A DNA stretch of 64,000 bases from Candidatus Hydrogenedentota bacterium (GTDB taxonomy: Bacteria > Hydrogenedentota > Hydrogenedentia > Hydrogenedentales > JAEUWI01), in NCBI GenBank assembly GCA_016182605.1, contig JACPGE010000069.1, positions 124,001 through 188,000 of the forward strand, read 5' to 3'. The notes beneath the pieces were generated by a model that was not told where the DNA came from, made no database searches, and worked only from the letters and a program-made list of their open reading frames with translations. This document shows, piece by piece, positions 1 through 64,000 of the stretch (position 1 is the first letter of the stretch; each line of letters starts with the position of its first letter). Position numbers and translations under genes: made by a program.

Positions 1-1
1 G

Positions 2-103
2 TATGCCCCACTCGATACCGTTCCCGCGGATGTCAAGGAAGCCATCCTGAATCCGCAACCAGTTGTCGAAAACCCTGCAGATAGCTCTGCGGCACACCAC
101 TAA
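2..103 (+). CDS. actE: C-terminal end of alternative complex III monoheme cytochrome subunit (ActE), partial
   Basis: Only the last 33 codons are inside the window, ending in TAA. The visible tail has a tyrosine and proline followed by a VPADVK stretch and an Ala/His-rich end. Nothing in these residues is diagnostic by itself. The call rests on position: the next gene is ActF, and in known alternative complex III operons the monoheme cytochrome ActE stands directly before ActF. The heme site and start lie outside the window. It could instead be another upstream Act subunit. Confidence 0.55.
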   Translation, partial: YAPLDTVPADVKEAILNPQPVVENPADSSAAHH

Positions 104-121
104 AACACGCGGCGGACAGTC

Positions 122-1336
122 ATGCTCACTAACGAAAAATTACTCGGCATCGGTGGATTACAGCGGAAAGCCCTGCTGGCAGGGCTCATCGGCTGTGTCG
201 TGGCCCTGCTTGGCGGCCTCCTCCTTGGCGAAAGGGGAGACAAGATTTTCGAATCCTTCCTCATCGCTTTTCTACTCTGCTTCGGCCTCGGCGCCGGTTC
301 CATGGCCTGCATGGTCCTCCACCACCTCTGCGGCGGCGGATGGTCCTTCCTCATCCAGCGCATCTGCGAAGCGGGCTCACGCACCCTCTGGTTTTTCTTC
401 GTGCTCGGCATCCTCATCTTGCTCGGCGGCCTCTACAGCGGCAGTCTCTACGAATGGTCTGACCTCGCATTCCGGCAGGCGCACCATATCGTGGAGAACA
501 AGGAACGCTTCCTCAATCCCAGCACCTTCACCGTCTGCTTCCTGGTCTACTTCGCCATCTGGTTCGCCATCGCCACCCTCTACAACCGCTGGTCCAAACA
601 ACTGGACGCCACCGGGAATCACAGCTACCTCGCAGCCATGAAGGTGTGCGCGGGGCCCTGCCTCATCCTCTACGTGCTCTCCATGACCTTCGCCGCCACC
701 CACTGGGCCATGTCCCTGGAGCCCGAATGGTTCTCCACCATCTACGGCGCCTGGATGATCGCGGGTTACAACCTCACCGTTATCGCCTTCGCCATCCTTA
801 TGCTCACCTACCTCAAAGACGAGCCCGGCATCAAGGAGCGCATTCAGACCAAGCACTACCACCACCTCGGCAACTTCCTCCTGGGTTTCACCATCTTCTG
901 GACCTACATCTCCTTCTCCCAGTTCCTCATCATCTGGAACGGCAACCTCCCCGAGGAAATCGGTTTCTACATCCACCGCACCGATGGCGGACTTACCACC
1001 ATCCTGCTCATCCTCATGATCTTCAACTGGTTCGTCCCCATGATGGTCCTCCTCATGCGCCGGCAGAAGACCGATCTGCGCAAACTCCGCCGCATCGCCA
1101 TCTACACGCTGGTAATGCGTTTCTTCGATATGTACTGGAACATCGCCCCCTCCTTCCCCGATCACCACGGCAAAATCGTTCCCAGCACCCTGATACTGTC
1201 GGCCGCCGCCACCATCGGCATTGGCGGCCTTTGGTTCTATATTTACCTGAATGAACTCAAGAAGCGCCCGCTCACGCCCCAGCAGGATCCGCGCGGCGAA
1301 CTCATGTTCTACGAGGAAGAGCACAGCCATGCATAA
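122..1336 (+). CDS. actF: Alternative complex III subunit ActF, NrfD-like quinol-binding membrane subunit
   Basis: A 404-aa polytopic membrane protein with about ten hydrophobic segments. In ACIII, ActC and ActF are the NrfD-like subunits that sit in the membrane and take part in quinol oxidation and proton handling; the complex replaces bc1 and feeds electrons to a cytochrome oxidase. Family-typical stretches are THWAMSLEPEWFSTIYG near residue 195 and WTYISFSQFLIIWNGN near residue 260. The C-terminus is soluble and rich in Glu/His. It starts 18 bases after actE and overlaps the next gene by 8 bases, so it is in the same transcript as SCO1 and ctaCDEF. The arrangement agrees with an ACIII-oxidase supercomplex. 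Confidence 0.93.
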   Translation: MLTNEKLLGIGGLQRKALLAGLIGCVVALLGGLLLGERGDKIFESFLIAFLLCFGLGAGSMACMVLHHLCGGGWSFLIQRICEAGSRTLWFFFVLGILILLGGLYSGSLYEWSDLAFRQAHHIVENKERFLNPSTFTVCFLVYFAIWFAIATLYNRWSKQLDATGNHSYLAAMKVCAGPCLILYVLSMTFAATHWAMSLEPEWFSTIYGAWMIAGYNLTVIAFAILMLTYLKDEPGIKERIQTKHYHHLGNFLLGFTIFWTYISFSQFLIIWNGNLPEEIGFYIHRTDGGLTTILLILMIFNWFVPMMVLLMRRQKTDLRKLRRIAIYTLVMRFFDMYWNIAPSFPDHHGKIVPSTLILSAAATIGIGGLWFYIYLNELKKRPLTPQQDPRGELMFYEEEHSHA

Positions 1337-1811
1337 CGGACATGACAACTACAACGCCGAAGAAAGCATCAAGGCCGGATACGAAGTTACCGATCTGAAT
1401 GCGAAGCTCATCGTTATCTTTCTCGCGGCCTTGGCCTTCCTTATCGCGGGTTCCGTTTTCGTAATCATCATCTTCCAGCGCGGCTTCGACAAGTCGCGCC
1501 TGCCCATGAACCTCAATGAGGCCTCGCCCGTCGCCGTCACACCGCCTCCGGTCGTCGTCCCCGGTTTTGCGCCCCTGGCCCCCGGCACGGAGGAAGGCAC
1601 GGCCCTGCTGCAACAAGATCCCGTGGCGGAGAGGAAGAAATACTTCGCGGAATCGCACGCGCACCTCGCCGGCCAGGGCTTTGTAAGCCAGGAAGCCGGC
1701 GCGGAGCGGGTCCACATTCCCATCGAAACCGCCATGGCGCTCGTGGCGGAAGCCAAAGTGCCCTACCGCCAAGTCCCCGTAACTGCACTCGCGGAAGAAG
1801 CAAAGCCATAA
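1329..1811 (+). CDS. ACIII-associated single-span membrane protein, conserved hypothetical
   Basis: A 160-aa protein with one transmembrane helix (about residues 28-50), a Pro/Val-rich linker and a C-terminal soluble part. That part carries a YF-E-H-H-L-G-GFV stretch and a VHIPIETAMALVAEAK motif. As I recall, a similar 'IPI..AM.L' element is common in small proteins encoded next to ACIII genes, often as 'IPIDRAMELLAE'. The ATG at 1329 is preferred because the frame upstream lies inside actF and has no better signal. It overlaps actF by 8 bases and its stop shares one base with the SCO1 start, which suggests translational coupling. Role unknown; accessory subunit or assembly factor of the ACIII-oxidase module is inference. 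Confidence 0.75.
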   Translation: MHNGHDNYNAEESIKAGYEVTDLNAKLIVIFLAALAFLIAGSVFVIIIFQRGFDKSRLPMNLNEASPVAVTPPPVVVPGFAPLAPGTEEGTALLQQDPVAERKKYFAESHAHLAGQGFVSQEAGAERVHIPIETAMALVAEAKVPYRQVPVTALAEEAKP

Positions 1812-2755
1812 TGTCACAGCATGGGCCGCACAAGCATAGACCGCACTTTGCGGTATCGGGCATTCTGGCCGTATTGACGGCACTGGCGTGCTTCTGCATC
1901 GCCACGCCCGCCCGCGCACAGGAAGTGCCCGGCGAGCAGGTCGACGCGGTTAAGCTCGACCCCATCGCCTTCCGCGGACCCAAGCCCAGCGACCGCTTCA
2001 ACGAGATCAAGATCGACCAAAAACTCGATGCCCAAGTTCCCCTCGATCTGCCGTTTCTCGACGAAGCAGGCAATGCGGTGAAGCTGAGCGATTATTTCCA
2101 GCCTGGCAAACCGGTTATCCTGACCCTCGTCTACTACGAATGCCCCATGCTGTGCACCCTCGTGCTCAACGATCTCCTCGTCGCCATGGGCGCCGAAGAA
2201 ATGGGCCTCGAGATCGGCAAGGATTACGAAGTCGTCACCATCAGCATCAATCCAAACGAAGTCTCTGGACTCGGCGCCGCCAAGAAAGCCGAATACCTCG
2301 CCAAGCTCAAGCGCGAAGGCGGTGAACAAGGCTGGCACTTCCTCACCGGCGCCGAGGACGATATTCAGACGGTGGCTGCGTCCGTGGGATTCCGCTATTA
2401 CTACGATGCGGACATCAAGCAATACGCCCACGCCAGCGGCATCATGATTCTCACTCCGGAAGGCAAGGTCTCCAGCTATTACCTTGGCCTCGGCTATCTC
2501 CCGCATAACGTGCGCCTCTCGCTCGTCGATGCGGCCAGCGGAAAGATCGGCTCGCTGGCCGATCAGCTCGTGCTGCTTTGCTACGACTACGATCCCGCAA
2601 GCGGCGCCTACGGCTTCTATATCATGTCCGCCATCCGGCTCGCAGGTGGTGCGACCGTGATGGCTATCGTCGCGTTCTGGATTGTCATGTACTTGGGTTC
2701 GCGCAAGAAGGCAATAGGGGACGGGGTGGACACCGCCTCAAACGTGATTTCCTAA
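1811..2755 (+). CDS. SCO1/SenC-family copper chaperone with C-terminal membrane anchor
   Basis: A 314-aa exported protein with an N-terminal signal peptide ending near ARAQ. A thioredoxin-like SCO domain carries the copper-binding CPMLC (CxxxC) motif around residue 115 and the partner histidine in YAHASGIMIL around residue 207. A C-terminal hydrophobic helix (about residues 275-298) would anchor it in the inner membrane facing the periplasm. SCO proteins deliver copper to the CuA site of oxidase subunit II, which is encoded by the next gene. The start codon overlaps the previous stop. All expected residues are present. Confidence 0.93.
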   Translation: MSQHGPHKHRPHFAVSGILAVLTALACFCIATPARAQEVPGEQVDAVKLDPIAFRGPKPSDRFNEIKIDQKLDAQVPLDLPFLDEAGNAVKLSDYFQPGKPVILTLVYYECPMLCTLVLNDLLVAMGAEEMGLEIGKDYEVVTISINPNEVSGLGAAKKAEYLAKLKREGGEQGWHFLTGAEDDIQTVAASVGFRYYYDADIKQYAHASGIMILTPEGKVSSYYLGLGYLPHNVRLSLVDAASGKIGSLADQLVLLCYDYDPASGAYGFYIMSAIRLAGGATVMAIVAFWIVMYLGSRKKAIGDGVDTASNVIS

Positions 2756-2819
2756 AAGTTCTGATACTATAAGGCATGCGCGTCGCAGATGCGCCAAGCA
2801 GGATGGTAACAAGGTAACC

Positions 2820-3749
2820 ATGAATCTCAGAATGTTCATACCGGAACAGGCATCGACCTACGCTGTCAAGGTCGACCCGCTGTTCTACGCGCTGACCGCG
2901 TTCACGATTGTGTTTGTAGTGGGACTCACTTTCCTGCTCATCTACCTGGGCTTGAAATACATTCAAAAACCAGGCAGCGGACGCAGGTCGGTCCACGTGG
3001 AAAACATGGCGCTGGAACTCACCTGGAGCGCCATTCCCGCGGTCATCGCGCTCGGCATCTTCGTGTGGGGCGCGGTTCTCTACTACGATTACCGCAACAT
3101 TCCCGCCAACACCCTCGACATCAACGTCATCGGCAAGCAATGGATGTGGAAGATACAGCATCCCAATGGACTGCGTGAAGTCAATGAACTCACTGTACCC
3201 AAAGGCCAGCCGGTCAAGTTGACCATGACCTCCCAAGACGTGCTTCACAGCTTCTACATTCCCGCGTTCCGCGTGAAGCAGGACGTGCTCCCCGCGCGCT
3301 ATACCACCATGTGGTTCGAAGCCACCAAGGTGGGCACCTTCCCGCTCTTCTGCGCGGAATACTGCGGCACCGAGCACTCCACCATGGGCGGCCTCGTCCA
3401 TGTCGTGGAGCCCGCCGAGTATCAGCAATGGCTTGCCGGCGGTCCCTCCCTCACCCCCGTTCAGGCCGGCGAGGCCCTCTTCGCCTCCATGGGCTGCGCC
3501 ACCTGCCACGCCGCGGGAGACGCCAGCCGCGGACCGCACCTCGAAGGCAAATTCGGCGCGGAAGAAACCCTGCGCGACGGCACGGTCCTCACCGTGGACG
3601 AAGAATATGTCCGCGAGTCCATCATGAATCCCACCGCGAAAGTGGTGAAGGGCTACACGCCCCTCATGCCCAACTTCACCAGCCAGCTGAACGATGAAGA
3701 TGTAAGCAATCTGGTTGCCTACATCAAGTCCCTCAGCGCTGTCAATTAG
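2820..3749 (+). CDS. ctaC: Cytochrome c oxidase subunit II with fused cytochrome c domain (caa3 type)
   Basis: A 309-aa protein with two N-terminal transmembrane helices (about residues 20-45 and 62-85) and a periplasmic cupredoxin domain. The domain holds the CuA ligands: His in VLHSFYIP, the CAEYCG pair, and His/Met in EHSTMGG. A cytochrome c domain follows, with CATCH around residue 226 and a distal methionine near LMPNF. The fused heme domain makes this a caa3-type oxidase taking electrons from cytochrome c or directly from the ACIII cytochrome. A weak AAGG precedes the ATG at 2820. It lies between the copper chaperone and subunit I. Confidence 0.96.
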   Translation: MNLRMFIPEQASTYAVKVDPLFYALTAFTIVFVVGLTFLLIYLGLKYIQKPGSGRRSVHVENMALELTWSAIPAVIALGIFVWGAVLYYDYRNIPANTLDINVIGKQWMWKIQHPNGLREVNELTVPKGQPVKLTMTSQDVLHSFYIPAFRVKQDVLPARYTTMWFEATKVGTFPLFCAEYCGTEHSTMGGLVHVVEPAEYQQWLAGGPSLTPVQAGEALFASMGCATCHAAGDASRGPHLEGKFGAEETLRDGTVLTVDEEYVRESIMNPTAKVVKGYTPLMPNFTSQLNDEDVSNLVAYIKSLSAVN

Positions 3750-3767
3750 TAACGGAGACGTCCTATC

Positions 3768-5423
3768 ATGGCGAACGCGACCACCACAGACCACATAGAC
3801 ATCCCAGAGCGCGATTACGCGGCGCCTGCGGTGCACTATCTGAACTGGCAGTACACGGCTTCCTCGTGGCTGCTCACGCTTGACCACAAGCGCATTGCCA
3901 TCCTTTATCTCATTACCATCAGCATCTTCTTCATGGTCGGCGGGCTCTTTGCCACCATCTTCCGCATGGAGTTGCTCACCCCGGAAGGCGACCTGCTCAA
4001 CGCGGACACCTACAACAAGATGTTCACGCTCCACGGCGTCGTCATGATCTTTTTCTTCCTCATCCCCTCGATTCCCGCGGTGCTGGGAAACTTCCTGCTG
4101 CCCCTTATGATCGGCGCGAAGGACGTGGCCTTCCCCCGCCTCAATCTCTTCAGTTGGTACATCCTCATCATCGGCGGCACCATGGCGGTCACCCTCACCG
4201 TCACCGGCGGTCTCGATACAGGCTGGACCTTCTACTCGCCGCTGAGTACTCACTTCGCCAACACCAACGTGTTCCTGGCCGCGCTCACCGTATTCGTCAC
4301 CGGCTTCTCCTCCATCCTCACCGGCCTGAACTTCCTCGTCACCATCCATAAAATGCGCGCGCCCGGCCTCACCTGGTTCCGCCTGCCCCTCTTCATCTGG
4401 GCCATCTACGCCACCTCCATCATCCAGATTCTTGGCACTCCCGTCGTCGCCATCACCATCCTCCTCGCAGGCATCGAGCGCGTCTGGGGCGTCGGTATAT
4501 TCGACCCCTATCTCGGCGGCGATCCGGTGCTCTTCCAGCACATGTTCTGGTTCTACTCGCACCCCGCCGTATACATCATGATTCTCCCCGGCATGGGCGC
4601 CATCTCCGAAATCATCGCGTGCTTCTCCCGCAACCGCGTCTTCGGATACGAATTCATCGCCTTCTCCAGCGTGGCCATCGCCATCATCGGCTTCCTCGTC
4701 TGGGGCCACCATATGTACGTCAGCGGCCAGTCCATGTACGCCGGCTACGTCTTCTCCATCCTCACCATGATAGTGGCCGTCCCCTCCGCCATCAAGATCT
4801 TCAACTGGACCGCCACCCTCTACAAGGGCAACGTGGTCTGGGCCACCCCCATGCTCTACGCCATCGGCTTCATCGGCCTCTTCGCCATCGGCGGCGCCAC
4901 CGGCCTCTTCCTCGGCATCCTCGGCCTCGACGTTCCCCTCCACGACACCTACTTCGTCGTGGCCCACTTCCACTACGTCATGGTCGGCGGCATGGTGATG
5001 GCCTACCTCGCCGGCCTCCACTTCTGGTGGCCCAAGATGACCGGCAAAATGTACCCCCAACTGCCGGCACAGGTCTGCGCCGTCGTCATCTTCGTGGGAT
5101 TCAATCTCACCTTCTTCCCGCAGTTCCTCGCCGGATGGATGGGCATGCCCCGCCGCTACCACTCCTACCACCCGGACTTCCAAATCTGGAACGTGCTCTC
5201 CACCGCCGGTGCAGGGGTGCTCGGCGTGGGATTCACCGTCCCTGTCTTCTATTTCCTTTGGTCCCTCTTTTACGGCAAAACGGCCGGCAGCAATCCCTGG
5301 GGCGCGCGCGGGCTGGAATGGGAACAATGCACCTCCCCGCCGGATCCCCACAATTTCCACCACACCCCAGTCGTAGATCACATTGCTTACCCGTACACCG
5401 GGGAGGAGACGCTCAGTGTCTAG
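3768..5423 (+). CDS. ctaD: Cytochrome c oxidase subunit I (heme-copper oxidase, A2-like)
   Basis: The 551-aa catalytic subunit with twelve expected helices. Visible ligands are the heme a histidine in TLHGVVMIF, the CuB histidine with the cross-linked tyrosine in [12 protein letters not shown], the HH pair in WGHHMYVSG, and the heme-binding HFH in [11 protein letters not shown]. The YSHP sequence replaces the GHPE glutamate of classical A1 oxidases and is the signature of A2-type enzymes. It reduces O2 to water with proton pumping, together with subunits II-IV encoded around it. A long minus-strand frame opposite this gene is a codon-usage shadow. Confidence 0.97.
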
Positions 5424-6099
5424 CGCAGCCGATACGCACGAACATAATCCCCATCTCGCGCACCACTTCGAGACCATCGAACAGCAGGAAGAAGCCCAGT
5501 CCATGGGCATGTGGCTCTTCCTCGCCCAGGAATTCATGTTCTTTGGCGGTCTCTTTTGTGCCTATGCCGTTTGGCGCTTCACGTACCACGACGCCTGGTT
5601 TGAAGGCAGCTCCCACCTGAGCACCTTCTGGGGCGGTCTCAACACTATCGTCCTGCTGCTCAGCAGCTACACCATGGCCATGGGCGTCTATTATTGCCAG
5701 ATTGGCGATACCAAACGCCTCACCAACCGCCTGATCATGACGCTCGGCCTCGGCATCGTCTTTGTCGCCGTAAAGCTCCAATTCGAGTGGTTCCCCAAGT
5801 TTCACGACGGCGTCGTTCCCGGACAGTGGTGGGGGCCTGCCGGCCACTACGCGGATATGGCCGCCTTCCCGGAACAGGGCCATCTGCAACTCTTCTACTT
5901 CCTCTACTACGTCATGACCGGCATGCACGCCTTTCACATGCTCATCGGCTTCGGGATCCTTATCCCCCTCATCGTCATGAGCGCCATGGGCAAGTTCGGC
6001 CCCCAACGGTTCATGGCCATCCTGAACTTCGGGCTCTACTGGCACTTTGTCGATATCGTCTGGGTCTTTCTCTTCCCCATGTTCTACCTCGTCACCTGA
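5416..6099 (+). CDS. ctaE: Cytochrome c oxidase subunit III
   Basis: A 227-aa membrane protein with about five helices beginning at [16 protein letters not shown] and ending in the family-typical [16 protein letters not shown]-like segment (here [18 protein letters not shown]). An in-frame ATG exists at 5383, but the GTG at 5416 is the better start: a strong GGGAGGAG ribosome-binding site ends 8-9 bases before it, and the protein then overlaps the end of ctaD by only 8 bases. Subunit III stabilises the oxidase core. Same transcript as the upstream genes. Confidence 0.94.
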
Positions 6100-6132
6100 G
6101 CTCAACCGCGTACCGAATACAGGATTACTGAC

Positions 6133-6564
6133 ATGTCCGGACACCACATCGTAATGCCAAACACCTACCGTCAGGTGCTTATTGTGCTCATGGTACTCAT
6201 GGCGGCCACCATCATCGCCGCAAAATGGGAACCCATGAACATCGGAATCACGGGAAACCTCCTCATCGCACTGGCCATCGCCGGCTGCAAGATGACCTGC
6301 ATCATGCTCATCTTCATGCACGTCAAATACAGCTCGAAGCTTGTCCAGGTCTTCGCCTTCTGCGGACTCTTCTGGTTCGCCATCATGATGGTATTCACCT
6401 TCAACGACTACCTCACCCGCTCCTGGAACTCCCCCTTTATCACGCCCGCACCCGTTGCCGGCGGACATGCCGCTCCGGCGGATCACGCTGCACCTGCAAG
6501 CCACGCAACTCCTGCCCCCGCAGATCACAGCGCTGCCACAGCGGAAGCAGCCCAGCACAGCTAA
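6133..6564 (+). CDS. ctaF: Cytochrome c oxidase subunit IV, prokaryotic type
   Basis: A 143-aa protein with three hydrophobic helices (about residues 10-30, 35-60 and 70-92), including the KMTCIMLIFMHVKYS stretch typical of small prokaryotic oxidase subunit IV proteins. The last 40 residues are an unusual Ala/His/Pro-rich tail with several HA-P repeats, probably disordered and perhaps metal-binding (inference). It is the last gene of the oxidase cluster; a hairpin terminator follows about 36 bases after the stop. Confidence 0.85.
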   Translation: MSGHHIVMPNTYRQVLIVLMVLMAATIIAAKWEPMNIGITGNLLIALAIAGCKMTCIMLIFMHVKYSSKLVQVFAFCGLFWFAIMMVFTFNDYLTRSWNSPFITPAPVAGGHAAPADHAAPASHATPAPADHSAATAEAAQHS

Positions 6565-6599
6565 GGCGAAGAACCCCCAAATGCAATAACTGATTTCTG

Positions 6600-6630
6600 G
6601 CGTGGCCAAACCCGGCCACGCCATTCTTAC
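6600..6630 (+). terminator. Hairpin terminator after the oxidase operon
   Basis: An 8-bp perfect stem, GCGTGGCC (6600-6607) against GGCCACGC (6614-6621), with a 6-base loop, followed by a short T-rich stretch (CATTCTT). The T run is short, so termination may be partial. It fits the end of the actE-ctaF transcript. Confidence 0.7.
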
Positions 6631-6706
6631 AGTTACAGGAAAATGGAGCCTACCCCAGGCGGAAGCACTTTGAGAGCGCGCCGCTCGAAAAGACATGCAG
6701 CACCAA

Positions 6707-7193
6707 GGGGACTGTACCTGCCGGCATACCAAACCGGACACCGGACTCAGGAATTGCACCGGCAGGGACTGTACCCTGGAATCATCAGGCAATACCCGGC
6801 AGTTCTCCTCACGTAGCTCATCATCACCGGTGGGGACTGTTACTCAACCTTGTTCTGGCATCGCCAGGTTGCACCCGGCCTTCACACCCTGCCCCCACCT
6901 ACTTCCCCTGCTTCTCCGCCAGCCCATTCAGCAGCCCCAACACCTCCTTCTGAATTACCGTCGCCGCGGCCACCTCCAAATAGCTCGACTGCGGTACGTC
7001 GACGCTGAAGATGACACCGCCTTAAAACGCGCCGAGTTCGATACCATGGCAAATATATGAATGCGGCGGGCACTTCAACTAATAACGATTGGGGCATTTG
7101 TGCGCGAAAAGGAAAGCACCATCAATTGGGAAGCTTGCAACGCAGCCCGCCATTTTGCTACATTGAAATTGGCAAGTCATAAGTGACTGTACC
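6707..7193. repeat. Four dispersed GGGACTGTACC-like short repeats in a gene-poor stretch
   Basis: Near-identical copies lie at 6707-6718 (GGGGACTGTACC), 6765-6775 (GGGACTGTACC), 6832-6843 (GGGGACTGTTAC) and 7183-7193 (GTGACTGTACC). CCGG-containing tetramers are scattered between the first three. The copies are in the same orientation with irregular spacing. This resembles decayed REP-type extragenic repeats, but no REP-associated transposase is in the window. Apart from these, the oxidase terminator and the copied gene end, I see no gene in 6565-7199. Confidence 0.45.
6899..7026 (-). pseudogene. Copied 3' end of the ceramidase-like gene (remnant)
   Basis: Read on the minus strand this ends SSYLEVAAATVIQKEVLGLL, then NGLAEKQGK and a stop, almost the same as the C-terminus of the intact hydrolase at 7590-9038. 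At DNA level 6911-6989 matches 7605-7683 with three differences in 79 bases. Upstream of the match the sequence diverges, and no start or catalytic domain is left. It is a partial duplication or the last trace of a paralogue. The high identity argues for a fairly recent event or gene conversion. Confidence 0.75.
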
Positions 7194-7223
7194 AGAACAG
7201 TGGAATATGGAGCTAGCCGAATC

Positions 7224-7469
7224 ATGAGCACAACCCAGGACAAAGTGTTTCAGATGGTGTACAACGCATTGGCCATACTTGCCTTCATACTACTTATCAC
7301 TCCATTTTACGAACAATCCTGGGGCAATGGCGCAACTATCGTTGTTCTGTCGTTCCTGTTCAACGTGTTGGCAAAACTGCATTCAATGAGCGTCACTATC
7401 AAGGCGCTCGCGAGCGACGTGGAGCGACTAACGCAAGCCCGGAATGTCCCATCCAATAGCGACGCATAA
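7224..7469 (+). CDS. Small two-helix membrane protein, unknown
   Basis: An 81-aa protein with two hydrophobic segments (about residues 12-30 and 37-55) and a charged C-terminal tail with a short helical part ending in polar residues. I prefer the ATG at 7224 (GGAG about 11 bases before it); a GTG at 7200 in the same frame would add eight residues. No family recognised. It lies between the two copies of the 79-bp hydrolase gene end, so it may have arrived with whatever event made the duplication (inference). Confidence 0.5.
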   Translation: MSTTQDKVFQMVYNALAILAFILLITPFYEQSWGNGATIVVLSFLFNVLAKLHSMSVTIKALASDVERLTQARNVPSNSDA

Positions 7470-7589
7470 GCAGACGCCCAGCGCAAAAAAGTAAAAAACA
7501 CAAGCTACACGGTTACGAAAGAATCGATTCTAGTTGGTTCCGTTTCCCGATTCCGGCACCATAACAATTTGGCATTTCGACCCGTAAAC

Positions 7590-9038
7590 CTACTTTCCCG
7601 CGCGCTTCTCCGCCAGCCCATTCAGCAGCCCCAACAGCTCCTTCTGAATTACCGTCGCCGCGTCCACCTCCAAATAACTCGACCGCGCGCGCCACGTCTC
7701 GTACCCGCCCCAAGCGTGTTGTTCGGGAGTGGGGAGGTAGCCGTGGTACGCATTCGCAAGTTCAATCACGAAAGCCGGCTTCAACGCGCTCTCCGCCTTG
7801 ATCGCCAGGCCAATCTGCACAAACACCTCACAGGGTATCGCGCCAATACCCCAGTCGCCAATGCGGAAGGCCTGCAAGAGAACAGAGACCTCATCCGGAT
7901 ACTCGGCAATCTTCACTGTCTCCCGCGCGTAGATTTCCTCCATCGTGCTCATCTCCGCGCCCGCCTTTGCATCGACTATGGCCTTGGCCGCAACCAACTC
8001 CTCCGCCGTGGGCTTCCGCACCCCCAGCATCACCTCCGTCTGCGCCGCATCGAGCGTGGGCGCGCTTTCATACTCCAGCGTACCGCACGCCGCGATCACC
8101 GCCTCCGCCACCGCATTGGCCACCTTGCGCATCTGCGTGTAGGGCTCCCGCGCCTCAGGCGACTTCGTAAAGTCGATGTTGTTGATGTCGCCGCTCGTGC
8201 CATTGGAGAGCATGGCCACAAAACCCGGTTCCTGCCCCTCCGCGCCGAACTCCTTCTGCACGCGTTCACAAAACATCCCAAAATAATCCGCGGAAACCTC
8301 GTTGCCCCGCGTCCCGCCCACGTAATGCAGGCTGTAATTTGCCAGCAGCGCCAGGGGCCGTCCATCCGCATGCCGCACCGACAAGAACGCTACCTCCGGA
8401 TCCGTCGGGCCCGCGGGCTCCAACAGGGCATCGCCCGCATTGCCCGGATTCATCTTCACCGTGTCCGTCGTCTGCCCAAAGGGGTTCGGACCAATAGCCC
8501 CGGGCTGCATCTTCCACCGCCGGTTGAACACCTGATCGGAAAGCAACGCGCTCCCGCGCGCGATCGACGCCGGCGCCAAGTTCTTCGCAGCGCGCGCGAT
8601 GCCATCGGCAATCTTCACGCTCAGGTACTCCAGATACTGGGGATCGGGATCGCTTTGGAAGCAGGGCGTCGCCGTGGGACCCGTGTGCGTATGCGTGGCC
8701 GACATCATCATGTTCGCTGCGGGAATCCCCGTCAGTTCTTCCGCGCGCTGTTTCGCCGCATCATAGACCGGCCGCGGTATCAGGCAGTTGTCCACCACTG
8801 CGAAGGCGAGCTGCGTCTTGCCATCGTCCAGCACCAGGCATCGCGCGTGAAGCTCATCGTGCACGCCATCCGCCTTGCGATCGGCCATGTGCCCGCTCAA
8901 CGAAACACCCAGCCACGGCGTCACATTGCTCGTGGCCGCACCCGCACGGAATACCGGCGTTGCAGCGTCCTCCGCCCCCACAACTGCGCCGTACAGCGCC
9001 ACAACCAAACACAAAACCACAAACCTGCTCTTCGCCAT
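7590..9038 (-). CDS. Neutral/alkaline ceramidase-like secreted hydrolase
   Basis: A 482-aa exported protein: signal peptide (residues about 1-22, ending near GAEDA), then a domain like the N-terminal catalytic domain of neutral/alkaline non-lysosomal ceramidases. Visible family features are the SNVTPWLGVSLSG opening, the metal-site-like SATHTHTGP around residue 115, SLHYVGG, and SNGTSGDINN, which resembles the region of the catalytic serine. The separate C-terminal Ig-like domain of true ceramidases is missing, as is common in environmental homologues, so the substrate is uncertain. The ATG at 9038 has GGGAG seven bases before it; a GTG two codons earlier is possible. The gene upstream, 9075-11963, is on the same strand 36 bases away. 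Confidence 0.82.
   Translation of the reverse strand: MAKSRFVVLCLVVALYGAVVGAEDAATPVFRAGAATSNVTPWLGVSLSGHMADRKADGVHDELHARCLVLDDGKTQLAFAVVDNCLIPRPVYDAAKQRAEELTGIPAANMMMSATHTHTGPTATPCFQSDPDPQYLEYLSVKIADGIARAAKNLAPASIARGSALLSDQVFNRRWKMQPGAIGPNPFGQTTDTVKMNPGNAGDALLEPAGPTDPEVAFLSVRHADGRPLALLANYSLHYVGGTRGNEVSADYFGMFCERVQKEFGAEGQEPGFVAMLSNGTSGDINNIDFTKSPEAREPYTQMRKVANAVAEAVIAACGTLEYESAPTLDAAQTEVMLGVRKPTAEELVAAKAIVDAKAGAEMSTMEEIYARETVKIAEYPDEVSVLLQAFRIGDWGIGAIPCEVFVQIGLAIKAESALKPAFVIELANAYHGYLPTPEQHAWGGYETWRARSSYLEVDAATVIQKELLGLLNGLAEKRAGK
7605..7683. repeat. 79-bp direct repeat, copy within the hydrolase gene
   Basis: This segment, covering the C-terminal codons of the hydrolase, is repeated at 6911-6989 in the same orientation with three mismatches. 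The two copies bracket about 615 bases holding the small membrane gene at 7224-7469. Confidence 0.8.
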
Positions 9039-9074
9039 GTTCACTCTCCCAGGTAGTTGCCGCGCAGTCTTCTG

Positions 9075-11963
9075 CTACTCGCCGCGGAGATACGCGATGA
9101 GATTGCACAATTCCTGCTTGCTCATGCTCTCCTCCAGGGCCTCGGGCATCATCGAAGTGCCCGTGGCCGTAATCTGCTCGATATTCGCCCGCTCGACCCG
9201 GCTTTCCACGCCCATCGGTCCGCGCAACACCAAGTATGCAGGCGTCTCCTCCTGAAGTATCCCTGCGAAATGCTCCAGGTCCACCGTATCCACCATCACA
9301 TACTCGTAACCGTCATAGAGCGCCCGGTTCGGATCGATGATGTGCATCAGTATCGCTTCCGGTGGCTGGCTGCGGATATCCGTCAGTTCCGGACCCACCA
9401 AATGGCCCTCTCCGGCAAATTGGTGACACATGCTGCAGTTGTTCTTGAAAATCTCGCGCCCCGCTGGACCGTCCGCCGTCAGCGTCAGCACATCTTTGTA
9501 GGCCTCATAGAGCACACTGCGATCCCGGATCAACCCGGCGCCCGAAATCTCTTGTGCGCGCGCCCTTAAGTTCTCAAACGCAATCTCCCCCAACAGCCGC
9601 TTGCACGACGCATCGATCGTCTCACGCGGGATTGCGCCAGACTCGACCCCCTCAAGAAACTGCGCGGTCAACGCTTCCTCGCGAAGCAAATGCTGCAACG
9701 CCGAAGGACGCAATCCCGGATCCAGGCCCCGCCACGCCTGCGCCTCAAGAAAAAGCGGACCGCTCTGCGCCGGCGCATAGCGCGTCAGCTCGCGCACCGC
9801 CGCCTGTTGTATCGCAGGTATTGCCCGTGGCGAAAGCGCAAACTGCCACACGCCCCGATGCGCATCGATCGTGTCCAGCCCCAGAAATCGCACCGCGAGT
9901 ATCTGGTCATCCGGCGCAGCTTCCGTCGATCGGATAACAGCCTCTGCTTCCTGCTGAAGCCCGGCGATGAGTGTGCCGCCAGTCGCGCCTTCCAGCCCCC
10001 GAACCACGTCCAGCAGGGGAGGCGCAGCCCTTTCCGAGGTGTTGCGCCGCAATCCATCCGCCATCCCAATCAAGAGAGACATGGCCGCGCGCGGGTCCGG
10101 TTCGCCGTCAACGAAGCGGCCGATCGCCTCGGCCAGTGCCGCATCGCAGTCCTCCAACGCCGACTCCGCAAACAGGTTGCGACCGGCCTGCTCGACGGCA
10201 GCGAGCAACGCCCCATCCCTCGGCGCGGGCAGCGCAAGCAGTGCGCTCAGAAACGTCGCTGCCTTCCCGCTCAACCCGCTCAACACCGCATCGCGCAGCC
10301 ACGGATCGCCCGGGTTCGTGGCGAGTAGCGCCGCCAGCTCGGTACCGCTGTCCAGCCCGCCAAACTGCCCCAGCAACAGTGCCGCCTCGAAGCGCACCCG
10401 CGCATCCGGATCGCCGCACAACTGCGTTGCAAAATCCACCGGGGTCTCGCCGTCCTCTGTGTAGCGCGGCAACAAGCGCAGTGCATGAACGCGCAATGCC
10501 CACTCTGCGTCCTTTACAAGGCCGATGAGGATCTCCTCGTCGAGCCGCGCGTGCGCGTCAAGCAGGTGCAACGCCTGAAGCCGTCCGGGCACTGGCCCAT
10601 CGCCATTAAGCAGCGTCAACAAGGCTTCGTCCGAATTCCCCTCTATACCGACCAGCAACAATCGTTGCGCAGTGCGCCGCGTCCACCCGTTCTCCGATCG
10701 AAGCCGCGCAACCGGATCCTCAAATTCTGGCGGCGTTGCCCTCGACGCACCCTTCGCGCGCACGCGGTAGATTCGCCCCATGCCCTTGCCGCTGTCGAAA
10801 TCCGTGGCCGCCGCCACCTCTTTCGGCAGGTAGGCCGGATGCTCAATCGACTTGCGGTACATGTCGCAAAAATAGAGCGCGCCGTCCGGACCCGTCGTAA
10901 TGTACACAGGCCGGCTCCAGGAGTCCGTCGTCGCGAGAAACTCGCGATCCGCATACGCCCGCTTCGCCACAAAGGCCGGGCCATCCGGTTCCAGCACGTC
11001 GCGGTGGATCAGATTCGCCGTGGGCTCGCACACAAACACATTGCCCCGGAAGTTCTCCGGAAGGGCATCTCCCTCGTACACATGCAGTCCACAGGCCGCC
11101 GTAAACGTCCCCGCGTGCGCATGCGCCGTCGTGCGCGCTTCGCTCAACGCATAGATCGCCGCAGCCGCGCCATGATCGGGAATGTCATACGCGAGGGAGA
11201 CCGGCGCATAGTACGGATTGCTCGTCAGCGTCTCACGCGGCAGCACCGCATGCACCAAATGATTGCGATTGCTGCACACGAAGCGGTTGCCCGCCCAGTC
11301 CATCGTCAGGCCAAACTGGGCCCGCCCCGAAATCAGTTGCATCTCCCCGGAAAGCGGATTGAACCGCAGATCATAAGGTCCCATCTCCAAGGGCGCTGAA
11401 TCCGCATGCATGGGCGATCGCACACTGCCCCCGCTCAGCCCGTTGGTCAGGTAAATCCAGTTGTCGATACCCAGCGTGGGGTGGCTCACCCGCAACTGCG
11501 TCGATCCCCCCTCGGAGAAGCCTTCCAGCAGCACTTCGCGGATCTCCGCGGCGCCATCCCCATCGCCGTCGCGGAAGTACAGCACGTGCGGTGCATCCGT
11601 GACAATGATGCCGCCCTTCCAGGGCATCACACCATTCGGAAAACTCAGACCGGAAACAAAAGTGCTGCGGCGCTCGTATTCGCCATCGCGATCGGTATCG
11701 GTCAGCAGGGCGATGCGGCCCTGGGGCCCCGACGGATCGCCCTCCGGATAGCCCCTGTTTTCCACCACGTAAAGCCTCCCGTGCTCGTCGAACGCCATCG
11801 CCACAGGATCTTCGATCACTGGCTCCGCGGCCACCAGTTCCACCACCAGGCCCGCATCCACCACAAAGGCATCCCGCGCCGCTTCGGGCGCGAGCGCACC
11901 CGGCCCGCACGCGCCCCACGCACATACCCCCAACGCCACCAAGACGATCAAGACACGCCGCAT
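9075..11963 (-). CDS. PVC-type heme-binding protein: beta-propeller dehydrogenase-like domain, HEAT-like repeats, C-terminal cytochrome c
   Basis: A 962-aa exported protein. After a signal peptide comes a six-bladed propeller of the membrane-bound dehydrogenase type (about residues 35-400, with DEHGRLYVVENRGYPEGD, several FRDGDGDGAAEIREV-like turns and GPDGALYFCDMYR). A helical HEAT-like region follows (about 420-780), then a cytochrome domain with CSMCH around residue 845. This architecture is typical of Planctomycetes and relatives and is thought to oxidise sugars or other organics in the periplasm. The ATG at 11963 is chosen over an upstream in-frame ATG because GGGAG precedes it by 8 bases and the signal peptide starts there. 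It probably shares a transcript with the hydrolase downstream. Confidence 0.87.
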   Translation of the reverse strand: MRRVLIVLVALGVCAWGACGPGALAPEAARDAFVVDAGLVVELVAAEPVIEDPVAMAFDEHGRLYVVENRGYPEGDPSGPQGRIALLTDTDRDGEYERRSTFVSGLSFPNGVMPWKGGIIVTDAPHVLYFRDGDGDGAAEIREVLLEGFSEGGSTQLRVSHPTLGIDNWIYLTNGLSGGSVRSPMHADSAPLEMGPYDLRFNPLSGEMQLISGRAQFGLTMDWAGNRFVCSNRNHLVHAVLPRETLTSNPYYAPVSLAYDIPDHGAAAAIYALSEARTTAHAHAGTFTAACGLHVYEGDALPENFRGNVFVCEPTANLIHRDVLEPDGPAFVAKRAYADREFLATTDSWSRPVYITTGPDGALYFCDMYRKSIEHPAYLPKEVAAATDFDSGKGMGRIYRVRAKGASRATPPEFEDPVARLRSENGWTRRTAQRLLLVGIEGNSDEALLTLLNGDGPVPGRLQALHLLDAHARLDEEILIGLVKDAEWALRVHALRLLPRYTEDGETPVDFATQLCGDPDARVRFEAALLLGQFGGLDSGTELAALLATNPGDPWLRDAVLSGLSGKAATFLSALLALPAPRDGALLAAVEQAGRNLFAESALEDCDAALAEAIGRFVDGEPDPRAAMSLLIGMADGLRRNTSERAAPPLLDVVRGLEGATGGTLIAGLQQEAEAVIRSTEAAPDDQILAVRFLGLDTIDAHRGVWQFALSPRAIPAIQQAAVRELTRYAPAQSGPLFLEAQAWRGLDPGLRPSALQHLLREEALTAQFLEGVESGAIPRETIDASCKRLLGEIAFENLRARAQEISGAGLIRDRSVLYEAYKDVLTLTADGPAGREIFKNNCSMCHQFAGEGHLVGPELTDIRSQPPEAILMHIIDPNRALYDGYEYVMVDTVDLEHFAGILQEETPAYLVLRGPMGVESRVERANIEQITATGTSMMPEALEESMSKQELCNLIAYLRGE

Positions 11964-12039
11964 TCCATGCTCTCCCAGGTAAAACGAAAACGGCCCCCAG
12001 TGTACACCAGAGGCCGTTCGCAATATAGATCGAAGTTCG

Positions 12040-14598
12040 TCACGCCCAGTGAATCAGGGCCATCTCATGCTTCTGCGCAAGGTCCGCATGGCTCGGTATC
12101 ACCCGTATCGTAAAGCCCTGCTGCCCTGTGTGTTCGCAGTGGATGCAGCCTTCATATCGCTGCGTTCCGCCATCCGTTTGGCGCATGCTTTTCATCTCCA
12201 CCGTCTTGCCCAGGGGAATCTGGTCCAGGGCATCCACATGACCGTAATAGATCTCCACCGTCACATCTTCCGGTGAAAGCGGCCCCAAATGCAGCGACGC
12301 CTCCACATTCAATGCGGCGCCCACGGGCAGTCCTTGCGTATGATCGGCATGCACGCCTGCGATGGATACCTGCGGCCACGCTTCGCGCACCTTGTGCTTC
12401 CATTGGCACAGCGCTTTTACCCGCGCCCTGCTCTTTGCGCGCAATGCCGCGCGCCGCTTCGCACACGGCACATAGCACCGATCCGCATATTCCTGCACCA
12501 TGCGATACGTATTGAACACCGGGCCAATGGTGCCTATGGCGGACTTCATTCGCGCTATCCAGCCCCGCGGGATCCCGTCGCGGCCGCGCTCATAAAACAG
12601 CGGAATCACCTCCTGCTCCAGGATGTCGTAAAGCGCCTCGCTCTCTACCCGGTCCTGTTCTTCCGTATTGTCATACATTTCCCCGGCGCCGATGCTCCAG
12701 CCGTTGGGCCCCAGATTCTCCGCCTCGCACCACCATCCGTCGGGTATGCTGATGTTGAGCGCCCCGTTCGCGGCCGCCTTCATCCCGCTCGTGCCGCTCG
12801 CTTCCATCGGGCGCCGCGGCGTGTTGAGCCAGCAATCCACCCCCTGCACCATGAAACGCGCCACGTTGATGTCATAATTCTCCAGAAAGATGAAGCTGTT
12901 GCGCACATCGGGATCCCGCGCAAAATGAAACAGGGCCCGGATCAACTCCTTCCCCGCCGTGTCCTGAGGATGCGCCTTGCCCGCTATGATGAACTGGATC
13001 GGACGCTCCGAATTCATGATCATCGCCTTCAGCCGCGGCTTGTCCAGCAAAAGGAGCGTGGCGCGCTTGTAGGTCGCGAAGCGCCGCGCAAAGCCTATCG
13101 TCAGCGCCTCGGGGTTGAGCACCTCCAGGCAGATGTTCCGCTCCGCCACCGACGCGCCCCGCTTCTCATACTGCTGGTAAAGCCGTCCGCGCGAAAACGA
13201 CACCAGCCGTTCCCGGCGCCGCTCGTGCGTGCGCCACAACTCCGTGTCCGGCACCGTCTCGATGCGGCCCCACACGGCCGGATCGTCCGGGCTTTCAATC
13301 CAGCCCGGGCCGAGATAGCGATCGTAAAGATCCGCCATCTCCGCACTGATGAAGGTCTGCGTATGAATGCCGTTGGTAATGGAAGTAATCGGCACCTCGT
13401 TCTCGGGCACGTCTTTCCACGTCCGGCTCCACATGTTCCGCGCAACCTGCCCGTGCAGCTTGCTCACGCCATTGGCGCCCGCCGAAAGCTTCAATGCCAG
13501 CACCGTCATGCAGAACGGCTCGCGCAAATCCGCGGGATTCTGGCGGCCCAGGGCCATGAGCCGATCAAGCGAGATGCCCAGTTCCGCACAGTAATTCTTA
13601 AAGTAATGCTCGATCAGCGCCGGCTCAAACATGTCGTTGCCCGCGGGCACCGGCGTATGGGTCGTGAAAAAGCTCGCCGCCTTTACGGTCTCCATCGCCT
13701 CCTCAATGGTCAGGCCCTCCGCCTTCACCAAATCCTTGATCCGCTGCAAGGTCATGAAGGCCGCATGCCCTTCATTCATGTGGTACGTCGTCGGGCTGAT
13801 ATTCAGCGCGTGCATCGCCTGCACGCCACCCATCCCCAGCAGGATCTCCTGCCGCACCCGCGTGTTCCGGTCACCTCCGTACAACTGCGCCGTAATAGCC
13901 CGGTCATCGGGATGGTTTTCATCGTGGTCGCAGTCCAGCAGATACAGCGGCACCCGCCCCACCTGGCATTTCCACAACGCCACCTTCACCATCCGCTCTG
14001 GATACGGAAGCTCGATAAACAGCGCCTTGCCTGCCTTATCGAGCATCCGCGTGATCGGCATGTTGTGGAAGTCGTTCTGCGGATAGGTCTCCTGCTGCCA
14101 CCCATCCGCATTCAGGTACTGGCGGAAATAGCCGCCCCGGTACAGCAGGCCAATGCCAATCAGGGGCAGGCCAAGATCGCTCGCCGCTTTCAGATGGTCC
14201 CCCGCAAGAATGCCCAGGCCCCCACTGTAGATCTTGATCGATTCGTGAATCCCGAACTCCGCCGACATATACGCCACGCAGAATTCCTTCGGCGTGTCCG
14301 GGTTCTTCTCGTGCCAATGCGCGCCGCCCAGGTAATCCTCCAGGCGCTCCATCACCCGATCCAGGTGCGCCAGGAAACTGCTGTCTTTCGACAACTCCTC
14401 CAGACGCATCTGGCTCACTTCGCCCAGCAACTGCACCGGGTTCTGCTCCACTTCCGGCCAGCGGTCGCGATCGATGCGTATAAACAGTTGCACCGCCTCG
14501 GGGTCCCAGCACCACCAGGCGTTTTTCGCTATGGTTTCCAGATGGGCTATCCGCTCGGGAAGCCGCGGAAGTACGGTAAATTTGGTCACTTGCGCCAT
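12040..14598 (-). CDS. glgP: Alpha-glucan (glycogen/starch) phosphorylase
   Basis: An 852-aa cytoplasmic enzyme releasing glucose-1-phosphate from alpha-1,4-glucans. The N-terminus (WWCWDPEAVQLF) is the DUF3417 region of the short alpha-glucan phosphorylase subfamily. GGLGILAGDHLKAASDLGLP and NEGHAAFM are present, and EASGTSGMKAAANG around residue 605 is the conserved region with the PLP-phosphate contacts. Length fits the subfamily. GGAGG lies about 10 bases before the ATG. The 230 bases upstream, towards ftsA, hold no recognisable gene. Confidence 0.95.
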   Translation of the reverse strand: MAQVTKFTVLPRLPERIAHLETIAKNAWWCWDPEAVQLFIRIDRDRWPEVEQNPVQLLGEVSQMRLEELSKDSSFLAHLDRVMERLEDYLGGAHWHEKNPDTPKEFCVAYMSAEFGIHESIKIYSGGLGILAGDHLKAASDLGLPLIGIGLLYRGGYFRQYLNADGWQQETYPQNDFHNMPITRMLDKAGKALFIELPYPERMVKVALWKCQVGRVPLYLLDCDHDENHPDDRAITAQLYGGDRNTRVRQEILLGMGGVQAMHALNISPTTYHMNEGHAAFMTLQRIKDLVKAEGLTIEEAMETVKAASFFTTHTPVPAGNDMFEPALIEHYFKNYCAELGISLDRLMALGRQNPADLREPFCMTVLALKLSAGANGVSKLHGQVARNMWSRTWKDVPENEVPITSITNGIHTQTFISAEMADLYDRYLGPGWIESPDDPAVWGRIETVPDTELWRTHERRRERLVSFSRGRLYQQYEKRGASVAERNICLEVLNPEALTIGFARRFATYKRATLLLLDKPRLKAMIMNSERPIQFIIAGKAHPQDTAGKELIRALFHFARDPDVRNSFIFLENYDINVARFMVQGVDCWLNTPRRPMEASGTSGMKAAANGALNISIPDGWWCEAENLGPNGWSIGAGEMYDNTEEQDRVESEALYDILEQEVIPLFYERGRDGIPRGWIARMKSAIGTIGPVFNTYRMVQEYADRCYVPCAKRRAALRAKSRARVKALCQWKHKVREAWPQVSIAGVHADHTQGLPVGAALNVEASLHLGPLSPEDVTVEIYYGHVDALDQIPLGKTVEMKSMRQTDGGTQRYEGCIHCEHTGQQGFTIRVIPSHADLAQKHEMALIHWA

Positions 14599-14830
14599 GG
14601 GGTTGAAACCTCCGTCTTGTCATTGAAAGATAATAGGGGTATGCCGGGGATGCTGCGGCATGATTCGGTTACTACTCCCCGCTCGGGCCCCGCTACGCAT
14701 TGCGCACGGGCCGCCGTCTCCCACGATGGCTCTCGCAACACGATAGCAGGGCGCTCCCGCCGAAGGCAAGAGCATAAGCCGGCAACTCCAGGCGCGCGGA
14801 TCGGCGCAACACGAAGCCTGTATCCAAGCC

Positions 14831-16126
14831 CTAGAAGAAATATTTGGTAAAGGTGTTCGTGAGCCCGTGCACAAGCGACCCCACAAAGCCCCGGGAGCTT
14901 TCGATACGTCCACTGCGGGTGGCGGCGCGGTACTCGAAGCCATGCCGGATCACCCCCACCAGTGGGGTGTACGCCGGGTTGTTCACCGGTTGCGGGAGTA
15001 TGTCGATGCTGTCGGGCAGACCCACACGCACCGGCGCCTGAAAGATGGTCTCCGCAAGCAGCGTCTGGTTCTTGATGGAAGCCGTGCCGCCCGTGATCAC
15101 CACGCCCCGCACCAGGTTCTTCACCAAACCGCGCGCATGCAGGTACTGCCGCACCTTGGTCATCAGCTCACGGGATCGCTCATAGATAATGTGGTCCAGC
15201 ACCTGCCGCTCCACAATCGTCGGGGCGCCGCGCACCGCGCTCTTCAGTTTAATATGCGCCGTGCCATCCGAACCCACCGCCGCCGGCTTCTCCTCGCCGC
15301 CTTCCTCCCCCTCGAAGCCGGCGCGAATCAGTGCCTCCGGGACGCCGTACTCGAGAATGAGATCGTTCGCTTCTTCAAACGAAATCTGAAGCCCCGCCGC
15401 CACGTCGCGCGTCAGGTGGAAACCGCCCCACTCAAACGAGTGCGTCGCAAGGATCCGCCGATCCCGGTACATCGCCAGCCCCGTCGTCGAGCGGCCCATG
15501 TCGAGCACGGCAACGCCCAATTCCATGTCTTCCGGCGTCAAACAGCCGATGGCCGCGGCCAGCGGAAGAAAGACCACGTCTTCAAGATCGCGGCCCTGAG
15601 ACTCGATACAGGTCGAAAGATTGTCCTCGATTACAGCGGGCAACTGCGCGAAATGCACCCGGGTCTTCAACACCGTGCCCCGCAGTCCAATCGGATCCCC
15701 CACGCGCAGGTCATCCACATACCATTCCTGCGAGGTGATGGAGGAGACCACCCGCTTTCCCGGAGCAAGAAGTCCGCGAGACGCCTGATCCAGGGCCTCT
15801 TCCAGGTGCTCCAGTTCCACCTCCTGCTTCTCCAGCTTGACGTGGCCTTCACGAATGCACGTTTCCACATTCTTGCCGCCCACGCCGCAGAACAGGCTGG
15901 CGACTTTCTTCCCTGCTTCCTTCTCCGCGGCCTGAAGGGCGCGCCGGAGCGCATGCTGCGCCTCGCCCAAATCCTGGATGATGCCCTGAACCACACAGCC
16001 CCGCGACGGAGCCTCGCCATGACCTATGATCTGGATCTCGCCATCGGCGCGCTGCCGGGCTATCGCGACCCGAATCCGGTGTGAACCGAAATCGACCCCG
16101 CCAATCACTTCTCCGCGTTTTGCCAA
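14831..16126 (-). CDS. ftsA: Cell division protein FtsA
   Basis: A 431-aa actin-like ATPase that tethers FtsZ to the membrane. Visible are the phosphate-1 motif near the start (VDFGSHRIRVAI), an SHS2 segment around residues 75-160, phosphate-2-like VLDMGRSTTGLAMY around 235, and GVVITGGTASIKN around 370. The last residues (VHGLTNTFTKYFF) can form the amphipathic membrane helix. The frame extends to 16213, but a TTG at 16126 with GAGGAAGG six bases upstream starts right at the fold, so I choose it. An acidic insert (EGEEGGEEKP) lies near residue 300. No ftsZ or other dcw gene is near; the partner gene is the coiled-coil protein upstream. Confidence 0.9.
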   Translation of the reverse strand: MAKRGEVIGGVDFGSHRIRVAIARQRADGEIQIIGHGEAPSRGCVVQGIIQDLGEAQHALRRALQAAEKEAGKKVASLFCGVGGKNVETCIREGHVKLEKQEVELEHLEEALDQASRGLLAPGKRVVSSITSQEWYVDDLRVGDPIGLRGTVLKTRVHFAQLPAVIEDNLSTCIESQGRDLEDVVFLPLAAAIGCLTPEDMELGVAVLDMGRSTTGLAMYRDRRILATHSFEWGGFHLTRDVAAGLQISFEEANDLILEYGVPEALIRAGFEGEEGGEEKPAAVGSDGTAHIKLKSAVRGAPTIVERQVLDHIIYERSRELMTKVRQYLHARGLVKNLVRGVVITGGTASIKNQTLLAETIFQAPVRVGLPDSIDILPQPVNNPAYTPLVGVIRHGFEYRAATRSGRIESSRGFVGSLVHGLTNTFTKYFF

Positions 16127-16250
16127 ACCAAGCCTTCCTCTACAGGAATAGACAGCCTGCCACCGCTGTCCGGGACGCCGGTGTACCTGCCACTCCCGGC
16201 GTCTTTCAATCATGTACCTAGTGTTAGGCGCGGGTCTTGCCGCGCGCCGT

Positions 16251-18146
16251 TTATTCCTCTTCCGTGGCGCCCTCGTCCGCGGTCATCCCCGATACGTCGC
16301 GCAGGGTTCGGCCTATCTCGCTCACCCCCGATTCCTTGTGCTGCAAGTCGTGCCGGGCCGCTTCGATAATTTCTTCCTGCGTCGCGCGTTGCGCTTCCAG
16401 GGCCGATACGTCGCGCCGCCCTTCCTCCAGGAGCATGCGGGCCTCCGCTTCCGATTCGCGGCACGCCTCCAGCTCCGATTGAACGCGGCTCTCTTCCTGA
16501 AGCAGCCCCTCCAACTGCGCCTCCACCTCATTCCGCTGCGATTGCTCCCGCTCCCGCTTCGCCATCAGCGCCGCGATCTGCTCGTCCAGCGCCGCAATCT
16601 GCCCCTCTATCTTCGCCAACTCGTTGCGCATGCCGTTGCCGTGGTTACGGCACGCCTCCAGCGACTGCTCCTGGGCCTGAATCGCTTCTTCCCGCTCGCG
16701 AAGCCGCTCTTCGGCCACCTGCACCGAGGCACTGCGGGAATCTATCGCCGCGAGGGTGCTTTCCAGTTCCTGCTGCGCTGCCGCTACCCCAGCCTGAACC
16801 CGCTCCGCCTCCATGCGCGCAACATTCATCGCAAGCTGCAATGCAATCGCCTTTGCATCGGCAAAATTGCCCTGTGCCATCGCAGATTGCATGCTCATTA
16901 ACATATATTCCGCCGTGCCGGGCGCCGGCCCCGCGGCGGGCGCAGGCGCGAGAGCCGGAGCTGGCGCAAACACCGCCGGTGTCTCCTCCGTCACCGCTTC
17001 CTCTTCCGGAGCCTCTTCCGCACTCAACGAGAAGAGATCGCCCGATTCCTGGCGTACGGCCGCCGGCTGCGGCGCGGGCGCTTCGTGCAATACGTCCTCA
17101 AATGCCTGATCGCCGAAAGCATCCGGCACGATCGTCTGGCCCGCTTCCATTGCAGGTTCGTCCACCGCCACCGTCTCGTCTTCGTCAACGCTGAAATCGG
17201 ATCCCGAAGGTGCTTCCTCGGCCGCCTGGCCGGCGCCGCCATCGATCCCCGCATCCAGCACCGCGTCAAAATCCGGCTCGGAGTCCGTCGCTTCGTCAAA
17301 GGGATTGCCCGCGCCCGTCTCCGCTAGATCGTAGCGCTCCTCTTCCGAGGGCAGGTCTTCCGCCGTTTCGTCATAAAGACTGCCCGGCGCCTCAAAGGTG
17401 CTTTCGGCCTGGGCAGGGGCGGCAGAAACAGGCGCCGGCGTTTCCACGGTACGCTCGTCGTACACCTCTTCTTCGTCGTCCTCTTCATAGTCGTCGTAAC
17501 CCGCATCTTGCGGGCTGGCCTGCGGTGCCGCATGGCCGGGCGCCGCCGCGCGGGCCGCTCCCGCATCGAAATGCGACGGCTCGTCGCGTATCAACAAGAG
17601 GCCGGCCGCCGTGAGATCTTCCACGGCAATCTGATAGCGCTCGCGCCACTTGTGCATGACGCCCGAACGCACATTGTCCACAATAATGTCGCCCACCATC
17701 AGGCACAGAATCTCATAGCTGTCCTGCAAGAAAGGCACGCAGAGAGAGGCCTCGCCGGCATCCTCATAGCTCTGGAGAATGCGGGCGGAATCGGTTAGGG
17801 CCTCACGCACATCGGACCAGCCCTGGTTCAATGCAATCTCGATCCCCGTAATGATCTGATTCATGCATTCGTCACACCACACATGCTGCGGCGCGCCGTC
17901 TTCCGCCTTCGCCACCTGCCGCTGAAAGCGGCCCAGCGCGGTCAGAAGACGTTGCGTAGGATCGCCCGCAAGGGGAGATTCTTCTTCGAGGGTAGCCATG
18001 GTTTTTTCCTCCGAAACAGGACGCTCCAACAGGGCATTCCGCTCCTCGGTGGCAACGGCCGTATCATTCTCTGCGGCCGGCTCACTCTCGCCAAACAAGC
18101 GCCGGCCTGCGGCCGCCCAGCTCTTGCCAGATCGACTAAAACGCAT
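16251..18146 (-). CDS. Acidic protein with N-terminal globular domain, disordered middle and C-terminal coiled coil, unknown
   Basis: A 631-aa protein I do not recognise. Residues about 60-200 look folded and contain an HVWCDECMNQII stretch with paired cysteines. Residues about 205-430 are Glu/Asp/Ala/Pro-rich and probably disordered. Residues about 440-610 are a long Glu/Arg/Ala/Gln heptad region, probably a coiled coil, beginning with a TPR-like MAQGNFADAKAIALQLA. The ATG at 18146 has GGAGGT seven bases upstream, better than the ATG five codons earlier. It precedes ftsA on the same strand by about 125 bases, so a role in division or envelope organisation is possible, but only by position. 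Confidence 0.7.
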   Translation of the reverse strand: MRFSRSGKSWAAAGRRLFGESEPAAENDTAVATEERNALLERPVSEEKTMATLEEESPLAGDPTQRLLTALGRFQRQVAKAEDGAPQHVWCDECMNQIITGIEIALNQGWSDVREALTDSARILQSYEDAGEASLCVPFLQDSYEILCLMVGDIIVDNVRSGVMHKWRERYQIAVEDLTAAGLLLIRDEPSHFDAGAARAAAPGHAAPQASPQDAGYDDYEEDDEEEVYDERTVETPAPVSAAPAQAESTFEAPGSLYDETAEDLPSEEERYDLAETGAGNPFDEATDSEPDFDAVLDAGIDGGAGQAAEEAPSGSDFSVDEDETVAVDEPAMEAGQTIVPDAFGDQAFEDVLHEAPAPQPAAVRQESGDLFSLSAEEAPEEEAVTEETPAVFAPAPALAPAPAAGPAPGTAEYMLMSMQSAMAQGNFADAKAIALQLAMNVARMEAERVQAGVAAAQQELESTLAAIDSRSASVQVAEERLREREEAIQAQEQSLEACRNHGNGMRNELAKIEGQIAALDEQIAALMAKREREQSQRNEVEAQLEGLLQEESRVQSELEACRESEAEARMLLEEGRRDVSALEAQRATQEEIIEAARHDLQHKESGVSEIGRTLRDVSGMTADEGATEEE

Positions 18147-18289
18147 GCTGAACACCTCCAATCGGGCATTCTAGCATAGCGGATCCGGAGAAGCAATACA
18201 TATTGTGGTTCCAGCGCGTATTTTTACGCTTTTATACCAAATGTGCCCCATCTTCCGGATCCTTCCCGCTCCGCCTTCTCCGCAGACCG

Positions 18290-19045
18290 TCATCCGCCCA
18301 CTGGCGTATCCTCGTGCACCAGCACGGCTTCCACTTCCACTTCACCCCCAGTTGGCATAGGAAGCCCGCGGCCCAACAAGCGGTAGGCTACCCAAACCCG
18401 GGTTGCATCGCGCAGGCCCTCATAGAAACGCTCCCAACCGTACTTCGATTGGCCAAAGCGCCGCGGGTGGTGCTCCACGGCAATCTCCGTAACCCGGTAG
18501 CCCATAAGATGGGCCAGCACCGGTATAAGGCGGTGCAGGTCCGCGTTCAGGGGCAAGCGCTTCGCCACCGGAACGCGCAACGCCTTGAAGCCCGTGTTCA
18601 CATCATGGAGATGGAGCCCAAATAGCGCCGCAATGAAACCGTTGTAAACCCGTGACGGAAGGGTCTTATGCACCGGATCCTGGCGCTTCGCTTTCCAGCC
18701 GCACACCATGTCGTAGCCTTCCTCAAGCTTGCCCAGCAGGCGCGGTATTTCTGCCGGATCGTCCTGAAGGTCGGCGTCCATCGTTATGACCACGTCCTCC
18801 TCCAATCGGGCAAAGCCCGCCGCCAGCGCCTGGGTCTTACCGCAGTTGCGGCGGAACTTGATCACCTCCACGCTGGCATGTTCGGCAACGAGTTGCTCCA
18901 GCACGCCCAAGGAACCGTCCGTACTCCCATCGTCAATGAAGAGCAATCGCACCCGGTGGCCCGAGGTGTGCCTAAACACACCCTCAGCGAGTGTTTTCAG
19001 GGTTTCGGCTTCGTTGAACACGGGGATGAGCACGGCGAGATTCAT
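18290..19045 (-). CDS. Family 2 glycosyltransferase, dolichyl-phosphate-mannose-synthase-like
   Basis: A 251-aa cytoplasmic glycosyltransferase with a GT-A fold: the N-terminal LAVLIPVFNEAETL, FIDDGSTDGS around residue 38, MDADLQDDP around residue 90 (the DxD metal site plus QDDP), and a C-terminal HHPRRFGQSKYGWERF around residue 200. These are the marks of the DPM1/undecaprenyl-phosphate glycosyltransferase branch, but there are no C-terminal membrane helices, so the sugar and lipid acceptor are unknown. The ATG at 19045 is where homology starts; an upstream ATG exists. It is divergent from the GspF operon. Confidence 0.88.
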   Translation of the reverse strand: MNLAVLIPVFNEAETLKTLAEGVFRHTSGHRVRLLFIDDGSTDGSLGVLEQLVAEHASVEVIKFRRNCGKTQALAAGFARLEEDVVITMDADLQDDPAEIPRLLGKLEEGYDMVCGWKAKRQDPVHKTLPSRVYNGFIAALFGLHLHDVNTGFKALRVPVAKRLPLNADLHRLIPVLAHLMGYRVTEIAVEHHPRRFGQSKYGWERFYEGLRDATRVWVAYRLLGRGLPMPTGGEVEVEAVLVHEDTPVGG

Positions 19046-19245
19046 GAACGCGATTGTACCCCACCCGCCGAGGCGATGGGAAACGCGGGGAATGGGGGGG
19101 AGGCTTGTGGCGGATGATCGATTCGGCCCCCCCAACGCATTACATAGATGTCGTGGCAAGGCAGCGGCGGAACGGCAAGCCAGCGTCGGCGTGCCGCCGC
19201 CGTTGTCCTAATCTGCATCGAATCATTGCAAGGGGCCGTATCCCA

Positions 19246-20463
19246 ATGGCGCAATTTCATTATCGCGGGGTCGATCTGTCCGGAAAAGCCGTGGACGGTA
19301 CCATGGAGGGAGAATCCGCCCACCAGGTAACGCAGAAGCTGCAGGAACGCGGATACACCATCTCGCGGGTGGAGGCAGTGCGCGCGGAACAGGGAATCCT
19401 CTCCCTGAACCGGCGTCTCTCCTGGGAAGACCTCCACACCCTCGTCACCCAATTGGAATCCATCACCCGCACCGATCTCCCCATGGCCTCCGCACTGCGC
19501 GGTCTCTCGGCCGACCTCCACAATACCCGCCTGAAACCCGTGCTCGAACAATTGCAGCAGGACCTGAACCGGGGTGAAGAACTCGAAAGCGCCATTCAAC
19601 GCCAACAGGATCGCATTCCACCGCTCTTCGCGCATCTCGTGCGCGCAGGCGTGGCCACGGGCAATCTCAATGGGGTCCTGCAGGAACTGTGCAGCTACAC
19701 CGAGCGCATGGTGCGCCTGAAAAACTCTTTCAAAGCAGCCAGCTACTACCCCATGCTTGTCCTGCTCTTTTCGATGGCGGTCCTGGGCTTCCTCATGTAC
19801 GGTGTCTTGCCGATGTTCGCCGAAATCTTTCAGGAATTCGGCGGACAGCTTCCCGCGCCAACCCGATTCTGGATCGGCATCTCCGAGACCATCCGGCTGC
19901 ATCCCGCCGCCGTCACCGTCCTGTGCGCCGGGGGGATAGCGGCGGTTTTCCTAGGGCCCCGCGCGCTACGCAGCACAGAGAGCGGCCGTTGGTGGCTCGA
20001 CACCCTCTCCATGAGCCTCCCCGTGTTTGGCGTGGCACAGCGCGCCATCATTCTCATGCGCTTCTGCAAAACCTTCGGGCTGCTCCTCCATTCGCGCATT
20101 CCCATCGTGGAAAGCCTCGAACTCGCCGGCGCAGCCTCCGGCTCCACCGTCCTTATGCATGTGCTGGACGAGGCCGTGCAGGAGATCGCATCCGGTGAAC
20201 CCATCGGCGCCTCCCTGAACCGCACCGGCTTCTTCGGGCACTACTTCAGTTGGATGGTGAGCAGCAGTGAAAACAGGGGAGACCTTCCCGCTGTTTTGAC
20301 CGAACTCGGCGCCCACTACGAACGCGAGGTGATGTACCGCGAACGGATGATGAACGTGCTCTTGCTGCCCGTGCTGGTGTTGGCCGCCGGTCTGATCATC
20401 GCCAGTGTCGTGGTTTCCATTTACCTGCCCATCTTCACCCTGGGAGATCAGATCAATAATTAA
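19246..20463 (+). CDS. Type II secretion / type IV pilus platform protein (GspF/PilC)
   Basis: A 405-aa inner membrane protein with two GspF domains (about residues 65-190 and 265-390), each ending in hydrophobic helices. The N-terminus (FHYRGVDLSGKAVDGTMEGE) is the standard family opening. It recruits the assembly ATPase and moves pseudopilins into the growing fibre. The ATG at 19246 starts the family homology; the frame extends further upstream without similarity. First gene of an operon with a second platform-like protein and four prepilin-like proteins. No ATPase or secretin gene is in the window. Confidence 0.92.
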   Translation: MAQFHYRGVDLSGKAVDGTMEGESAHQVTQKLQERGYTISRVEAVRAEQGILSLNRRLSWEDLHTLVTQLESITRTDLPMASALRGLSADLHNTRLKPVLEQLQQDLNRGEELESAIQRQQDRIPPLFAHLVRAGVATGNLNGVLQELCSYTERMVRLKNSFKAASYYPMLVLLFSMAVLGFLMYGVLPMFAEIFQEFGGQLPAPTRFWIGISETIRLHPAAVTVLCAGGIAAVFLGPRALRSTESGRWWLDTLSMSLPVFGVAQRAIILMRFCKTFGLLLHSRIPIVESLELAGAASGSTVLMHVLDEAVQEIASGEPIGASLNRTGFFGHYFSWMVSSSENRGDLPAVLTELGAHYEREVMYRERMMNVLLLPVLVLAAGLIIASVVVSIYLPIFTLGDQINN

Positions 20464-21973
20464 CCGCACTTGGAGAAAATGGCTCAGCCTCGACCTGGGT
20501 CAATTGCTGCAGGGCCGCATAGCCGTGCAGGAGCCCGGCAACACGACGCCTTTCTGGAAGCGCAAACGCAGTAAGGCGCTACGCCAGCCCACGCCCTATC
20601 GCGCGTGCCTCTATTATCGCACACGCCGGCGGGGCTGGACCGGGCCACGCTACTTCTCCGAAACCCGCTGGCGGAGCGATCTGCGCGATGTGCTGGAAAG
20701 CCTCCGCGGTGCGGTCAGTTGCGTGATGCCCATCGCGGGAACGCTGGAAGTCCTCGCCCAGGCAACCCATGAAGACGCCCGGCGTCTCTCCCCCGACAGA
20801 CTCTACGAATTAATCAAATACATGATGCAAGCCCTGATAATCATTGCAGTCGCCTCCTGGATACTTCTCGTCAATGCGGAGGATCCGGACCCGGTCTGGG
20901 TGGCGGCCTGCCTCGCCGTCTGGACAGCCGCCGTGGGCTACGCCATCTTCAACTACCAGGCTCCCTACAGGAAAGAAGCCTGCTTCCTCGTCCTGCGCGA
21001 TCGCGTCGCCAATGGCGCCACGCCCAGCGAGGCCATGGTGGCGCTGCCCCGCCTCTTCCCGCGCCATATCGTGGAACGCGTGCGTATCGCCGAAGCCTCG
21101 GGAAATCTGGAACATACGCTGGGCTCCTTGTGCGAGGAGACCCTGCAGGATATCGAGTCGTACCGGTTGCGGCGGCTCACCGGCGTCTACTTGATGGGCT
21201 TGTTCAGCGCACAGATTGCCATTCTACTCTTCCTGAGAATCAAGGTGGCCCCCGTCTTCTACGAGATCGTGCAAGAGTGCGCGCCCGCTACGGGAATAGA
21301 GGGCTACATGCCTTTTTACGAAGATCGCGCCATCGCCGGACTGCTCGGAGTGATTCAGTCGCTTGGCTCAAGAATGATGCTGGGCACATCGCGCCTCGAC
21401 TATGCCCTGGCAGCAGCCTTCGTGGCCTTCTTGTTCTGGCGATTCCGCAGCCTCTCCCGCCCAAGACTTGGTGCCGGAGGTTCCGGTGTGATGGGCACAG
21501 TCTGCACCTTGCTGCCCGGTTGCCGCCGTCTCGTCATCGCGCCGCAGATGGCCCTCCTCTGCGATCTCCTGGCAAAGCTCCTCCGCGCGGGCGCGCCACT
21601 GCCCCTGGCACTCGGCCTTGTGCAATCCGCTGGGCTGAACCCGCTCCATCGCGCGGTCATCCGGCGCGTGGAACGCGCCGTGAAAAACGGAAACTCCCTC
21701 GGTGAGGCGATGTCCGGCCTGCCCTGGCCCGAGCGTATGCCCAATCGCGTGCTCCAGGCCGTGTCCCTGGGGGAAAGCGCAGGCATGCTCCCTGAAGCGC
21801 TAGAAAACACGGCACAAATCTATCGCGCCGAAGCAGATGGCCAGGCGCAATGGATAACCGGCAGCATGCTTCCCGTGGGAGTCATGCTGCTCGGATGCGT
21901 GAACGCCGTGGTTGTGATCTACTTTTTCTCGCTGATCTTCAGCATTGTGGAGGTCGCAAATCGATGGACATGA
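20405..21973 (+). CDS. Second, divergent GspF/PilC-type platform protein
   Basis: About 522 aa with two GspF-like halves: LYELIKYMMQALIIIAVASW and VANGATPSEAMVALPRLFP in the first, and LCDLLAKLLRAGAPLPLALGL with NGNSLGEAMSGLPWPERMPN in the second, plus a C-terminal helix. It is more divergent than the first platform gene. The start is uncertain: the ATG at 20405 overlaps the previous gene by 59 bases and is the only canonical ATG upstream of the conserved part, but a rarer start near 20454-20500 is possible. Two platform proteins in a row may form a heteromer; that is inference. Confidence 0.78.
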   Translation: MSWFPFTCPSSPWEIRSIINRTWRKWLSLDLGQLLQGRIAVQEPGNTTPFWKRKRSKALRQPTPYRACLYYRTRRRGWTGPRYFSETRWRSDLRDVLESLRGAVSCVMPIAGTLEVLAQATHEDARRLSPDRLYELIKYMMQALIIIAVASWILLVNAEDPDPVWVAACLAVWTAAVGYAIFNYQAPYRKEACFLVLRDRVANGATPSEAMVALPRLFPRHIVERVRIAEASGNLEHTLGSLCEETLQDIESYRLRRLTGVYLMGLFSAQIAILLFLRIKVAPVFYEIVQECAPATGIEGYMPFYEDRAIAGLLGVIQSLGSRMMLGTSRLDYALAAAFVAFLFWRFRSLSRPRLGAGGSGVMGTVCTLLPGCRRLVIAPQMALLCDLLAKLLRAGAPLPLALGLVQSAGLNPLHRAVIRRVERAVKNGNSLGEAMSGLPWPERMPNRVLQAVSLGESAGMLPEALENTAQIYRAEADGQAQWITGSMLPVGVMLLGCVNAVVVIYFFSLIFSIVEVANRWT

Positions 21974-22413
21974 ACGCAAACAACAGCCTTCGCGCCCGCC
22001 GCCGCGAAAGCGGTTTCTCCACGATGGAATTGATCACAGCACTCTTCGTCTTCTCTGTCGGCATCATGGGCATACTGCAAACCTACTTCTACACCCTGGA
22101 ACAGGGGAGAGGGGTGCGGGAGATCGCCCTCGCGGATCAATTGATCCAGAATGAATGGCAGTACCTGAAGGCACAACCCTTCGACGCGGTGGCCGCTTTC
22201 AATGAATTGCCGTTTCAACACTTGCCTGCCCTCCCGGAACGCCTCCACATGGCGCAGTCACAGCTTGCTGTCGTGCGCAACGAAACGGCCCCCGGATTGC
22301 TCGACGTGGAAGTACAGGTGAAATGGATCTACCGGCAAGGGCGCGTGGCCGAACGCACCCAGCACTTCCTCCTCGCGGACAAAACGGCCCAAGGCAACCA
22401 AAATGCAAAGTAA
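21964..22413 (+). CDS. Prepilin-like protein (type IV pilin N-terminal motif)
   Basis: A 149-aa protein with a basic leader (RARRRESG), then FSTMELITALFVFSVG. This is a type IV prepilin peptidase site followed by the hydrophobic stalk, with Glu at +5. The rest is a small globular head. The ATG at 21964 has GGAGG ten bases before it and overlaps the previous gene by 10 bases. The order and size suggest a minor pseudopilin of the GspI/PilV kind (inference). Confidence 0.82.
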   Translation: MDMNANNSLRARRRESGFSTMELITALFVFSVGIMGILQTYFYTLEQGRGVREIALADQLIQNEWQYLKAQPFDAVAAFNELPFQHLPALPERLHMAQSQLAVVRNETAPGLLDVEVQVKWIYRQGRVAERTQHFLLADKTAQGNQNAK

Positions 22414-22966
22414 CCGGCAATACCACCGCGGCATGACGCTTATCGAAGTGCTGGCGTACGTAGCCATATTTTCCCTCGCTACCGTGTTGGGCTCAAAGCT
22501 CTTGCTCAGCAGTAGCCGTCTCTATCAAGTGCAAACCGGATTCATCGATCAAAGCCGCAACACCACGCAACTCAATGAATGGGTGCGCGATGCGATAATG
22601 TACGCCGGTGAAGTCGTGGCCGCGGAGAGCAACGATCAGCAACTCGTATTGCGTGGCCTGGGCAGTGACGGCCTGGTGCGCCACACCATCCTGAAATTGG
22701 AGGGCGTCCCCCGCCACCTTAGCCTGGTCACTTCGGCGGAGCAGGGCGCGCTATTCATTGTGGAAAGTGTGCGTGCCTCCAGGTTGCCGCTGGACTCCGG
22801 TGAATTTGCCGTGGAGTGGGGGGGGAGCGGCCGCACCCTCGTCCGGTTCAATTACACCGTGCATACCGGCGCCCCAGCGGGCTCGGATGTGCCACGCCAC
22901 GAAGTAGTGGCGGCTCTTCAGGGCGCCAACCCTGTCTCGTTTCTGGAAGAATACACCCATGAATAA
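22403..22966 (+). CDS. Prepilin-like protein (minor pseudopilin, GspJ/PilW position)
   Basis: A 187-aa protein with leader and cleavage motif HRGMTLIEVLAYVAIFSL at the N-terminus, then a C-terminal head domain. It overlaps the previous gene by 11 bases and the next by 8, so translation is probably coupled. It contains a run of eight G bases (about 22818-22825) coding for Gly-Gly, a potential slippage site. The GspJ/PilW assignment rests on position. Confidence 0.8.
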   Translation: MQSNRQYHRGMTLIEVLAYVAIFSLATVLGSKLLLSSSRLYQVQTGFIDQSRNTTQLNEWVRDAIMYAGEVVAAESNDQQLVLRGLGSDGLVRHTILKLEGVPRHLSLVTSAEQGALFIVESVRASRLPLDSGEFAVEWGGSGRTLVRFNYTVHTGAPAGSDVPRHEVVAALQGANPVSFLEEYTHE

Positions 22967-23390
22967 TCGACAACAATACCAGCGCCATGGGCAGCGCGGG
23001 ATCGCACTCATGTCCGCCGTCATTCTGCTCGCGGTGATGGGCATCACGGCCGGCGCCGCCCTGCGCTACTTCCATCTCCACCTGAAAGAGCAACGCGCGG
23101 GCCATCAAGTCATCCTCGCGCAAGGAGTGGCAGAGTCGGGTCTGGAGAAGGCCGTGGCCATGTTGCGCGTGAATCCTGCGTACACCGGCGAAGAGAACAC
23201 GCCTTTGGGCGAAGGCCGCTTCACCGTCTCTGTGGCGCCAGGCAAGGCCGAGGGAAACTTCCGCTTGCGCGCAACAGCCACGTGGGGCGATGCGTCCGCC
23301 CACCCGCGCCCGGCAAGTTTGAATGCCTGGTTGCGGCTCGACGCCGCCGGAAAGGTGTTGGATTACGGGTTGGTGGAGGAACGGCGATGA
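22959..23390 (+). CDS. Pilus assembly protein of the PilX/GspK kind
   Basis: A 143-aa protein with an N-terminal [20 protein letters not shown] segment, which lacks the +5 glutamate as in GspK/PilX proteins, then a conserved-looking [15 protein letters not shown]. GspK caps the pseudopilus tip in type II systems; this version is much shorter than full GspK and nearer PilX in size. It overlaps its neighbours by 8 and 4 bases. Confidence 0.75.
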
Positions 23391-24229
23391 TCGGGATCGC
23401 AACGCGGCAAAGTCGTGCGCGGTCGCATCGGCAAGATGCGCAAGAACGCGGCCTCACACTCGTGGAACTGCTCGTGGTGATTGCCGTGATTGGCATTCTC
23501 GCGGCCATCCTGTTGCCCGCGCTCGCGCGCGCAAGGGAGGCAGCCCGCCGCGCGAGCTGTCTGAACAATCTGGTCCAGATCGGCATGGCCCTGCAAATGT
23601 ACGCCGATGAAAATGAATTGTTCTTCCCGCACAGCGGCGGCAACGGCGACGCAGACTGCCTGCTTCCACTATATGCCGGCTATGTGGGGGAACTTAAGAC
23701 CTTTGAATGCCCCTCCGATACCAACATCTCCCGCAATGCCGAGGATGCGCTGCCTGTTGCTGTGCAAATCGACGAGCCGGGAAGCCTGCGGGTATCCTAT
23801 GATTACTTCGGCGTCTACACCGTCGCGCCCTTGCAGCGGCCGCCGGCAACGCGTGGTATTCCGCGCATTCCGCTCCTGTGGGATCTCGCGCCCATGAAGC
23901 GTCCGCCAAGTACCCGCTACCTCCTTACGGATTCCTACAATCACGTGCCGGGCGGCTCCAACGTGTATTACATGGACGGAAGCGCGGATTTCGTCCTGGC
24001 AAACGAACTGATGGACGACGGCGTGCCCGTGAAGATAACCGGCGTTGCCTATGCCCCGCCCAACAGTTTCCCCCGCCTTACGCCAGAAGAAATCCAAGAG
24101 CAGCAACGTCGTGCACGGCGAGATACGCTCACGCCAGGCGCCGCCCCTCTTGCGAAAAAGAAAGTTCCCAACGCGGTATTGCCCGTAAAGGGGTTGTCGA
24201 GCATAGGCCAGGGCGGGAGAAAAAACTAA
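23387..24229 (+). CDS. Pseudopilin of the DUF1559-like type with prepilin leader
   Basis: A 280-aa protein. The leader ends ERG, then [20 protein letters not shown] is a textbook pilin stalk, followed by [20 protein letters not shown]. Around residues 185-200 is [17 protein letters not shown], the 'H-x-G-G-x-N-x-x-x-x-D-G' box typical of the large G-type pseudopilin families of Planctomycetes and relatives. The ATG at 23387 follows GGAGGA by six bases and overlaps the previous stop. The last 45 residues are basic and Pro-rich. It converges with the CBM9-like gene with a 4-base overlap. Confidence 0.87.
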
Positions 24230-24939
24230 AACTCCACGCGGCCAAAGCGCTCAAACTCATGGAAGTGTTGCTCGACCGGCGCCCAGCTCCACGCCGCAAG
24301 CTTTTTTTCATCCCGATCGATGCGGTACACGTTGACGCGCCACGCGGTGCCCGGTTTCGGCGGCACATTGCCCAAGGGCGCAAGCAGGGCATAGGGGATG
24401 AAGACTTCCGCCCGCCACCCTTCAATCTTCGCGCCCGGCTCCTTCGGCCCGCCCATAACCTGCGTGGCCTTGCGCACCTTGCGCTCCCCCTCATAGTCCC
24501 AGGGCCGCCATCCCAAAAACTTCCCCTTCAAATTGGGAACCAGAATCGGCAGCTCCGTCCCCAATGGCGAAATCTCATACTCGAAATAGACCGGATACGC
24601 CTCGTCGGTCCAGAGAAATATCTCAAATACATCCTCTTCCCACAAATGCGAAAAGTCTTCGCGCAGGGTCGCCGTGAGCATCGTATCGGTGCCTTCAAAA
24701 AGCACATACAACCCCGTCTCCGAGTGCAGCACCTTGAAACGTGCGCTGTAGCTCGATCCCTCGCTCAACCCCATGGGCGCAAGCGGTGTCCACACTGCAG
24801 ATTCCCAGGCTGAATGGCTGCCATCCCCGGTGACGGGGAAATCCGCGGTCTTCTCCACGCGAATCGAAGGGGGAGCCGGCTCAACGCCATGGGCAGATAC
24901 GGCAAAGAAAATTGAAAATATACAAACAAGGTATTTCAT
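24226..24939 (-). CDS. Secreted carbohydrate-binding protein, CBM9-like
   Basis: A 237-aa exported protein with a signal peptide (about 18 residues, cleavage near AHG). The rest resembles the 'carbohydrate-binding family 9-like' fold: [12 protein letters not shown] near residue 40, [10 protein letters not shown] near 77, [10 protein letters not shown] near 100, [10 protein letters not shown] near 118, [17 protein letters not shown] near 170 and WRVNVYRID near 200. Stand-alone proteins of this kind probably bind cell-surface or environmental glycans; the ligand is unknown. Confidence 0.78.
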
Positions 24940-25037
24940 CGGGCATCCCTCCGTTTTTTATAGCGCGCCAACAACCGGCGCGTCGAAAGCATATCGGGCC
25001 CGCCCGCGCCACGCAAGGACCGCGCCCTGCTGCACAC

Positions 25038-25074
25038 AAAAAAAGAACCGGGAGCGGCCGAAGCAGCTCCCGGT
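25038..25074 (-). terminator. Intrinsic terminator of the exosortase operon
   Basis: On the minus strand a 9-bp perfect stem (positions 25066-25074 against 25047-25055, ACCGGGAGC) is followed by TTC and seven T residues. It lies 28 bases beyond the stop of the TPR lipoprotein gene, the last gene of the minus-strand exosortase cluster. Confidence 0.88.
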
Positions 25075-25101
25075 GAATATCATAAAAGGTTGACGGGAAG
25101 A

Positions 25102-28005
25102 CTAGTTCGGGGCAGCCTCCGCCATTATCGCTTCCGCCTCTGCCTGGCGCGGGAAATCCAGACCGAAGATCCTGCTGTACTCCAGTGCAAGCGCGGCGTG
25201 CCGTTTGCCTTCCTCCGCTTCGCCCTGAGTTACGAGAAGTTTGCCGTAATCCAGCAAGAGCGTCGGATCGCCAGGGCGAATCTCCAGCGCGGCCCGAAGG
25301 TTCGAGTTACTGTTCTCCAGATCGCCCGTGCGCAACTGGGCAACCCCAAGGGTGTGCAATACGCCGGGATTCATCCCCATCTTCTCTTTGGCCTGCTGGG
25401 CCAAGCCCAGGGCCTCGGCGTCGTTCGCGCCGCTCATCAGCAGGCAATACGCAAGATTGTTCTGCGTGACCGGATCGCCGGGAGCAAGCTCGTTCAGTTT
25501 GCGGTACGCTTCCGTTGCCGCCTCCAGCCCCTCGGTCTTCTCCAGCAGACGCGCCCACTGGAACCAGGCACGGGGTTCGTTCGGATTGAGTTCCAGCGCC
25601 TTCGATATGGCTTCCCGCTCGCCCGCGCCGTCCTTGTGCTGACGCAACACGTTGGCGTACAGAAGCCAGACCGTGGCGTCCCCTTCCATCCGGGACACCA
25701 GCGCCCGCGCCTGCTCCGGGGCATCCTGGCGCGAGGGCGAAAGCGCGAGACTGGAGAATATCATCTGAAGCAGCAGCGGGTTGCTGCCAAGCTGCGCATC
25801 AACACGCATCAGCGCTGTGATCGCGCCATCGTGAAGCTGGGTAGCCTGGCACCCGGCGCCCACTAGAAAATCCACAAGCGCACCGCTTGAGTTGCCGAGT
25901 GCGGTGGCAAGCGCTGTCTCCGGGCCTTCCAGCGGCACGGCCTGGCCCATCGCGGCAAGCAGCATCAGCCCCATTCTTCCGCCTGCCGGCTCACTTTCGC
26001 CTTCCATCTGGAGGGAGGCGCGTGCGCCCTCAAGATTGCCCCCATGGGCCTGCGCCGCAGCCAGCATGAAGCGGTGCGCGGGGGCGACCATCTCCCGCGG
26101 CACGGCGCCACCCAGCGCCAAGGTCTCCTCCCAACGGCCGGCGAGCGCCGTTGCAAGCAACAGATAGGCATTGGCCGCGCCCTTCAAAGGCGAATCCTCA
26201 GCGACTCCGGAAAGCATCTGCGCAGCGTCCGCCGCCTTCTCCTGGTGAAGCAGCACGCCGCCCATGGCGATCTTGAGGGAGTCATCGCCGGAAACCGATT
26301 CCAGTCCCCGCTTCAGCACCTGCTCCGCAAGTGCAACATTGTGATCATCCAGATATGACTGAGATAAATTCCGTATGGCATCCGCAGAGTCCGGGAACAG
26401 GGTGTAGCTCGTCTCCGCGGCAAGTCGCGCCTCTTGCAGCAAGCCGCCTTCCCGCAGCGTTATGTACAGCAGCGTATGCGCCTCTGTGTTGCTGGGATAC
26501 AGCGAGATCTGTTTCTGAACCGCGCGCGCCCCAAATTCCGGCGTCTGCGCACGGCGGAACGCCTGCGAGATGTTGTAAAGGCTGACCGCCTCTTCAGGGT
26601 ACTCCTGCAGACACTGCGTAAGCACCTGGATGCCTCGCGCCCGCGCACGGGCCTTTGTCAGGCCATAGCCCAACATGTTGTAGCGTATCACCTTCATGCG
26701 ATCTTCCGCGGGCTGCCACTTCTGAAACTGCTCAACCATGCCCTGAAGATTGTTGTCCCGCACAAATGGAAAGAAGGCCTGAAGGTCCGGGTTGACTTCG
26801 ACCAACAACGAATCCGCAAGATCGCCGCGCCCCGCAAAGACCGCTGCCGAAAACAGCACCTCTTTAACGCCCTCCTCGCCGCCGGCAAGTATCGCGGCGT
26901 ACTTCTCCACCAGCGTCCCTATCGCCCCTTGGCGCCACAAATCCTTCCAGTCATTCTTGTCAAGTGTCGTAGCCGCCGGGCGAGACGCCGCCTGCGCCGT
27001 GTCTGTTGGAGCCGCACCGGCCGTGGTGCTCTCCAGAGCGCCGCTGGCGGGAAGCGTGCCGTGGTGCATGGCCACACTGAGCTTGTGTGCCACCGCGGCC
27101 TGCCGCGGGAGCAAGCGCGCCGCGGTCTGAAAGAACTGTGTGGCGGCCGTAAATTGCCCCTCTGCGAGCGCGGCACATCCCTGCACATAGTTGCCCCAGC
27201 CGGGGTCGCCCTTCAAATGGGAGACCGTGGTCAGCAGACCATTCACCTCGTCCTTGCGATCGGTCTGTATCAGCCCGCGGGCAAGCGAAAGCAAGACTTC
27301 CTTGTTCTCCGGCTCCGCCTTGAGCTGCCCCTCCAGTTCCGCAATATAGGCATCAAGCTTGTCTTGCATCGTATACAGATCGATGAGAATCATGCGTGCG
27401 GCAAGCGAAGCAGGATCAAGCGTCTCCAGCACCGATTGAAGCTCCGCCTCCGCCTGCTCCGGATGACCCTGGATAAGCAGCGCCATCGCCAGATTCACCC
27501 GCACATCGCTCGAATTTGGAAAGCGGGTCTTCATCGTGTTGAGATGGCCCACCACTTCGCCGATGCGGCCCTCGTTTATCATCAGGAAGGCCCGCAAGAT
27601 GCCCGCATACTCCGCGTTCACGCTGTCGAAGCGCTCCAGGATGGCATAGGCCTCCGCCAGCTTCGCCTGCACCAGCAGAATCTGAAGCGATTCGATATAG
27701 CCGTCCTCCAGCTTGCCATTGAGCGTCAACGCACGCCCATAGTGCTCCAGTGCGGGATCGTATTCCTGGTTCAGCCGCGCACACCGCCCCATACCCAGCT
27801 CCGCCTCGGCATTGTCCGCGTTGGCCGCAAGAGACTTCTCGTAGGAGGCCCGCGCCTCGGCCACTTTGCCAAGGCCAAGATAGGTGTCCCCCTCCTTCCG
27901 GTATTGATCGCTTCGTGTTTGACTGCATCCCACCAGAAGGGAAATGCTCAGCAGGACCGCCAACCCGGCCGCAAGGGAACGCGGCGCCAGTACTCGTATA
28001 CGCAT
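25102..28005 (-). CDS. Large TPR-repeat lipoprotein of the exosortase/PEP-CTERM locus (PrsT-like)
   Basis: A 967-aa lipoprotein: basic start, hydrophobic stretch and lipobox LLVGC around residues 22-26, then about 900 residues of TPR units (for example GDTYLGLGKVAEARASYEKS, EALALAQQAKEKMG-like and AEAYAILERFDSV pairs). Length and lipobox fit the PEP-CTERM-system TPR lipoprotein family found beside exosortases, thought to assist export or assembly of the sorted proteins or polysaccharide. The ATG at 28005 has GGAGA eight bases before it; the frame runs upstream through epsI without signal. Last gene of the operon, followed by a terminator. Confidence 0.82.
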   Translation of the reverse strand: MRIRVLAPRSLAAGLAVLLSISLLVGCSQTRSDQYRKEGDTYLGLGKVAEARASYEKSLAANADNAEAELGMGRCARLNQEYDPALEHYGRALTLNGKLEDGYIESLQILLVQAKLAEAYAILERFDSVNAEYAGILRAFLMINEGRIGEVVGHLNTMKTRFPNSSDVRVNLAMALLIQGHPEQAEAELQSVLETLDPASLAARMILIDLYTMQDKLDAYIAELEGQLKAEPENKEVLLSLARGLIQTDRKDEVNGLLTTVSHLKGDPGWGNYVQGCAALAEGQFTAATQFFQTAARLLPRQAAVAHKLSVAMHHGTLPASGALESTTAGAAPTDTAQAASRPAATTLDKNDWKDLWRQGAIGTLVEKYAAILAGGEEGVKEVLFSAAVFAGRGDLADSLLVEVNPDLQAFFPFVRDNNLQGMVEQFQKWQPAEDRMKVIRYNMLGYGLTKARARARGIQVLTQCLQEYPEEAVSLYNISQAFRRAQTPEFGARAVQKQISLYPSNTEAHTLLYITLREGGLLQEARLAAETSYTLFPDSADAIRNLSQSYLDDHNVALAEQVLKRGLESVSGDDSLKIAMGGVLLHQEKAADAAQMLSGVAEDSPLKGAANAYLLLATALAGRWEETLALGGAVPREMVAPAHRFMLAAAQAHGGNLEGARASLQMEGESEPAGGRMGLMLLAAMGQAVPLEGPETALATALGNSSGALVDFLVGAGCQATQLHDGAITALMRVDAQLGSNPLLLQMIFSSLALSPSRQDAPEQARALVSRMEGDATVWLLYANVLRQHKDGAGEREAISKALELNPNEPRAWFQWARLLEKTEGLEAATEAYRKLNELAPGDPVTQNNLAYCLLMSGANDAEALGLAQQAKEKMGMNPGVLHTLGVAQLRTGDLENSNSNLRAALEIRPGDPTLLLDYGKLLVTQGEAEEGKRHAALALEYSRIFGLDFPRQAEAEAIMAEAAPN

Positions 28006-28022
28006 CGACTCGGTCTCCAATC

Positions 28023-28649
28023 TTATGGAATCTGCTGGCGCACTACCGGCGCCAGGTTTCGCGCAAAATCTTCCAGGATCGCAAAAGTGGCCTCGGAACC
28101 CTGCCGGCCCACCGGCGCGCTTAGCTTGATCATCGCCGAGGTGGGGGCCCCAAACGTGAGCTGCGCCTTCGCCCAGTACCACGAGTTCAAAAAGTAATTG
28201 CCCGTATAGTGATCCCCCGTCTTGAACCAATAGAGGATGGCCTCTTCGTTGTTGCCGTGAACAAGCACCAGCCTCCGTGCGCTGAACTCGATCCCCACCG
28301 GAGCGGTGCTCTGATCGCGCACCTCCCAGCCCTGGCCCACCACACACACCTCCGGAAAGTGCAGGCTGCGCCGCGTCGTGCCCGCATAGACCAGCGTCAG
28401 CAGGATGGGCAGACTCTGGGGCGAATTGTACCGGCGCATGAGTATCGTACTCGTTTGCAGCGCCGCGCGCACGTCGTCGCCCACGTCTATATCTTCGCCC
28501 GTCTTGCGGTAACTGGCGATGTTGTCCGGCATCTCCAGCACCTCCGTCGCAGGCGCGGCTTCCGACGCCGCGTCATGCGCGTTCTGAATCAGCGTCTGGC
28601 CAAGGGCTATCGAGCACAGCGCAATAAGGGCGCCTATGCAAATCTTCAT
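28023..28649 (-). CDS. epsI: EpsI-family exosortase-associated protein
   Basis: A 208-aa protein with an N-terminal hydrophobic anchor (residues 1-18) and the EpsI (DUF3485) pattern: HFPEVCVVGQGWEV around residue 97, then AILYWFKTGDHYTGNYF around residue 137. In many exosortase systems EpsI is either fused to the exosortase C-terminus or encoded next to it; here it is separate. The ATG overlaps the exosortase stop (ATGA), a sign of coupled translation. Its exact biochemical role is not established. Confidence 0.9.
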   Translation of the reverse strand: MKICIGALIALCSIALGQTLIQNAHDAASEAAPATEVLEMPDNIASYRKTGEDIDVGDDVRAALQTSTILMRRYNSPQSLPILLTLVYAGTTRRSLHFPEVCVVGQGWEVRDQSTAPVGIEFSARRLVLVHGNNEEAILYWFKTGDHYTGNYFLNSWYWAKAQLTFGAPTSAMIKLSAPVGRQGSEATFAILEDFARNLAPVVRQQIP

Positions 28650-29554
28650 GATTCATCCTCCTTGCCCACGGGGGGAAGATACTTGCGCAACAGCGCCTCT
28701 GCCGTAAAGAGCATCGCAAACGCCACCGCAAATATGCCTATCCCCGAGATGTCGTGCAGCGTGCCCACCGCATACTCCGAGCCGAAGTGGTAGCCAACGA
28801 CACACAAAAACATGATCCGGATAATATTCGAAACGATCGCGATCGGCCCCGAAATCAGCAAAATGATAATCTTCGCGGAAAGACGCGTCTTGCTGATGTA
28901 CGCCATCAGCGTTCCAAAGGCAAGAAGCGCTATCAGGGAACGCAGGCCGCCGCACACCTCGCCCACCAGCACCTTGTCATTGCCAAAATGAACAAACGAT
29001 CCGTCCCGGATCATCGGATAGGTCAAAAGCTGCGCAAGTTGCACCGCCCCCTCCGTGGCCAGCAGTTTTATGTTCAGCACAATCGCCTGTGTGGCCGACG
29101 GCGGCAAGGGAATCATGAACAGCAGAAAGAAAATCGGAAACCAAAGCGTGCGCAGATAATCGCGCCCCAGAAAGGCCAGTACCAGTCCGGCAATCATTGG
29201 AACCATCGACAATTGGATGAAGATCCCAAAGCCCAGAAAATTCGAGATCAGCAGTCCAATACCCGACACGGCAATGAGTACGAGTCCAAGCACGCTCGGC
29301 CGGCGCTCCAGTTGGGCCAGCTCCCCGCGTGAACGCCAGACAAAGAAGAACGAAATGATGGGAATCAAGAACCCGTGCGAATAGTACGAGTCGGTCATGT
29401 TCCAATTGTAAAGCATCTCGCCCGACTCACGGCCGTAAATGACGGCAAAACAAACCAAACACATGATCCACAAGGCGTGAAATGCAATGCCCGGCCGTCT
29501 CGGCGTCTCCACGCCGCCATGCGCCACGGCCCGGTCTGCGTGCGATACACTCAC
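28646..29554 (-). CDS. Exosortase (membrane transpeptidase-like sorting enzyme)
   Basis: A 302-aa polytopic membrane protein with about eight helices. The catalytic residues are visible: Cys in VGEVCGGLRSLIALLAFG around residue 197, Arg in SNIIRIMFLC around residue 237, and His in LHDISGIGIF around residue 264. Exosortases cleave PEP-CTERM signals and probably transfer the protein to an anchor. The start is a GTG at 29554 overlapping the previous stop (GTGA), with GGAGAG six bases upstream; the longer frame is inside the TPR gene. A plausible substrate is encoded at 40607-41473. Confidence 0.93.
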   Translation of the reverse strand: MSVSHADRAVAHGGVETPRRPGIAFHALWIMCLVCFAVIYGRESGEMLYNWNMTDSYYSHGFLIPIISFFFVWRSRGELAQLERRPSVLGLVLIAVSGIGLLISNFLGFGIFIQLSMVPMIAGLVLAFLGRDYLRTLWFPIFFLLFMIPLPPSATQAIVLNIKLLATEGAVQLAQLLTYPMIRDGSFVHFGNDKVLVGEVCGGLRSLIALLAFGTLMAYISKTRLSAKIIILLISGPIAIVSNIIRIMFLCVVGYHFGSEYAVGTLHDISGIGIFAVAFAMLFTAEALLRKYLPPVGKEDES

Positions 29555-32500
29555 GGGTTGCTCTCCTGCTGCTCTTGCAGTTGGGGTTCCAACTGCTGCA
29601 ACCGCGAAGCGGTCGCAGTGTCGTTGGCGGCCAGTTTGCGCCGGGCAGAATCGAAATACTGCCGCGCCAGTTCCATATTGCCCAGCGCCAGGTGGCATTC
29701 CGCTGTGGCCGCATCGATAGAGGCCGTCGTAAGCGGAATTGAATTCGATATGAACCCAAAGTCATCCAGCGCTTCCTGATACCGCTTTGCCGTCAAAAGC
29801 AGGTACCCGCGAAGCGTGCGGTACTCCACCTTCGGATCCAGCGTGACCGCCGATTCCACAGCCGCCAGTGCATCCGCCTCTTTCCCGGGCGTTTGCGAAA
29901 GCATGTACGCCTTGCGGTAAAGAATGTCCGCACTCGCCGGCTCCACCGCAAGAAAGCGGTCGCACAGGCCAATGACCGCGCCAACATTGCGGTTCATCGA
30001 CTGCACCTCTATCAATCCGCGAAGCGCGGGCAGGTAATCCGGCAGCAAAAACAGCGCACGGGTAAAGGCGCTCGAAGCTTCGCCCACACCCGCTGCCGTG
30101 CGCTGGCTCAGGCTCAACTGCCCCACGAGCGTCCATGCCTCAAAATTGTCCTGCGCGCGCTCCGCAAATGACTTGGCAAGCGCAAGAGCTTCATCGGGCC
30201 GCCCCTGCACTATCTTCAGACGCGCCAGATTTTGCAGAGCGGTGTAGTTGTCCGGCGCCGCATCATAGGCCTGTTGTGCGTCCGCCGCGGCCTGTGTCAC
30301 GTCTTCACTTCGGCTCAGCAGAAGACCGCGCAACTCCGCAAGCCGCAAAGACGCCTCTGGATCGCCGCCGGACAGGCCGGCCAAACGGTTGTAGAAAACC
30401 TGACCGCGGCTCAGTTGCCGCGTGCTGGCATACGCACGCGTAATCAACTCCAGGGCGACCGGATCGTCAGGGTAATCCCGCAACACCGATTCACACAGGG
30501 CGATCACCTCGTTAAACCGGTTCAGCCGGTTCAACACGTCTGCCTTGGCCAGTTTCGCGCGCAACATGTCTGGGTCCGCCGCGATGGTCCGATCGGCATA
30601 CTCAAGCGAGGAATTGTATTGGCCTTTGCGCGAATAGATTTCGGCCATTAGCATAAGTGCGACCGGGTTCTCCGGATCGGTGGCCAACACGTTTGTTCCC
30701 ACTGCCAGCGCCTCATCCAGATGCGCAATCCCCTGGTCGACCAGCGCACGCGCTTCATGAATCTTCAGCCCCCCGTATTCGGGTGCGATCTGCCGGATCT
30801 CTGCAATCAGCGCGTCCCCCCGTGCCCGATCCTGAGCCTCGCCAGGCCGTGCTACCGCCCGGGCAATGTCCAGCTTCTGATCCAAAAGCGTATGCTGCCA
30901 TTCGCTGTCCGCGGACGCCGCCGCAAGCGCCGCATCGATCTGCCGGAGCGCGGCATCCGTGTCGCCGTGTTGCCGCGCAAGCCGGATCAGCTCTAGTTCA
31001 AGGGCCTGTTTCCCTTCATCGTCCGTCTGCGCCGCAAGTTCCCCCTGCAGGATCGCTTGCGCCTTGTCCAGCTTGCCCTGGCCCGCCATAAAGCCGGCCC
31101 AGCGCACCGCGTCCTCCCGCGTAAATTCCGGCCGCGCCCGATCCTCGGCATAATACCCCATGGCCGCCTCGGCATCTTCGCGCATCAGCGCAAGCGCCGC
31201 CTGCTGCCGCGCAAAGGTCACACTGGGAATGCCATTTTCCACTGCCTTGGCGATCAGGCCCAGCGCGCGCTCCGCGTCCTGGCGCGCCAGCAGCCGGTCG
31301 AGCAAGGTGGCGTACGGGTAAACACTGTCGGGCGCATCCGCGATGGCCCGCTCAAGCAGTTGCTCTGCAAGAAGCCCCTCCTCGGAATCCGCCGCCAGGC
31401 CGCTTTGGGAAAGCAGGCTGCGCGCCGTCAGTATCAGCGATTCCTGGCTCGGCCGCTCCGCATTCTCAAGCACGGCCCGCGCGCTTAGCATCAGATCCGA
31501 AGCGCTCTTCACCACGCCAAATGAATTGTCATAAAGGAGCTTCGCTTTCACGTCGTCTGGACGATTGCGCAAATAGCGCTCCAATGCCAGTTTGGCCTCC
31601 TCCCGCTTCTCCAGGCGCAACATGGCGACCGCCTGATAAAACTGCGCACGGGTAAAATCCGGGCTGCTTTCCACCACCGTCGTAAGCTTTGCCAACGCCG
31701 GTTCATTCTCCTCCGCCACCATCAGGTGCCGGGCGTCAAGATACTCCAGGATCAACTGGTGCTCCGGATAGGCGCCCTTGTACTCCTCCACCAGCTTGGC
31801 AAGATCCTCCACCCGCTCCTGAAGCAGATACAACTCCGACAAACTCAGGTAGATCTGAGGTGAATTCAGCCGCGTTGTGCGATCCATCGTCTCAAGCAAC
31901 GCAATCGCGTCGTCTACCCGCCCCAGACGCTCATAGGCAAAGGCAAGATTCAGATACGCCTGCGCATTCGACGGGGCGGACGCTATGGCCTTCTCCGCAT
32001 ACGAACCCGTGCCGCTGTAATCGCCCCGCTCCGTGGCAAGACGGCTCGCTATCAAGAGCAGTTCCGCGTTCTCTGGCGCAAGCGCAAGCGCCTTCTGCAC
32101 AAACCGATCGGCTTCCGCATATTCCTTCAACTCCATCGAAAAGCGCGCCGCCTGCTCCAGCATCGCCGGGTCGTCCGCATATCGCGCCAAGCCGTCCGCT
32201 ACCAATTTGCGCGCATCCGTCTCTTGCCCCGCATGGTGCAGCCAATATGCGAGCCGGCCGTATTCATCCCCCGGCGCCGTCTTCAACGGAAGCAGTTTCT
32301 CGAAAAGTTCCCGCGCCTCACTTCCCCGGCCAAGCCGATCCAGCGCCTTCGCCCGGTAATACATGATCTCTGTTTCATCCGGGAAGTAGCTTTGCAGGTA
32401 GCTTGCAGCATACTCCAATTCCACGAAAAGGCCATGCTGCTCGTCGAAATGCAATACCCGGCGGACCTTCTCCATGTCATACGGGGGCAGGCTGGCCACC

Positions 32501-32796
32501 TTGAACATCGCCTTGCCCGCGTCAGTCAATGTCTTGGGCCGGTTCAGGGGAAGCTTGAGACATGCATCAATATACTTCTCCAGCACCGCCACATCCTTCT
32601 CATTGCTGATGAGGTACCAGGCAAACTGACGCTTCGCCGCAAGCCATTCCCCCCTGTCAAAAGAGGCCTGCCCGCTCGCCAAAAACTGCCGGCTCCGGTA
32701 CTGCGGCCAATACCGAAAGGCGCCCAGTGCGGAGACGCCCAGCAGAATGACCAGCAACAGAAACACGGCAACCGCTATGAATGCTTTTCGCGACAT
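29551..32796 (-). CDS. Giant membrane-anchored TPR protein of the exosortase locus
   Basis: A 1081-aa protein with a single N-terminal transmembrane helix (about residues 5-28) and otherwise almost entirely TPR-like helical hairpins, such as GQASFDRGEWLAAKRQF, ALDRLGRGSEARELFEKLL, AYLNLAFAYERLGRVDDAI and AEIYSRKGQYNSSLEYADR. It is probably periplasmic and acts as a protein-protein scaffold. The stop overlaps the exosortase start by four bases. It is a second, non-lipidated TPR giant in the same operon as the 967-aa lipoprotein. Specific partner unknown. Confidence 0.8.
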   Translation of the reverse strand: MSRKAFIAVAVFLLLVILLGVSALGAFRYWPQYRSRQFLASGQASFDRGEWLAAKRQFAWYLISNEKDVAVLEKYIDACLKLPLNRPKTLTDAGKAMFKVASLPPYDMEKVRRVLHFDEQHGLFVELEYAASYLQSYFPDETEIMYYRAKALDRLGRGSEARELFEKLLPLKTAPGDEYGRLAYWLHHAGQETDARKLVADGLARYADDPAMLEQAARFSMELKEYAEADRFVQKALALAPENAELLLIASRLATERGDYSGTGSYAEKAIASAPSNAQAYLNLAFAYERLGRVDDAIALLETMDRTTRLNSPQIYLSLSELYLLQERVEDLAKLVEEYKGAYPEHQLILEYLDARHLMVAEENEPALAKLTTVVESSPDFTRAQFYQAVAMLRLEKREEAKLALERYLRNRPDDVKAKLLYDNSFGVVKSASDLMLSARAVLENAERPSQESLILTARSLLSQSGLAADSEEGLLAEQLLERAIADAPDSVYPYATLLDRLLARQDAERALGLIAKAVENGIPSVTFARQQAALALMREDAEAAMGYYAEDRARPEFTREDAVRWAGFMAGQGKLDKAQAILQGELAAQTDDEGKQALELELIRLARQHGDTDAALRQIDAALAAASADSEWQHTLLDQKLDIARAVARPGEAQDRARGDALIAEIRQIAPEYGGLKIHEARALVDQGIAHLDEALAVGTNVLATDPENPVALMLMAEIYSRKGQYNSSLEYADRTIAADPDMLRAKLAKADVLNRLNRFNEVIALCESVLRDYPDDPVALELITRAYASTRQLSRGQVFYNRLAGLSGGDPEASLRLAELRGLLLSRSEDVTQAAADAQQAYDAAPDNYTALQNLARLKIVQGRPDEALALAKSFAERAQDNFEAWTLVGQLSLSQRTAAGVGEASSAFTRALFLLPDYLPALRGLIEVQSMNRNVGAVIGLCDRFLAVEPASADILYRKAYMLSQTPGKEADALAAVESAVTLDPKVEYRTLRGYLLLTAKRYQEALDDFGFISNSIPLTTASIDAATAECHLALGNMELARQYFDSARRKLAANDTATASRLQQLEPQLQEQQESNP

Positions 32797-33122
32797 GTTT
32801 TATTGAGCCCTACTTCTCTTGTACGTACGTCAACACCTGCCGCGAACGGGATTGGCGGCGCAACCGCGGAACCAGACGCCGCCCCTGGGAGTGCTGCGCG
32901 TGCCTTTCGTCCGGACACCCTCAGTGAATTCCCGCTCCGGCCGAAACCAAGGCACTGCCGTGCCTCTTCCATCCCGAAGGACCAGACACGGAGCGACGGA
33001 AGCCGTGTTGACAAGGCGCCAGCATGCCGCCGCCCCCGATGTCCCCACACCGGAACGCAGTTCTAACCTGTTCATACCCGGATAAGTGTATCCTATTTCA
33101 ATGCGGCAATGCGCGGCACACT
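32797..33122. other. 326-bp gap inside the exosortase cluster, possible promoter region
   Basis: No convincing gene. On the minus strand a weak sigma-54-like element, TGG-N9 then TTGC with correct GG-GC spacing, lies at about 32860-32874, some 65-80 bases before the TPR gene start. The -24 half matches only at TGG, so it is a weak candidate. The gap may separate the export genes from the sortase genes transcriptionally. Confidence 0.25.
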
Positions 33123-35489
33123 TCACCGTCTTGGCGTGCCCTCTTCGTCCTCGAAGGACAGCAAAACCACCTCCGAGGCAGGCCGATCCACAACCTCCGG
33201 CGCCTCGTCCAATACGCGAATCTCCGGCACATCGTCATCGAAACCCGATACCGCCCCAGGATAGGCCTGCTGCGGGCCCCGCTCCATGTAGGCATAGTAA
33301 AGCTGCTGGTTGTTCTTCATGTAGCCGCCGCGCATGCTGCGCACCCCATTGAGCGCCACACCCAAGATCCGGCCGCCAAGCTGCTCGATGTCCCGGATGC
33401 ACCGCGTTATCATGCCCGCACTGGACTTCTTCACCCCCACCACAAGCGCGACAAAGTCCACGTTGGGCGCCAGCATCTTCGCGTCCGCCATCAACAGCAT
33501 CGGTGGCGAATCGATAATCGTATGATCAAAATGATCGTCCGCCCACTCCAGAAAATCCTCCATCTCCCGCGATCCCAGGCGGCCCGCCAGATCGATGCCG
33601 CTCAGGCCCGGCCCGATGATCCCCAGGTTCTCAAAGGCCGTCCGGCGGATGAAATCCTCGGGCGCCCCCTCGCCGTTGAGCAGTTCCACCAGTCCCGCCG
33701 CCGGTTTCAGATTGAAGCGGGGCTCCACACTCGGCCGCTGAGAACTCAAGTCCACCAGCAGCACCCGCCGGTTCGCCTGCTCCAGCGCCACCGCAAGATT
33801 GCACGCAAACGTCGTCTTGCCATCGCCCAAGGTCGGGCTCGCGACCAGCAGCGACCGCACCTCCCCCGCATTGTCCACCGGATAGAGCATGCGCGCCATG
33901 ACCCGGCGGAATTCATCCGCCGCAAGCGAATTGGGAAAATCCGCCGTAACCAGTGGCAGCTCATCCTTGCTGTTGAGCTTCTTGTCTTCCGACGCATGCG
34001 GAATGCATGCAATCACCTGGTGGCTCGTCACCAGGCTCAGATCCTGCGGCGTCCGTATGTTGCGATCCAGCAGCTCTATAAGCACGCCAATCGCAACCCC
34101 AATACCCAGGGAAACCGCCACCGCGGCCACTGCAAGCAACAAGCGCTGCTTCACATCCGGATTCGGCGGCACCATCGGCGTCGCTTGAACGGTCACCCGC
34201 GCGGGGGCATTCTCCTCCAATTGCAGATCCGTAATCTGGCGCCGCAACTCGCTCAGCGTATCCCGCGTCTCCAGCTCTTTCGTCCGAAGCTTCTCAAGCT
34301 GCGCAAGCTTCTGCGCATTCTCCTGCGCACGCGCCATGTACTGCGCCTGGTAGTCGTCCAGAAGCTTCTGAAACTTCGCCATCCGCGTTTCGGCCTCTTC
34401 TTTTCGGCCCTCCGCGTCCTGCAGCCGCTCTTCCAGACCCGTGCGCACCGAAGAAAGCACCTCCTGGCGCACCTGCTGCTCCACACGCGCAACCTCGCCA
34501 CGCAAGCTCTTGAGCTTCTTGCCTTCCGCATTGACCTGCGGGCTGCCCTCGCGCTGGCCCTGCTGGATCTGGGCAAAACGCGATTCCGCCGCCACAAGAC
34601 TCTGCCGGATACCGCTTACCCGGCTATCCGAGTTCAACTGGGTTTCCACATTGAAGTCAAACACACGCTGCGAAGGCGATTGAGCAACCTGCTCCTGAAG
34701 CGCGCTCAACTGGGCCGTCTTCTCCGACAGATCGCCGATCTCGCTCTCTACCCGGGAAAGCTCCTCCTGCGCCGTAATCAACGCCTTCTGATACTCCTTG
34801 TCCTCCTCCGTGTCCCGCGGGCCGCTGTCCGGATTGCCCCCCATGTCCGCTTCCAGTTCCGCAACGTTCGCGGCCGTCTCATTCAACAGCGACTCCAGCT
34901 TGTCCCGCTCCTTCGTAAGCGCGCTGACCCGCTGAAAATTGGCCATCGAATCCTGGCCCGACGAATACTCCATATATTGATTGATCGTCGATTCCAGTAT
35001 CAGCAGCGCTTCATTGCGGCCCTTCAGCGAACACATCACCTGAACCACTTCGCTCTTCCCCTGCGAAACCACGGAAAGGCAGCCCCGCAAGAACGCCAGC
35101 TTGTCCACCGCCTTCGCCACCTCCGGTATCTCCCGGACCTTCGCGTCTTCCGCAACACGCTGCAGGATCGTGTTGCCCCTGATCGTGTTGATCTCCGTCG
35201 CAACATACTTGTCGTAGTTCACGCTGCGCGCCGAGTTGCTGTTGCTGGTGTCCAAAATCCGCGGCTGCACATAGCTGTACCGGAGTTGCGCCACCGCCGT
35301 GTACTTGACCGGACTCAGGATCCACGCCGCTATCGAAAGCGGTATCGCGAGGCCGATCCCAACCAGGATCATGATCGGCAGCCGCATCGTGATCAGCCGC
35401 TTGAGGTTAAAACTCGGGCCCCGGGGCGCTTTGGACACGCCCGAGTCCTGCTGGAAATCATCCACGACCGTCGAAAAATCCTTAGACAT
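33123..35489 (-). CDS. Polysaccharide co-polymerase fused to BY-kinase (Wzz/Wzc-like)
   Basis: A 788-aa protein. An N-terminal cytoplasmic tail and first helix (about 37-58) are followed by a Wzz-like and coiled-coil periplasmic region (about 60-460), a second helix (about 468-490), and a bacterial tyrosine-kinase-like ATPase domain (about 530-740). Walker A is SPTLGDGKTTFACNLA and Walker B FDHTIIDSPPML. The Walker A' element reads LLVDLSSQRPS, so the second Asp of the usual DxDxR pattern is Ser. The C-terminus has only a loose tyrosine cluster (YMKNNQQLYYAY). It controls polysaccharide export with the Wza-like gene just upstream. Kinase activity is therefore uncertain. Confidence 0.9.
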   Translation of the reverse strand: MSKDFSTVVDDFQQDSGVSKAPRGPSFNLKRLITMRLPIMILVGIGLAIPLSIAAWILSPVKYTAVAQLRYSYVQPRILDTSNSNSARSVNYDKYVATEINTIRGNTILQRVAEDAKVREIPEVAKAVDKLAFLRGCLSVVSQGKSEVVQVMCSLKGRNEALLILESTINQYMEYSSGQDSMANFQRVSALTKERDKLESLLNETAANVAELEADMGGNPDSGPRDTEEDKEYQKALITAQEELSRVESEIGDLSEKTAQLSALQEQVAQSPSQRVFDFNVETQLNSDSRVSGIRQSLVAAESRFAQIQQGQREGSPQVNAEGKKLKSLRGEVARVEQQVRQEVLSSVRTGLEERLQDAEGRKEEAETRMAKFQKLLDDYQAQYMARAQENAQKLAQLEKLRTKELETRDTLSELRRQITDLQLEENAPARVTVQATPMVPPNPDVKQRLLLAVAAVAVSLGIGVAIGVLIELLDRNIRTPQDLSLVTSHQVIACIPHASEDKKLNSKDELPLVTADFPNSLAADEFRRVMARMLYPVDNAGEVRSLLVASPTLGDGKTTFACNLAVALEQANRRVLLVDLSSQRPSVEPRFNLKPAAGLVELLNGEGAPEDFIRRTAFENLGIIGPGLSGIDLAGRLGSREMEDFLEWADDHFDHTIIDSPPMLLMADAKMLAPNVDFVALVVGVKKSSAGMITRCIRDIEQLGGRILGVALNGVRSMRGGYMKNNQQLYYAYMERGPQQAYPGAVSGFDDDVPEIRVLDEAPEVVDRPASEVVLLSFEDEEGTPRR

Positions 35490-35510
35490 ACACGCTACCT
35501 TGTTTCCGGA

Positions 35511-35520
35511 GGGGGGGGGG
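35511..35520. repeat. Ten-base G/C homopolymer between the export genes
   Basis: Ten consecutive G on the plus strand (C on the coding strand) sit directly after the Wza-like stop codon and about 20 bases before the BY-kinase start. Such tracts slip during replication and also during sequencing. Length change would alter spacing upstream of the kinase ribosome-binding site, not a reading frame. Confidence 0.9.
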
Positions 35521-36780
35521 TTAGAGTTCGTCGGCCAGTGAACCCAGATCCTGGAACACGTCCAATATGTTCAACTGGTTCTGAAGTTTGATTTCGTCGC
35601 CATCTTCGTACAGCCGGTTCGTCCGCTCATCCACGTAGTACGCGTCCCACGCCTGGGTGTACAGCCCGAGCGCCTGCTGGCCCACAGACAAAATCGGCGA
35701 AATCACCCCCGTGCCGCGCTGAATGAATTCTTGCAGCGTCACCAAACGCTTTCTCGGCACATAGATCACATCCCCAGGCTTGAGCAGCACATCGCCACCA
35801 TTCTTCAGGATATGCTTCGCGTTCACCAGCAGCACCTCCGTCTCGTCTTTCCCCTTTTCGCGCATCAGAATCACCTGGCTCAACCGGCCGCTGGTCTCCA
35901 GAAAGCCGCCCGCATTCGCCAGCATCTGCAACAACGTCGCGTTCTCGCTCAACGCATATACGTTCGGCGTCCGCACCTCCCCAAGCACATACACCAGGTT
36001 GACCCCCTGCGGTATGTATATCGTGTCGCCCGGGAACACCGGCGCGTCGGAATCATGCGCGCCAGACTGCTGAAGTTCCTTCAAATCATATTCCGCAACC
36101 TGCCGCTCGCCCTCCACATGGCGTATTACGAACGCCTTCACCAACTGGCCCTGGCCACTGATAAAACTGTCTCCGGCGCGCTGGTTGATCCGAAGCCCCC
36201 CCGCCTGCGTGATCCCCGCCAGCAGGGTCAGCGGTTTCGTGTAGGGGTATTCCGCAGGATGGCTCACATCGCCCATCACCGTAAACACCTGGCTGCGCGC
36301 ATCCGTGATCTGCAGGCTTACCTCCGCATCCACATACAGCGCAGAATAGGCCTCGCGCACCAGCGCCGTCGCCTCTTCACGCGTCTTCCCCATCACCTTC
36401 ACGTCGGATATCCACGGCAGCGAGATGTAACCGTCATGACGCACCACCACCTCCGTGTTCAGCGTCTCATCATCGAAACTCCGGAACGAAAGCATGTCGC
36501 CCGATCCGATCCGGTACATGGAAAACAAATCCCCCTGCTTCCATTTCTCGAAATCCACCGGAGACGCAAGCTGCGCTTCCTCCACCTTCGGCAACTCCAC
36601 ATTCTCCCCAACCACCTCCGATTTCGGCACCACGGCCTGATCCTCGATCGCGCTATTGGTGTTTCCGGGAGCCACCGTTACCGCACTCGTCCCAGGCCCC
36701 GTCGTGCTGCACCCCAGCATCGTAAGCATGGCGCCAAGGGTCAACAAGCGGATATCGCGCTTTGCACTATTCCACATCAT
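35521..36780 (-). CDS. Polysaccharide export outer-membrane lipoprotein (Wza-like)
   Basis: A 419-aa lipoprotein: lipobox LTMLGC around residue 22, a linker rich in Val/Glu, the Poly_export domain around residues 85-165 (YRIGSGDMLSF, then VRHDGYISLPWI), and two SLBB domains (VFTVMGDVSHPAEYPY around 180; VYVLGEVRTPNVYAL around 270). It forms the outer-membrane channel for capsule or exopolysaccharide. Two adjacent ATGs at 36780/36777 are preceded by GGGGAG at seven bases; the upstream frame is unlikely. It lies 17 bases after the activator gene and 31 bases before the BY-kinase. Confidence 0.93.
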   Translation of the reverse strand: MMWNSAKRDIRLLTLGAMLTMLGCSTTGPGTSAVTVAPGNTNSAIEDQAVVPKSEVVGENVELPKVEEAQLASPVDFEKWKQGDLFSMYRIGSGDMLSFRSFDDETLNTEVVVRHDGYISLPWISDVKVMGKTREEATALVREAYSALYVDAEVSLQITDARSQVFTVMGDVSHPAEYPYTKPLTLLAGITQAGGLRINQRAGDSFISGQGQLVKAFVIRHVEGERQVAEYDLKELQQSGAHDSDAPVFPGDTIYIPQGVNLVYVLGEVRTPNVYALSENATLLQMLANAGGFLETSGRLSQVILMREKGKDETEVLLVNAKHILKNGGDVLLKPGDVIYVPRKRLVTLQEFIQRGTGVISPILSVGQQALGLYTQAWDAYYVDERTNRLYEDGDEIKLQNQLNILDVFQDLGSLADEL

Positions 36781-36796
36781 GATTCGACTCCCCTTC

Positions 36797-37867
36797 CTAT
36801 TGGGATGAATGGTTCGATTTGCCGATGCCATAAGCATCAATCCGGCGCAACAGCGAACTGTAACTGGTCCCTAACAGTTTCGCCGCCTTCCGCCGGTTCC
36901 ACAACGTGTAGTCCAACGTCTGTTCTATCGCTTCCCGCTCCGCCTTCTCCGCCGCCTGCCGGGCCACTTCCTTCAGGGACATGATCTTCCGTTCGCCCGC
37001 CACGGGGGCATGCGAAGCTTCCAGCTCGGGCGCCAACGGCTGCGGCACGCGCGCAGGCGCGGCATGCAACGGCTTGTCCTCTTCAAGCAACGACTCCTCC
37101 CGGCCCGTCGTGACATACTTCTTCATCCGGCCGCTCAGCTCGCGCACATTCCCCCAAAACGGCTGCTCCCGAAGCAGATGCAGCATCTCCTGAGACAGCG
37201 GCACATAGGGCTTCTTCAGCATCTTCGATATATTGTAGTTGAAATGCTCCGCCAGCAATGGAATGTCGTCCGGGCGCTCCCGCAACGATGGCACCTGGAT
37301 TACCACCTCCCGCAAGCGGTACGAAACATCCTTCCGGAGCCGCCCCTGCTCGACCGCCTTGTCCAATTCAAGATTCGTCGCCGCCACGATCCGCACGTCC
37401 GAATGGATCGGCTCGGTGCCCCCAACGCGGTAAATCGGTTCCCCATCGAGCACCTGAAGCAACTTGCTCTGCACATTCGCCGCCGTCTCACTGATCTCGT
37501 CGAGAAATATCGTGCCCTCGTGCGCCAATTCAAAGCGCCCCGGTTTCGCGGCCTCCGCACCCGTAAACGCCCCCCGTTCATACCCAAACAACTCGCTCTC
37601 CAGAATATCCTCCGGAATGCTCGGGCAATTCACCTTGATGAAGGGCTTCCCATACCGCGGCGACAGCCGGTGCAGCAAGCGGGCCACGATGTCCTTCCCC
37701 GTACCCGTCTCACCCAGAATCAACACGGAAAGATCCACCTGGGCAAGACGCTTTATCAGGGCGCGAACCTCCACAATCCTCGGATCGCGCCCGATAAGTT
37801 TTTCATGCAACGGGGCAAAGACGTCATCGTCTTGAAAGGTGTTGTGAGATGCTTGATCGATAGCCAA
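36797..37867 (-). CDS. Sigma-54-dependent transcription activator without receiver domain (PrsR-related)
   Basis: A 356-aa enhancer-binding protein. Only about 25 residues precede the AAA+ domain: Walker A GETGTGKD around residue 55, the sigma-54-contacting GAFTGA around residue 100, Walker B GTIFLDEI around residue 118 and RLREVVIQVPSLRERPDDI around residue 185. A linker and a Fis-type helix-turn-helix (RRKAAKLLGTSYSSLLRRI) complete it. PEP-CTERM loci often encode a related activator, PrsR, that carries an N-terminal receiver and partners a kinase PrsK. Here both receiver and kinase are missing, so input is unclear. It heads the export operon; nearby -24/-12 elements suggest local targets. 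Confidence 0.92.
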   Translation of the reverse strand: MAIDQASHNTFQDDDVFAPLHEKLIGRDPRIVEVRALIKRLAQVDLSVLILGETGTGKDIVARLLHRLSPRYGKPFIKVNCPSIPEDILESELFGYERGAFTGAEAAKPGRFELAHEGTIFLDEISETAANVQSKLLQVLDGEPIYRVGGTEPIHSDVRIVAATNLELDKAVEQGRLRKDVSYRLREVVIQVPSLRERPDDIPLLAEHFNYNISKMLKKPYVPLSQEMLHLLREQPFWGNVRELSGRMKKYVTTGREESLLEEDKPLHAAPARVPQPLAPELEASHAPVAGERKIMSLKEVARQAAEKAEREAIEQTLDYTLWNRRKAAKLLGTSYSSLLRRIDAYGIGKSNHSSQ

Positions 37868-37944
37868 AGAGGAACCCTCTGTTGCTCAGTCTATTTTGCG
37901 GTATTCACAATCTTGTAAAGACTTCACTGTGCAACCTTGTCAAC

Positions 37945-37961
37945 AGCAATAGCCATACCAC
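37945..37961 (-). promoter_or_regulatory. Candidate sigma-54 promoter for the activator/export operon
   Basis: On the minus strand the sequence reads TGGTAT, five bases, TTGCT, with the -24 GG and -12 GC exactly ten bases apart as sigma-54 requires. The -24 box deviates from TGGCAC at two positions. The start point would be near 37934, about 67 bases before the activator gene. It would imply autoregulation. Confidence 0.45.
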
Positions 37962-37990
37962 TCCGGCTTGGCGCGCACCTCTTGGGCAGG

Positions 37991-38019
37991 CACTACATGA
38001 TAACACACTATATGTAGTG
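37991..38019. promoter_or_regulatory. Inverted repeat CACTACAT/ATGTAGTG, candidate activator-binding site
   Basis: Eight-base arms at 37991-37998 and 38012-38019, with a nested shorter pair ACACTA/TAGTGT (38005-38020). It lies about 30 bases beyond the minus-strand sigma-54-like element. The piece TACATGATAA (37994-38003) recurs exactly at 40441-40450, and ACTACAT recurs at 40358-40364, both just upstream of the PEP-CTERM promoter. Function is inferred. Confidence 0.4.
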
Positions 38020-38538
38020 TTGAAAGCATTTCTTTGCGCCAATCTAAACTCCAGTATCCTTCAAATTCTACACGCCTTTCCCCAAAAAGGCCAGCTAATT
38101 ACTCAACCGTGAACACTTGTTTGCCCGCTTCGCCTAAAATCTGGCCACTGCCCCGCAGCCTCCAAAGCATCCCCATAGCAAAACCCCAACCTCACGGTTT
38201 CCAGGCAGGTCCAAGACTGGCCTCCGCCCAACGGCCCGCGAAGCCCTCCCCACGAATGGTCGTTTCTACAAGTAGTGGATAGGCAACATGGCGATAAATC
38301 TGCGAACACGACGAATCTTGACTTCTCGCACGCCCTTTGCCATACTCACACGGTAAGACCGCAAGGAAAGCACGCTTGCCGGAAAGTCAAAAGTTGTTCA
38401 TTCGGGCAATACAGTTATGAAGATCTCTTAATGCCTTGCTCCATACGCAAGAAGTTAGGGGGGGCGTTTTTCCTCCTAACAAATTGCAGCAAATATACTT
38501 ACAGCCAATTTCCGGCTTCGCCGGGGAGCCCTGCCGCT

Positions 38539-38555
38539 CTGGCACGAAACTGGCT
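38539..38555 (+). promoter_or_regulatory. Sigma-54 promoter for the GGDEF-like/SGNH genes
   Basis: CTGGCACG, four bases, TGGCT: the -24 half is a perfect TGGCACG, the -12 half has one change from TTGC, and the GG-GC spacing is the required ten bases. The start point would be near 38566, 15 bases before the GGAGGTG ribosome-binding site of the 38597 gene. Confidence 0.65.
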
Positions 38556-38596
38556 CTATTTTGACGGTCTGAAATCTTCAGGAGGTGCGTTGACTC

Positions 38597-38989
38597 GTGC
38601 AAACGGAATTTACGATCCTACGCCAGTTGCTGCAGTATGAGTTGCACGGAGCCGAAAGGCACCGTCGCTTCGTCTCCTTGGTGATGATGACGACCGATGA
38701 AGGCGTGTCCGGGCTGCGGAACTATATGAACGCCCACATTCGCGACAGCGATGTCATCGCCGATTTCGACAGCTCCATCGCCGTCTTGATGGGGGAAACG
38801 GACGGTACCGGCGCCCTCACCGCCTGTGACCGCTACAAAAACTTTTTTGAACGCGAACTCGATTTGCGCTTCGCCGTGGTCACCTATCCCTCCGATGGCG
38901 GAAAAGTCGAAAAACTCATCCAGATGGCCTACCGCCGCCTTCGCAAGGCGAAAGACGGTACCAGCGGCGAAGTCGTCTACGCCGACTAA
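38597..38989 (+). CDS. Small degenerate GGDEF-like domain protein
   Basis: A 130-aa protein resembling a shortened nucleotide-cyclase fold: an N-terminal helix-strand (HRRFVSLVMMTTDEG), MNAHIRDSDVIADFDSSIAVLM around residues 43-65 (like the 'R.sD.iar.g.deF.ill' stretch of GGDEF domains), and a C-terminal LRFAVVTYPSDGGKVEKLIQMAYRRLRKAK, like their last strand and helix. The GGDEF signature loop is absent, so no cyclase activity is expected. Similar short proteins occur near exopolysaccharide genes. Start is a GTG at 38597 with GGAGGT ten bases before it. Confidence 0.6.
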   Translation: MQTEFTILRQLLQYELHGAERHRRFVSLVMMTTDEGVSGLRNYMNAHIRDSDVIADFDSSIAVLMGETDGTGALTACDRYKNFFERELDLRFAVVTYPSDGGKVEKLIQMAYRRLRKAKDGTSGEVVYAD

Positions 38990-39039
38990 TCCACACCCGC
39001 TCACCAGACAGTGCGTGTGGCGGCCAATTTCGGGGCGAT

Positions 39040-40179
39040 ATGACCAATCGTCGACGTATCCTCACGAGTGTCCTCGCAGGACTCCTGCCAGCAATCCTGC
39101 TCGCCTCCCTCATCGAAACGGGCGCGCGTCTCCTCTTGACCCTCCGCCCCGATCCCCTCTTTGAGCGGGCCGTGCAAGACCTTAGTGGTTTGCTCAGCGG
39201 ATCAGGCACCTCCTTTCGCTTCATCTCCGACCCAAGGCTCGCTTACCGGCTCAAACCCGATTTTCTGCTCCAGAGCCCCGATGGCGGAATCACCACCCAT
39301 AACGAGGCAGGCTTCCGAACCACCCCGTTCGACGAAAACCTGTTCCGGGACACCACCTTCCGCCTCCTGTGCATTGGCGGCTCTACCACGTACGGCGTGG
39401 CCGTAACGGCCAATGAAACCACCTACCCCGCCCAATTAGAGGCCCTTCTCGCCCGTGTTCCCCTCCGCCCGCCCTTCAAACACGTGCGCGCCCTCAATTT
39501 GGGTGTCGGCGGCTACACCACGCAAGAAATGAAGGAAACCCTGCGTGACTGGATCGGCAAACTCAAGCCCCATGCCGTACTGATCCACTGCGGCGTCAAT
39601 GATGTCGCCCCCAGACTCTTCAGCGAAATCTCCTGCGACTACAGCCACTTCCGGAAACCTCTCAAATTGCCCCGGATAACAGCCTGGCAGCGCCCCCTCC
39701 TCTGGTCGCGCGCCGCCACCTATTCCGCATACCGCCTCGGCTGGATTCAACCACTCACCCTCCAAACCCTTACCCAGAAACAACTGCCCCGGCCCGCCGC
39801 CGCCGCCGCCGCACTGGGGAAAAACGGCCCCGAATGCTTCCGGCAAAACGTGATCGACATGGTGAAGATGGCTCAGGACGCCCAAGCCAAAGTGCTCCTC
39901 ATCACCGAAGCCTACCTCCTCCATCCCGACTTCGAACCCAAAGATCCCGATGCCAAAGCCCTCGAGGCCCTTTACCAGAAAGGCCTCGATCAACACTCAG
40001 AGGCGCTCCGGGAGCTCACCGCGGAGCTGAACTGCGGCCTCGCCGATCTCGCACGCGACTTCCCCCTCGCAAGATGGCTCTTCGTCGATCCCATCCATCT
40101 CAACAAAAATGGCAACACCGTCAAGGCCCGGCTCATTGCACACGCCCTCTTTCCCGATCATATTCCCAAAGGGACCTGA
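39040..40179 (+). CDS. Membrane-anchored SGNH/GDSL-family hydrolase
   Basis: A 379-aa protein with an N-terminal transmembrane helix (about residues 8-30) and an SGNH hydrolase domain: catalytic Ser in CIGGSTTYGV around residue 115, block II Gly in NLGVGGYTTQEM around residue 158, block III Asn in CGVNDVAP around residue 188, and the terminal DPIHLNKNG Asp-His pair around residue 350. Such enzymes often remove or transfer acyl groups on polysaccharides, which would suit this locus; the substrate is unknown. It follows the GGDEF-like gene by 50 bases and probably shares its sigma-54 promoter. Confidence 0.87.
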   Translation: MTNRRRILTSVLAGLLPAILLASLIETGARLLLTLRPDPLFERAVQDLSGLLSGSGTSFRFISDPRLAYRLKPDFLLQSPDGGITTHNEAGFRTTPFDENLFRDTTFRLLCIGGSTTYGVAVTANETTYPAQLEALLARVPLRPPFKHVRALNLGVGGYTTQEMKETLRDWIGKLKPHAVLIHCGVNDVAPRLFSEISCDYSHFRKPLKLPRITAWQRPLLWSRAATYSAYRLGWIQPLTLQTLTQKQLPRPAAAAAALGKNGPECFRQNVIDMVKMAQDAQAKVLLITEAYLLHPDFEPKDPDAKALEALYQKGLDQHSEALRELTAELNCGLADLARDFPLARWLFVDPIHLNKNGNTVKARLIAHALFPDHIPKGT

Positions 40180-40356
40180 GCCCGGCAGCCCATCCTTTCT
40201 CTTGCAATGGAATCAATGCACTGCTATACTTCATCCTTCCTCAAGATACGGTCTTCCGTTCTATCGAAAAGCTGCAAAACTTGCCGTATACTGAGAAAAT
40301 AGGTTCATTGTCTAAAGTTAATGCCAAGTCTGCCGAACTAATAAGTGGTATTTTTT

Positions 40357-40374
40357 GACTACATCATGCATGTG
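40357..40374. promoter_or_regulatory. Candidate upstream activator site for the PEP-CTERM gene
   Basis: GACTACATCATGCATGTG contains an imperfect inverted repeat (ACAT, five bases, ATGT) and shares ACTACAT with the inverted repeat at 37991-38019. It lies about 105 bases upstream of the -24 box at 40478, a normal distance for enhancer-binding-protein sites. Inference only. Confidence 0.35.
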
Positions 40375-40477
40375 AAGAGCGTACGCAGACGCACCAAGAG
40401 CTGTTCTGAAGCGGGAAAAAATCCCCAAGCTCCGCAATTATACATGATAAAATCAATTAAGACAGATGTGGCTGCCC

Positions 40478-40495
40478 TTGGCATTGATGTTGCTT
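40478..40495 (+). promoter_or_regulatory. Sigma-54 promoter of the PEP-CTERM protein gene
   Basis: TTGGCATTGATGTTGCTT matches the sigma-54 consensus TTGGCAC-N5-TTGCW at nearly every fixed position, with the GG-GC spacing exactly ten. The predicted start near 40505 leaves a leader of about 100 bases containing a GACCC/GGGTC hairpin (40565-40579) and an AGGAGG ribosome-binding site. The rest of 40180-40606 holds no gene that I can see. Confidence 0.8.
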
Positions 40496-40606
40496 ATCGA
40501 TTGAAAGCACGGCTAGGCATTTAACCAGTGTGTGGGTTAAGTTCATACGTGTTCTAGGTAACCGGACCCCAAGAGGGTCGAGGCTAAACTGTAGGAGGAT
40601 GAAGAA

Positions 40607-41473
40607 ATGTCACTTAAGAGAGCACTGCAATTGACGGCTCTCGCTGTCTGCGTCGGTATCTCCACTTCGGCTGGAGCCATCACGACCGACGGCAACTGGA
40701 GCGATTGGTTCGCATGGTCTGCGGGCGGTCCCCCGGTAGGCGCCGGCAACAATGCCACCGCCGGCGGTAACAACTGGAATGCAGGCGGGCCCGATCTTTT
40801 TGCTCCGGGCGTGGTCTATCAGTCTGTGCCCGATGGCACCTCCCCGGGTAGCGGCGGCCAGGATTATGATATCGAAGCCGTCATGTTGTTCTTCGACGAC
40901 AACACCGGCCGTCTTCACTTTGGCATGGTAACGGGCTTCGATCCCGCCGGTGCCTTCGGCGCGGGTGGCCCCCACTACGCTGGCGATGTTTTCTTCGGTC
41001 TGGGTGGCGCCCCGGCGTCTGACCTTGCCGTCACCGTAGGTACCGAAGTTACTGCCGCCAACGACTTTGGCGCCCGCTTCGGCCAGCTCTTCGGAAACGG
41101 CGGATGGTCGACCGAATCTGTCAATGTCCCGGCGCACGTGGCTGCTGCCGATCCCTACCGCGTGGATGAAGACGCGGCCGGCGCCATCGACCTGACCGTC
41201 GCGCGTGCCCTCTCCGTTAGCTGGGGCACCAACGTCAACGGTTCGACCGAACACAACTTCCTCGAAATCTCCTTCCTGCTCGATGCCCTCGAAATCGAAG
41301 CCGTCACTGGCGATAACGGCGGTATCTCGCTCCACTGGACCATGCTCTGCGGTAACGATGTCGTAAACTTCGTCAGAGAAGAACCCTTGGCTCCGCTGCC
41401 CGAACCGGCGACCATCGCCCTCTTCGGCATGGGCTTGGCCGGTGTTGCCCTGCGCAAGCGCTTCTTCGGTTAA
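40607..41473 (+). CDS. PEP-CTERM-anchored secreted protein, probable exosortase substrate
   Basis: A 288-aa protein: signal peptide (about 24 residues, cleavage near SAGA), a Gly/Asn-rich start (NATAGGNNWNAGGPDLF), a beta-rich body similar in style to other PEP-CTERM proteins of unknown function, and a C-terminal sorting signal. The signal comprises PLPEPATIALFGMG, the rest of the hydrophobic segment, and a basic end LRKRFFG. Exosortase is encoded 11 kb away in the same locus. AGGAGG stands eight bases before the ATG, and a strong terminator follows the stop. Confidence 0.92.
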   Translation: MSLKRALQLTALAVCVGISTSAGAITTDGNWSDWFAWSAGGPPVGAGNNATAGGNNWNAGGPDLFAPGVVYQSVPDGTSPGSGGQDYDIEAVMLFFDDNTGRLHFGMVTGFDPAGAFGAGGPHYAGDVFFGLGGAPASDLAVTVGTEVTAANDFGARFGQLFGNGGWSTESVNVPAHVAAADPYRVDEDAAGAIDLTVARALSVSWGTNVNGSTEHNFLEISFLLDALEIEAVTGDNGGISLHWTMLCGNDVVNFVREEPLAPLPEPATIALFGMGLAGVALRKRFFG

Positions 41474-41495
41474 TCTATAACTCCCCGATCTTTTC

Positions 41496-41528
41496 GGGCC
41501 AGCAGCCTTCGGGCTGCTGGCCCTTTTT
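41496..41528 (+). terminator. Strong intrinsic terminator after the PEP-CTERM gene
   Basis: A 12-bp perfect stem (41496-41507 against 41512-41523) closed by a TTCG tetraloop and followed by five T residues. Confidence 0.95.
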
Positions 41529-41616
41529 CGATCCAGCCCCCCCAAGCGCCACCCGCCTCCCCCAGTATGCACTCTCGTAACACACCCGCCCGGCACCATG
41601 AGTTTTTGTTGCATCA

Positions 41617-41642
41617 CATAAGTTTACTATGCTAAACTTATG
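41617..41642. promoter_or_regulatory. 26-bp AT-rich palindrome, candidate operator upstream of the YwiC-like gene
   Basis: Perfect ten-base arms CATAAGTTTA and TAAACTTATG around a six-base centre. It lies 41-62 bases before the possible starts of the YwiC-like gene and stands out against the GC-rich surroundings. A -35-like TTGCAT (41609-41614) is next to it. There is no T run, so it looks like a repressor site rather than a terminator. No regulator gene adjoins it. Confidence 0.55.
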
Positions 41643-41683
41643 GGGCTGGTGCGCCGCCTGCCCGGCTCTAAGGGTATATAACA

Positions 41684-42514
41684 TTGTCACCGAATTCGGA
41701 GTGTGTGTTTCGTTGGCGCTACGCCATTCCCCCTGAAAAAGGCGGTTGGATTTGGTGGATCGGCCCCCTCGTCATCGGTGTGACCGCAGCCGGGGAACTC
41801 CATCCGGACTTCTTGGCCATCTTGCTTGGCGCCTTCTCCGGATTCTGCATCCGCCAGCCCCTGAGCGTGCTCGTACGAGCATGGGCCCATAGGCGGCAAA
41901 ACACCTCCGCGCGCCCATACCTGATCTGGAGCGCAATTCATAGCCTCATCATCGCCGGCGCAGGAGGCGCCTTACTCGCACGGGGCTATATTGGAACCCT
42001 AAGCTTTGCACTCGCTGCCCTTCCCGTCTTTATATGGGATCTATGGCTGCTCGCCCGGGGGGCAGGGCGTCACCAGGCCGCCCGGGACATAGCCGCCACC
42101 GCAGTCCTGGCACTCACCGGACCGGCCGCATACTGGACCTGCGGCGGTGGAGACGCCCCAACAGCCCTGCTCACTTGGCTGCCGCCGGCCCTTCAGTCCG
42201 CGGTCTCCGTGGTTCATATGCTGCTCCGTCTCGAACAGCGCCGATGGAGACAGCTTCCGCCACTCGCCGAAAGGCTGAAGTATGGGGCCTTGCCACTGAC
42301 CATGCACATGGGGGCACTGGGTACGGCGCTCCTGCTTTTCCAGGGGCGGGCATGGTTTGCTTTGGCCGCGCTGGCCTTCGCCCTGCCCGCCGCAGAGGGG
42401 CTTTGGGCCGTCCTCGCGCCACAGACCGGCGCCACTCCGAAACAACTCGGCATGCGCCAGCTTTTCGTGAGCACCGCCTCAATGGCGCTGATCGCCTGCG
42501 CACTGACAGCATAG
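41684..42514 (+). CDS. YwiC-like integral membrane protein
   Basis: A 276-aa hydrophobic protein with about seven to eight helices. The opening RYAIPPEKGGWIWWIGPLVIG is the YwiC-like family's 'P.EHG.W......P...G' element. Family function is unknown. The start is uncertain: a TTG at 41684 or a GTG at 41705, which has GGAG very close before it. A 26-bp palindrome upstream may control it. Confidence 0.75.
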   Translation: MSPNSECVFRWRYAIPPEKGGWIWWIGPLVIGVTAAGELHPDFLAILLGAFSGFCIRQPLSVLVRAWAHRRQNTSARPYLIWSAIHSLIIAGAGGALLARGYIGTLSFALAALPVFIWDLWLLARGAGRHQAARDIAATAVLALTGPAAYWTCGGGDAPTALLTWLPPALQSAVSVVHMLLRLEQRRWRQLPPLAERLKYGALPLTMHMGALGTALLLFQGRAWFALAALAFALPAAEGLWAVLAPQTGATPKQLGMRQLFVSTASMALIACALTA

Positions 42515-42694
42515 CGCCACTGTATGCTCCCCGCTTGAAATGGTGATGGATCGCCGTTGCGCCAACGGGTAGAATCGAGCGGGTCACCTGAGGCCGGAAG
42601 TTGGCACAAAGCACGCCTACCCATCCAAAGCCTAAGTCCCACGCCACGCCGTTGCTCCAAGAAGTCGATCCGAAAGCCCAAAGGGGAACGTTCC

Positions 42695-43870
42695 ATGGGG
42701 TTGGATACATCGTCAACTTCGAAGCCCGTGCCGAACAAATCCGCACGCGGCATTGGGTTCCTCATTCTCTTTGGATTGCCCTTCCTGCTCGCAGGCGCCG
42801 GGATTATCTACTTCTTCTCCGTGCGCCCCCTCCTGCAACTCTTCGCCGCGCAATCCTGGGAAACCGTGCCCTGCACCATCTTGAGCAGCGAAATCGAAAC
42901 CTCAAGCAGCGATGACGGCGCAACCTACCGCATTCGAATCAAATACACCTACACCATCGATGGCAACACCTTCGACGGGGACGACTACAACTTCCTCGAT
43001 TACGCGTCGAGTGGCCTTGCACGCAAACAGCGCGTGGTGGATCAGTACCCCCCAGGATCCAGTGCCGCCTGCCACGTGAATCCAAACGAACCCGGACAGA
43101 GCGTCTTATCCATCGCACTTGGCCCGGGGTACTTCGTCGGGCTCTTCGGGCTCATCTTCGCCGCGGTCGGGGCTGGACTCATGTTTGCCGGCACGCGTGG
43201 CGGCAAGATGCACGAAGCCCGGCTGGCCCGCGCCAAAGCCGCTGCGGCAAAAGCCCTTCCCAGTGCCGTGGAAGACCCCAACGGGCGCGAACTTAAAGCC
43301 GCGGGCAGCCCCGTGGGCGCCGCAATCGCCCTTTTCGTCTTCGGGGCAATCTGGAATGGCATCACCTTCACCATCCTTTACCAGACTTGGGGAGACGGCC
43401 TCTTTCCAACCCTCTTCCTCTCCATCTTTCTCTTCATCGGCATCGCCGTGGCCCTCGGCTTTGTCTATGCCGTGCTCGCCATCTTCAATCCCCGGCCCCG
43501 CCTCTTCCTGGCGCCCGGGCAGGTGCGGCTCGCAGGCGCCGCAACGCTCGATTACGAATTCTCCGGCGCCACGCACCGCATCCGGCGATTGCGCATCTAT
43601 CTCGAAGGCAGGGAAGAAGCCCGCTACCGCCGCGGTACCGATACCGTCCGCGTCGAACACCTCTTTCTGCGCCAGGTCCTTCTCGATTCCCAGGATCAGA
43701 CGATCATCGATGGCGGCCGCGCCCAACTCACCTTCCCCGAATACTCCATGCACACCTTCACCGCCGCAAACAACAAGATTTTCTGGGTGCTCAAAATCCA
43801 CGGCGAGATTGCTCGGTGGCCCGATGTGAACGAATCCTTCGAAATCGAGGTCCTGCCGCTGGGCGGGTAA
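42695..43870 (+). CDS. DUF3592-like membrane protein
   Basis: A 391-aa protein: helix 1 (about residues 20-45), then a domain with WETVPCTILSSEIETSS, YRIRIKYTYTIDG and DQYPPGSSAACHVNPNEPGQSVL typical of DUF3592, helix 2 (about 148-170), a charged linker, two further helices (about 210-270) and a C-terminal beta-rich domain. The function of the family is unknown. The ATG at 42695 begins where membrane-protein features start; AAAGGGGAA precedes it by about five bases. No clear operon partner. Confidence 0.75.
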   Translation: MGLDTSSTSKPVPNKSARGIGFLILFGLPFLLAGAGIIYFFSVRPLLQLFAAQSWETVPCTILSSEIETSSSDDGATYRIRIKYTYTIDGNTFDGDDYNFLDYASSGLARKQRVVDQYPPGSSAACHVNPNEPGQSVLSIALGPGYFVGLFGLIFAAVGAGLMFAGTRGGKMHEARLARAKAAAAKALPSAVEDPNGRELKAAGSPVGAAIALFVFGAIWNGITFTILYQTWGDGLFPTLFLSIFLFIGIAVALGFVYAVLAIFNPRPRLFLAPGQVRLAGAATLDYEFSGATHRIRRLRIYLEGREEARYRRGTDTVRVEHLFLRQVLLDSQDQTIIDGGRAQLTFPEYSMHTFTAANNKIFWVLKIHGEIARWPDVNESFEIEVLPLGG

Positions 43871-43939
43871 GACTACTGGAAAGTTTCCGTCGCACCGCTC
43901 TTTCAAGATCTTCCAAGCCGGCACGATGTGCGAACGCAC

Positions 43940-44428
43940 TTACTCCGGCATACTGAGAGGAGACGCGGAAACCACAACCCCATCCTCATCCGCGTAGAGG
44001 TAGTGCCCCGGCACAAAGGTCACTCCGGCAAAGCGCACCTCCACGTTGTGATCGCCCAGATCCCGTTTCTCTGTCTTGCACGGATGCGTGCCAAGCGCTT
44101 TCACCCCCAGATCCATCCTCCCGATGGCCTCAGAGTCACGAATGCAACCGTAGATCAAGATTCCCATCCAGCCGTTCGACACGGCCTTGGCCGCAAGCAG
44201 GTCCCCCAGCATGGCGCGCCGCATGGAACCGCCGCCATCCACCACCAGCACCTTGCCCTCGCCCGGCCGGCCCACGCACTCCCGCACCTGGCTGTTGTCT
44301 TCAAAGGCCTTTACCGTTTCAATTTCGCCATGAAAGGAGACGCGGCCGCCAAAATCGCGAAAGGGCAGCTCCCCGATCTGCAAGGTATCCGCATGCCGAT
44401 CACAAAGGTCCGCTGTCTTGAAGGACAT
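43940..44428 (-). CDS. rraA: RraA-like protein (RNase E regulator / HMG aldolase fold)
   Basis: A 162-aa protein of normal RraA length with [38 protein letters not shown] around residue 70, [18 protein letters not shown] around residue 90 and [13 protein letters not shown]. RraA binds and inhibits RNase E in E. coli; close relatives are 4-hydroxy-4-methyl-2-oxoglutarate aldolases with the same fold, so the role here cannot be fixed. The ATG at 44428 has GGGAG six bases before it; the frame extends upstream without support. Confidence 0.87.
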
Positions 44429-44710
44429 GGTTTGCTCCCGGATTAGTGCCGTGTTGGGGCCATTCTGGCCGCCAGCCCTCAGTCTGCCGCCGGCCTTTTC
44501 CATCGGAATTTCCCCTATTATGCCCCCCGGATAGCCCGATTTCGACTTTTCCTCCGGCGCACGCAGGCTGTCTTTTCGGCCCGCTTCCCTGTACAATGAT
44601 GCGTGCGGACTGGCAGGCGAGAGCGGAATAGAGGCCTTGCCGCAGTGTGTTTACTCTAGGTATCGTCTTCATTCTTCGTTTTATAACCCCTCTTTGGGAA
44701 AGAAGTTATC

Positions 44711-45874
44711 ATGAGCGTCACCACGCAGGACAGCGCCTTTTCCGTGGCCCGGCTCTACGAGTCCGCCACGCGCATGTACAGCACCATCCCCTATAAGTTC
44801 TTCAAGAACGGTTACTCCTTCCCTGCATGGCACTACTACATCGAAGTCACGCGCCGCTGCAACTTGCGCTGCAAGATGTGCCAGTACATCGAATGGCTCG
44901 AAAATGTGCCCATCAAGGAACAGATGGTGGGCGAGCTGAGCACCGAGGAATGGCTGAACGTCATCGACCAGATCCCCCGCTTCAGCCTCATCACCTTCAC
45001 CGGCGGTGAAGTCTTCGTGCGCAAAGACTTCATGCAGATTCTCACCCACGCCAGCAGGAAGGCCCGCACCCACTTCATCTCAAACACCACCATGCTGCCG
45101 GAAGATCGCGCGCAGGCCGTAGTCGATCTCGCACCGCGCAAGCTCGGCGGCATCGGGTTCAATTTCGCCGGCACCTCCATCGAAGGCCCCGGCGATCGCC
45201 ACGACGAAATCCGCCAGATGAAAGGAGCCTGGGAACGTTCCATGCACGGCATCCGCGAACTGCGCAACTACCGCGATGCAGCCGGCAAGACCTGCCCCCT
45301 GATACACGTCACCACCGTTCTCCAAAAAGACAATATGGATGTGCTCCATCTCATGCCCAAGCTTATCAAAGATGCGGGCGCGGATGTCCTGAATCTGGTG
45401 ACCGAAACGCGCATGCACGATCTGCCCAATCTGGGCGAGGTCGATCCGGCCAGCTTCAACGATGACGAGGTGCGCTTCCCGCGGATTCCGCGCCAGGAAC
45501 TCGCCGACGCCCTGAACCGCACCGCCGCCGAAGCACAACAGCACGGCATTGAGCTGCGCTTGCCCCGCATGCCCAAAGAGGATCTCCTGGACTATTACGA
45601 GACCAGCATCAACCTCAAGGACTACGAGTGCCGCAACGCGTGGAACACCCTCATCATTGGCCGCCAGGGCGATGTCTACCCGTGCTGGATCCAAAAAGCC
45701 GGCAACACCCGCGAAGCTTCGCTCAAAGAGATCTGGAACAACGCCACCATGCGGAATTTCAGGCGCACCTGCCAGCAGAAACTCTTTGCCATGTGCCCGG
45801 GCTGCTGCTTTCTCGATCACAAGAGCGAGCGCCGCTCCGATCGCGATGCCGGCTCCGCATCCACGGTCGCCTGA
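44711..45874 (+). CDS. Radical SAM protein with SPASM-like C-terminus
   Basis: A 387-aa protein: EVTRRCNLRCKMCQYIEW around residue 47 (CxxxCxxC for the SAM-binding 4Fe4S cluster), FTGGEVFVRKDF around residue 96 (GGE motif), and a C-terminal cysteine set (Cys in DYECRNAW, GDVYPCWI, then MCPGCC) like SPASM domains that bind extra clusters. Such enzymes modify peptides or act as anaerobic maturases; no precursor peptide gene is visible beside it. RBS-like GGGAAAGAAG precedes the ATG. It converges with the protease gene. Confidence 0.9.
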   Translation: MSVTTQDSAFSVARLYESATRMYSTIPYKFFKNGYSFPAWHYYIEVTRRCNLRCKMCQYIEWLENVPIKEQMVGELSTEEWLNVIDQIPRFSLITFTGGEVFVRKDFMQILTHASRKARTHFISNTTMLPEDRAQAVVDLAPRKLGGIGFNFAGTSIEGPGDRHDEIRQMKGAWERSMHGIRELRNYRDAAGKTCPLIHVTTVLQKDNMDVLHLMPKLIKDAGADVLNLVTETRMHDLPNLGEVDPASFNDDEVRFPRIPRQELADALNRTAAEAQQHGIELRLPRMPKEDLLDYYETSINLKDYECRNAWNTLIIGRQGDVYPCWIQKAGNTREASLKEIWNNATMRNFRRTCQQKLFAMCPGCCFLDHKSERRSDRDAGSASTVA

Positions 45875-45910
45875 GAACACGCTCCCGCCCGCTATTCCAG
45901 CGGACCGGTT

Positions 45911-46078
45911 TCAGGTCTCCGGGCGCCCGGTGGATGAACCCGTGCCACCGTGAAGCTGGCGCAACACTTCCCGGAATTCCTGCGTGTTCTTCAGGATATG
46001 GGCCCCCATATGCTCCAGCAGATCGCGGTGTGCTTGCGCGCCGCGGCCCCAGCCGAGGCTGTGCCTTCGTGTCGCCAA
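45911..46078 (-). CDS. Possible small protein, weakly supported
   Basis: A 55-codon frame downstream of the protease gene on the same strand, starting at a TTG. It encodes a helix-like AHRDLLEHMGAHILKNTQEF followed by REVLRQL and a Gly/Thr tail. The composition is protein-like, but there is no clear ribosome-binding site (an internal ATG has GGAG only three bases away) and no recognised family. It may be chance or the relic of a longer gene. Confidence 0.2.
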   Translation of the reverse strand: MATRRHSLGWGRGAQAHRDLLEHMGAHILKNTQEFREVLRQLHGGTGSSTGRPET

Positions 46079-46093
46079 TCGCCGTCGTGGCTG

Positions 46094-48634
46094 CTATGCT
46101 TGTCCGAATACCCGTGTCCACAACGCCAGCGTCGCAGTGACACTCAAGAGCAGCAACAGATTGCCGTATAGCCCCTTCACCCCAGAGGCCAGGCTATCCT
46201 TGGCAAATCCAAAACATCCCCCGGGCGAATCGTTGTAGCACCCGAACGGGTCTACATCCACTATGGCGCCGTCCAGTTCCGCCGGGCTAAGGAATCCATC
46301 GTTGTTCGTATCGAGCTGATTGAATGACGCCTCCGAGAGTATGTCCAGCGCAACCAGGGCCTCCGCATAGCTGAGCCGCCCGTCGTTGTTCCCGCTTGCG
46401 TCCGCCACGGCGAAATGATTCAACAGGGCCGCGGCTATCGCCTCCAGCACCTCTTCACCCTCCCCTTCGCCCTCGCCGGAGGTCTCGCACGCCATCGCGG
46501 TGCTCAGGTCGCTCTCCTCGAAATCCGCGGGCATGCCTCCGCCGGCAGACAGGCCAATCATTCCATATGGCCGCGTGAGGCGCAGCCACGTCATGCGGAT
46601 CGTGCCGTTGAAAAAGAGTTCCACCTGAACACTCTGAATGTCGCCGTAATAATCCGGCACATCCTGATAGGTAACGGCAAGATGCTGGTTGTCCTGGAAG
46701 ACTTCCACCAGCCCGCCGCCGCCAGGGTAGAGATCGCTGAAGTACGGCGCTATGCGCGGCAAGGAGAAGTGAGCCCCGAAGGAAGGTGAAAACTGGGAGT
46801 CGCCCTCGCCCAGCGTAATGTAGCCGTTGCTGCCGATGTAGATCCGGTCGTAGGAATTCCCATAGTAGGGGAAGCGCCGGGTCCCCAGCGAGCGCACCTG
46901 ACTTTCGTCGTCGCCAAAAAACAGCCGGGTTCCCGATCCCGCCGGCGTTGGAAAGCGAATGGCGGACCGGATGCACGCACTGTATCCACTGATCGAGGCA
47001 TCCGGCGTGAAGGTCATCGATCGGCCCACCAAATCAGTCGTGTCCACGAAAAACTCGCTGAAATAGTCCCGCTGCTCCGTCGTCGTGAATTGGAAGCATG
47101 CGCCGCCGTTGTCCGCGGTGACGCTGTTCCCTGCCAGGTCGGACACCGTCACCGTAAAATGATACGGGGTTAGCATGGTGAGTCCGGAAACGAGCACCGA
47201 GTGCACGGTATCGAGTCCGCCCAGCGTCTGTATCGCCGGCGAGCCGCAGACCGCCCCCGTTTGCACTTCCGATGTCACCCCCTCGCTCGTTTCAAAGGTA
47301 ATCTCCGCACGGCGCCCATAGACCGCAGCCACGGCCACGTTCGAAATGACGGGCGCGGTACAGTCGATGATCGCCGTCACGCTGCGCACAATCCGCTGCC
47401 CCGAGCCGTTGTTCTCGTCGTTGTACAAGAACACGATCGCGAGATCCTCCGCCACGTCAAGCCGCCCGTTCTGTTCAGCAATTTCTCCCGCCAGAATCGG
47501 CAGCATGCCCACGAAGATTCCCGGCGTCTGCGTCTCCGCAAGCAGAAACTCCTCCACATCCCCCTGCTCGGTAAGCGCCGTGACGGACGCCGTACCCTCG
47601 CCCGCGAGGTCGCCATCAAACAGCGAGATCTCCGCCGCACCGTCGCAACCATAGGCCAGCCGATCCGCCGTAAGCTGCGCCGCGCTGCTGTTCACATATT
47701 CCGCGAATGCCGTGCTCTTCGTTACGTCCTCGCCCCGTCCCGCAGCGTCAGCAAGCACGTTGGAGCGGAAACAATTGGAGCCGAACACATAGTCGGCCTC
47801 ACCGCGCACCAGGATCCCCTCCACCAGACCCGTCTCCGCACTGAATACTGGGGACCCCGAGTTGCCCCCGTAGGTGTCGAGATTCGTCACAAAATAACCC
47901 TCGTTCACACTGTCGCGCACCACCGAGTTCTCCCCAAACGCGATCTTCGCCGGGAGCCCCGCCGGGTGGCCGATGACGCCCACGCGCGCGCCAACGGGAA
48001 TGGTCCCCGCCTTGCGCAGCGGGAGCGGGCGCGCACCCGCTGCCGTAATCGGACGATCCACACGAACCACGGCAAAATCGGCGCCGCTATCATTGAGTTC
48101 CCACGCCACGATCTCTACCGCCTGGTAGACCTGCGATGAGTCCAGGGCCGTGCGCGGTGTCTGCGCATCCAGCATCTGAAATCCAAACGCAAAACGGGTG
48201 GAGGCCAGCGTGAAATCGTCCACGCAATGCCCCGCCGTGGCAATCAGGTCGAAGCCCACCACAAAGCCCGTGCAGAACGCGGCCACGGGCTGATCGGCAT
48301 AGGGCTCGCCGTCGCAGGCAGGCAGACCGCTTACCCTGAACTCGCGCACGCCGAGTTCATACGTACCGTCGCCATTCTCCGTCAGTTGCGTTGGATCCAC
48401 CAGCGCACAGGTGGATGCGGCCCACGCCATTCGATCGGGATTGGTCTCCTCAAACACATCGAGCCGATCGTCCTCGCCATAGATGACCTTCGGCTGGCCC
48501 GCCAGGAGTGCCGCGTTCCATGGAAACGCCTCGCCGCCCTTGGGCAACGATTTGTCTTCATCAGCCAATGCCGGATGTGTTGCCCCCGAAAACACGGCTA
48601 TCGTGGCGATCAGAAGTACAGACGCTATACGCAT
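46094..48634 (-). CDS. Secreted trypsin-like serine protease with EF-hands, Gly-Glu linker and C-terminal membrane helix
   Basis: An 846-aa protein: signal peptide (about 24 residues); a trypsin-like domain (about 60-330) with catalytic His in LIATAGHCVDD, Asp in SGADFAVVRVD and Ser in TYGGNSGSPVFS; a fibronectin-like region (about 430-530); a beta domain around 540-720 (SNGYITLGEGDSQF); a GEGEGEGEE linker; paired EF-hands (DASGNNDGRLSYAEAL and DTNNDGFLSPAEL). It ends with a Cys-containing segment and a hydrophobic helix (LLLLLSVTATLALW) with a short basic end. The tail looks like a surface-sorting or membrane anchor but lacks PEP. It resembles V8-type proteases in fold. Confidence 0.85.
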   Translation of the reverse strand: MRIASVLLIATIAVFSGATHPALADEDKSLPKGGEAFPWNAALLAGQPKVIYGEDDRLDVFEETNPDRMAWAASTCALVDPTQLTENGDGTYELGVREFRVSGLPACDGEPYADQPVAAFCTGFVVGFDLIATAGHCVDDFTLASTRFAFGFQMLDAQTPRTALDSSQVYQAVEIVAWELNDSGADFAVVRVDRPITAAGARPLPLRKAGTIPVGARVGVIGHPAGLPAKIAFGENSVVRDSVNEGYFVTNLDTYGGNSGSPVFSAETGLVEGILVRGEADYVFGSNCFRSNVLADAAGRGEDVTKSTAFAEYVNSSAAQLTADRLAYGCDGAAEISLFDGDLAGEGTASVTALTEQGDVEEFLLAETQTPGIFVGMLPILAGEIAEQNGRLDVAEDLAIVFLYNDENNGSGQRIVRSVTAIIDCTAPVISNVAVAAVYGRRAEITFETSEGVTSEVQTGAVCGSPAIQTLGGLDTVHSVLVSGLTMLTPYHFTVTVSDLAGNSVTADNGGACFQFTTTEQRDYFSEFFVDTTDLVGRSMTFTPDASISGYSACIRSAIRFPTPAGSGTRLFFGDDESQVRSLGTRRFPYYGNSYDRIYIGSNGYITLGEGDSQFSPSFGAHFSLPRIAPYFSDLYPGGGGLVEVFQDNQHLAVTYQDVPDYYGDIQSVQVELFFNGTIRMTWLRLTRPYGMIGLSAGGGMPADFEESDLSTAMACETSGEGEGEGEEVLEAIAAALLNHFAVADASGNNDGRLSYAEALVALDILSEASFNQLDTNNDGFLSPAELDGAIVDVDPFGCYNDSPGGCFGFAKDSLASGVKGLYGNLLLLLSVTATLALWTRVFGQA

Positions 48635-48751
48635 GGTGCCTCACTTTATAGAATCTACCGGGTTTGGCCGCAGTCGCGCCTGCGACACGGAAACACGGCT
48701 ACATTGTGCATCAGAGTTTCCGTTCCCGCAAGGGGCAGGATCGACCTGTGG

Positions 48752-50526
48752 TTACTCCGCAAGAAACGTCTCGAAGAGTTCGGTATAGAACGCCCGGTCA
48801 GGCACGGAAAGCAGCGGCTGAAGGGTCTCGTCAAGCGCGGGGGTGCCTGTCTCCGGATCGACCTTGTAGACCCGCGCATCCGGACCCACCCCTATCTGTA
48901 CCTCTTCCACCGACGTGAGCGACACCTCCGCGGTGTTCACCGTGCTGTCCGCCGAGTGATACACCATGATATGCGTCCGTTCGCCGTTCGGGCCAATCCC
49001 GGCCGTGAGAAAGTACCGCGCAAACACATCGCCCTCCGTTGGCGGATCGGGGACCGGTTCCGGGGGATAGCCGGCCTTCACCCGGATCTCCAGCGTGCCC
49101 GGCGGCGTATTGCCAGCGACGCTCCCGGTAACCGCGGTATCCGCAGGCACCATAAACACCAGCCGATCCGTGCCGTTGTCCCACAACGCCCCGGTCCAGG
49201 CCCCGCCACCAAAAATATTGCCCCCCAGAAAGCCCTCTGAAGGCGGAATGTTGATCTCATCCACGAACCACACAAACACATCATCTCCCGCCCCGCCAAC
49301 AATCCGGTTGTCGCGCCAGTTGCCGCCAAACACAATGATGTCCGCGCCATCCTCCGGATCCAGCGTGTCGGTACGGCCATCCGCGCCCAGACCAAGATCG
49401 ACCCCCGCCCGTTCCCAGTTGTTCACAAAGACCAAGTCCCGGCCCGGCCCGGTATGTAAGGAAGAAGCGAACATGCTGAACTCGTCGTTCGGCAGCGGCG
49501 CCTCTTCCCCGATGAGTACCAGATCATTGTCCTGAAAGGCGCCATCCAGCGACGATCCTGTGCGCCAGTCAGAGGAAAATGTATTGCGTATGCGGATCAT
49601 GTCCGGGCCGGCCGCATAGCGAATCTCGCCCGTGGAGCGCAGGGTCCCCTCCGGGCCACTGTCCACATAGTCCAGACCCGAAGAACCCTGGAAAAAGGCC
49701 GCCGCCGCGTTGTACTCCTCGCTTTCTTCGTTGTTCACCAGCCGCCAGCCAAATTGCAACTCCGACTCGTCCACTATCGGCTCGAAATGCCCCACCCGGC
49801 TGTTAAAATTGCGGTAATTCGCAAGAAAAGAAAAGGTCATGGTCTCCTCGACGAAAAAGTCCCAATTGCCCGGCGGCAGTATCGGCGAGGGCTCGTTGCG
49901 CACAAGGTGCATGTCGAAATAGAGCGGATCGATCAGGCCATCCGGCGGCAACTCGCCCGGTCCCGGATTCCAGCTCCCATCCCAGGAATAGGTGTTGGCC
50001 ACTCCCGGCCAGACGCCCTCACCCTCACCTTCACCTTCACCTTCACCTTCACCTTCACCTTCACCTTCACCTTCACCTTCACCTTCACCTTCACCTTCAC
50101 CTTCACCTTCACCTTCACCTTCACCTTCACCTTCACCTTCACCTTCACCTTCACCCCTTCACCTTCACCTTCACCCTCGCCTTCACCCTCGCCTTCACCC
50201 TCGCCTTCACCCTCGCCTTCACCCTCGCCTTCACCCTCGCCTTCACCTTCACCCTCGCCTTCGCCCCCCGCCTCGTTCAATTCCATACGGCTGAGCACCC
50301 CGTCACTATTTCCATCCAGCGCATCAAACTGCGCCTGCGTCAGCGCACTCACGATGCTCCGGGCTTCCGCCAAAGTGAGACCGCCACTGGAATCCGCATC
50401 GCCCAAGTCAAACCCGCCGGCAAGCTGGCGGGCAAGCGCCGCCGGGTCCTCCGGAACTGGCATGCACGCAGAAAATCCAAACACGAATCCAAGGGCAAGC
50501 AGACGGGACCAGGAAGTTAAGGACAT
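48752..50526 (-). pseudogene. EF-hand lipoprotein with long Gly-Glu repeat and RTX-like domain, broken by a 2-bp frameshift
   Basis: Two minus-strand frames form one gene. The first part (ATG at 50526 after GGAG) encodes a lipoprotein-type signal (GFSAC), two EF-hands (DADSSGGLTLAEA, DGNSDGVLSRMEL) and a GEGEGE run. The run switches to VKVKVK where two extra C/G bases interrupt the hexamer array near 50154-50157. The second part continues in the Gly-Glu frame through GVWPGVANTYSWDGSWN into a 416-aa beta-rich domain with RTX-like GGAGDDVFVW. Removing two bases restores one protein of about 590 aa. Sequencing error, phase variation and real inactivation cannot be separated here. A related linker occurs in the protease downstream. 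Confidence 0.75.
50029..50265. repeat. Hexanucleotide array coding for (Gly-Glu)n, about 39 units
   Basis: On the plus strand mostly CACCTT units (about 20 in a row at 50041-50158), then alternating CACCCTCGCCTT variants to about 50265. In the coding frame of the minus strand it reads GGTGAA/GGCGAG; shifted once it reads VK; shifted again it meets stops. The CACCCC junction near 50152-50157 carries the 2-base irregularity. Confidence 0.92.
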
Positions 50527-50602
50527 GATGCACTCCAATAGGATGTAACCGGGTCAGTTGGCGCGAGTCTAATCGGGGTGCGTTCGCCCACCATGTTTGC
50601 TG

Positions 50603-50631
50603 TTGACAGCCCCGCATTGTGACAGTACTAT
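50603..50631 (+). promoter_or_regulatory. Sigma-70-type promoter for the amidohydrolase-cytochrome operon
   Basis: Perfect -35 TTGACA (50603-50608), 17-base spacer, -10 TACTAT (50626-50631). The start near 50638 leaves a leader of about 120 bases. Confidence 0.65.
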
Positions 50632-50660
50632 GGGTTCCGGCTGTATCGGCGGACGCACCG

Positions 50661-50715
50661 CTCCACTGTACTGGGTTGTCCCGGAATCGTCAATGCTCTT
50701 GACGCCGCAGTGGAG
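50661..50715 (+). ncRNA. Possible structured leader RNA (three-way junction)
   Basis: Closing stem CTCCACTG (50661-50668) with CAGTGGAG (50708-50715) encloses two hairpins: CTGGG/CCCGG (50671-50675 with 50680-50684, one G-U) and GTCAA/TTGAC (50689-50693 with 50699-50703). Junction strands are TA, AATC and GCCG. It lies entirely in the predicted leader of the amidohydrolase gene, 45 bases before its start. No known riboswitch class is recognised. The stems are short, so chance remains possible. Confidence 0.35.
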
Positions 50716-50760
50716 GAAGGCAAGAGGCAGGCATCATCATAAAAAAGGAGGAGAGCCCCC

Positions 50761-52287
50761 ATGTGGATTCCCAAGTGGAAGCGTGATCGGCAGAAGGGGG
50801 TGGACTCCCCTATGCCCACTCAAGTGGTATCGAACGAGGAGTTTATCCCGCGTCCCCAGAACAAGCAGCAGGCGCAAGTCGAAAAACTCATCATGCAAAT
50901 GGCCGATGAGAAATCGAAAAAGCTCGGCATGCCGCGGCGGGACTTTCTCCGCAGCAACATGGGTATGGCCACCGCCTATCTGGCCAGCAACATGGTCTAC
51001 GGCAACTACTGGGCCGTGGCCGAAGAAGAAACCCTCGATGCCGCCATGTCCGACGAAATCTATCCCAAGGGAGAGTACTTCATTTTTGACGTGCAGGCCC
51101 ACTTCACCAATGGCATCGCCCTCGATTTCCGCAACGCGCCTTTCGTAAAAGACATGGGTTTCGACCTGAAAAACGACGCTGACGCCTATGGCTTCATCAA
51201 TTTCATCAAAGAAATGTACTTTGACAGCGAGACCAGCCTCGTCTGCATCTCCGGCGTGCCGGGCAAGGAAGATCAGCGCGCCGAGGATGGCCGCGTGCTC
51301 GAAGGCGCGGAGCGCACGGGCAAGGGCTTTGGAAGCATCCTGCCGAGCTGGCTGATGAGCCAACGCAAGAAGGAAATCAACGACATTGCCCAGTCGCAGC
51401 GCGCGGTTTGCCAGGGCAATTGCGCGCCCAACCACTATTGGGACAAAGCCACCAACAAGCCCGATTTTAATGCCCTCTTTGAGCAGATGGAACGGGAAGT
51501 AAAGAACTACGGCATCGATTCGTGGAAATGGTACTGCCACACGGATCCGGGCCGCTCTGGAAACGGCTTCAAGCTGGACGACGAGGTCATGACCTACCCG
51601 TTCTATGCAAAGTCCATCGAACTCGGCCTGAAAACCTTCAGCGTACACAAGGGCTTTTCTGCGCAGTCGCGCACCCTGGGGCACTTGGCCCACCCTGCCG
51701 ATATCGAGAAGGCCGCCCTCGACCATCCCGATCTGAACTTCATCATCTACCACTCGGCCCTGAAACACGGCCCGGGCGAACCCGGATGGGGCGCCGACGG
51801 CTTTTTCGATCCGACCACCGGCGACTTTGAATGGCACGCGGACTTGATGAAAATAAAGGAACGCAATCCGAAGATGAACAACGTCTACCCGGAAATCGGC
51901 TCCTCATTCGGTGTGCTCTCCCTCGTCCACCCGGAAATGTGTCAGCACCTCATGGGCCGCAACATCAAAACCTATGGTATCGATCATGTCATCTGGGGCA
52001 CGGACTGCCTCTGGTGGGGATCGCCCCAGTGGGTCATCGATGCCTTCAAACGGTTCCAGTTCACCGATGAAATGACGGAAAAGTTTGGCTATCAAAAGCT
52101 CACCAAAGAAGACAAAGCCAAGATTTTCGGCCTGAACGCCGCCCGAATCTATGGCATCAATCCAGATGAAAAACGCAACGGCCTGCCCAAGGACGCCATC
52201 TCCCGCTTCAAGACCGCCTACGAAGGCGAAGGCTGGAAACGGGAGAACGCCGCCCACGGCTGGGTGCGCGACGATACCCGCGCCTGA
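50761..52287 (+). CDS. Tat-exported amidohydrolase-2-family protein
   Basis: A 508-aa protein. GGAGGAG stands seven bases before the ATG. A charged N-terminal extension precedes a Tat-like signal [11 protein letters not shown] around residue 58. The body is an amidohydrolase (TIM-barrel) domain: [10 protein letters not shown] near residue 108 replaces the usual DxHxH metal site, then [12 protein letters not shown] around 295, [11 protein letters not shown] around 330, and [12 protein letters not shown] around 415 with the family's metal-binding Asp. Members are metal-dependent hydrolases or decarboxylases; the missing second His makes the substrate and even the metal uncertain. A hexaheme cytochrome gene follows after 8 bases, suggesting periplasmic redox coupling. 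Confidence 0.82.
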
Positions 52288-52295
52288 GCACGAAA

Positions 52296-53300
52296 ATGCC
52301 CGGGCTCGCACTGAATTGCTGGAAGTCAGGCGCCCCGCAGGGCCGCGGTACCGTGCTCCGCGCCCTGTGGGGTTGCCTCACTGCGGCCTTGGTCTGTGCC
52401 TGCGCGTCTGGCGCCGAGGAGCCGGGAGCTTGGGGCGCGGACCATGTGGACAAGCCCCTGCCCGTGTTGGTCGAGGGCGGCGAATGCCTCTTCTGCCACC
52501 GGAATTCCATCGGCGCCCGCTGGGAAGCCAACGCGCACCAAACCACGGTGCGTTTCTTCGATCCCGGAGCCGCTGAAGTACAGGTTCTCAAGGCGCAAGG
52601 CGTTGAAGCAGCCATTCTGAACGAGATTACCATGGTGCTCGGGCGCGATCGGGCACAACGATTTCTCAAGCCCAATGGAAAGTATGGACAGGCCGCAATC
52701 TTGAACACGAAATGGACAAGGACCGGGGTGGAACGCGCGGCAGACGCCGCGTGGGACGATGCACGCTTCGCGGAGCGCTGCGCCGGGTGCCACATGTCTG
52801 GCGTCGATCGCGCGTCCGGCGCCTACAGCGCCGCCGGCATCGAGTGTTACACCTGCCACGGCGACGTGCCGCTGGAGCACACCGAGCAGCACGAACTCGC
52901 CATCTTTTCCCCAAAGCGAAACGATACCCCCGAACTTGTGACTGCGATCTGCGCCCAGTGCCATGTGCGCAACGGAACCTCGAAGGCAACCGGCCGCCCC
53001 TACGCGACCCACTTCGTGCCCGGCGACAACCTGTTCATGGATTTCATGGCGGACTTGGGGCCGGAGACGATTGCCGCAATGAATACCGGCGACCAGCACG
53101 TGCTGGCCAATGTCCGCGCCGTCATCCACGGAGAAGACAAGAGCCTCACCTGCATGAGCTGCCACACCATTCACAAAGATACGTCCACGAAGCACAAGAA
53201 GCTGGCCACGACGGCCTACTGCTTCATCTGCCATGAGGGCAGCGACATGAAATCGGGCATTCGCCCCGCCGAAGTGCACAGCCCCGTGTGCGAGTACTGA
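52296..53300 (+). CDS. Periplasmic hexaheme cytochrome c
   Basis: A 334-aa protein with a signal-like segment (about residues 20-42, ending ACASGAEE). It has six CxxCH heme sites: CLFCH, CAGCH, CYTCH, CAQCH, CMSCH and CFICH. Spacing and a late CMSCHTIHKD resemble multiheme electron-transfer and nitrite/octaheme-reductase-like cytochromes, but no enzyme family is certain. No clear ribosome-binding site precedes the ATG; translation may be coupled to the amidohydrolase gene that ends eight bases earlier. Confidence 0.87.
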   Translation: MPGLALNCWKSGAPQGRGTVLRALWGCLTAALVCACASGAEEPGAWGADHVDKPLPVLVEGGECLFCHRNSIGARWEANAHQTTVRFFDPGAAEVQVLKAQGVEAAILNEITMVLGRDRAQRFLKPNGKYGQAAILNTKWTRTGVERAADAAWDDARFAERCAGCHMSGVDRASGAYSAAGIECYTCHGDVPLEHTEQHELAIFSPKRNDTPELVTAICAQCHVRNGTSKATGRPYATHFVPGDNLFMDFMADLGPETIAAMNTGDQHVLANVRAVIHGEDKSLTCMSCHTIHKDTSTKHKKLATTAYCFICHEGSDMKSGIRPAEVHSPVCEY

Positions 53301-53336
53301 CTGCAAAACCAACGAATGAACATGGGAGTTATCACA

Positions 53337-53612
53337 ATGATGGTCAGAGACAAGATCGAATACGAACACCTGCCCGCGGGAATGGCGATGGATGAGACCG
53401 ACTACGGACTGCGCTACTACCTCACCGAGCTCTCCGACGAACATCTCATGCAATACGATCCCGCATGGACCGACGAAGAAGTCATCGCCTGGGACGACAA
53501 CTTCACCGAAGACGGCAACCTCTTCCTCGTTTGCTGCGAACGCGATATCGACATCGCGGAATTTCGCGCCGTGCTCGAAGAGCACATCGAATTCCGGGGG
53601 TTGACGAAGTAA
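53337..53612 (+). CDS. Small acidic protein, unknown
   Basis: A 91-aa protein with no signal peptide, rich in Asp/Glu and aromatic residues (YGLRYYLTELSDEHLMQYDP, then WTDEEVIAWDDNF and LFLVCCERDIDIAEF). The ATG at 53337 has GGGAG eight bases upstream; earlier in-frame ATGs at 53316 and 53322 are possible. It is third in the amidohydrolase-cytochrome operon. No family recognised. The protein is likely cytoplasmic, while its neighbours are exported. Confidence 0.6.
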   Translation: MMVRDKIEYEHLPAGMAMDETDYGLRYYLTELSDEHLMQYDPAWTDEEVIAWDDNFTEDGNLFLVCCERDIDIAEFRAVLEEHIEFRGLTK

Positions 53613-53650
53613 AAAAACGCCCCGGTTTCCCCATCTGGGAAACCGGGGCG
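53611..53650 (-). terminator. Strong hairpin terminator between convergent genes
   Basis: A 14-bp perfect stem (53618-53631 against 53637-53650) with a five-base loop. Read on the minus strand it is followed by seven T residues (53617-53611), so it ends the copper/heme protein gene. On the plus strand the stem directly follows the small-protein stop and could also slow that transcript. Confidence 0.92.
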
Positions 53651-53674
53651 GTGTGTTGCTGCCGCTCTACCGGA

Positions 53675-54970
53675 CTACTTGCTCTGCGCCACGTTCGGCT
53701 GCGGCTTGTAGCCGTCCAGGCTGGCAAACTTCGTTTCCTGTTCCGGGCTCAGCCAGGAAATCGTCATCCACCCAATCATCATCTCTTCCCACGTCTGATC
53801 GCCCCAGCGCACCGGCTTCGAAGGATCGGGGTTCGCAGGATTGTTCGCCGAGTTGTCGAAGTGCGCCACCGTGTGCAACACCGTCCCCGCAGGGATATAC
53901 CGCGGCGTTTCCAGCACGTAGCTCGTCTGCCAGTTGAAATCGAAACGCGGCACATCCAGCAGGATCTCTTCCGTGCCGTCCGGATACTTCGCCGTGTACG
54001 TGAAGCCCTTGCCACGGTAATGCATGTGCGGCGTCATCGAATAGAGCAGCGCGCTCTTCGGGAACTCGATGTCCGCAACCACTTCGTGGTTGTCCGCATG
54101 CGGCGGAATCTTGAAATCAAAGTTGATCGTCGTCGCCGTCAGATCCTCAAATTCCGGCGCCTTCTCCGCAAACTTCAGCCCGATCGAAGAACGATCGACT
54201 TCAGGCTTGCCCGTCGGCGTGTAGTGCATCTGGAAGATCAGATTCGCACCCTTGGGAATCTTGATGGCACGCGTACCGTCCAGGATGACCGGCACGGTCC
54301 CCGGCGCGTATCCCGCGATAAAGCCCCGGCCCAAGCGAAGGAACTCGCCCATCTCCTGCTCCTGGTGCTCAGGCGCGCGCGCATACACCAGCACGTGGTG
54401 CACCACTTTCGGATTGCCCGCGCGTATGTCGATCTGCGTTACCCACTTGTCTTCTTCAAAGCCCGTCGGGATCTCGATGTTCTCATACGGCATCACCCCG
54501 GAGGGCTCAATGTGCACTTCTTCCGGCATCGTCAACACCACGTCCGGCTCATCAATGCGCCATTCGTCGTTGTAAGTCTTCGGCGCGGGCATGTCCGCCG
54601 GATCGCCCTGTGGCATCCCGTTGTCGATCCACGACATCAACATGTCTGCGTCGGTCTGCGCCATGCTCCGATCATTGCTGAAATGCCCATACTCCGGGCT
54701 CGCGTGCCAGGGCGGCATGCGCTTGGTATCCACCACCTCCCGGATCATCTTCGCCCACCCCTTCACCTGCCGGTAGGACTGAAGCGTCATCGGCGCGATC
54801 CCGTTGGGATGGTGGCAGTCCTGGCAGTTGTTTTGTAGAATCCGCGCCACGTGCTTTGTGAAGGTTACCGTCTCGCTTTCCACGCCCGCCAGGGCCGCGG
54901 GACAAAGACCGGCGGCAAGCGCAAGCGCCAATCCGAACAGGGGTGTTTTTGGAATACGGGTTGCTCGCAT
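53675..54970 (-). CDS. Cytochrome c / copper type II monooxygenase-like exported protein
   Basis: A 431-aa protein: signal peptide (about 28 residues, ending ALAG), a short cytochrome-like segment with NNCQDCHHP around residue 48, and a domain like copper type II ascorbate-dependent (PHM-type) monooxygenases. The latter shows KVVHHVLVYAR around 195 (His-His copper site), LIFQMHYTPTG around 250, SMTPHMHYRGKGF around 315 and TVAHFDNSANN around 370. Such heme-plus-copper fusions are common in Planctomycetes-like genomes, mostly unstudied. AAGGAG lies nine bases before the ATG. Reaction and substrate unknown. Confidence 0.82.
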   Translation of the reverse strand: MRATRIPKTPLFGLALALAAGLCPAALAGVESETVTFTKHVARILQNNCQDCHHPNGIAPMTLQSYRQVKGWAKMIREVVDTKRMPPWHASPEYGHFSNDRSMAQTDADMLMSWIDNGMPQGDPADMPAPKTYNDEWRIDEPDVVLTMPEEVHIEPSGVMPYENIEIPTGFEEDKWVTQIDIRAGNPKVVHHVLVYARAPEHQEQEMGEFLRLGRGFIAGYAPGTVPVILDGTRAIKIPKGANLIFQMHYTPTGKPEVDRSSIGLKFAEKAPEFEDLTATTINFDFKIPPHADNHEVVADIEFPKSALLYSMTPHMHYRGKGFTYTAKYPDGTEEILLDVPRFDFNWQTSYVLETPRYIPAGTVLHTVAHFDNSANNPANPDPSKPVRWGDQTWEEMMIGWMTISWLSPEQETKFASLDGYKPQPNVAQSK

Positions 54971-55284
54971 CGGGATGGTCTCCTTGGAATCGCGGTTCTC
55001 ACCGGCTTCTCTGGATTATGCACACTTCGTAAAAACGGGACTTAATGAGACACGCCAACGCACCTGAGAGTTTCACTAGCAATACCACACAGCCGCACAG
55101 CAATTGCCTAATCTCATTAGTCTGAGGCTATATGGTCGCCGATTTCCCCCGTTTTGTCAACCCACTTATGTCCACTTCAGGTACGGGCTCTAAGTCCCCC
55201 CTCCGGCGGTCCGCCGGGATACAACAGATAAAACCCATTCGAGGGGCCCAGAGTCTATAGGCAGGCGTAGGGGATTTCAGGGTC
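54971..55284. other. Intergenic stretch between divergent genes
   Basis: No gene seen. Ribosome-binding site of the minus-strand gene at its left edge; otherwise AT-richer sequence with no repeat I could trust. The plus-strand promoter follows at 55285. Confidence 0.5.
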
Positions 55285-55319
55285 TTGACAGGTTTACCAC
55301 GCCCTGATAGAGTGGGCGT
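55285..55319 (+). promoter_or_regulatory. Sigma-70 promoter with an inverted repeat around its -10 box
   Basis: TTGACA (55285-55290), 17-base spacer, TAGAGT (55308-55313). The inverted repeat ACGCCC (55299-55304) / GGGCGT (55314-55319) brackets the -10 box, the place for a repressor. Alternatively, because GGGCGT is followed by TTCTT, it could be a short terminator for an unseen upstream transcript. The gene starts at 55391. Confidence 0.55.
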
Positions 55320-55390
55320 TTCTTGTGCGTACCGCGGGTAACCGCAATTGTTTTAAGGGGTTATAAAAGCCCGTGGGAGAGGAGCATTTC

Positions 55391-56455
55391 ATGAAAAGCT
55401 TTGGGGTTAGCCTTTTGGCGGCGAGCATATTGGTTCTGGCGGGTCTGATTTGGGCGGCGCCGGCCCAAGCGCAAAATGCAGATGTGGTGGGTTCGTGGCA
55501 GATCATCACCAACGTCCAGGGCAACGAAAACCGGTCTACCATTACCATCCTGGAGAAGGACGGCCAAATCTCCGGCGAGGCCGCCGGACGGGGCGGCGCC
55601 ACCCCCATGCTCGACCTCTCCTACGCGGCCGGCGTCCTGAAGTGGGGGATTAAGGTGCCCCAGTTGGGCAATCAGGTGCTGATGACCGAAGTGACCGTCA
55701 AGGGCGACACCCTCGAAGGCGCCATGGACACCCCTTTGGGAAAGCTTCCCGTGACCGGAAAGCGGCTAACGGCCGCGGAAATGGAAAGGATGGCCGCGCG
55801 GGAGAAGGCCCTGATCGGCGATTGGGACATGTACACGGAGTACAACGGCGAAATCATGGCCTCGAAGGTGCGCTTCGCCATGGATGAGGAAGACGATGAG
55901 ATGGCGGCGCAAATCATCATGCGCGGCAGCCGGATCGATGTGCGCCGCATGGGCTTCGACGGTGAGACCCTGCGCATGTCTGTTGGCATCCCCTTCGTCT
56001 CGGAAGAGCCTGCCACGCTCGTTGCAAAGCTCGACGAAACCGGGAAAAAGTTCAGCGGCTCCGTGGATACCGTCTTCGGCGATTTGAAGCTGACCCTCGA
56101 AATGGTTGACACCACCAAGCTCGTCGTGCCCCCATACGACGATCCCAAACCGATACTTGGCGCCTGGACCATGGAAGCCGAAATCGACGGTCAGACCTAT
56201 CCCGCGGAACTGACGGTGGAAGAACGCGACTATCAACTCTACGCCATCGTGAAGAGCGACACCGGCACCTACGAGTCCGAACACATGGAATACAAGCAGG
56301 TCGGCGAGAACATGGGCGCTATCCGGATCGATATCCTGATTCCCGATCTCAGCCCGGACAAAAAGCTGATTGAGATCATCGTTAGCGGCGACACCTACGA
56401 AGGCGAAGAAGTCAATTCGAACGGCGCCTTCGTCGTGAGTGGCGCGCGCAAATAA
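55391..56455 (+). CDS. Secreted beta-rich repeat protein, unknown
   Basis: A 354-aa exported protein: signal peptide cleaved near AQAQN, then three similar units beginning DVVGSWQIITNV, LIGDWDMYTEYNGE and ILGAWTMEAEIDGQ. Each is about 110-120 residues of alternating strands, like small beta-barrel or lipocalin-type domains (inference). GAGGAG is six bases before the ATG at 55391. It has its own promoter and terminator, so it is a single-gene transcript. No family recognised. Confidence 0.75.
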   Translation: MKSFGVSLLAASILVLAGLIWAAPAQAQNADVVGSWQIITNVQGNENRSTITILEKDGQISGEAAGRGGATPMLDLSYAAGVLKWGIKVPQLGNQVLMTEVTVKGDTLEGAMDTPLGKLPVTGKRLTAAEMERMAAREKALIGDWDMYTEYNGEIMASKVRFAMDEEDDEMAAQIIMRGSRIDVRRMGFDGETLRMSVGIPFVSEEPATLVAKLDETGKKFSGSVDTVFGDLKLTLEMVDTTKLVVPPYDDPKPILGAWTMEAEIDGQTYPAELTVEERDYQLYAIVKSDTGTYESEHMEYKQVGENMGAIRIDILIPDLSPDKKLIEIIVSGDTYEGEEVNSNGAFVVSGARK

Positions 56456-56471
56456 ATTCCACCTAATGGAC

Positions 56472-56514
56472 ACCGGCCCGCAATCCGCGCGCGGGGCGCG
56501 GGCCGGTTTTTTTT
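56472..56514 (+). terminator. Intrinsic terminator of the secreted repeat protein gene
   Basis: Ten-base stem ACCGGCCCGC (56472-56481) with its complement (56498-56507), followed by eight T residues ending where the convergent dehydrogenase gene stops. Confidence 0.93.
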
Positions 56515-57698
56515 CACGAAAAGGCCTTGATGCCCGTGATCGTGCTCCCGAGCGTCAGCGCGTGAATGTGCTCTGTGCCTTCGTACGTCACCACCGTCTC
56601 AAGATCGACCATGCGCCGGCCTATGTGGTACTCGTTGTGTATGCCGTTCGCGCCCAGCAATTCCCGGCACGTGCGCGCCACCTCCAGGGCCTTGCGGCAG
56701 TTGTTCATCTTCGCCAGCGCAACGTGGTGCGGCTTCATCCGGCCTTGCGCCTTGAGTTCCCCCAGCCGTTTCGCAATCAGCTCCATCGCCGTGATCTCCG
56801 CCGCCATCCACGCCAGCTTGTACTGAATGATCTGGTGGCTCGCCAGTGGCTTCCCCTCGAACTGCGTGCGCTCCTTCAAATACTTCACCGTCTCCTCCAG
56901 GCAGCCCCGCGCCGCGCCACAGGCCCCCCAAGCAATCGTATACCGTGCCTGGCCCAGGCATTGCAGCGCCCGGCCCAGGCTCGTTGCGCCTGGAAGCAGC
57001 GCCGTCTCCGGAACCTCCACGCCGTCCAGGTAGAGTGACGCAGTTTCGCTCGCGCGAAAACTCCATTTGCCATGCATGTGACGCGCCTCAAATCCAGGAC
57101 GATCCGTCTCCACCAGAAATCCCCGCACCTGACCGTCGAGTTTCGCCCAGATCACCGCCACGCTCGCGCGCACGCCATTCGTGATCCAGCACTTCGATCC
57201 CGTGATCCGGTAGCCGTCCGCCGTGCGTTCCGCGCGCGTTTGCATTCCGGCCGGGTTGCTGCCGTAATCCGGCTCCGTCAGCCCAAAGCAGCCAAACTGT
57301 TCCAGGCGCCCCAGCGGCCCAAGCCACTGCTGCTTCTGCGCCTCGGAACCAAACATCTTGATCGCACCCATCACCAGGGAGCCCTGAACACTGACCAGAC
57401 TGCGCAAGGTCGATCCCCCGCGATCGAGTTCCCGGCTGATTAGACCATACGTGATAGGATCGATCGCGTCATCCGCCACCAGTTCCAGCAGGCCCAGCTC
57501 CCGGATCCGAGGCAGAATCGATTCCGGATACGTCTCGTCATTGTGGTGTTGCCCGATAATCGGCAAAAAGTGCTCGTCCACCATTTTCCGTACCCGGCCT
57601 GCTATCGCCTGCTGCTCGCTGCTCCAGTCGGCGTCGAGGTCGAAAAGATCCGTCACCTGCTCATACGTTTCGGGGGCCGGGGCAAGTCGTTTCTCCAT
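56514..57698 (-). CDS. gcdH: Acyl-CoA dehydrogenase, glutaryl-CoA dehydrogenase-like
   Basis: A 394-aa flavoenzyme of normal family length. Visible are FGCFGLTEPDYGSNPAGM (FAD/substrate region), the Arg in TLRSLVSVQGSLVM that corresponds to the glutarate-binding Arg of GCDH, and TYEGTEHIHALTLG near the end with the catalytic Glu. In the classic pathway it converts glutaryl-CoA to crotonyl-CoA during lysine/tryptophan breakdown. No other gene of that route is near, so related acyl-CoA substrates remain possible. The ATG at 57698 has AAGGA seven bases upstream. Confidence 0.88.
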   Translation of the reverse strand: MEKRLAPAPETYEQVTDLFDLDADWSSEQQAIAGRVRKMVDEHFLPIIGQHHNDETYPESILPRIRELGLLELVADDAIDPITYGLISRELDRGGSTLRSLVSVQGSLVMGAIKMFGSEAQKQQWLGPLGRLEQFGCFGLTEPDYGSNPAGMQTRAERTADGYRITGSKCWITNGVRASVAVIWAKLDGQVRGFLVETDRPGFEARHMHGKWSFRASETASLYLDGVEVPETALLPGATSLGRALQCLGQARYTIAWGACGAARGCLEETVKYLKERTQFEGKPLASHQIIQYKLAWMAAEITAMELIAKRLGELKAQGRMKPHHVALAKMNNCRKALEVARTCRELLGANGIHNEYHIGRRMVDLETVVTYEGTEHIHALTLGSTITGIKAFS

Positions 57699-57874
57699 GA
57701 CAGCATCCTTCTTCACGGCGCCGGTAGACGGCACAAGGGGGGTATCGCACACAAGGTTTCCAGAGTACCTTAGACGAGCCGCCAAATAGAAGGTTTCAGC
57801 GCGACAGCAATTTTGTTACTATTATCCCAGATCGTGGGTTTGACCGGGCGCAAAAAAAGTATGGGAGGCAATTC

Positions 57875-58414
57875 ATGGCCGATGAAGAGCAGATGCGGAT
57901 TCTGGCCGGAGGGATTGATGCCTGGAATTTCTGGCGGCGGGAGCATCCCGACGTAATACCCGATCTCCGGGGCGCCGATTTGAATGGCTTTCACGGGAAA
58001 GGAATCAACCTCAAGGGCTCCGACCTGCGAAACGTCAACTTTACCAAGGCCGAACTGATCAACGCCGATATGCAGTCCTGCAATCTCCACGGAGCCATAC
58101 TCGCGAAGTCGAATCTCAGCCGCGTCAATCTCAGCGGATGCTTCGCCGTCTCCGTCAACTTCTCCGAGGCCAACCTCTTTTCTGCCCGCGCCCGCAACGC
58201 CGATCTCGGCAATTGCCTCCTTGTGAAGGCGAATCTGAGCGGCGCCGATCTCACCAAGGCCAATCTGGGGGGCGCCGACCTCACTTCGGCTGTGCTGTGG
58301 ATGCGCTATTTCGGCAAGAAGCCCGTGGTGATCCTGAAAGAAACCAACCTCGCAGGCGCAAAATTGAACTATGTGGATTTTGCCGGTGTGGATGTCAGTG
58401 AAATCATTCGCTGA
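57875..58414 (+). CDS. Pentapeptide repeat protein
   Basis: A 179-aa protein. After a short helical start (EEQMRILAGGIDAWNFWRRE) come about 20 pentapeptides of the A(D/N)LxX kind (LRGADLNG, LINADMQSCNLHGAIL, KANLSGADLTKANLGGADL), which fold as a right-handed beta-helix. Some relatives mimic DNA and protect gyrase; most have no known role. GGGAGG precedes the ATG. Confidence 0.9.
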   Translation: MADEEQMRILAGGIDAWNFWRREHPDVIPDLRGADLNGFHGKGINLKGSDLRNVNFTKAELINADMQSCNLHGAILAKSNLSRVNLSGCFAVSVNFSEANLFSARARNADLGNCLLVKANLSGADLTKANLGGADLTSAVLWMRYFGKKPVVILKETNLAGAKLNYVDFAGVDVSEIIR

Positions 58415-58429
58415 GCACGCCCCGCCCCC

Positions 58430-59518
58430 TCAATCGCCCAGCACGCGCCGGTAACTCTGTACCGTGCCTTGCGCCGTGCGCTCCCACGTGAAGCGCGCGG
58501 CCCGCGCGCGGCCCGCCGCCGCCAACTGGGCGCACCGCGCAGGGTCCTGCGAAAGCGCCCGCATCGCCCGGGCAAGTGCCTCCGTGTCTTCCGGCGTCAC
58601 CGTCTCCGCCGCGTCTCCCACCACTTCCGGCAGGCTGGAGGTGGAAGACGTGATCACCGGCGTGCCGCACGCCATCGCCTCCAGGGGGGGCAACCCAAAG
58701 CCTTCGCACAGACTGGGCCAAACAAACGCCTGCGCCGCGCCCAGCAGCGCGGGCAAATGCGCGTCCTCGATATAGCCCGGAAAGTGGACGCGTCCCGGAA
58801 AACCACACGCGGCCGCCGCTGCGCCTATGGGGCCGGTCTTCCAGCCAATGCGCCCCGCAATCACCAAATCCCACGGCGTGTCCTTGGCAATGCTCGACCA
58901 GGCCGCAATGATTCGCGGCAAGTTCTTTCGCGGCTCTTGGGTGCCCGCATAAAGAAAAAACTGGCGGGGCAAGCCGTAGCGCGCGCGCACCGCCTCGTGG
59001 GCCGCGTCGTCCGCCGGCGCAAAGCGCGGCCCCACCCCCAAAGGCACCACATCGATCCGTTCGGCGGCAATACCCAGAAAGGCGCAACAATCGTCCCGCG
59101 TGTGCGCGGAGTCCGCAATGATCCGGTGGGCATGCGGAATCGTGCGCCGCGCCAGCGCCCGGTAATAATGGCCCCGCACGGAAGAAAACCAGCCGGGATT
59201 GCGGAAAAAACTTAGATCGTGCACCGTCACCACAAACGGCCGCGTGGCGGCAAGCGGGCCAAAATTGGCAGGGTAGTGAAGCAGTTCGGCGTTCAGCGCA
59301 AAGGGCAGCCAGGCGTGTTCGTACAAGATTCGCGATACCGCCCCCGAGGGAGCGAAATGACATTGCGCCAGAGGCAGACTGTTCACGTGATGCCGTGGGA
59401 AAACCCCAGCAATTTCGAGCCCGGGATCGATCCGCGTCAGTGCGTCCGTAAGCGCTTCGCAGTAGCGGCCCGTGCCGCTCCGGTTGCCCCATTGCAGATT
59501 GTTGATCAGCACGCGCAT
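58430..59518 (-). CDS. Glycosyltransferase family 4 protein
   Basis: A 362-aa GT-B enzyme: N-terminal NRSGTGRYCEALTDAL, TVHDLSFFRNPGWF around residue 98, FLYAGTQEPRKNLPRIIAAW around 195 and WPSLCEGFGLPPLEAMACG around 270 (the E-x7-E type nucleotide-sugar site). The ATG shares a base with the stop of the previous glycosyltransferase (TGATG). Acts in the cytoplasm; donor and acceptor unknown. Confidence 0.92.
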   Translation of the reverse strand: MRVLINNLQWGNRSGTGRYCEALTDALTRIDPGLEIAGVFPRHHVNSLPLAQCHFAPSGAVSRILYEHAWLPFALNAELLHYPANFGPLAATRPFVVTVHDLSFFRNPGWFSSVRGHYYRALARRTIPHAHRIIADSAHTRDDCCAFLGIAAERIDVVPLGVGPRFAPADDAAHEAVRARYGLPRQFFLYAGTQEPRKNLPRIIAAWSSIAKDTPWDLVIAGRIGWKTGPIGAAAAACGFPGRVHFPGYIEDAHLPALLGAAQAFVWPSLCEGFGLPPLEAMACGTPVITSSTSSLPEVVGDAAETVTPEDTEALARAMRALSQDPARCAQLAAAGRARAARFTWERTAQGTVQSYRRVLGD

Positions 59519-60636
59519 CACGCGATCCCCCGGTATACTGCCAGGGTCTCTCTCGCCGTCTTCTCCCAGCTAAAAGCCTCGGCACGGGCCGGGCCGGCCG
59601 CGGCAAGCCGCTCCCGCAAAGTTGTGCCCAAGCACACCGATCGGAGCGTCTCTGCCATCTCTTCAACGCTTGCAGGGTTTACATAGAGCGCGGCATCCCC
59701 GCCCACTTCAGGCAGGGAGGACACGTTCGAAGCAATAACCGGACAGCCGCACGCCATCGCCTCGACGACGGGAAGTCCAAATCCCTCGTAAAGACTCGGG
59801 AAAAAGAAACAATCGGCCGCGCCATAGAGGGCGGCAAGATCGCTGTACGGGGTGATGTAGCCGGGCCGGAGAACGCGCCCCGAAATACCCAGCCGCGCAA
59901 GTTCGGCATCTAAATTCTTCTCATACCAGCCCAGCCCCCCGGCAAGCACCAGCGACTGCGGTATCTCCCCGGCCACGCGCGCGTAGGCCGCAAGCAGCCC
60001 CGTGATGTTCTTGCGGGGTTCGAGCGTGCCTGTAAAGAGCACATAGGGCCCTCGGATGCCGTAGCCCTGCGCCACGCGGCTCGCCGCGGCCACGCGCGTG
60101 TATGCCGCGAATCCCGGCGCCACCGCACCATAGGTCACATGCACCCGTTCCGGCGCCACGCCAAGCAACGCCACAATATCCGCCTTCGACGACTCGGAAC
60201 AGGTCAGTATGGCATCGGCCGTGGGCGCATAGCGGCGAACATTGCGCGAAAAGGGACCGGTAATGCGTGGGCTGCACCACTGCGGATACTTCAGAAACGT
60301 GAGATCATAAAGCGTAACCACCGTGCGTGCATGGGCGCTTGGCGGCAGAAAATAGTTCGTCGCATGGTAAACATCGATACCCGGAAGCAGCCGGTCGATG
60401 CGCGGCGCGCGAAGGTGCTCCCAGCATTGATACAAAAGCCGCGTCGGCACCCGAAGATGGCGGCGCCGTTCCAGCCCGGCAATTCCCCGGAGTTCGATCG
60501 GCTGCATCCCCGAGGAAAACCCTGAAAAGCACATCTCACCCCCTTCAGCCAGCATGGCCTCCAGGAGCGCGCCCGTGAAGTGCCCCACACCGGTGCGGTG
60601 CGGCGTCAGCGCGCTGATGTCGATTCCAATGTGCAT
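59518..60636 (-). CDS. Glycosyltransferase family 4 protein
   Basis: A 372-aa GT-B enzyme, a paralogue of the next gene: [17 protein letters not shown] near the start, [13 protein letters not shown] around residue 110, [20 protein letters not shown] around 200 and [19 protein letters not shown] around 280. Start at 60636 is chosen by homology; upstream sequence in frame is unrelated. It stands 29 bases after cfa and overlaps the second GT4 by one base. Confidence 0.92.
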
Positions 60637-60665
60637 CCCGATTCCTGTTGCCGTGCGCCATCCCA

Positions 60666-61766
60666 TCAACGCACCGGCGTAATGCCTCCGGGTATCCCAT
60701 TGCGCGAATAGAGCACCTGCCAGAGCTGATTGTAGCGGCTGCGGAAGGTCGCCGCACAAAAATGCAGGTAGTAGCGCCAGATACGGTAAAACCGCTCGTC
60801 GTAGTGCGGGCGCAATTCCGGCCAATGCGCGTCAAAATTCGCCCACCAGGCCATCAGCGTCTTGTCATAGTCGGCGCCAAAGTTATGCCAGTCTTCCAGT
60901 ATGAGCACACCGTCCGCCGCGCCCGCCAGCAGCCCCGTCGTGGGCAGCATCCCGCCCGGAAAAATATACTTCTCCATCCACGGATCGCTGCGCCGTACCG
61001 CATGGCGTCCCCCAATCGTCTGCAACAGAAACCGGGAATCGCCCGCCTTCAGCAGGCCCCGGATCTGCCGCATGAACGCGCGGTAGTGGCTGTAACCCAC
61101 ATGCTCAAACATCCCCAGCGATACGATCCGGTCGAATTGGCCGGCAACGTCCCGGTAATGCTGTAACCGCAATTCCACCGGAAGCCCGGCACACAGTTCA
61201 CGCCCCAGTTCCAACTGGCTCTGCGACAAGGTCACGCCCGTAACCCGCACCCCGTAGCGCTCCGCCGCATAACGCGCAAAAGAACCCCACCCGCAACCCA
61301 AGTCCAGCACCGTGTGCCCGGCCTGTAAATCGAGCTTGCGGCACACCAGCTCCAGTTTGGCCTCCTGCGCCTCCGCCAGACTGCCCGCTTCCTTCCAATA
61401 CGCGCACGAATACACCATGCGGGGATCGAGCATCGCCTCAAACAGCCGGTTGCCCAAATCGTAATGCGCCGCTATATTCCGGGGCGCATGCAAATGATGC
61501 AGCCGGTTGCGCAGCTTCGCCAATAACACAGGCCCGATCACCCGGCGCCACGGAAGCCGGTCCACCACCCCCGCCGTCAGCAGCCGCGAAAAAAACGCAT
61601 CCAGCGCCTCACAGTCCCACCCGCCCTCGAGAAAAGACTCCCCAAGGCCCAGGCGGCCCTCCGCAAGGAAGCGGTTGTACACGCCGGGGTCGCGCACCTG
61701 GGGGTCCCAGCGCGCCGGGCCGTTGATCTCCAGGCCACTGCCTGAAATGATGCCACGGACCAGCAT
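60666..61766 (-). CDS. cfa: Cyclopropane-fatty-acyl-phospholipid synthase
   Basis: A 366-aa SAM-dependent enzyme that adds a methylene to unsaturated phospholipid chains. It matches E. coli Cfa closely in memory: INGPARWDPQVRDPGVYNRF, EGRLGLGESFLEGGWDC, MVYSCAYWKEAGSLAEAQ, LDLGCGWGSFARYAAE (SAM site, residue about 165), GMFEHVGYSHY, YIFPGGMLP and EDWHNFGADYD. The N-terminus at the ATG 61766 is about 20 residues shorter than E. coli Cfa; no better upstream start is visible. It leads a three-gene run with the GT4 genes and diverges from hrcA. Confidence 0.95.
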   Translation of the reverse strand: MLVRGIISGSGLEINGPARWDPQVRDPGVYNRFLAEGRLGLGESFLEGGWDCEALDAFFSRLLTAGVVDRLPWRRVIGPVLLAKLRNRLHHLHAPRNIAAHYDLGNRLFEAMLDPRMVYSCAYWKEAGSLAEAQEAKLELVCRKLDLQAGHTVLDLGCGWGSFARYAAERYGVRVTGVTLSQSQLELGRELCAGLPVELRLQHYRDVAGQFDRIVSLGMFEHVGYSHYRAFMRQIRGLLKAGDSRFLLQTIGGRHAVRRSDPWMEKYIFPGGMLPTTGLLAGAADGVLILEDWHNFGADYDKTLMAWWANFDAHWPELRPHYDERFYRIWRYYLHFCAATFRSRYNQLWQVLYSRNGIPGGITPVR

Positions 61767-61918
61767 TTCGGGCGCGGAACCGCTTGGAGTGGGGGGGGCA
61801 GGGCAGATGATCGGGCTCCTCGTCTGGGTTGCCGCAGGGCAGGGGGCCTGCCATGCTAACTCGTGCGTACGTCCTATTTTACGACGCCACACCCTGCACC
61901 GTTCAAGGGGGGCGCGAT

Positions 61919-61947
61919 TTGACTGCCGCAAGCGCATATGTTACACT
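61919..61947 (+). promoter_or_regulatory. Heat-shock operon promoter
   Basis: TTGACT (61919-61924), 17-base spacer, TACACT (61942-61947). The start point falls near 61954, directly at the CIRCE element. Confidence 0.8.
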
Positions 61948-61954
61948 CGGGCTA

Positions 61955-61981
61955 TTAGCACTCACGGCGTTTGAGTGCTAA
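61955..61981 (+). promoter_or_regulatory. CIRCE operator (HrcA binding site)
   Basis: Perfect TTAGCACTC-N9-GAGTGCTAA. It covers the predicted transcription start of hrcA-grpE-dnaK, so bound HrcA would block initiation until heat shock. Confidence 0.98.
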
Positions 61982-61997
61982 ATTATTGGAGCCTGCG

Positions 61998-63050
61998 GTG
62001 AACCAGCCCCCGGATCTCAACGATCGCGAAGCACAAGTCCTGCATGCCGTCGTGCACAGCTACATTACCACGGCAGAGCCCGTCGGCTCCCGTTCGCTGG
62101 TAAAACGTTTCGGCATGACCTGGAGCCCCGCAACCGTACGCAATGTCATGGCGGATCTGGAGGAGATGGGCTATCTCGAACAACTGCACACGAGCAGCGG
62201 GCGCATCCCGACCACAAAGGGGTACCGCTACTACGTGGATCACCTGATGCACGTGCAGGAATTGACCCTGCGCGAGCGCGAAATGATTGAACACGATCTG
62301 ACGCAGCGGCTGAACGACGCAGACGATGTCTTGCGCCACACCAGCCACCTGCTGGCCCTGATCACGCATCAGGCAGGTTTTGCCGAAGCGCCAAACGGCG
62401 GCCGGGCCACCGTGAAGCGCCTGGATTTTCTGCCGATTTCGGCCGAGCGCCTCGCGGTGCTCATTGTAGACAATTATGGACGGGTGCATACCCTGACCGT
62501 GTATCTGGATCAGCCCATCTCCGCGGCCGATCTGGGGCCCCTGAGCCAGTTCTTGAATGAACACCTCGAGGGGATCAGCATCGATCAACTGGCGGCGCGG
62601 GTGGAGCAGAAAATGCGCAGCTTCTGGGACGAACAGCGGCGCCTCGCGGAACTGGCCTTGGCCGTGCTCAACCACGTGCCGAAACAGCGGCCAAACCAGT
62701 TGTTTCTCGATGGCACGTCGCAGTTGTTTCAGCAGCCCGAGTTTAAGGATTTTGAAAAAGCGCGCGATATGTTTGGCCTCTTCGAAGAGCAGGATCGCAT
62801 TGTGGACATGATGCGCCGCGCAGCCCTCGATCTGGAGGCGGAGAAGCAGAACATCCTCATTGGCAGGGAACAATTGCCGCGTGGCCTGGAAGACATCAGC
62901 CTGGTGGCCTCGCCCTACAAGGTGGATGGCCAGACGGTGGGCCTCATCGGCATTCTGGGCCCGCGCCGGATGCCCTACAACAAGCTCACGGCCATTGTGG
63001 ACTACACGGCCCACATGGTGAGCAGGGTGTTGACCCGCCTCTCCAGTTGA
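61998..63050 (+). CDS. hrcA: Heat-inducible transcription repressor HrcA
   Basis: A 350-aa repressor: N-terminal winged helix (REAQVLHAVVHSYITTAEP, then GSRSLVKRF and SPATVRNVMADLEEMGYL) with HTSSGRIPTTKGYRYYVD, a GAF-like domain, and C-terminal GLIGILGPRRMPYNKLTAIV. The GTG at 61998 has GGAG six bases before it; a TTG at 61971 inside CIRCE opens the same frame but is unlikely. It represses its own operon through CIRCE. Confidence 0.96.
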   Translation: MNQPPDLNDREAQVLHAVVHSYITTAEPVGSRSLVKRFGMTWSPATVRNVMADLEEMGYLEQLHTSSGRIPTTKGYRYYVDHLMHVQELTLREREMIEHDLTQRLNDADDVLRHTSHLLALITHQAGFAEAPNGGRATVKRLDFLPISAERLAVLIVDNYGRVHTLTVYLDQPISAADLGPLSQFLNEHLEGISIDQLAARVEQKMRSFWDEQRRLAELALAVLNHVPKQRPNQLFLDGTSQLFQQPEFKDFEKARDMFGLFEEQDRIVDMMRRAALDLEAEKQNILIGREQLPRGLEDISLVASPYKVDGQTVGLIGILGPRRMPYNKLTAIVDYTAHMVSRVLTRLSS

Positions 63051-63110
63051 TGGATCTGCGGGAAGCACCGGGCAGTCTCGAAGTACACAGGAGTTTGAAG
63101 CACCCGTACC

Positions 63111-63785
63111 ATGAAGAACAAGGCAATGAACGAAATGGCTGAGCAGGAATTGGACGATATCTTCGACAGTGACGAGACCGTCGAACTGGAAGCCGTGGAA
63201 GATGACGCGGGCGAAGAAGTGGTGACCGGTACCGCCGTGGAAGACCAGGAAGACGGCGCCGCCGTGGAGGAACTGCACGCCCAGCTCGCACAGGCCGCCA
63301 AAGAACGCGACGAAGCCAATGACCAGTTGTTGCGTCTGCGCGCGGAGTTTGAAAACTACCGCAAGCGCACGCTGCGCGATGGCGAGCGGCTGCGGAAGAC
63401 CGCAACGGAGAAACTCATCCGGGAGTTGTTGCCCGTCGCGGACAACCTCGAACGCGCCCTCTCCCACATAGAAGACCGGAGCACCGGCCTCGCGCAGGGC
63501 GTGGACATGGTCCTGAAACAGTTTTTCGATGCGATGCAGCAAAACGGGCTGGAGCCCATCGAAGCGCTCGGCATGCCCTTCGACCCGCAGGTGCATGAGG
63601 CCCTCACGCACCAGCCCTCCGAAGAATACGGCGCCGACACCGTCATGCACGTCTTCGAGCGCGGCTACCGCATCGGTGAATTCATCATCCGGCCAAGTAA
63701 GGTCGTGGTCAGCAGCGGCGGCGCGTCCGAATCCGATGGATCCGCGGCGTCAGCAGGCAGCACCCCGGCAGACGCAACCGAATAA
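63111..63785 (+). CDS. grpE: Nucleotide exchange factor GrpE
   Basis: A 224-aa protein: acidic N-terminal tail (about 50 residues), long coiled-coil helix (about 53-110, with RLRAEFENYRKRTLRD) and a C-terminal beta domain (NGLEPIEALGMPFDPQVHEA, VFERGYRIGEFIIRPSKVVV). It releases ADP from DnaK. Located between hrcA and dnaK in the usual order. The acidic start and Ser/Ala-rich end are longer than in many homologues. Confidence 0.96.
   Translation: MKNKAMNEMAEQELDDIFDSDETVELEAVEDDAGEEVVTGTAVEDQEDGAAVEELHAQLAQAAKERDEANDQLLRLRAEFENYRKRTLRDGERLRKTATEKLIRELLPVADNLERALSHIEDRSTGLAQGVDMVLKQFFDAMQQNGLEPIEALGMPFDPQVHEALTHQPSEEYGADTVMHVFERGYRIGEFIIRPSKVVVSSGGASESDGSAASAGSTPADATE

Positions 63786-64000
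<215 letters not shown>

Follow-up and report, generated by a model that had tools for sequence, protein, structure and literature searches.

A predicted sigma-54 regulon linking PEP-CTERM proteins with polysaccharide export in Candidatus Hydrogenedentota

Introduction

Are the genes for exosortase cargo and polysaccharide export switched on together by sigma-54 in a phylum far from the Proteobacteria? The question is raised by a locus of Candidatus Hydrogenedentota bacterium, in which three -24/-12 elements surround the gene of a sigma-54 activator. For Proteobacteria, sigma-54 control was predicted by Haft 2006, who found a motif 1 together with a sigma-54 motif 2 ahead of 99/167 proteobacterial PEP-CTERM genes and a distribution of PrsR, PrsK and PrsT matching that of the motifs; among the species studied the sigma-54 signature was confined to Proteobacteria, and further PEP-CTERM regulators were considered still to be found (PMC1569441). 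In Aquincola tertiaricarbonis, the -24/-12 promoter of pepA and its rpoN1-dependence were shown by experiment (PMC9850573). A first-pass annotation of the locus had pointed to this RpoN/PrsK/PrsR literature, correctly in substance. Here, we ask what the three elements are, which protein may read them and how they relate to the proteobacterial system. The window is the whole stretch of DNA analysed, 64,000 nucleotides in length.

Results

Genes, coordinates (window numbering) and predicted promoters of the locus are as follows.

25102..28347, minus strand: second TPR protein, at the cluster end (listed start probably too far upstream)
28023..28649, minus strand: EpsI-family exosortase partner (profile search)
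28646..29698, minus strand: exosortase, over the TIGR02602 cut-off (180.9/105.55)
29551..32796, minus strand: TPR protein, PrsT-like, below the PrsT (TIGR02917) cut-off (131.5 vs 312.2 bits)
33123..35489, minus strand: polysaccharide chain-length/BY-kinase-type protein (domain searches)
35521..36840, minus strand: Wza-like polysaccharide export protein (Poly_export, SLBB)
36797..37867, minus strand: sigma-54 activator (AAA+ with GAFTGA, lid, Fis-type HTH; without receiver domain)
37945..37960, minus strand: predicted sigma-54 promoter of the activator-Wza-BY-kinase unit, TGGTATGGCTATTGCT, 10/12, predicted start ~37934
38540..38555, plus strand: predicted sigma-54 promoter of the GGDEF-like/SGNH unit, TGGCACGAAACTGGCT, 11/12, predicted start ~38566
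38597..38989, plus strand: GGDEF-fold protein of 130 aa (DSSIA instead of the active site; RxxD, residues 49-52, present)
39040..40179, plus strand: SGNH/GDSL hydrolase with hydrophobic N-terminal segment, 50 nt downstream of the GGDEF-like gene
40479..40494, plus strand: predicted sigma-54 promoter of the PEP-CTERM gene, TGGCATTGATGTTGCT, 10/12, predicted start ~40505
40607..41473, plus strand: PEP-CTERM protein (PEP-CTERM motif at residues 265-285)

Thus, the minus strand carries, in order of reading, the activator, Wza-like, BY-kinase-type, TPR, exosortase, EpsI and second TPR genes, and the plus strand the GGDEF-like and SGNH hydrolase genes, then the PEP-CTERM gene with a promoter of its own. 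With exosortase and PEP-CTERM domain (TIGR02595 23.2/16; PF07589 27.4/20.7) both over cut-off, the locus belongs to the exosortase/PEP-CTERM systems; the exosortase stays below the cut-off for the XrtA subtype (TIGR03109, 184.6 vs 208 bits). The host genome encodes rpoN, a gene on which any such proposal hinges (sigma-54 DNA-binding domain, E = 2.8e-62). A one-mismatch match to the -24/-12 pattern lies directly ahead of the rpoN frame.

Sites were scored over the 12 consensus bases of TGGCACGNNNNTTGCW, the established consensus of -24/-12 promoters, and transcription starts were placed ~12 bases past the -12 GC. All three elements are present where the first-pass annotation had put them, with exact GG-N10-GC spacing and the TGGCAC/TTGCW context typical of the sigma-54 promoter class, and each is oriented toward the gene directly downstream. 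The PEP-CTERM promoter, described there as nearly full consensus, scores 10/12, and it is the GGDEF-like promoter that comes nearest. Raw counts are at chance level, both in the window (7 sites of at least 10/12 vs 6.8 in shuffles) and genome-wide (72 one-mismatch matches vs 69 for the reversed pattern). The location of the three sites is informative, unlike their raw count: sites of at least 10/12 are expected ~0.07 times in the 730-bp divergent region and ~0.035 times in the 428-bp region, each with both strands together. Hence the three sites stand above chance because of position and conservation rather than number. In the C51 paralog of the PEP-CTERM gene an 11/12 site is retained amid poorly conserved upstream DNA. 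A structured RNA leader ahead of the window PEP-CTERM gene was considered and rejected: there was no Rfam match at gathering score, weak Rfam matches were at chance level only and the leader sequence is not conserved in the C51 paralog.

Conservation was followed with the receiver-less activator, found in 25 of the 60 genomes searched (own included) and, as orthologs, in 31/68 genomes of the phylum from six of eleven families, all 68 being of one order. In 14/25 activator orthologs the 300 bp ahead of the gene contain a site scoring 10/12 or more, as compared with 2.1% of random windows and 0/25 for both antisense and reversed pattern; a further activator (locus L060) has a 12/12 site at ~292 bp. 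Among syntenic GGDEF-like genes, 6/7 retain a site scoring 10/12 or more; for the other one the score is 9. Related loci largely retain the activator-Wza-BY-kinase order, and the longer ones also the order TPR-exosortase-EpsI. In several activator loci among the remainder a PEP-CTERM gene lies directly upstream of the activator, which therefore may use that gene's promoter, so that one promoter perhaps serves both.

That such sites would also precede other PEP-CTERM genes was borne out when the host genome and ten related ones were searched by pattern and by locus: a site scoring 10/12 or more precedes 50/78 PEP-CTERM genes by no more than 400 bp (26/78 at 11/12 or more, 6/78 at 12/12), compared with 0/78 for antisense and 1/78 for the reversed pattern. 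These 78 are what is left of 96 PEP-CTERM regions after exclusion of 18 unparsed by the start-finding script, and their start codons were assigned heuristically from signal-peptide likeness, ATG and ribosome site. Such a site also precedes 9/185 other long ORFs, 4 of the 9 being activator promoters or duplicates missed by the filter, which puts the background rate in other genes at ~2-5%. Even with all 9 controls counted, Fisher's test gives p ~2e-24, a value that is indicative only, the genomes being related. Within the host genome, PEP-CTERM gene C32 has an 11/12 site 346 nt from the chosen start, C4 and C122 have 9/12 sites, and C45 has no sigma-54 site. As for genomes in which no activator was found, PEP-CTERM genes with a site number 1/2 in G056, 2/4 in G058 and 1/1 in G040, and those of G029 and G053 gave no site.

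What might recruit an activator to these promoters? Word counts upstream of 72 promoters gave 6 occurrences of TGTCA-N4-TGACA, compared with no more than 2 after shuffling, and 35 of TGACAA, and expectation-maximisation arrived at TTGTCA-N4-TGACAA, which exceeds 8 bits in 85% of the 72 promoters and in 4-8% of shuffles. Since the matrix was trained on these same promoters, we turned to held-out PEP-CTERM genes (10, from activator-bearing genomes): 7/10 have a sigma-54 site and 6/7 of those the palindrome. Good palindromes fall 80-160 bp upstream of the -24 box in 92% of cases, as against 41% if placed uniformly, and the median distance depends on the gene: it is 109 bp in PEP-CTERM genes, 133 in the GGDEF-like gene and 148 in the activator. 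Five activator promoters have it at exactly 148, and in most orthologs the activator's spacing is 146-148. Two candidates in the window are:

38100..38115, no strand assigned: predicted activator-binding palindrome, TACTCAACCGTGAACA, 13.5 bits, its centre lying 147 bp ahead of the -24 box of the activator
38395..38410, plus strand: possible palindrome remnant, weak, TGTTCATTCGGGCAAT, 2.6 bits, at position 137, the place of a good palindrome in relatives

At the window PEP-CTERM promoter the learned matrix found no good palindrome (best 5.4 bits); the C51 paralog has one of 17.2 bits, and these two places, the activator promoter and the C51 paralog, are the only ones in the host genome with a clear palindrome. 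An exact search for palindrome plus promoter in 60 genomes returned 35 matches and none with the reversed pattern. Of these, 28 fall in 15/25 activator-bearing genomes, where most loci inspected lie upstream of PEP-CTERM or GGDEF-like genes; of the loci in activator-less genomes, 2/7 are ahead of type IV pilin genes and others look like chance. We therefore propose TTGTCA-N4-TGACAA as a predicted activator-binding site, newly found here.

With its sigma-54 interaction AAA+ domain, GAFTGA and Fis-type HTH, the local activator belongs to the bacterial enhancer-binding proteins (NtrC/PspF). None of the 25 activators has room for a receiver domain, and none was found in those scanned with Pfam. 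PEP-CTERM genes are present in 25/25 genomes with the activator and in 6/35 without. A second clade of activators does carry a receiver and has nearly the same HTH (WNRRKAA..LG.SY..LRRRI); the receiver-less and sister proteins form two strongly supported sister clades in a tree with one very long outgroup branch. The host's own copy is:

G000:C51:62312-63070: sister activator, REC-bearing

In all eleven sister sequences compared, Glu replaces the phosphorylated Asp of the receiver. The sister gene is preceded by a gene for a receiver protein, in which Pfam recognised no kinase domain, and it lies near PEP-CTERM genes in several genomes. G040 and G058 have the palindrome and the sister activator, and the full-length receiver-less activator was not found in these assemblies, which are 83% and 78% complete; HTH-like fragments occur near contig starts in G023 and G056. 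Both activators may bind the same palindrome.

For the 130-aa protein a shortened GGDEF fold is predicted (pLDDT 79.7 for the best model, at most 60 for the remaining four), and its best PDB fold matches are GGDEF domains. It is not a diguanylate cyclase by motif or profile (DSSIA at the active site; TIGR00254, 20.4 vs 37.4 bits); fold and RxxD place it among GGDEF folds with an I-site, R49 and D52 being invariant in seven orthologs. The family occurs in 17/25 activator-bearing genomes and in 2/35 others, one of which, G023, has an activator-like HTH fragment at the end of the same contig. A second GGDEF-like family (~187 aa), divergent from the sister-activator operon and found in another bacterial family, is under the same palindrome plus sigma-54 promoter and has RxxD in all 8 members, without GGDEF. 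Together, these features suggest the 130-aa protein as a candidate c-di-GMP receptor.

Discussion

We infer, with a probability of about 0.8, that the three sites serve as sigma-54 promoters within a single exosortase/PEP-CTERM regulon in Hydrogenedentota. The local regulon over three units, as the first-pass annotation had it, is well supported by conservation and would form part of a wider PEP-CTERM regulon. Our best reading is that of phosphorylation-independent, probably c-di-GMP-linked control of PEP-CTERM proteins and polysaccharide export. RNA polymerase with sigma-54 would sit at the -24/-12 boxes of the PEP-CTERM, activator-Wza-BY-kinase and GGDEF-like/SGNH units, a step with strong comparative support. 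An activator of the local family would bind TTGTCA-N4-TGACAA, usually 80-160 bp upstream, and its AAA+ ATPase would open the promoter. Because the palindrome lies before the activator's own gene, the level of the receiver-less protein may be raised by self-activation or started by the sister, whose DNA-reading helix is near-identical. Control is probably not by phosphorylation, since the local activator is without a receiver and the sister receiver has Glu for Asp; the likeliest link to c-di-GMP would be the small GGDEF-fold proteins with RxxD and no active site, whose genes appear divergently from either activator. As an outcome, the cell would produce its surface proteins jointly with their export polysaccharide and with a modifying hydrolase. 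A fuller version, in which both activators use one site and the degenerate GGDEF proteins bind c-di-GMP via RxxD, gate the activators and, as regulon members, close a feedback loop, is tentative and to our minds clearly less probable than its opposite.

An option to which we give similarly modest odds is that the REC-bearing sister is the main palindrome-binding regulator and the local activator just one of its targets. Its nearly identical HTH speaks for this, as do its proximity to PEP-CTERM genes, the palindrome plus sigma-54 site at the promoter of its divergent GGDEF-like gene and the palindromes of G040 and G058, where the sister alone was found. However, it is the receiver-less activator that tracks PEP-CTERM genes (25/25 vs 6/35) and whose own gene is preceded by the palindrome at a constant distance; incomplete assemblies may miss it, as the HTH-like fragments in G023 and G056 suggest, and binding of both activators to the same site is equally compatible with the data. 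Chance matches to a short consensus, which would agree with raw window and genome counts, are very improbable: the placement and orientation of the sites and their conservation from genome to genome, set against antisense, reversed-pattern and other-gene controls, refute them as a general account, although single sites may be such matches, most of all the window PEP-CTERM promoter.

Could the locus be the known PrsK/PrsR system in divergent form? The layout is the same (upstream motif, sigma-54 site, PEP-CTERM gene, NtrC-like activator, TPR, exosortase), and we nonetheless regard this as improbable. The activator has no receiver and scores 264 bits with the PrsR model (TIGR02915), four full-length sister activators score 287-326, against a cut-off of 502.6, and PrsK (TIGR02916) is over cut-off in 0/60 genomes. 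Moreover, Haft motif 1, compared here by description, appears to differ from the palindrome in sequence and spacing, being 17 nt long, ending in TTTACA and averaging 63 nt from motif 2 (PMC1569441). So the earlier view of the same logic in a distant lineage holds for the logic and fails for PrsK and PrsR themselves. Shared with the PrsR/PrsK/PrsT regulon are an activator site and a -24/-12 site ahead of PEP-CTERM genes, an NtrC-like activator near exopolysaccharide/exosortase genes and a TPR protein; it differs in that the activator here is receiver-less, no PrsK exceeds the cut-off and GGDEF-like genes are in the regulon. Judged by sequence, the locus is the proteobacterial logic with different parts. 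Aquincola tertiaricarbonis pepA is likewise a PEP-CTERM gene with a sigma-54 (-24/-12) promoter, albeit in a proteobacterium with PrsK/PrsR. Openly accessible papers on Hydrogenedentes and exosortase, or PEP-CTERM and enhancer binding protein, held nothing closer.

This would be a second case of a sigma-54-controlled PEP-CTERM system, in a phylum outside the Proteobacteria, and points to more than one origin or rewiring of sigma-54 control over exosortase cargo. The case comes with a predicted binding site, named candidates for the activator, a list of genes predicted to be controlled and a possible link to a second messenger. Surface-protein genes and part of the polysaccharide machinery of Hydrogenedentota would have a common on-switch, sigma-54 promoter plus predicted activator site, which offers a sequence rule for locating surface-matrix genes in this poorly known phylum, whose record is largely metagenomic.

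Two further comparisons concern the parts. PspF-type activators combine AAA+ with a Fis HTH and lack a regulatory domain at the N-terminus, and so does the activator here, which differs from PspF by profile (TIGR02974, 263.7 bits vs a cut-off of 443.55) and by its context of exosortase and polysaccharide export. PelD is a degenerate GGDEF c-di-GMP receptor, and the 130-aa protein resembles receptors of this type in its GGDEF fold without active site, its RxxD and its place adjoining exopolysaccharide genes. It differs as a stand-alone protein under a predicted sigma-54 promoter, with c-di-GMP binding predicted. PelD itself came up among its fold matches, weakly, at rank 41.

Immediately 5' of the rpoN open frame lies a sigma-54-like site that matches 11 of the 12 consensus bases (G000:C10:84048-84063 in the window's own genome, equal to L001:527-542 in the extracted locus) and through which rpoN could control its own expression, though the resulting leader would be very short. 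A possible further member of the predicted sigma-54 regulon is the gene at L046:10287-13329, which carries a 10/12 sigma-54 site together with a palindrome of 11.6 bits and encodes a 1014-aa protein that looks secreted and has no PEP-CTERM tail match by the filter used here.

The second sigma-54 activator (L249:1872-3278 in G000:C51) and its relatives have a pseudo-receiver with Glu in place of Asp. The gene before the activator encodes a receiver protein that is similar in its C-terminal half to a histidine kinase, but one without a clear phospho-His. Divergently transcribed from the sister-activator operon are genes of a second degenerate GGDEF family (L293-L297, L300-L302; about 187 aa), which has a coiled coil, retains RxxD and is associated with a palindrome and sigma-54 promoter. 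A similar arrangement, GTCA-N4-TGA plus a sigma-54 promoter, occurs at type IV pilin-like genes (L287 in G016, L291 in G008) of two genomes without the receiver-less activator, where control is perhaps of the PilR type.

Within the window, the ORF at 49933-50538 encodes a long stretch of (GE)n and, after it, one of (KV)n from a simple repeat; this may be a linker lengthened by repeat expansion or the result of a frameshift within the repeat.
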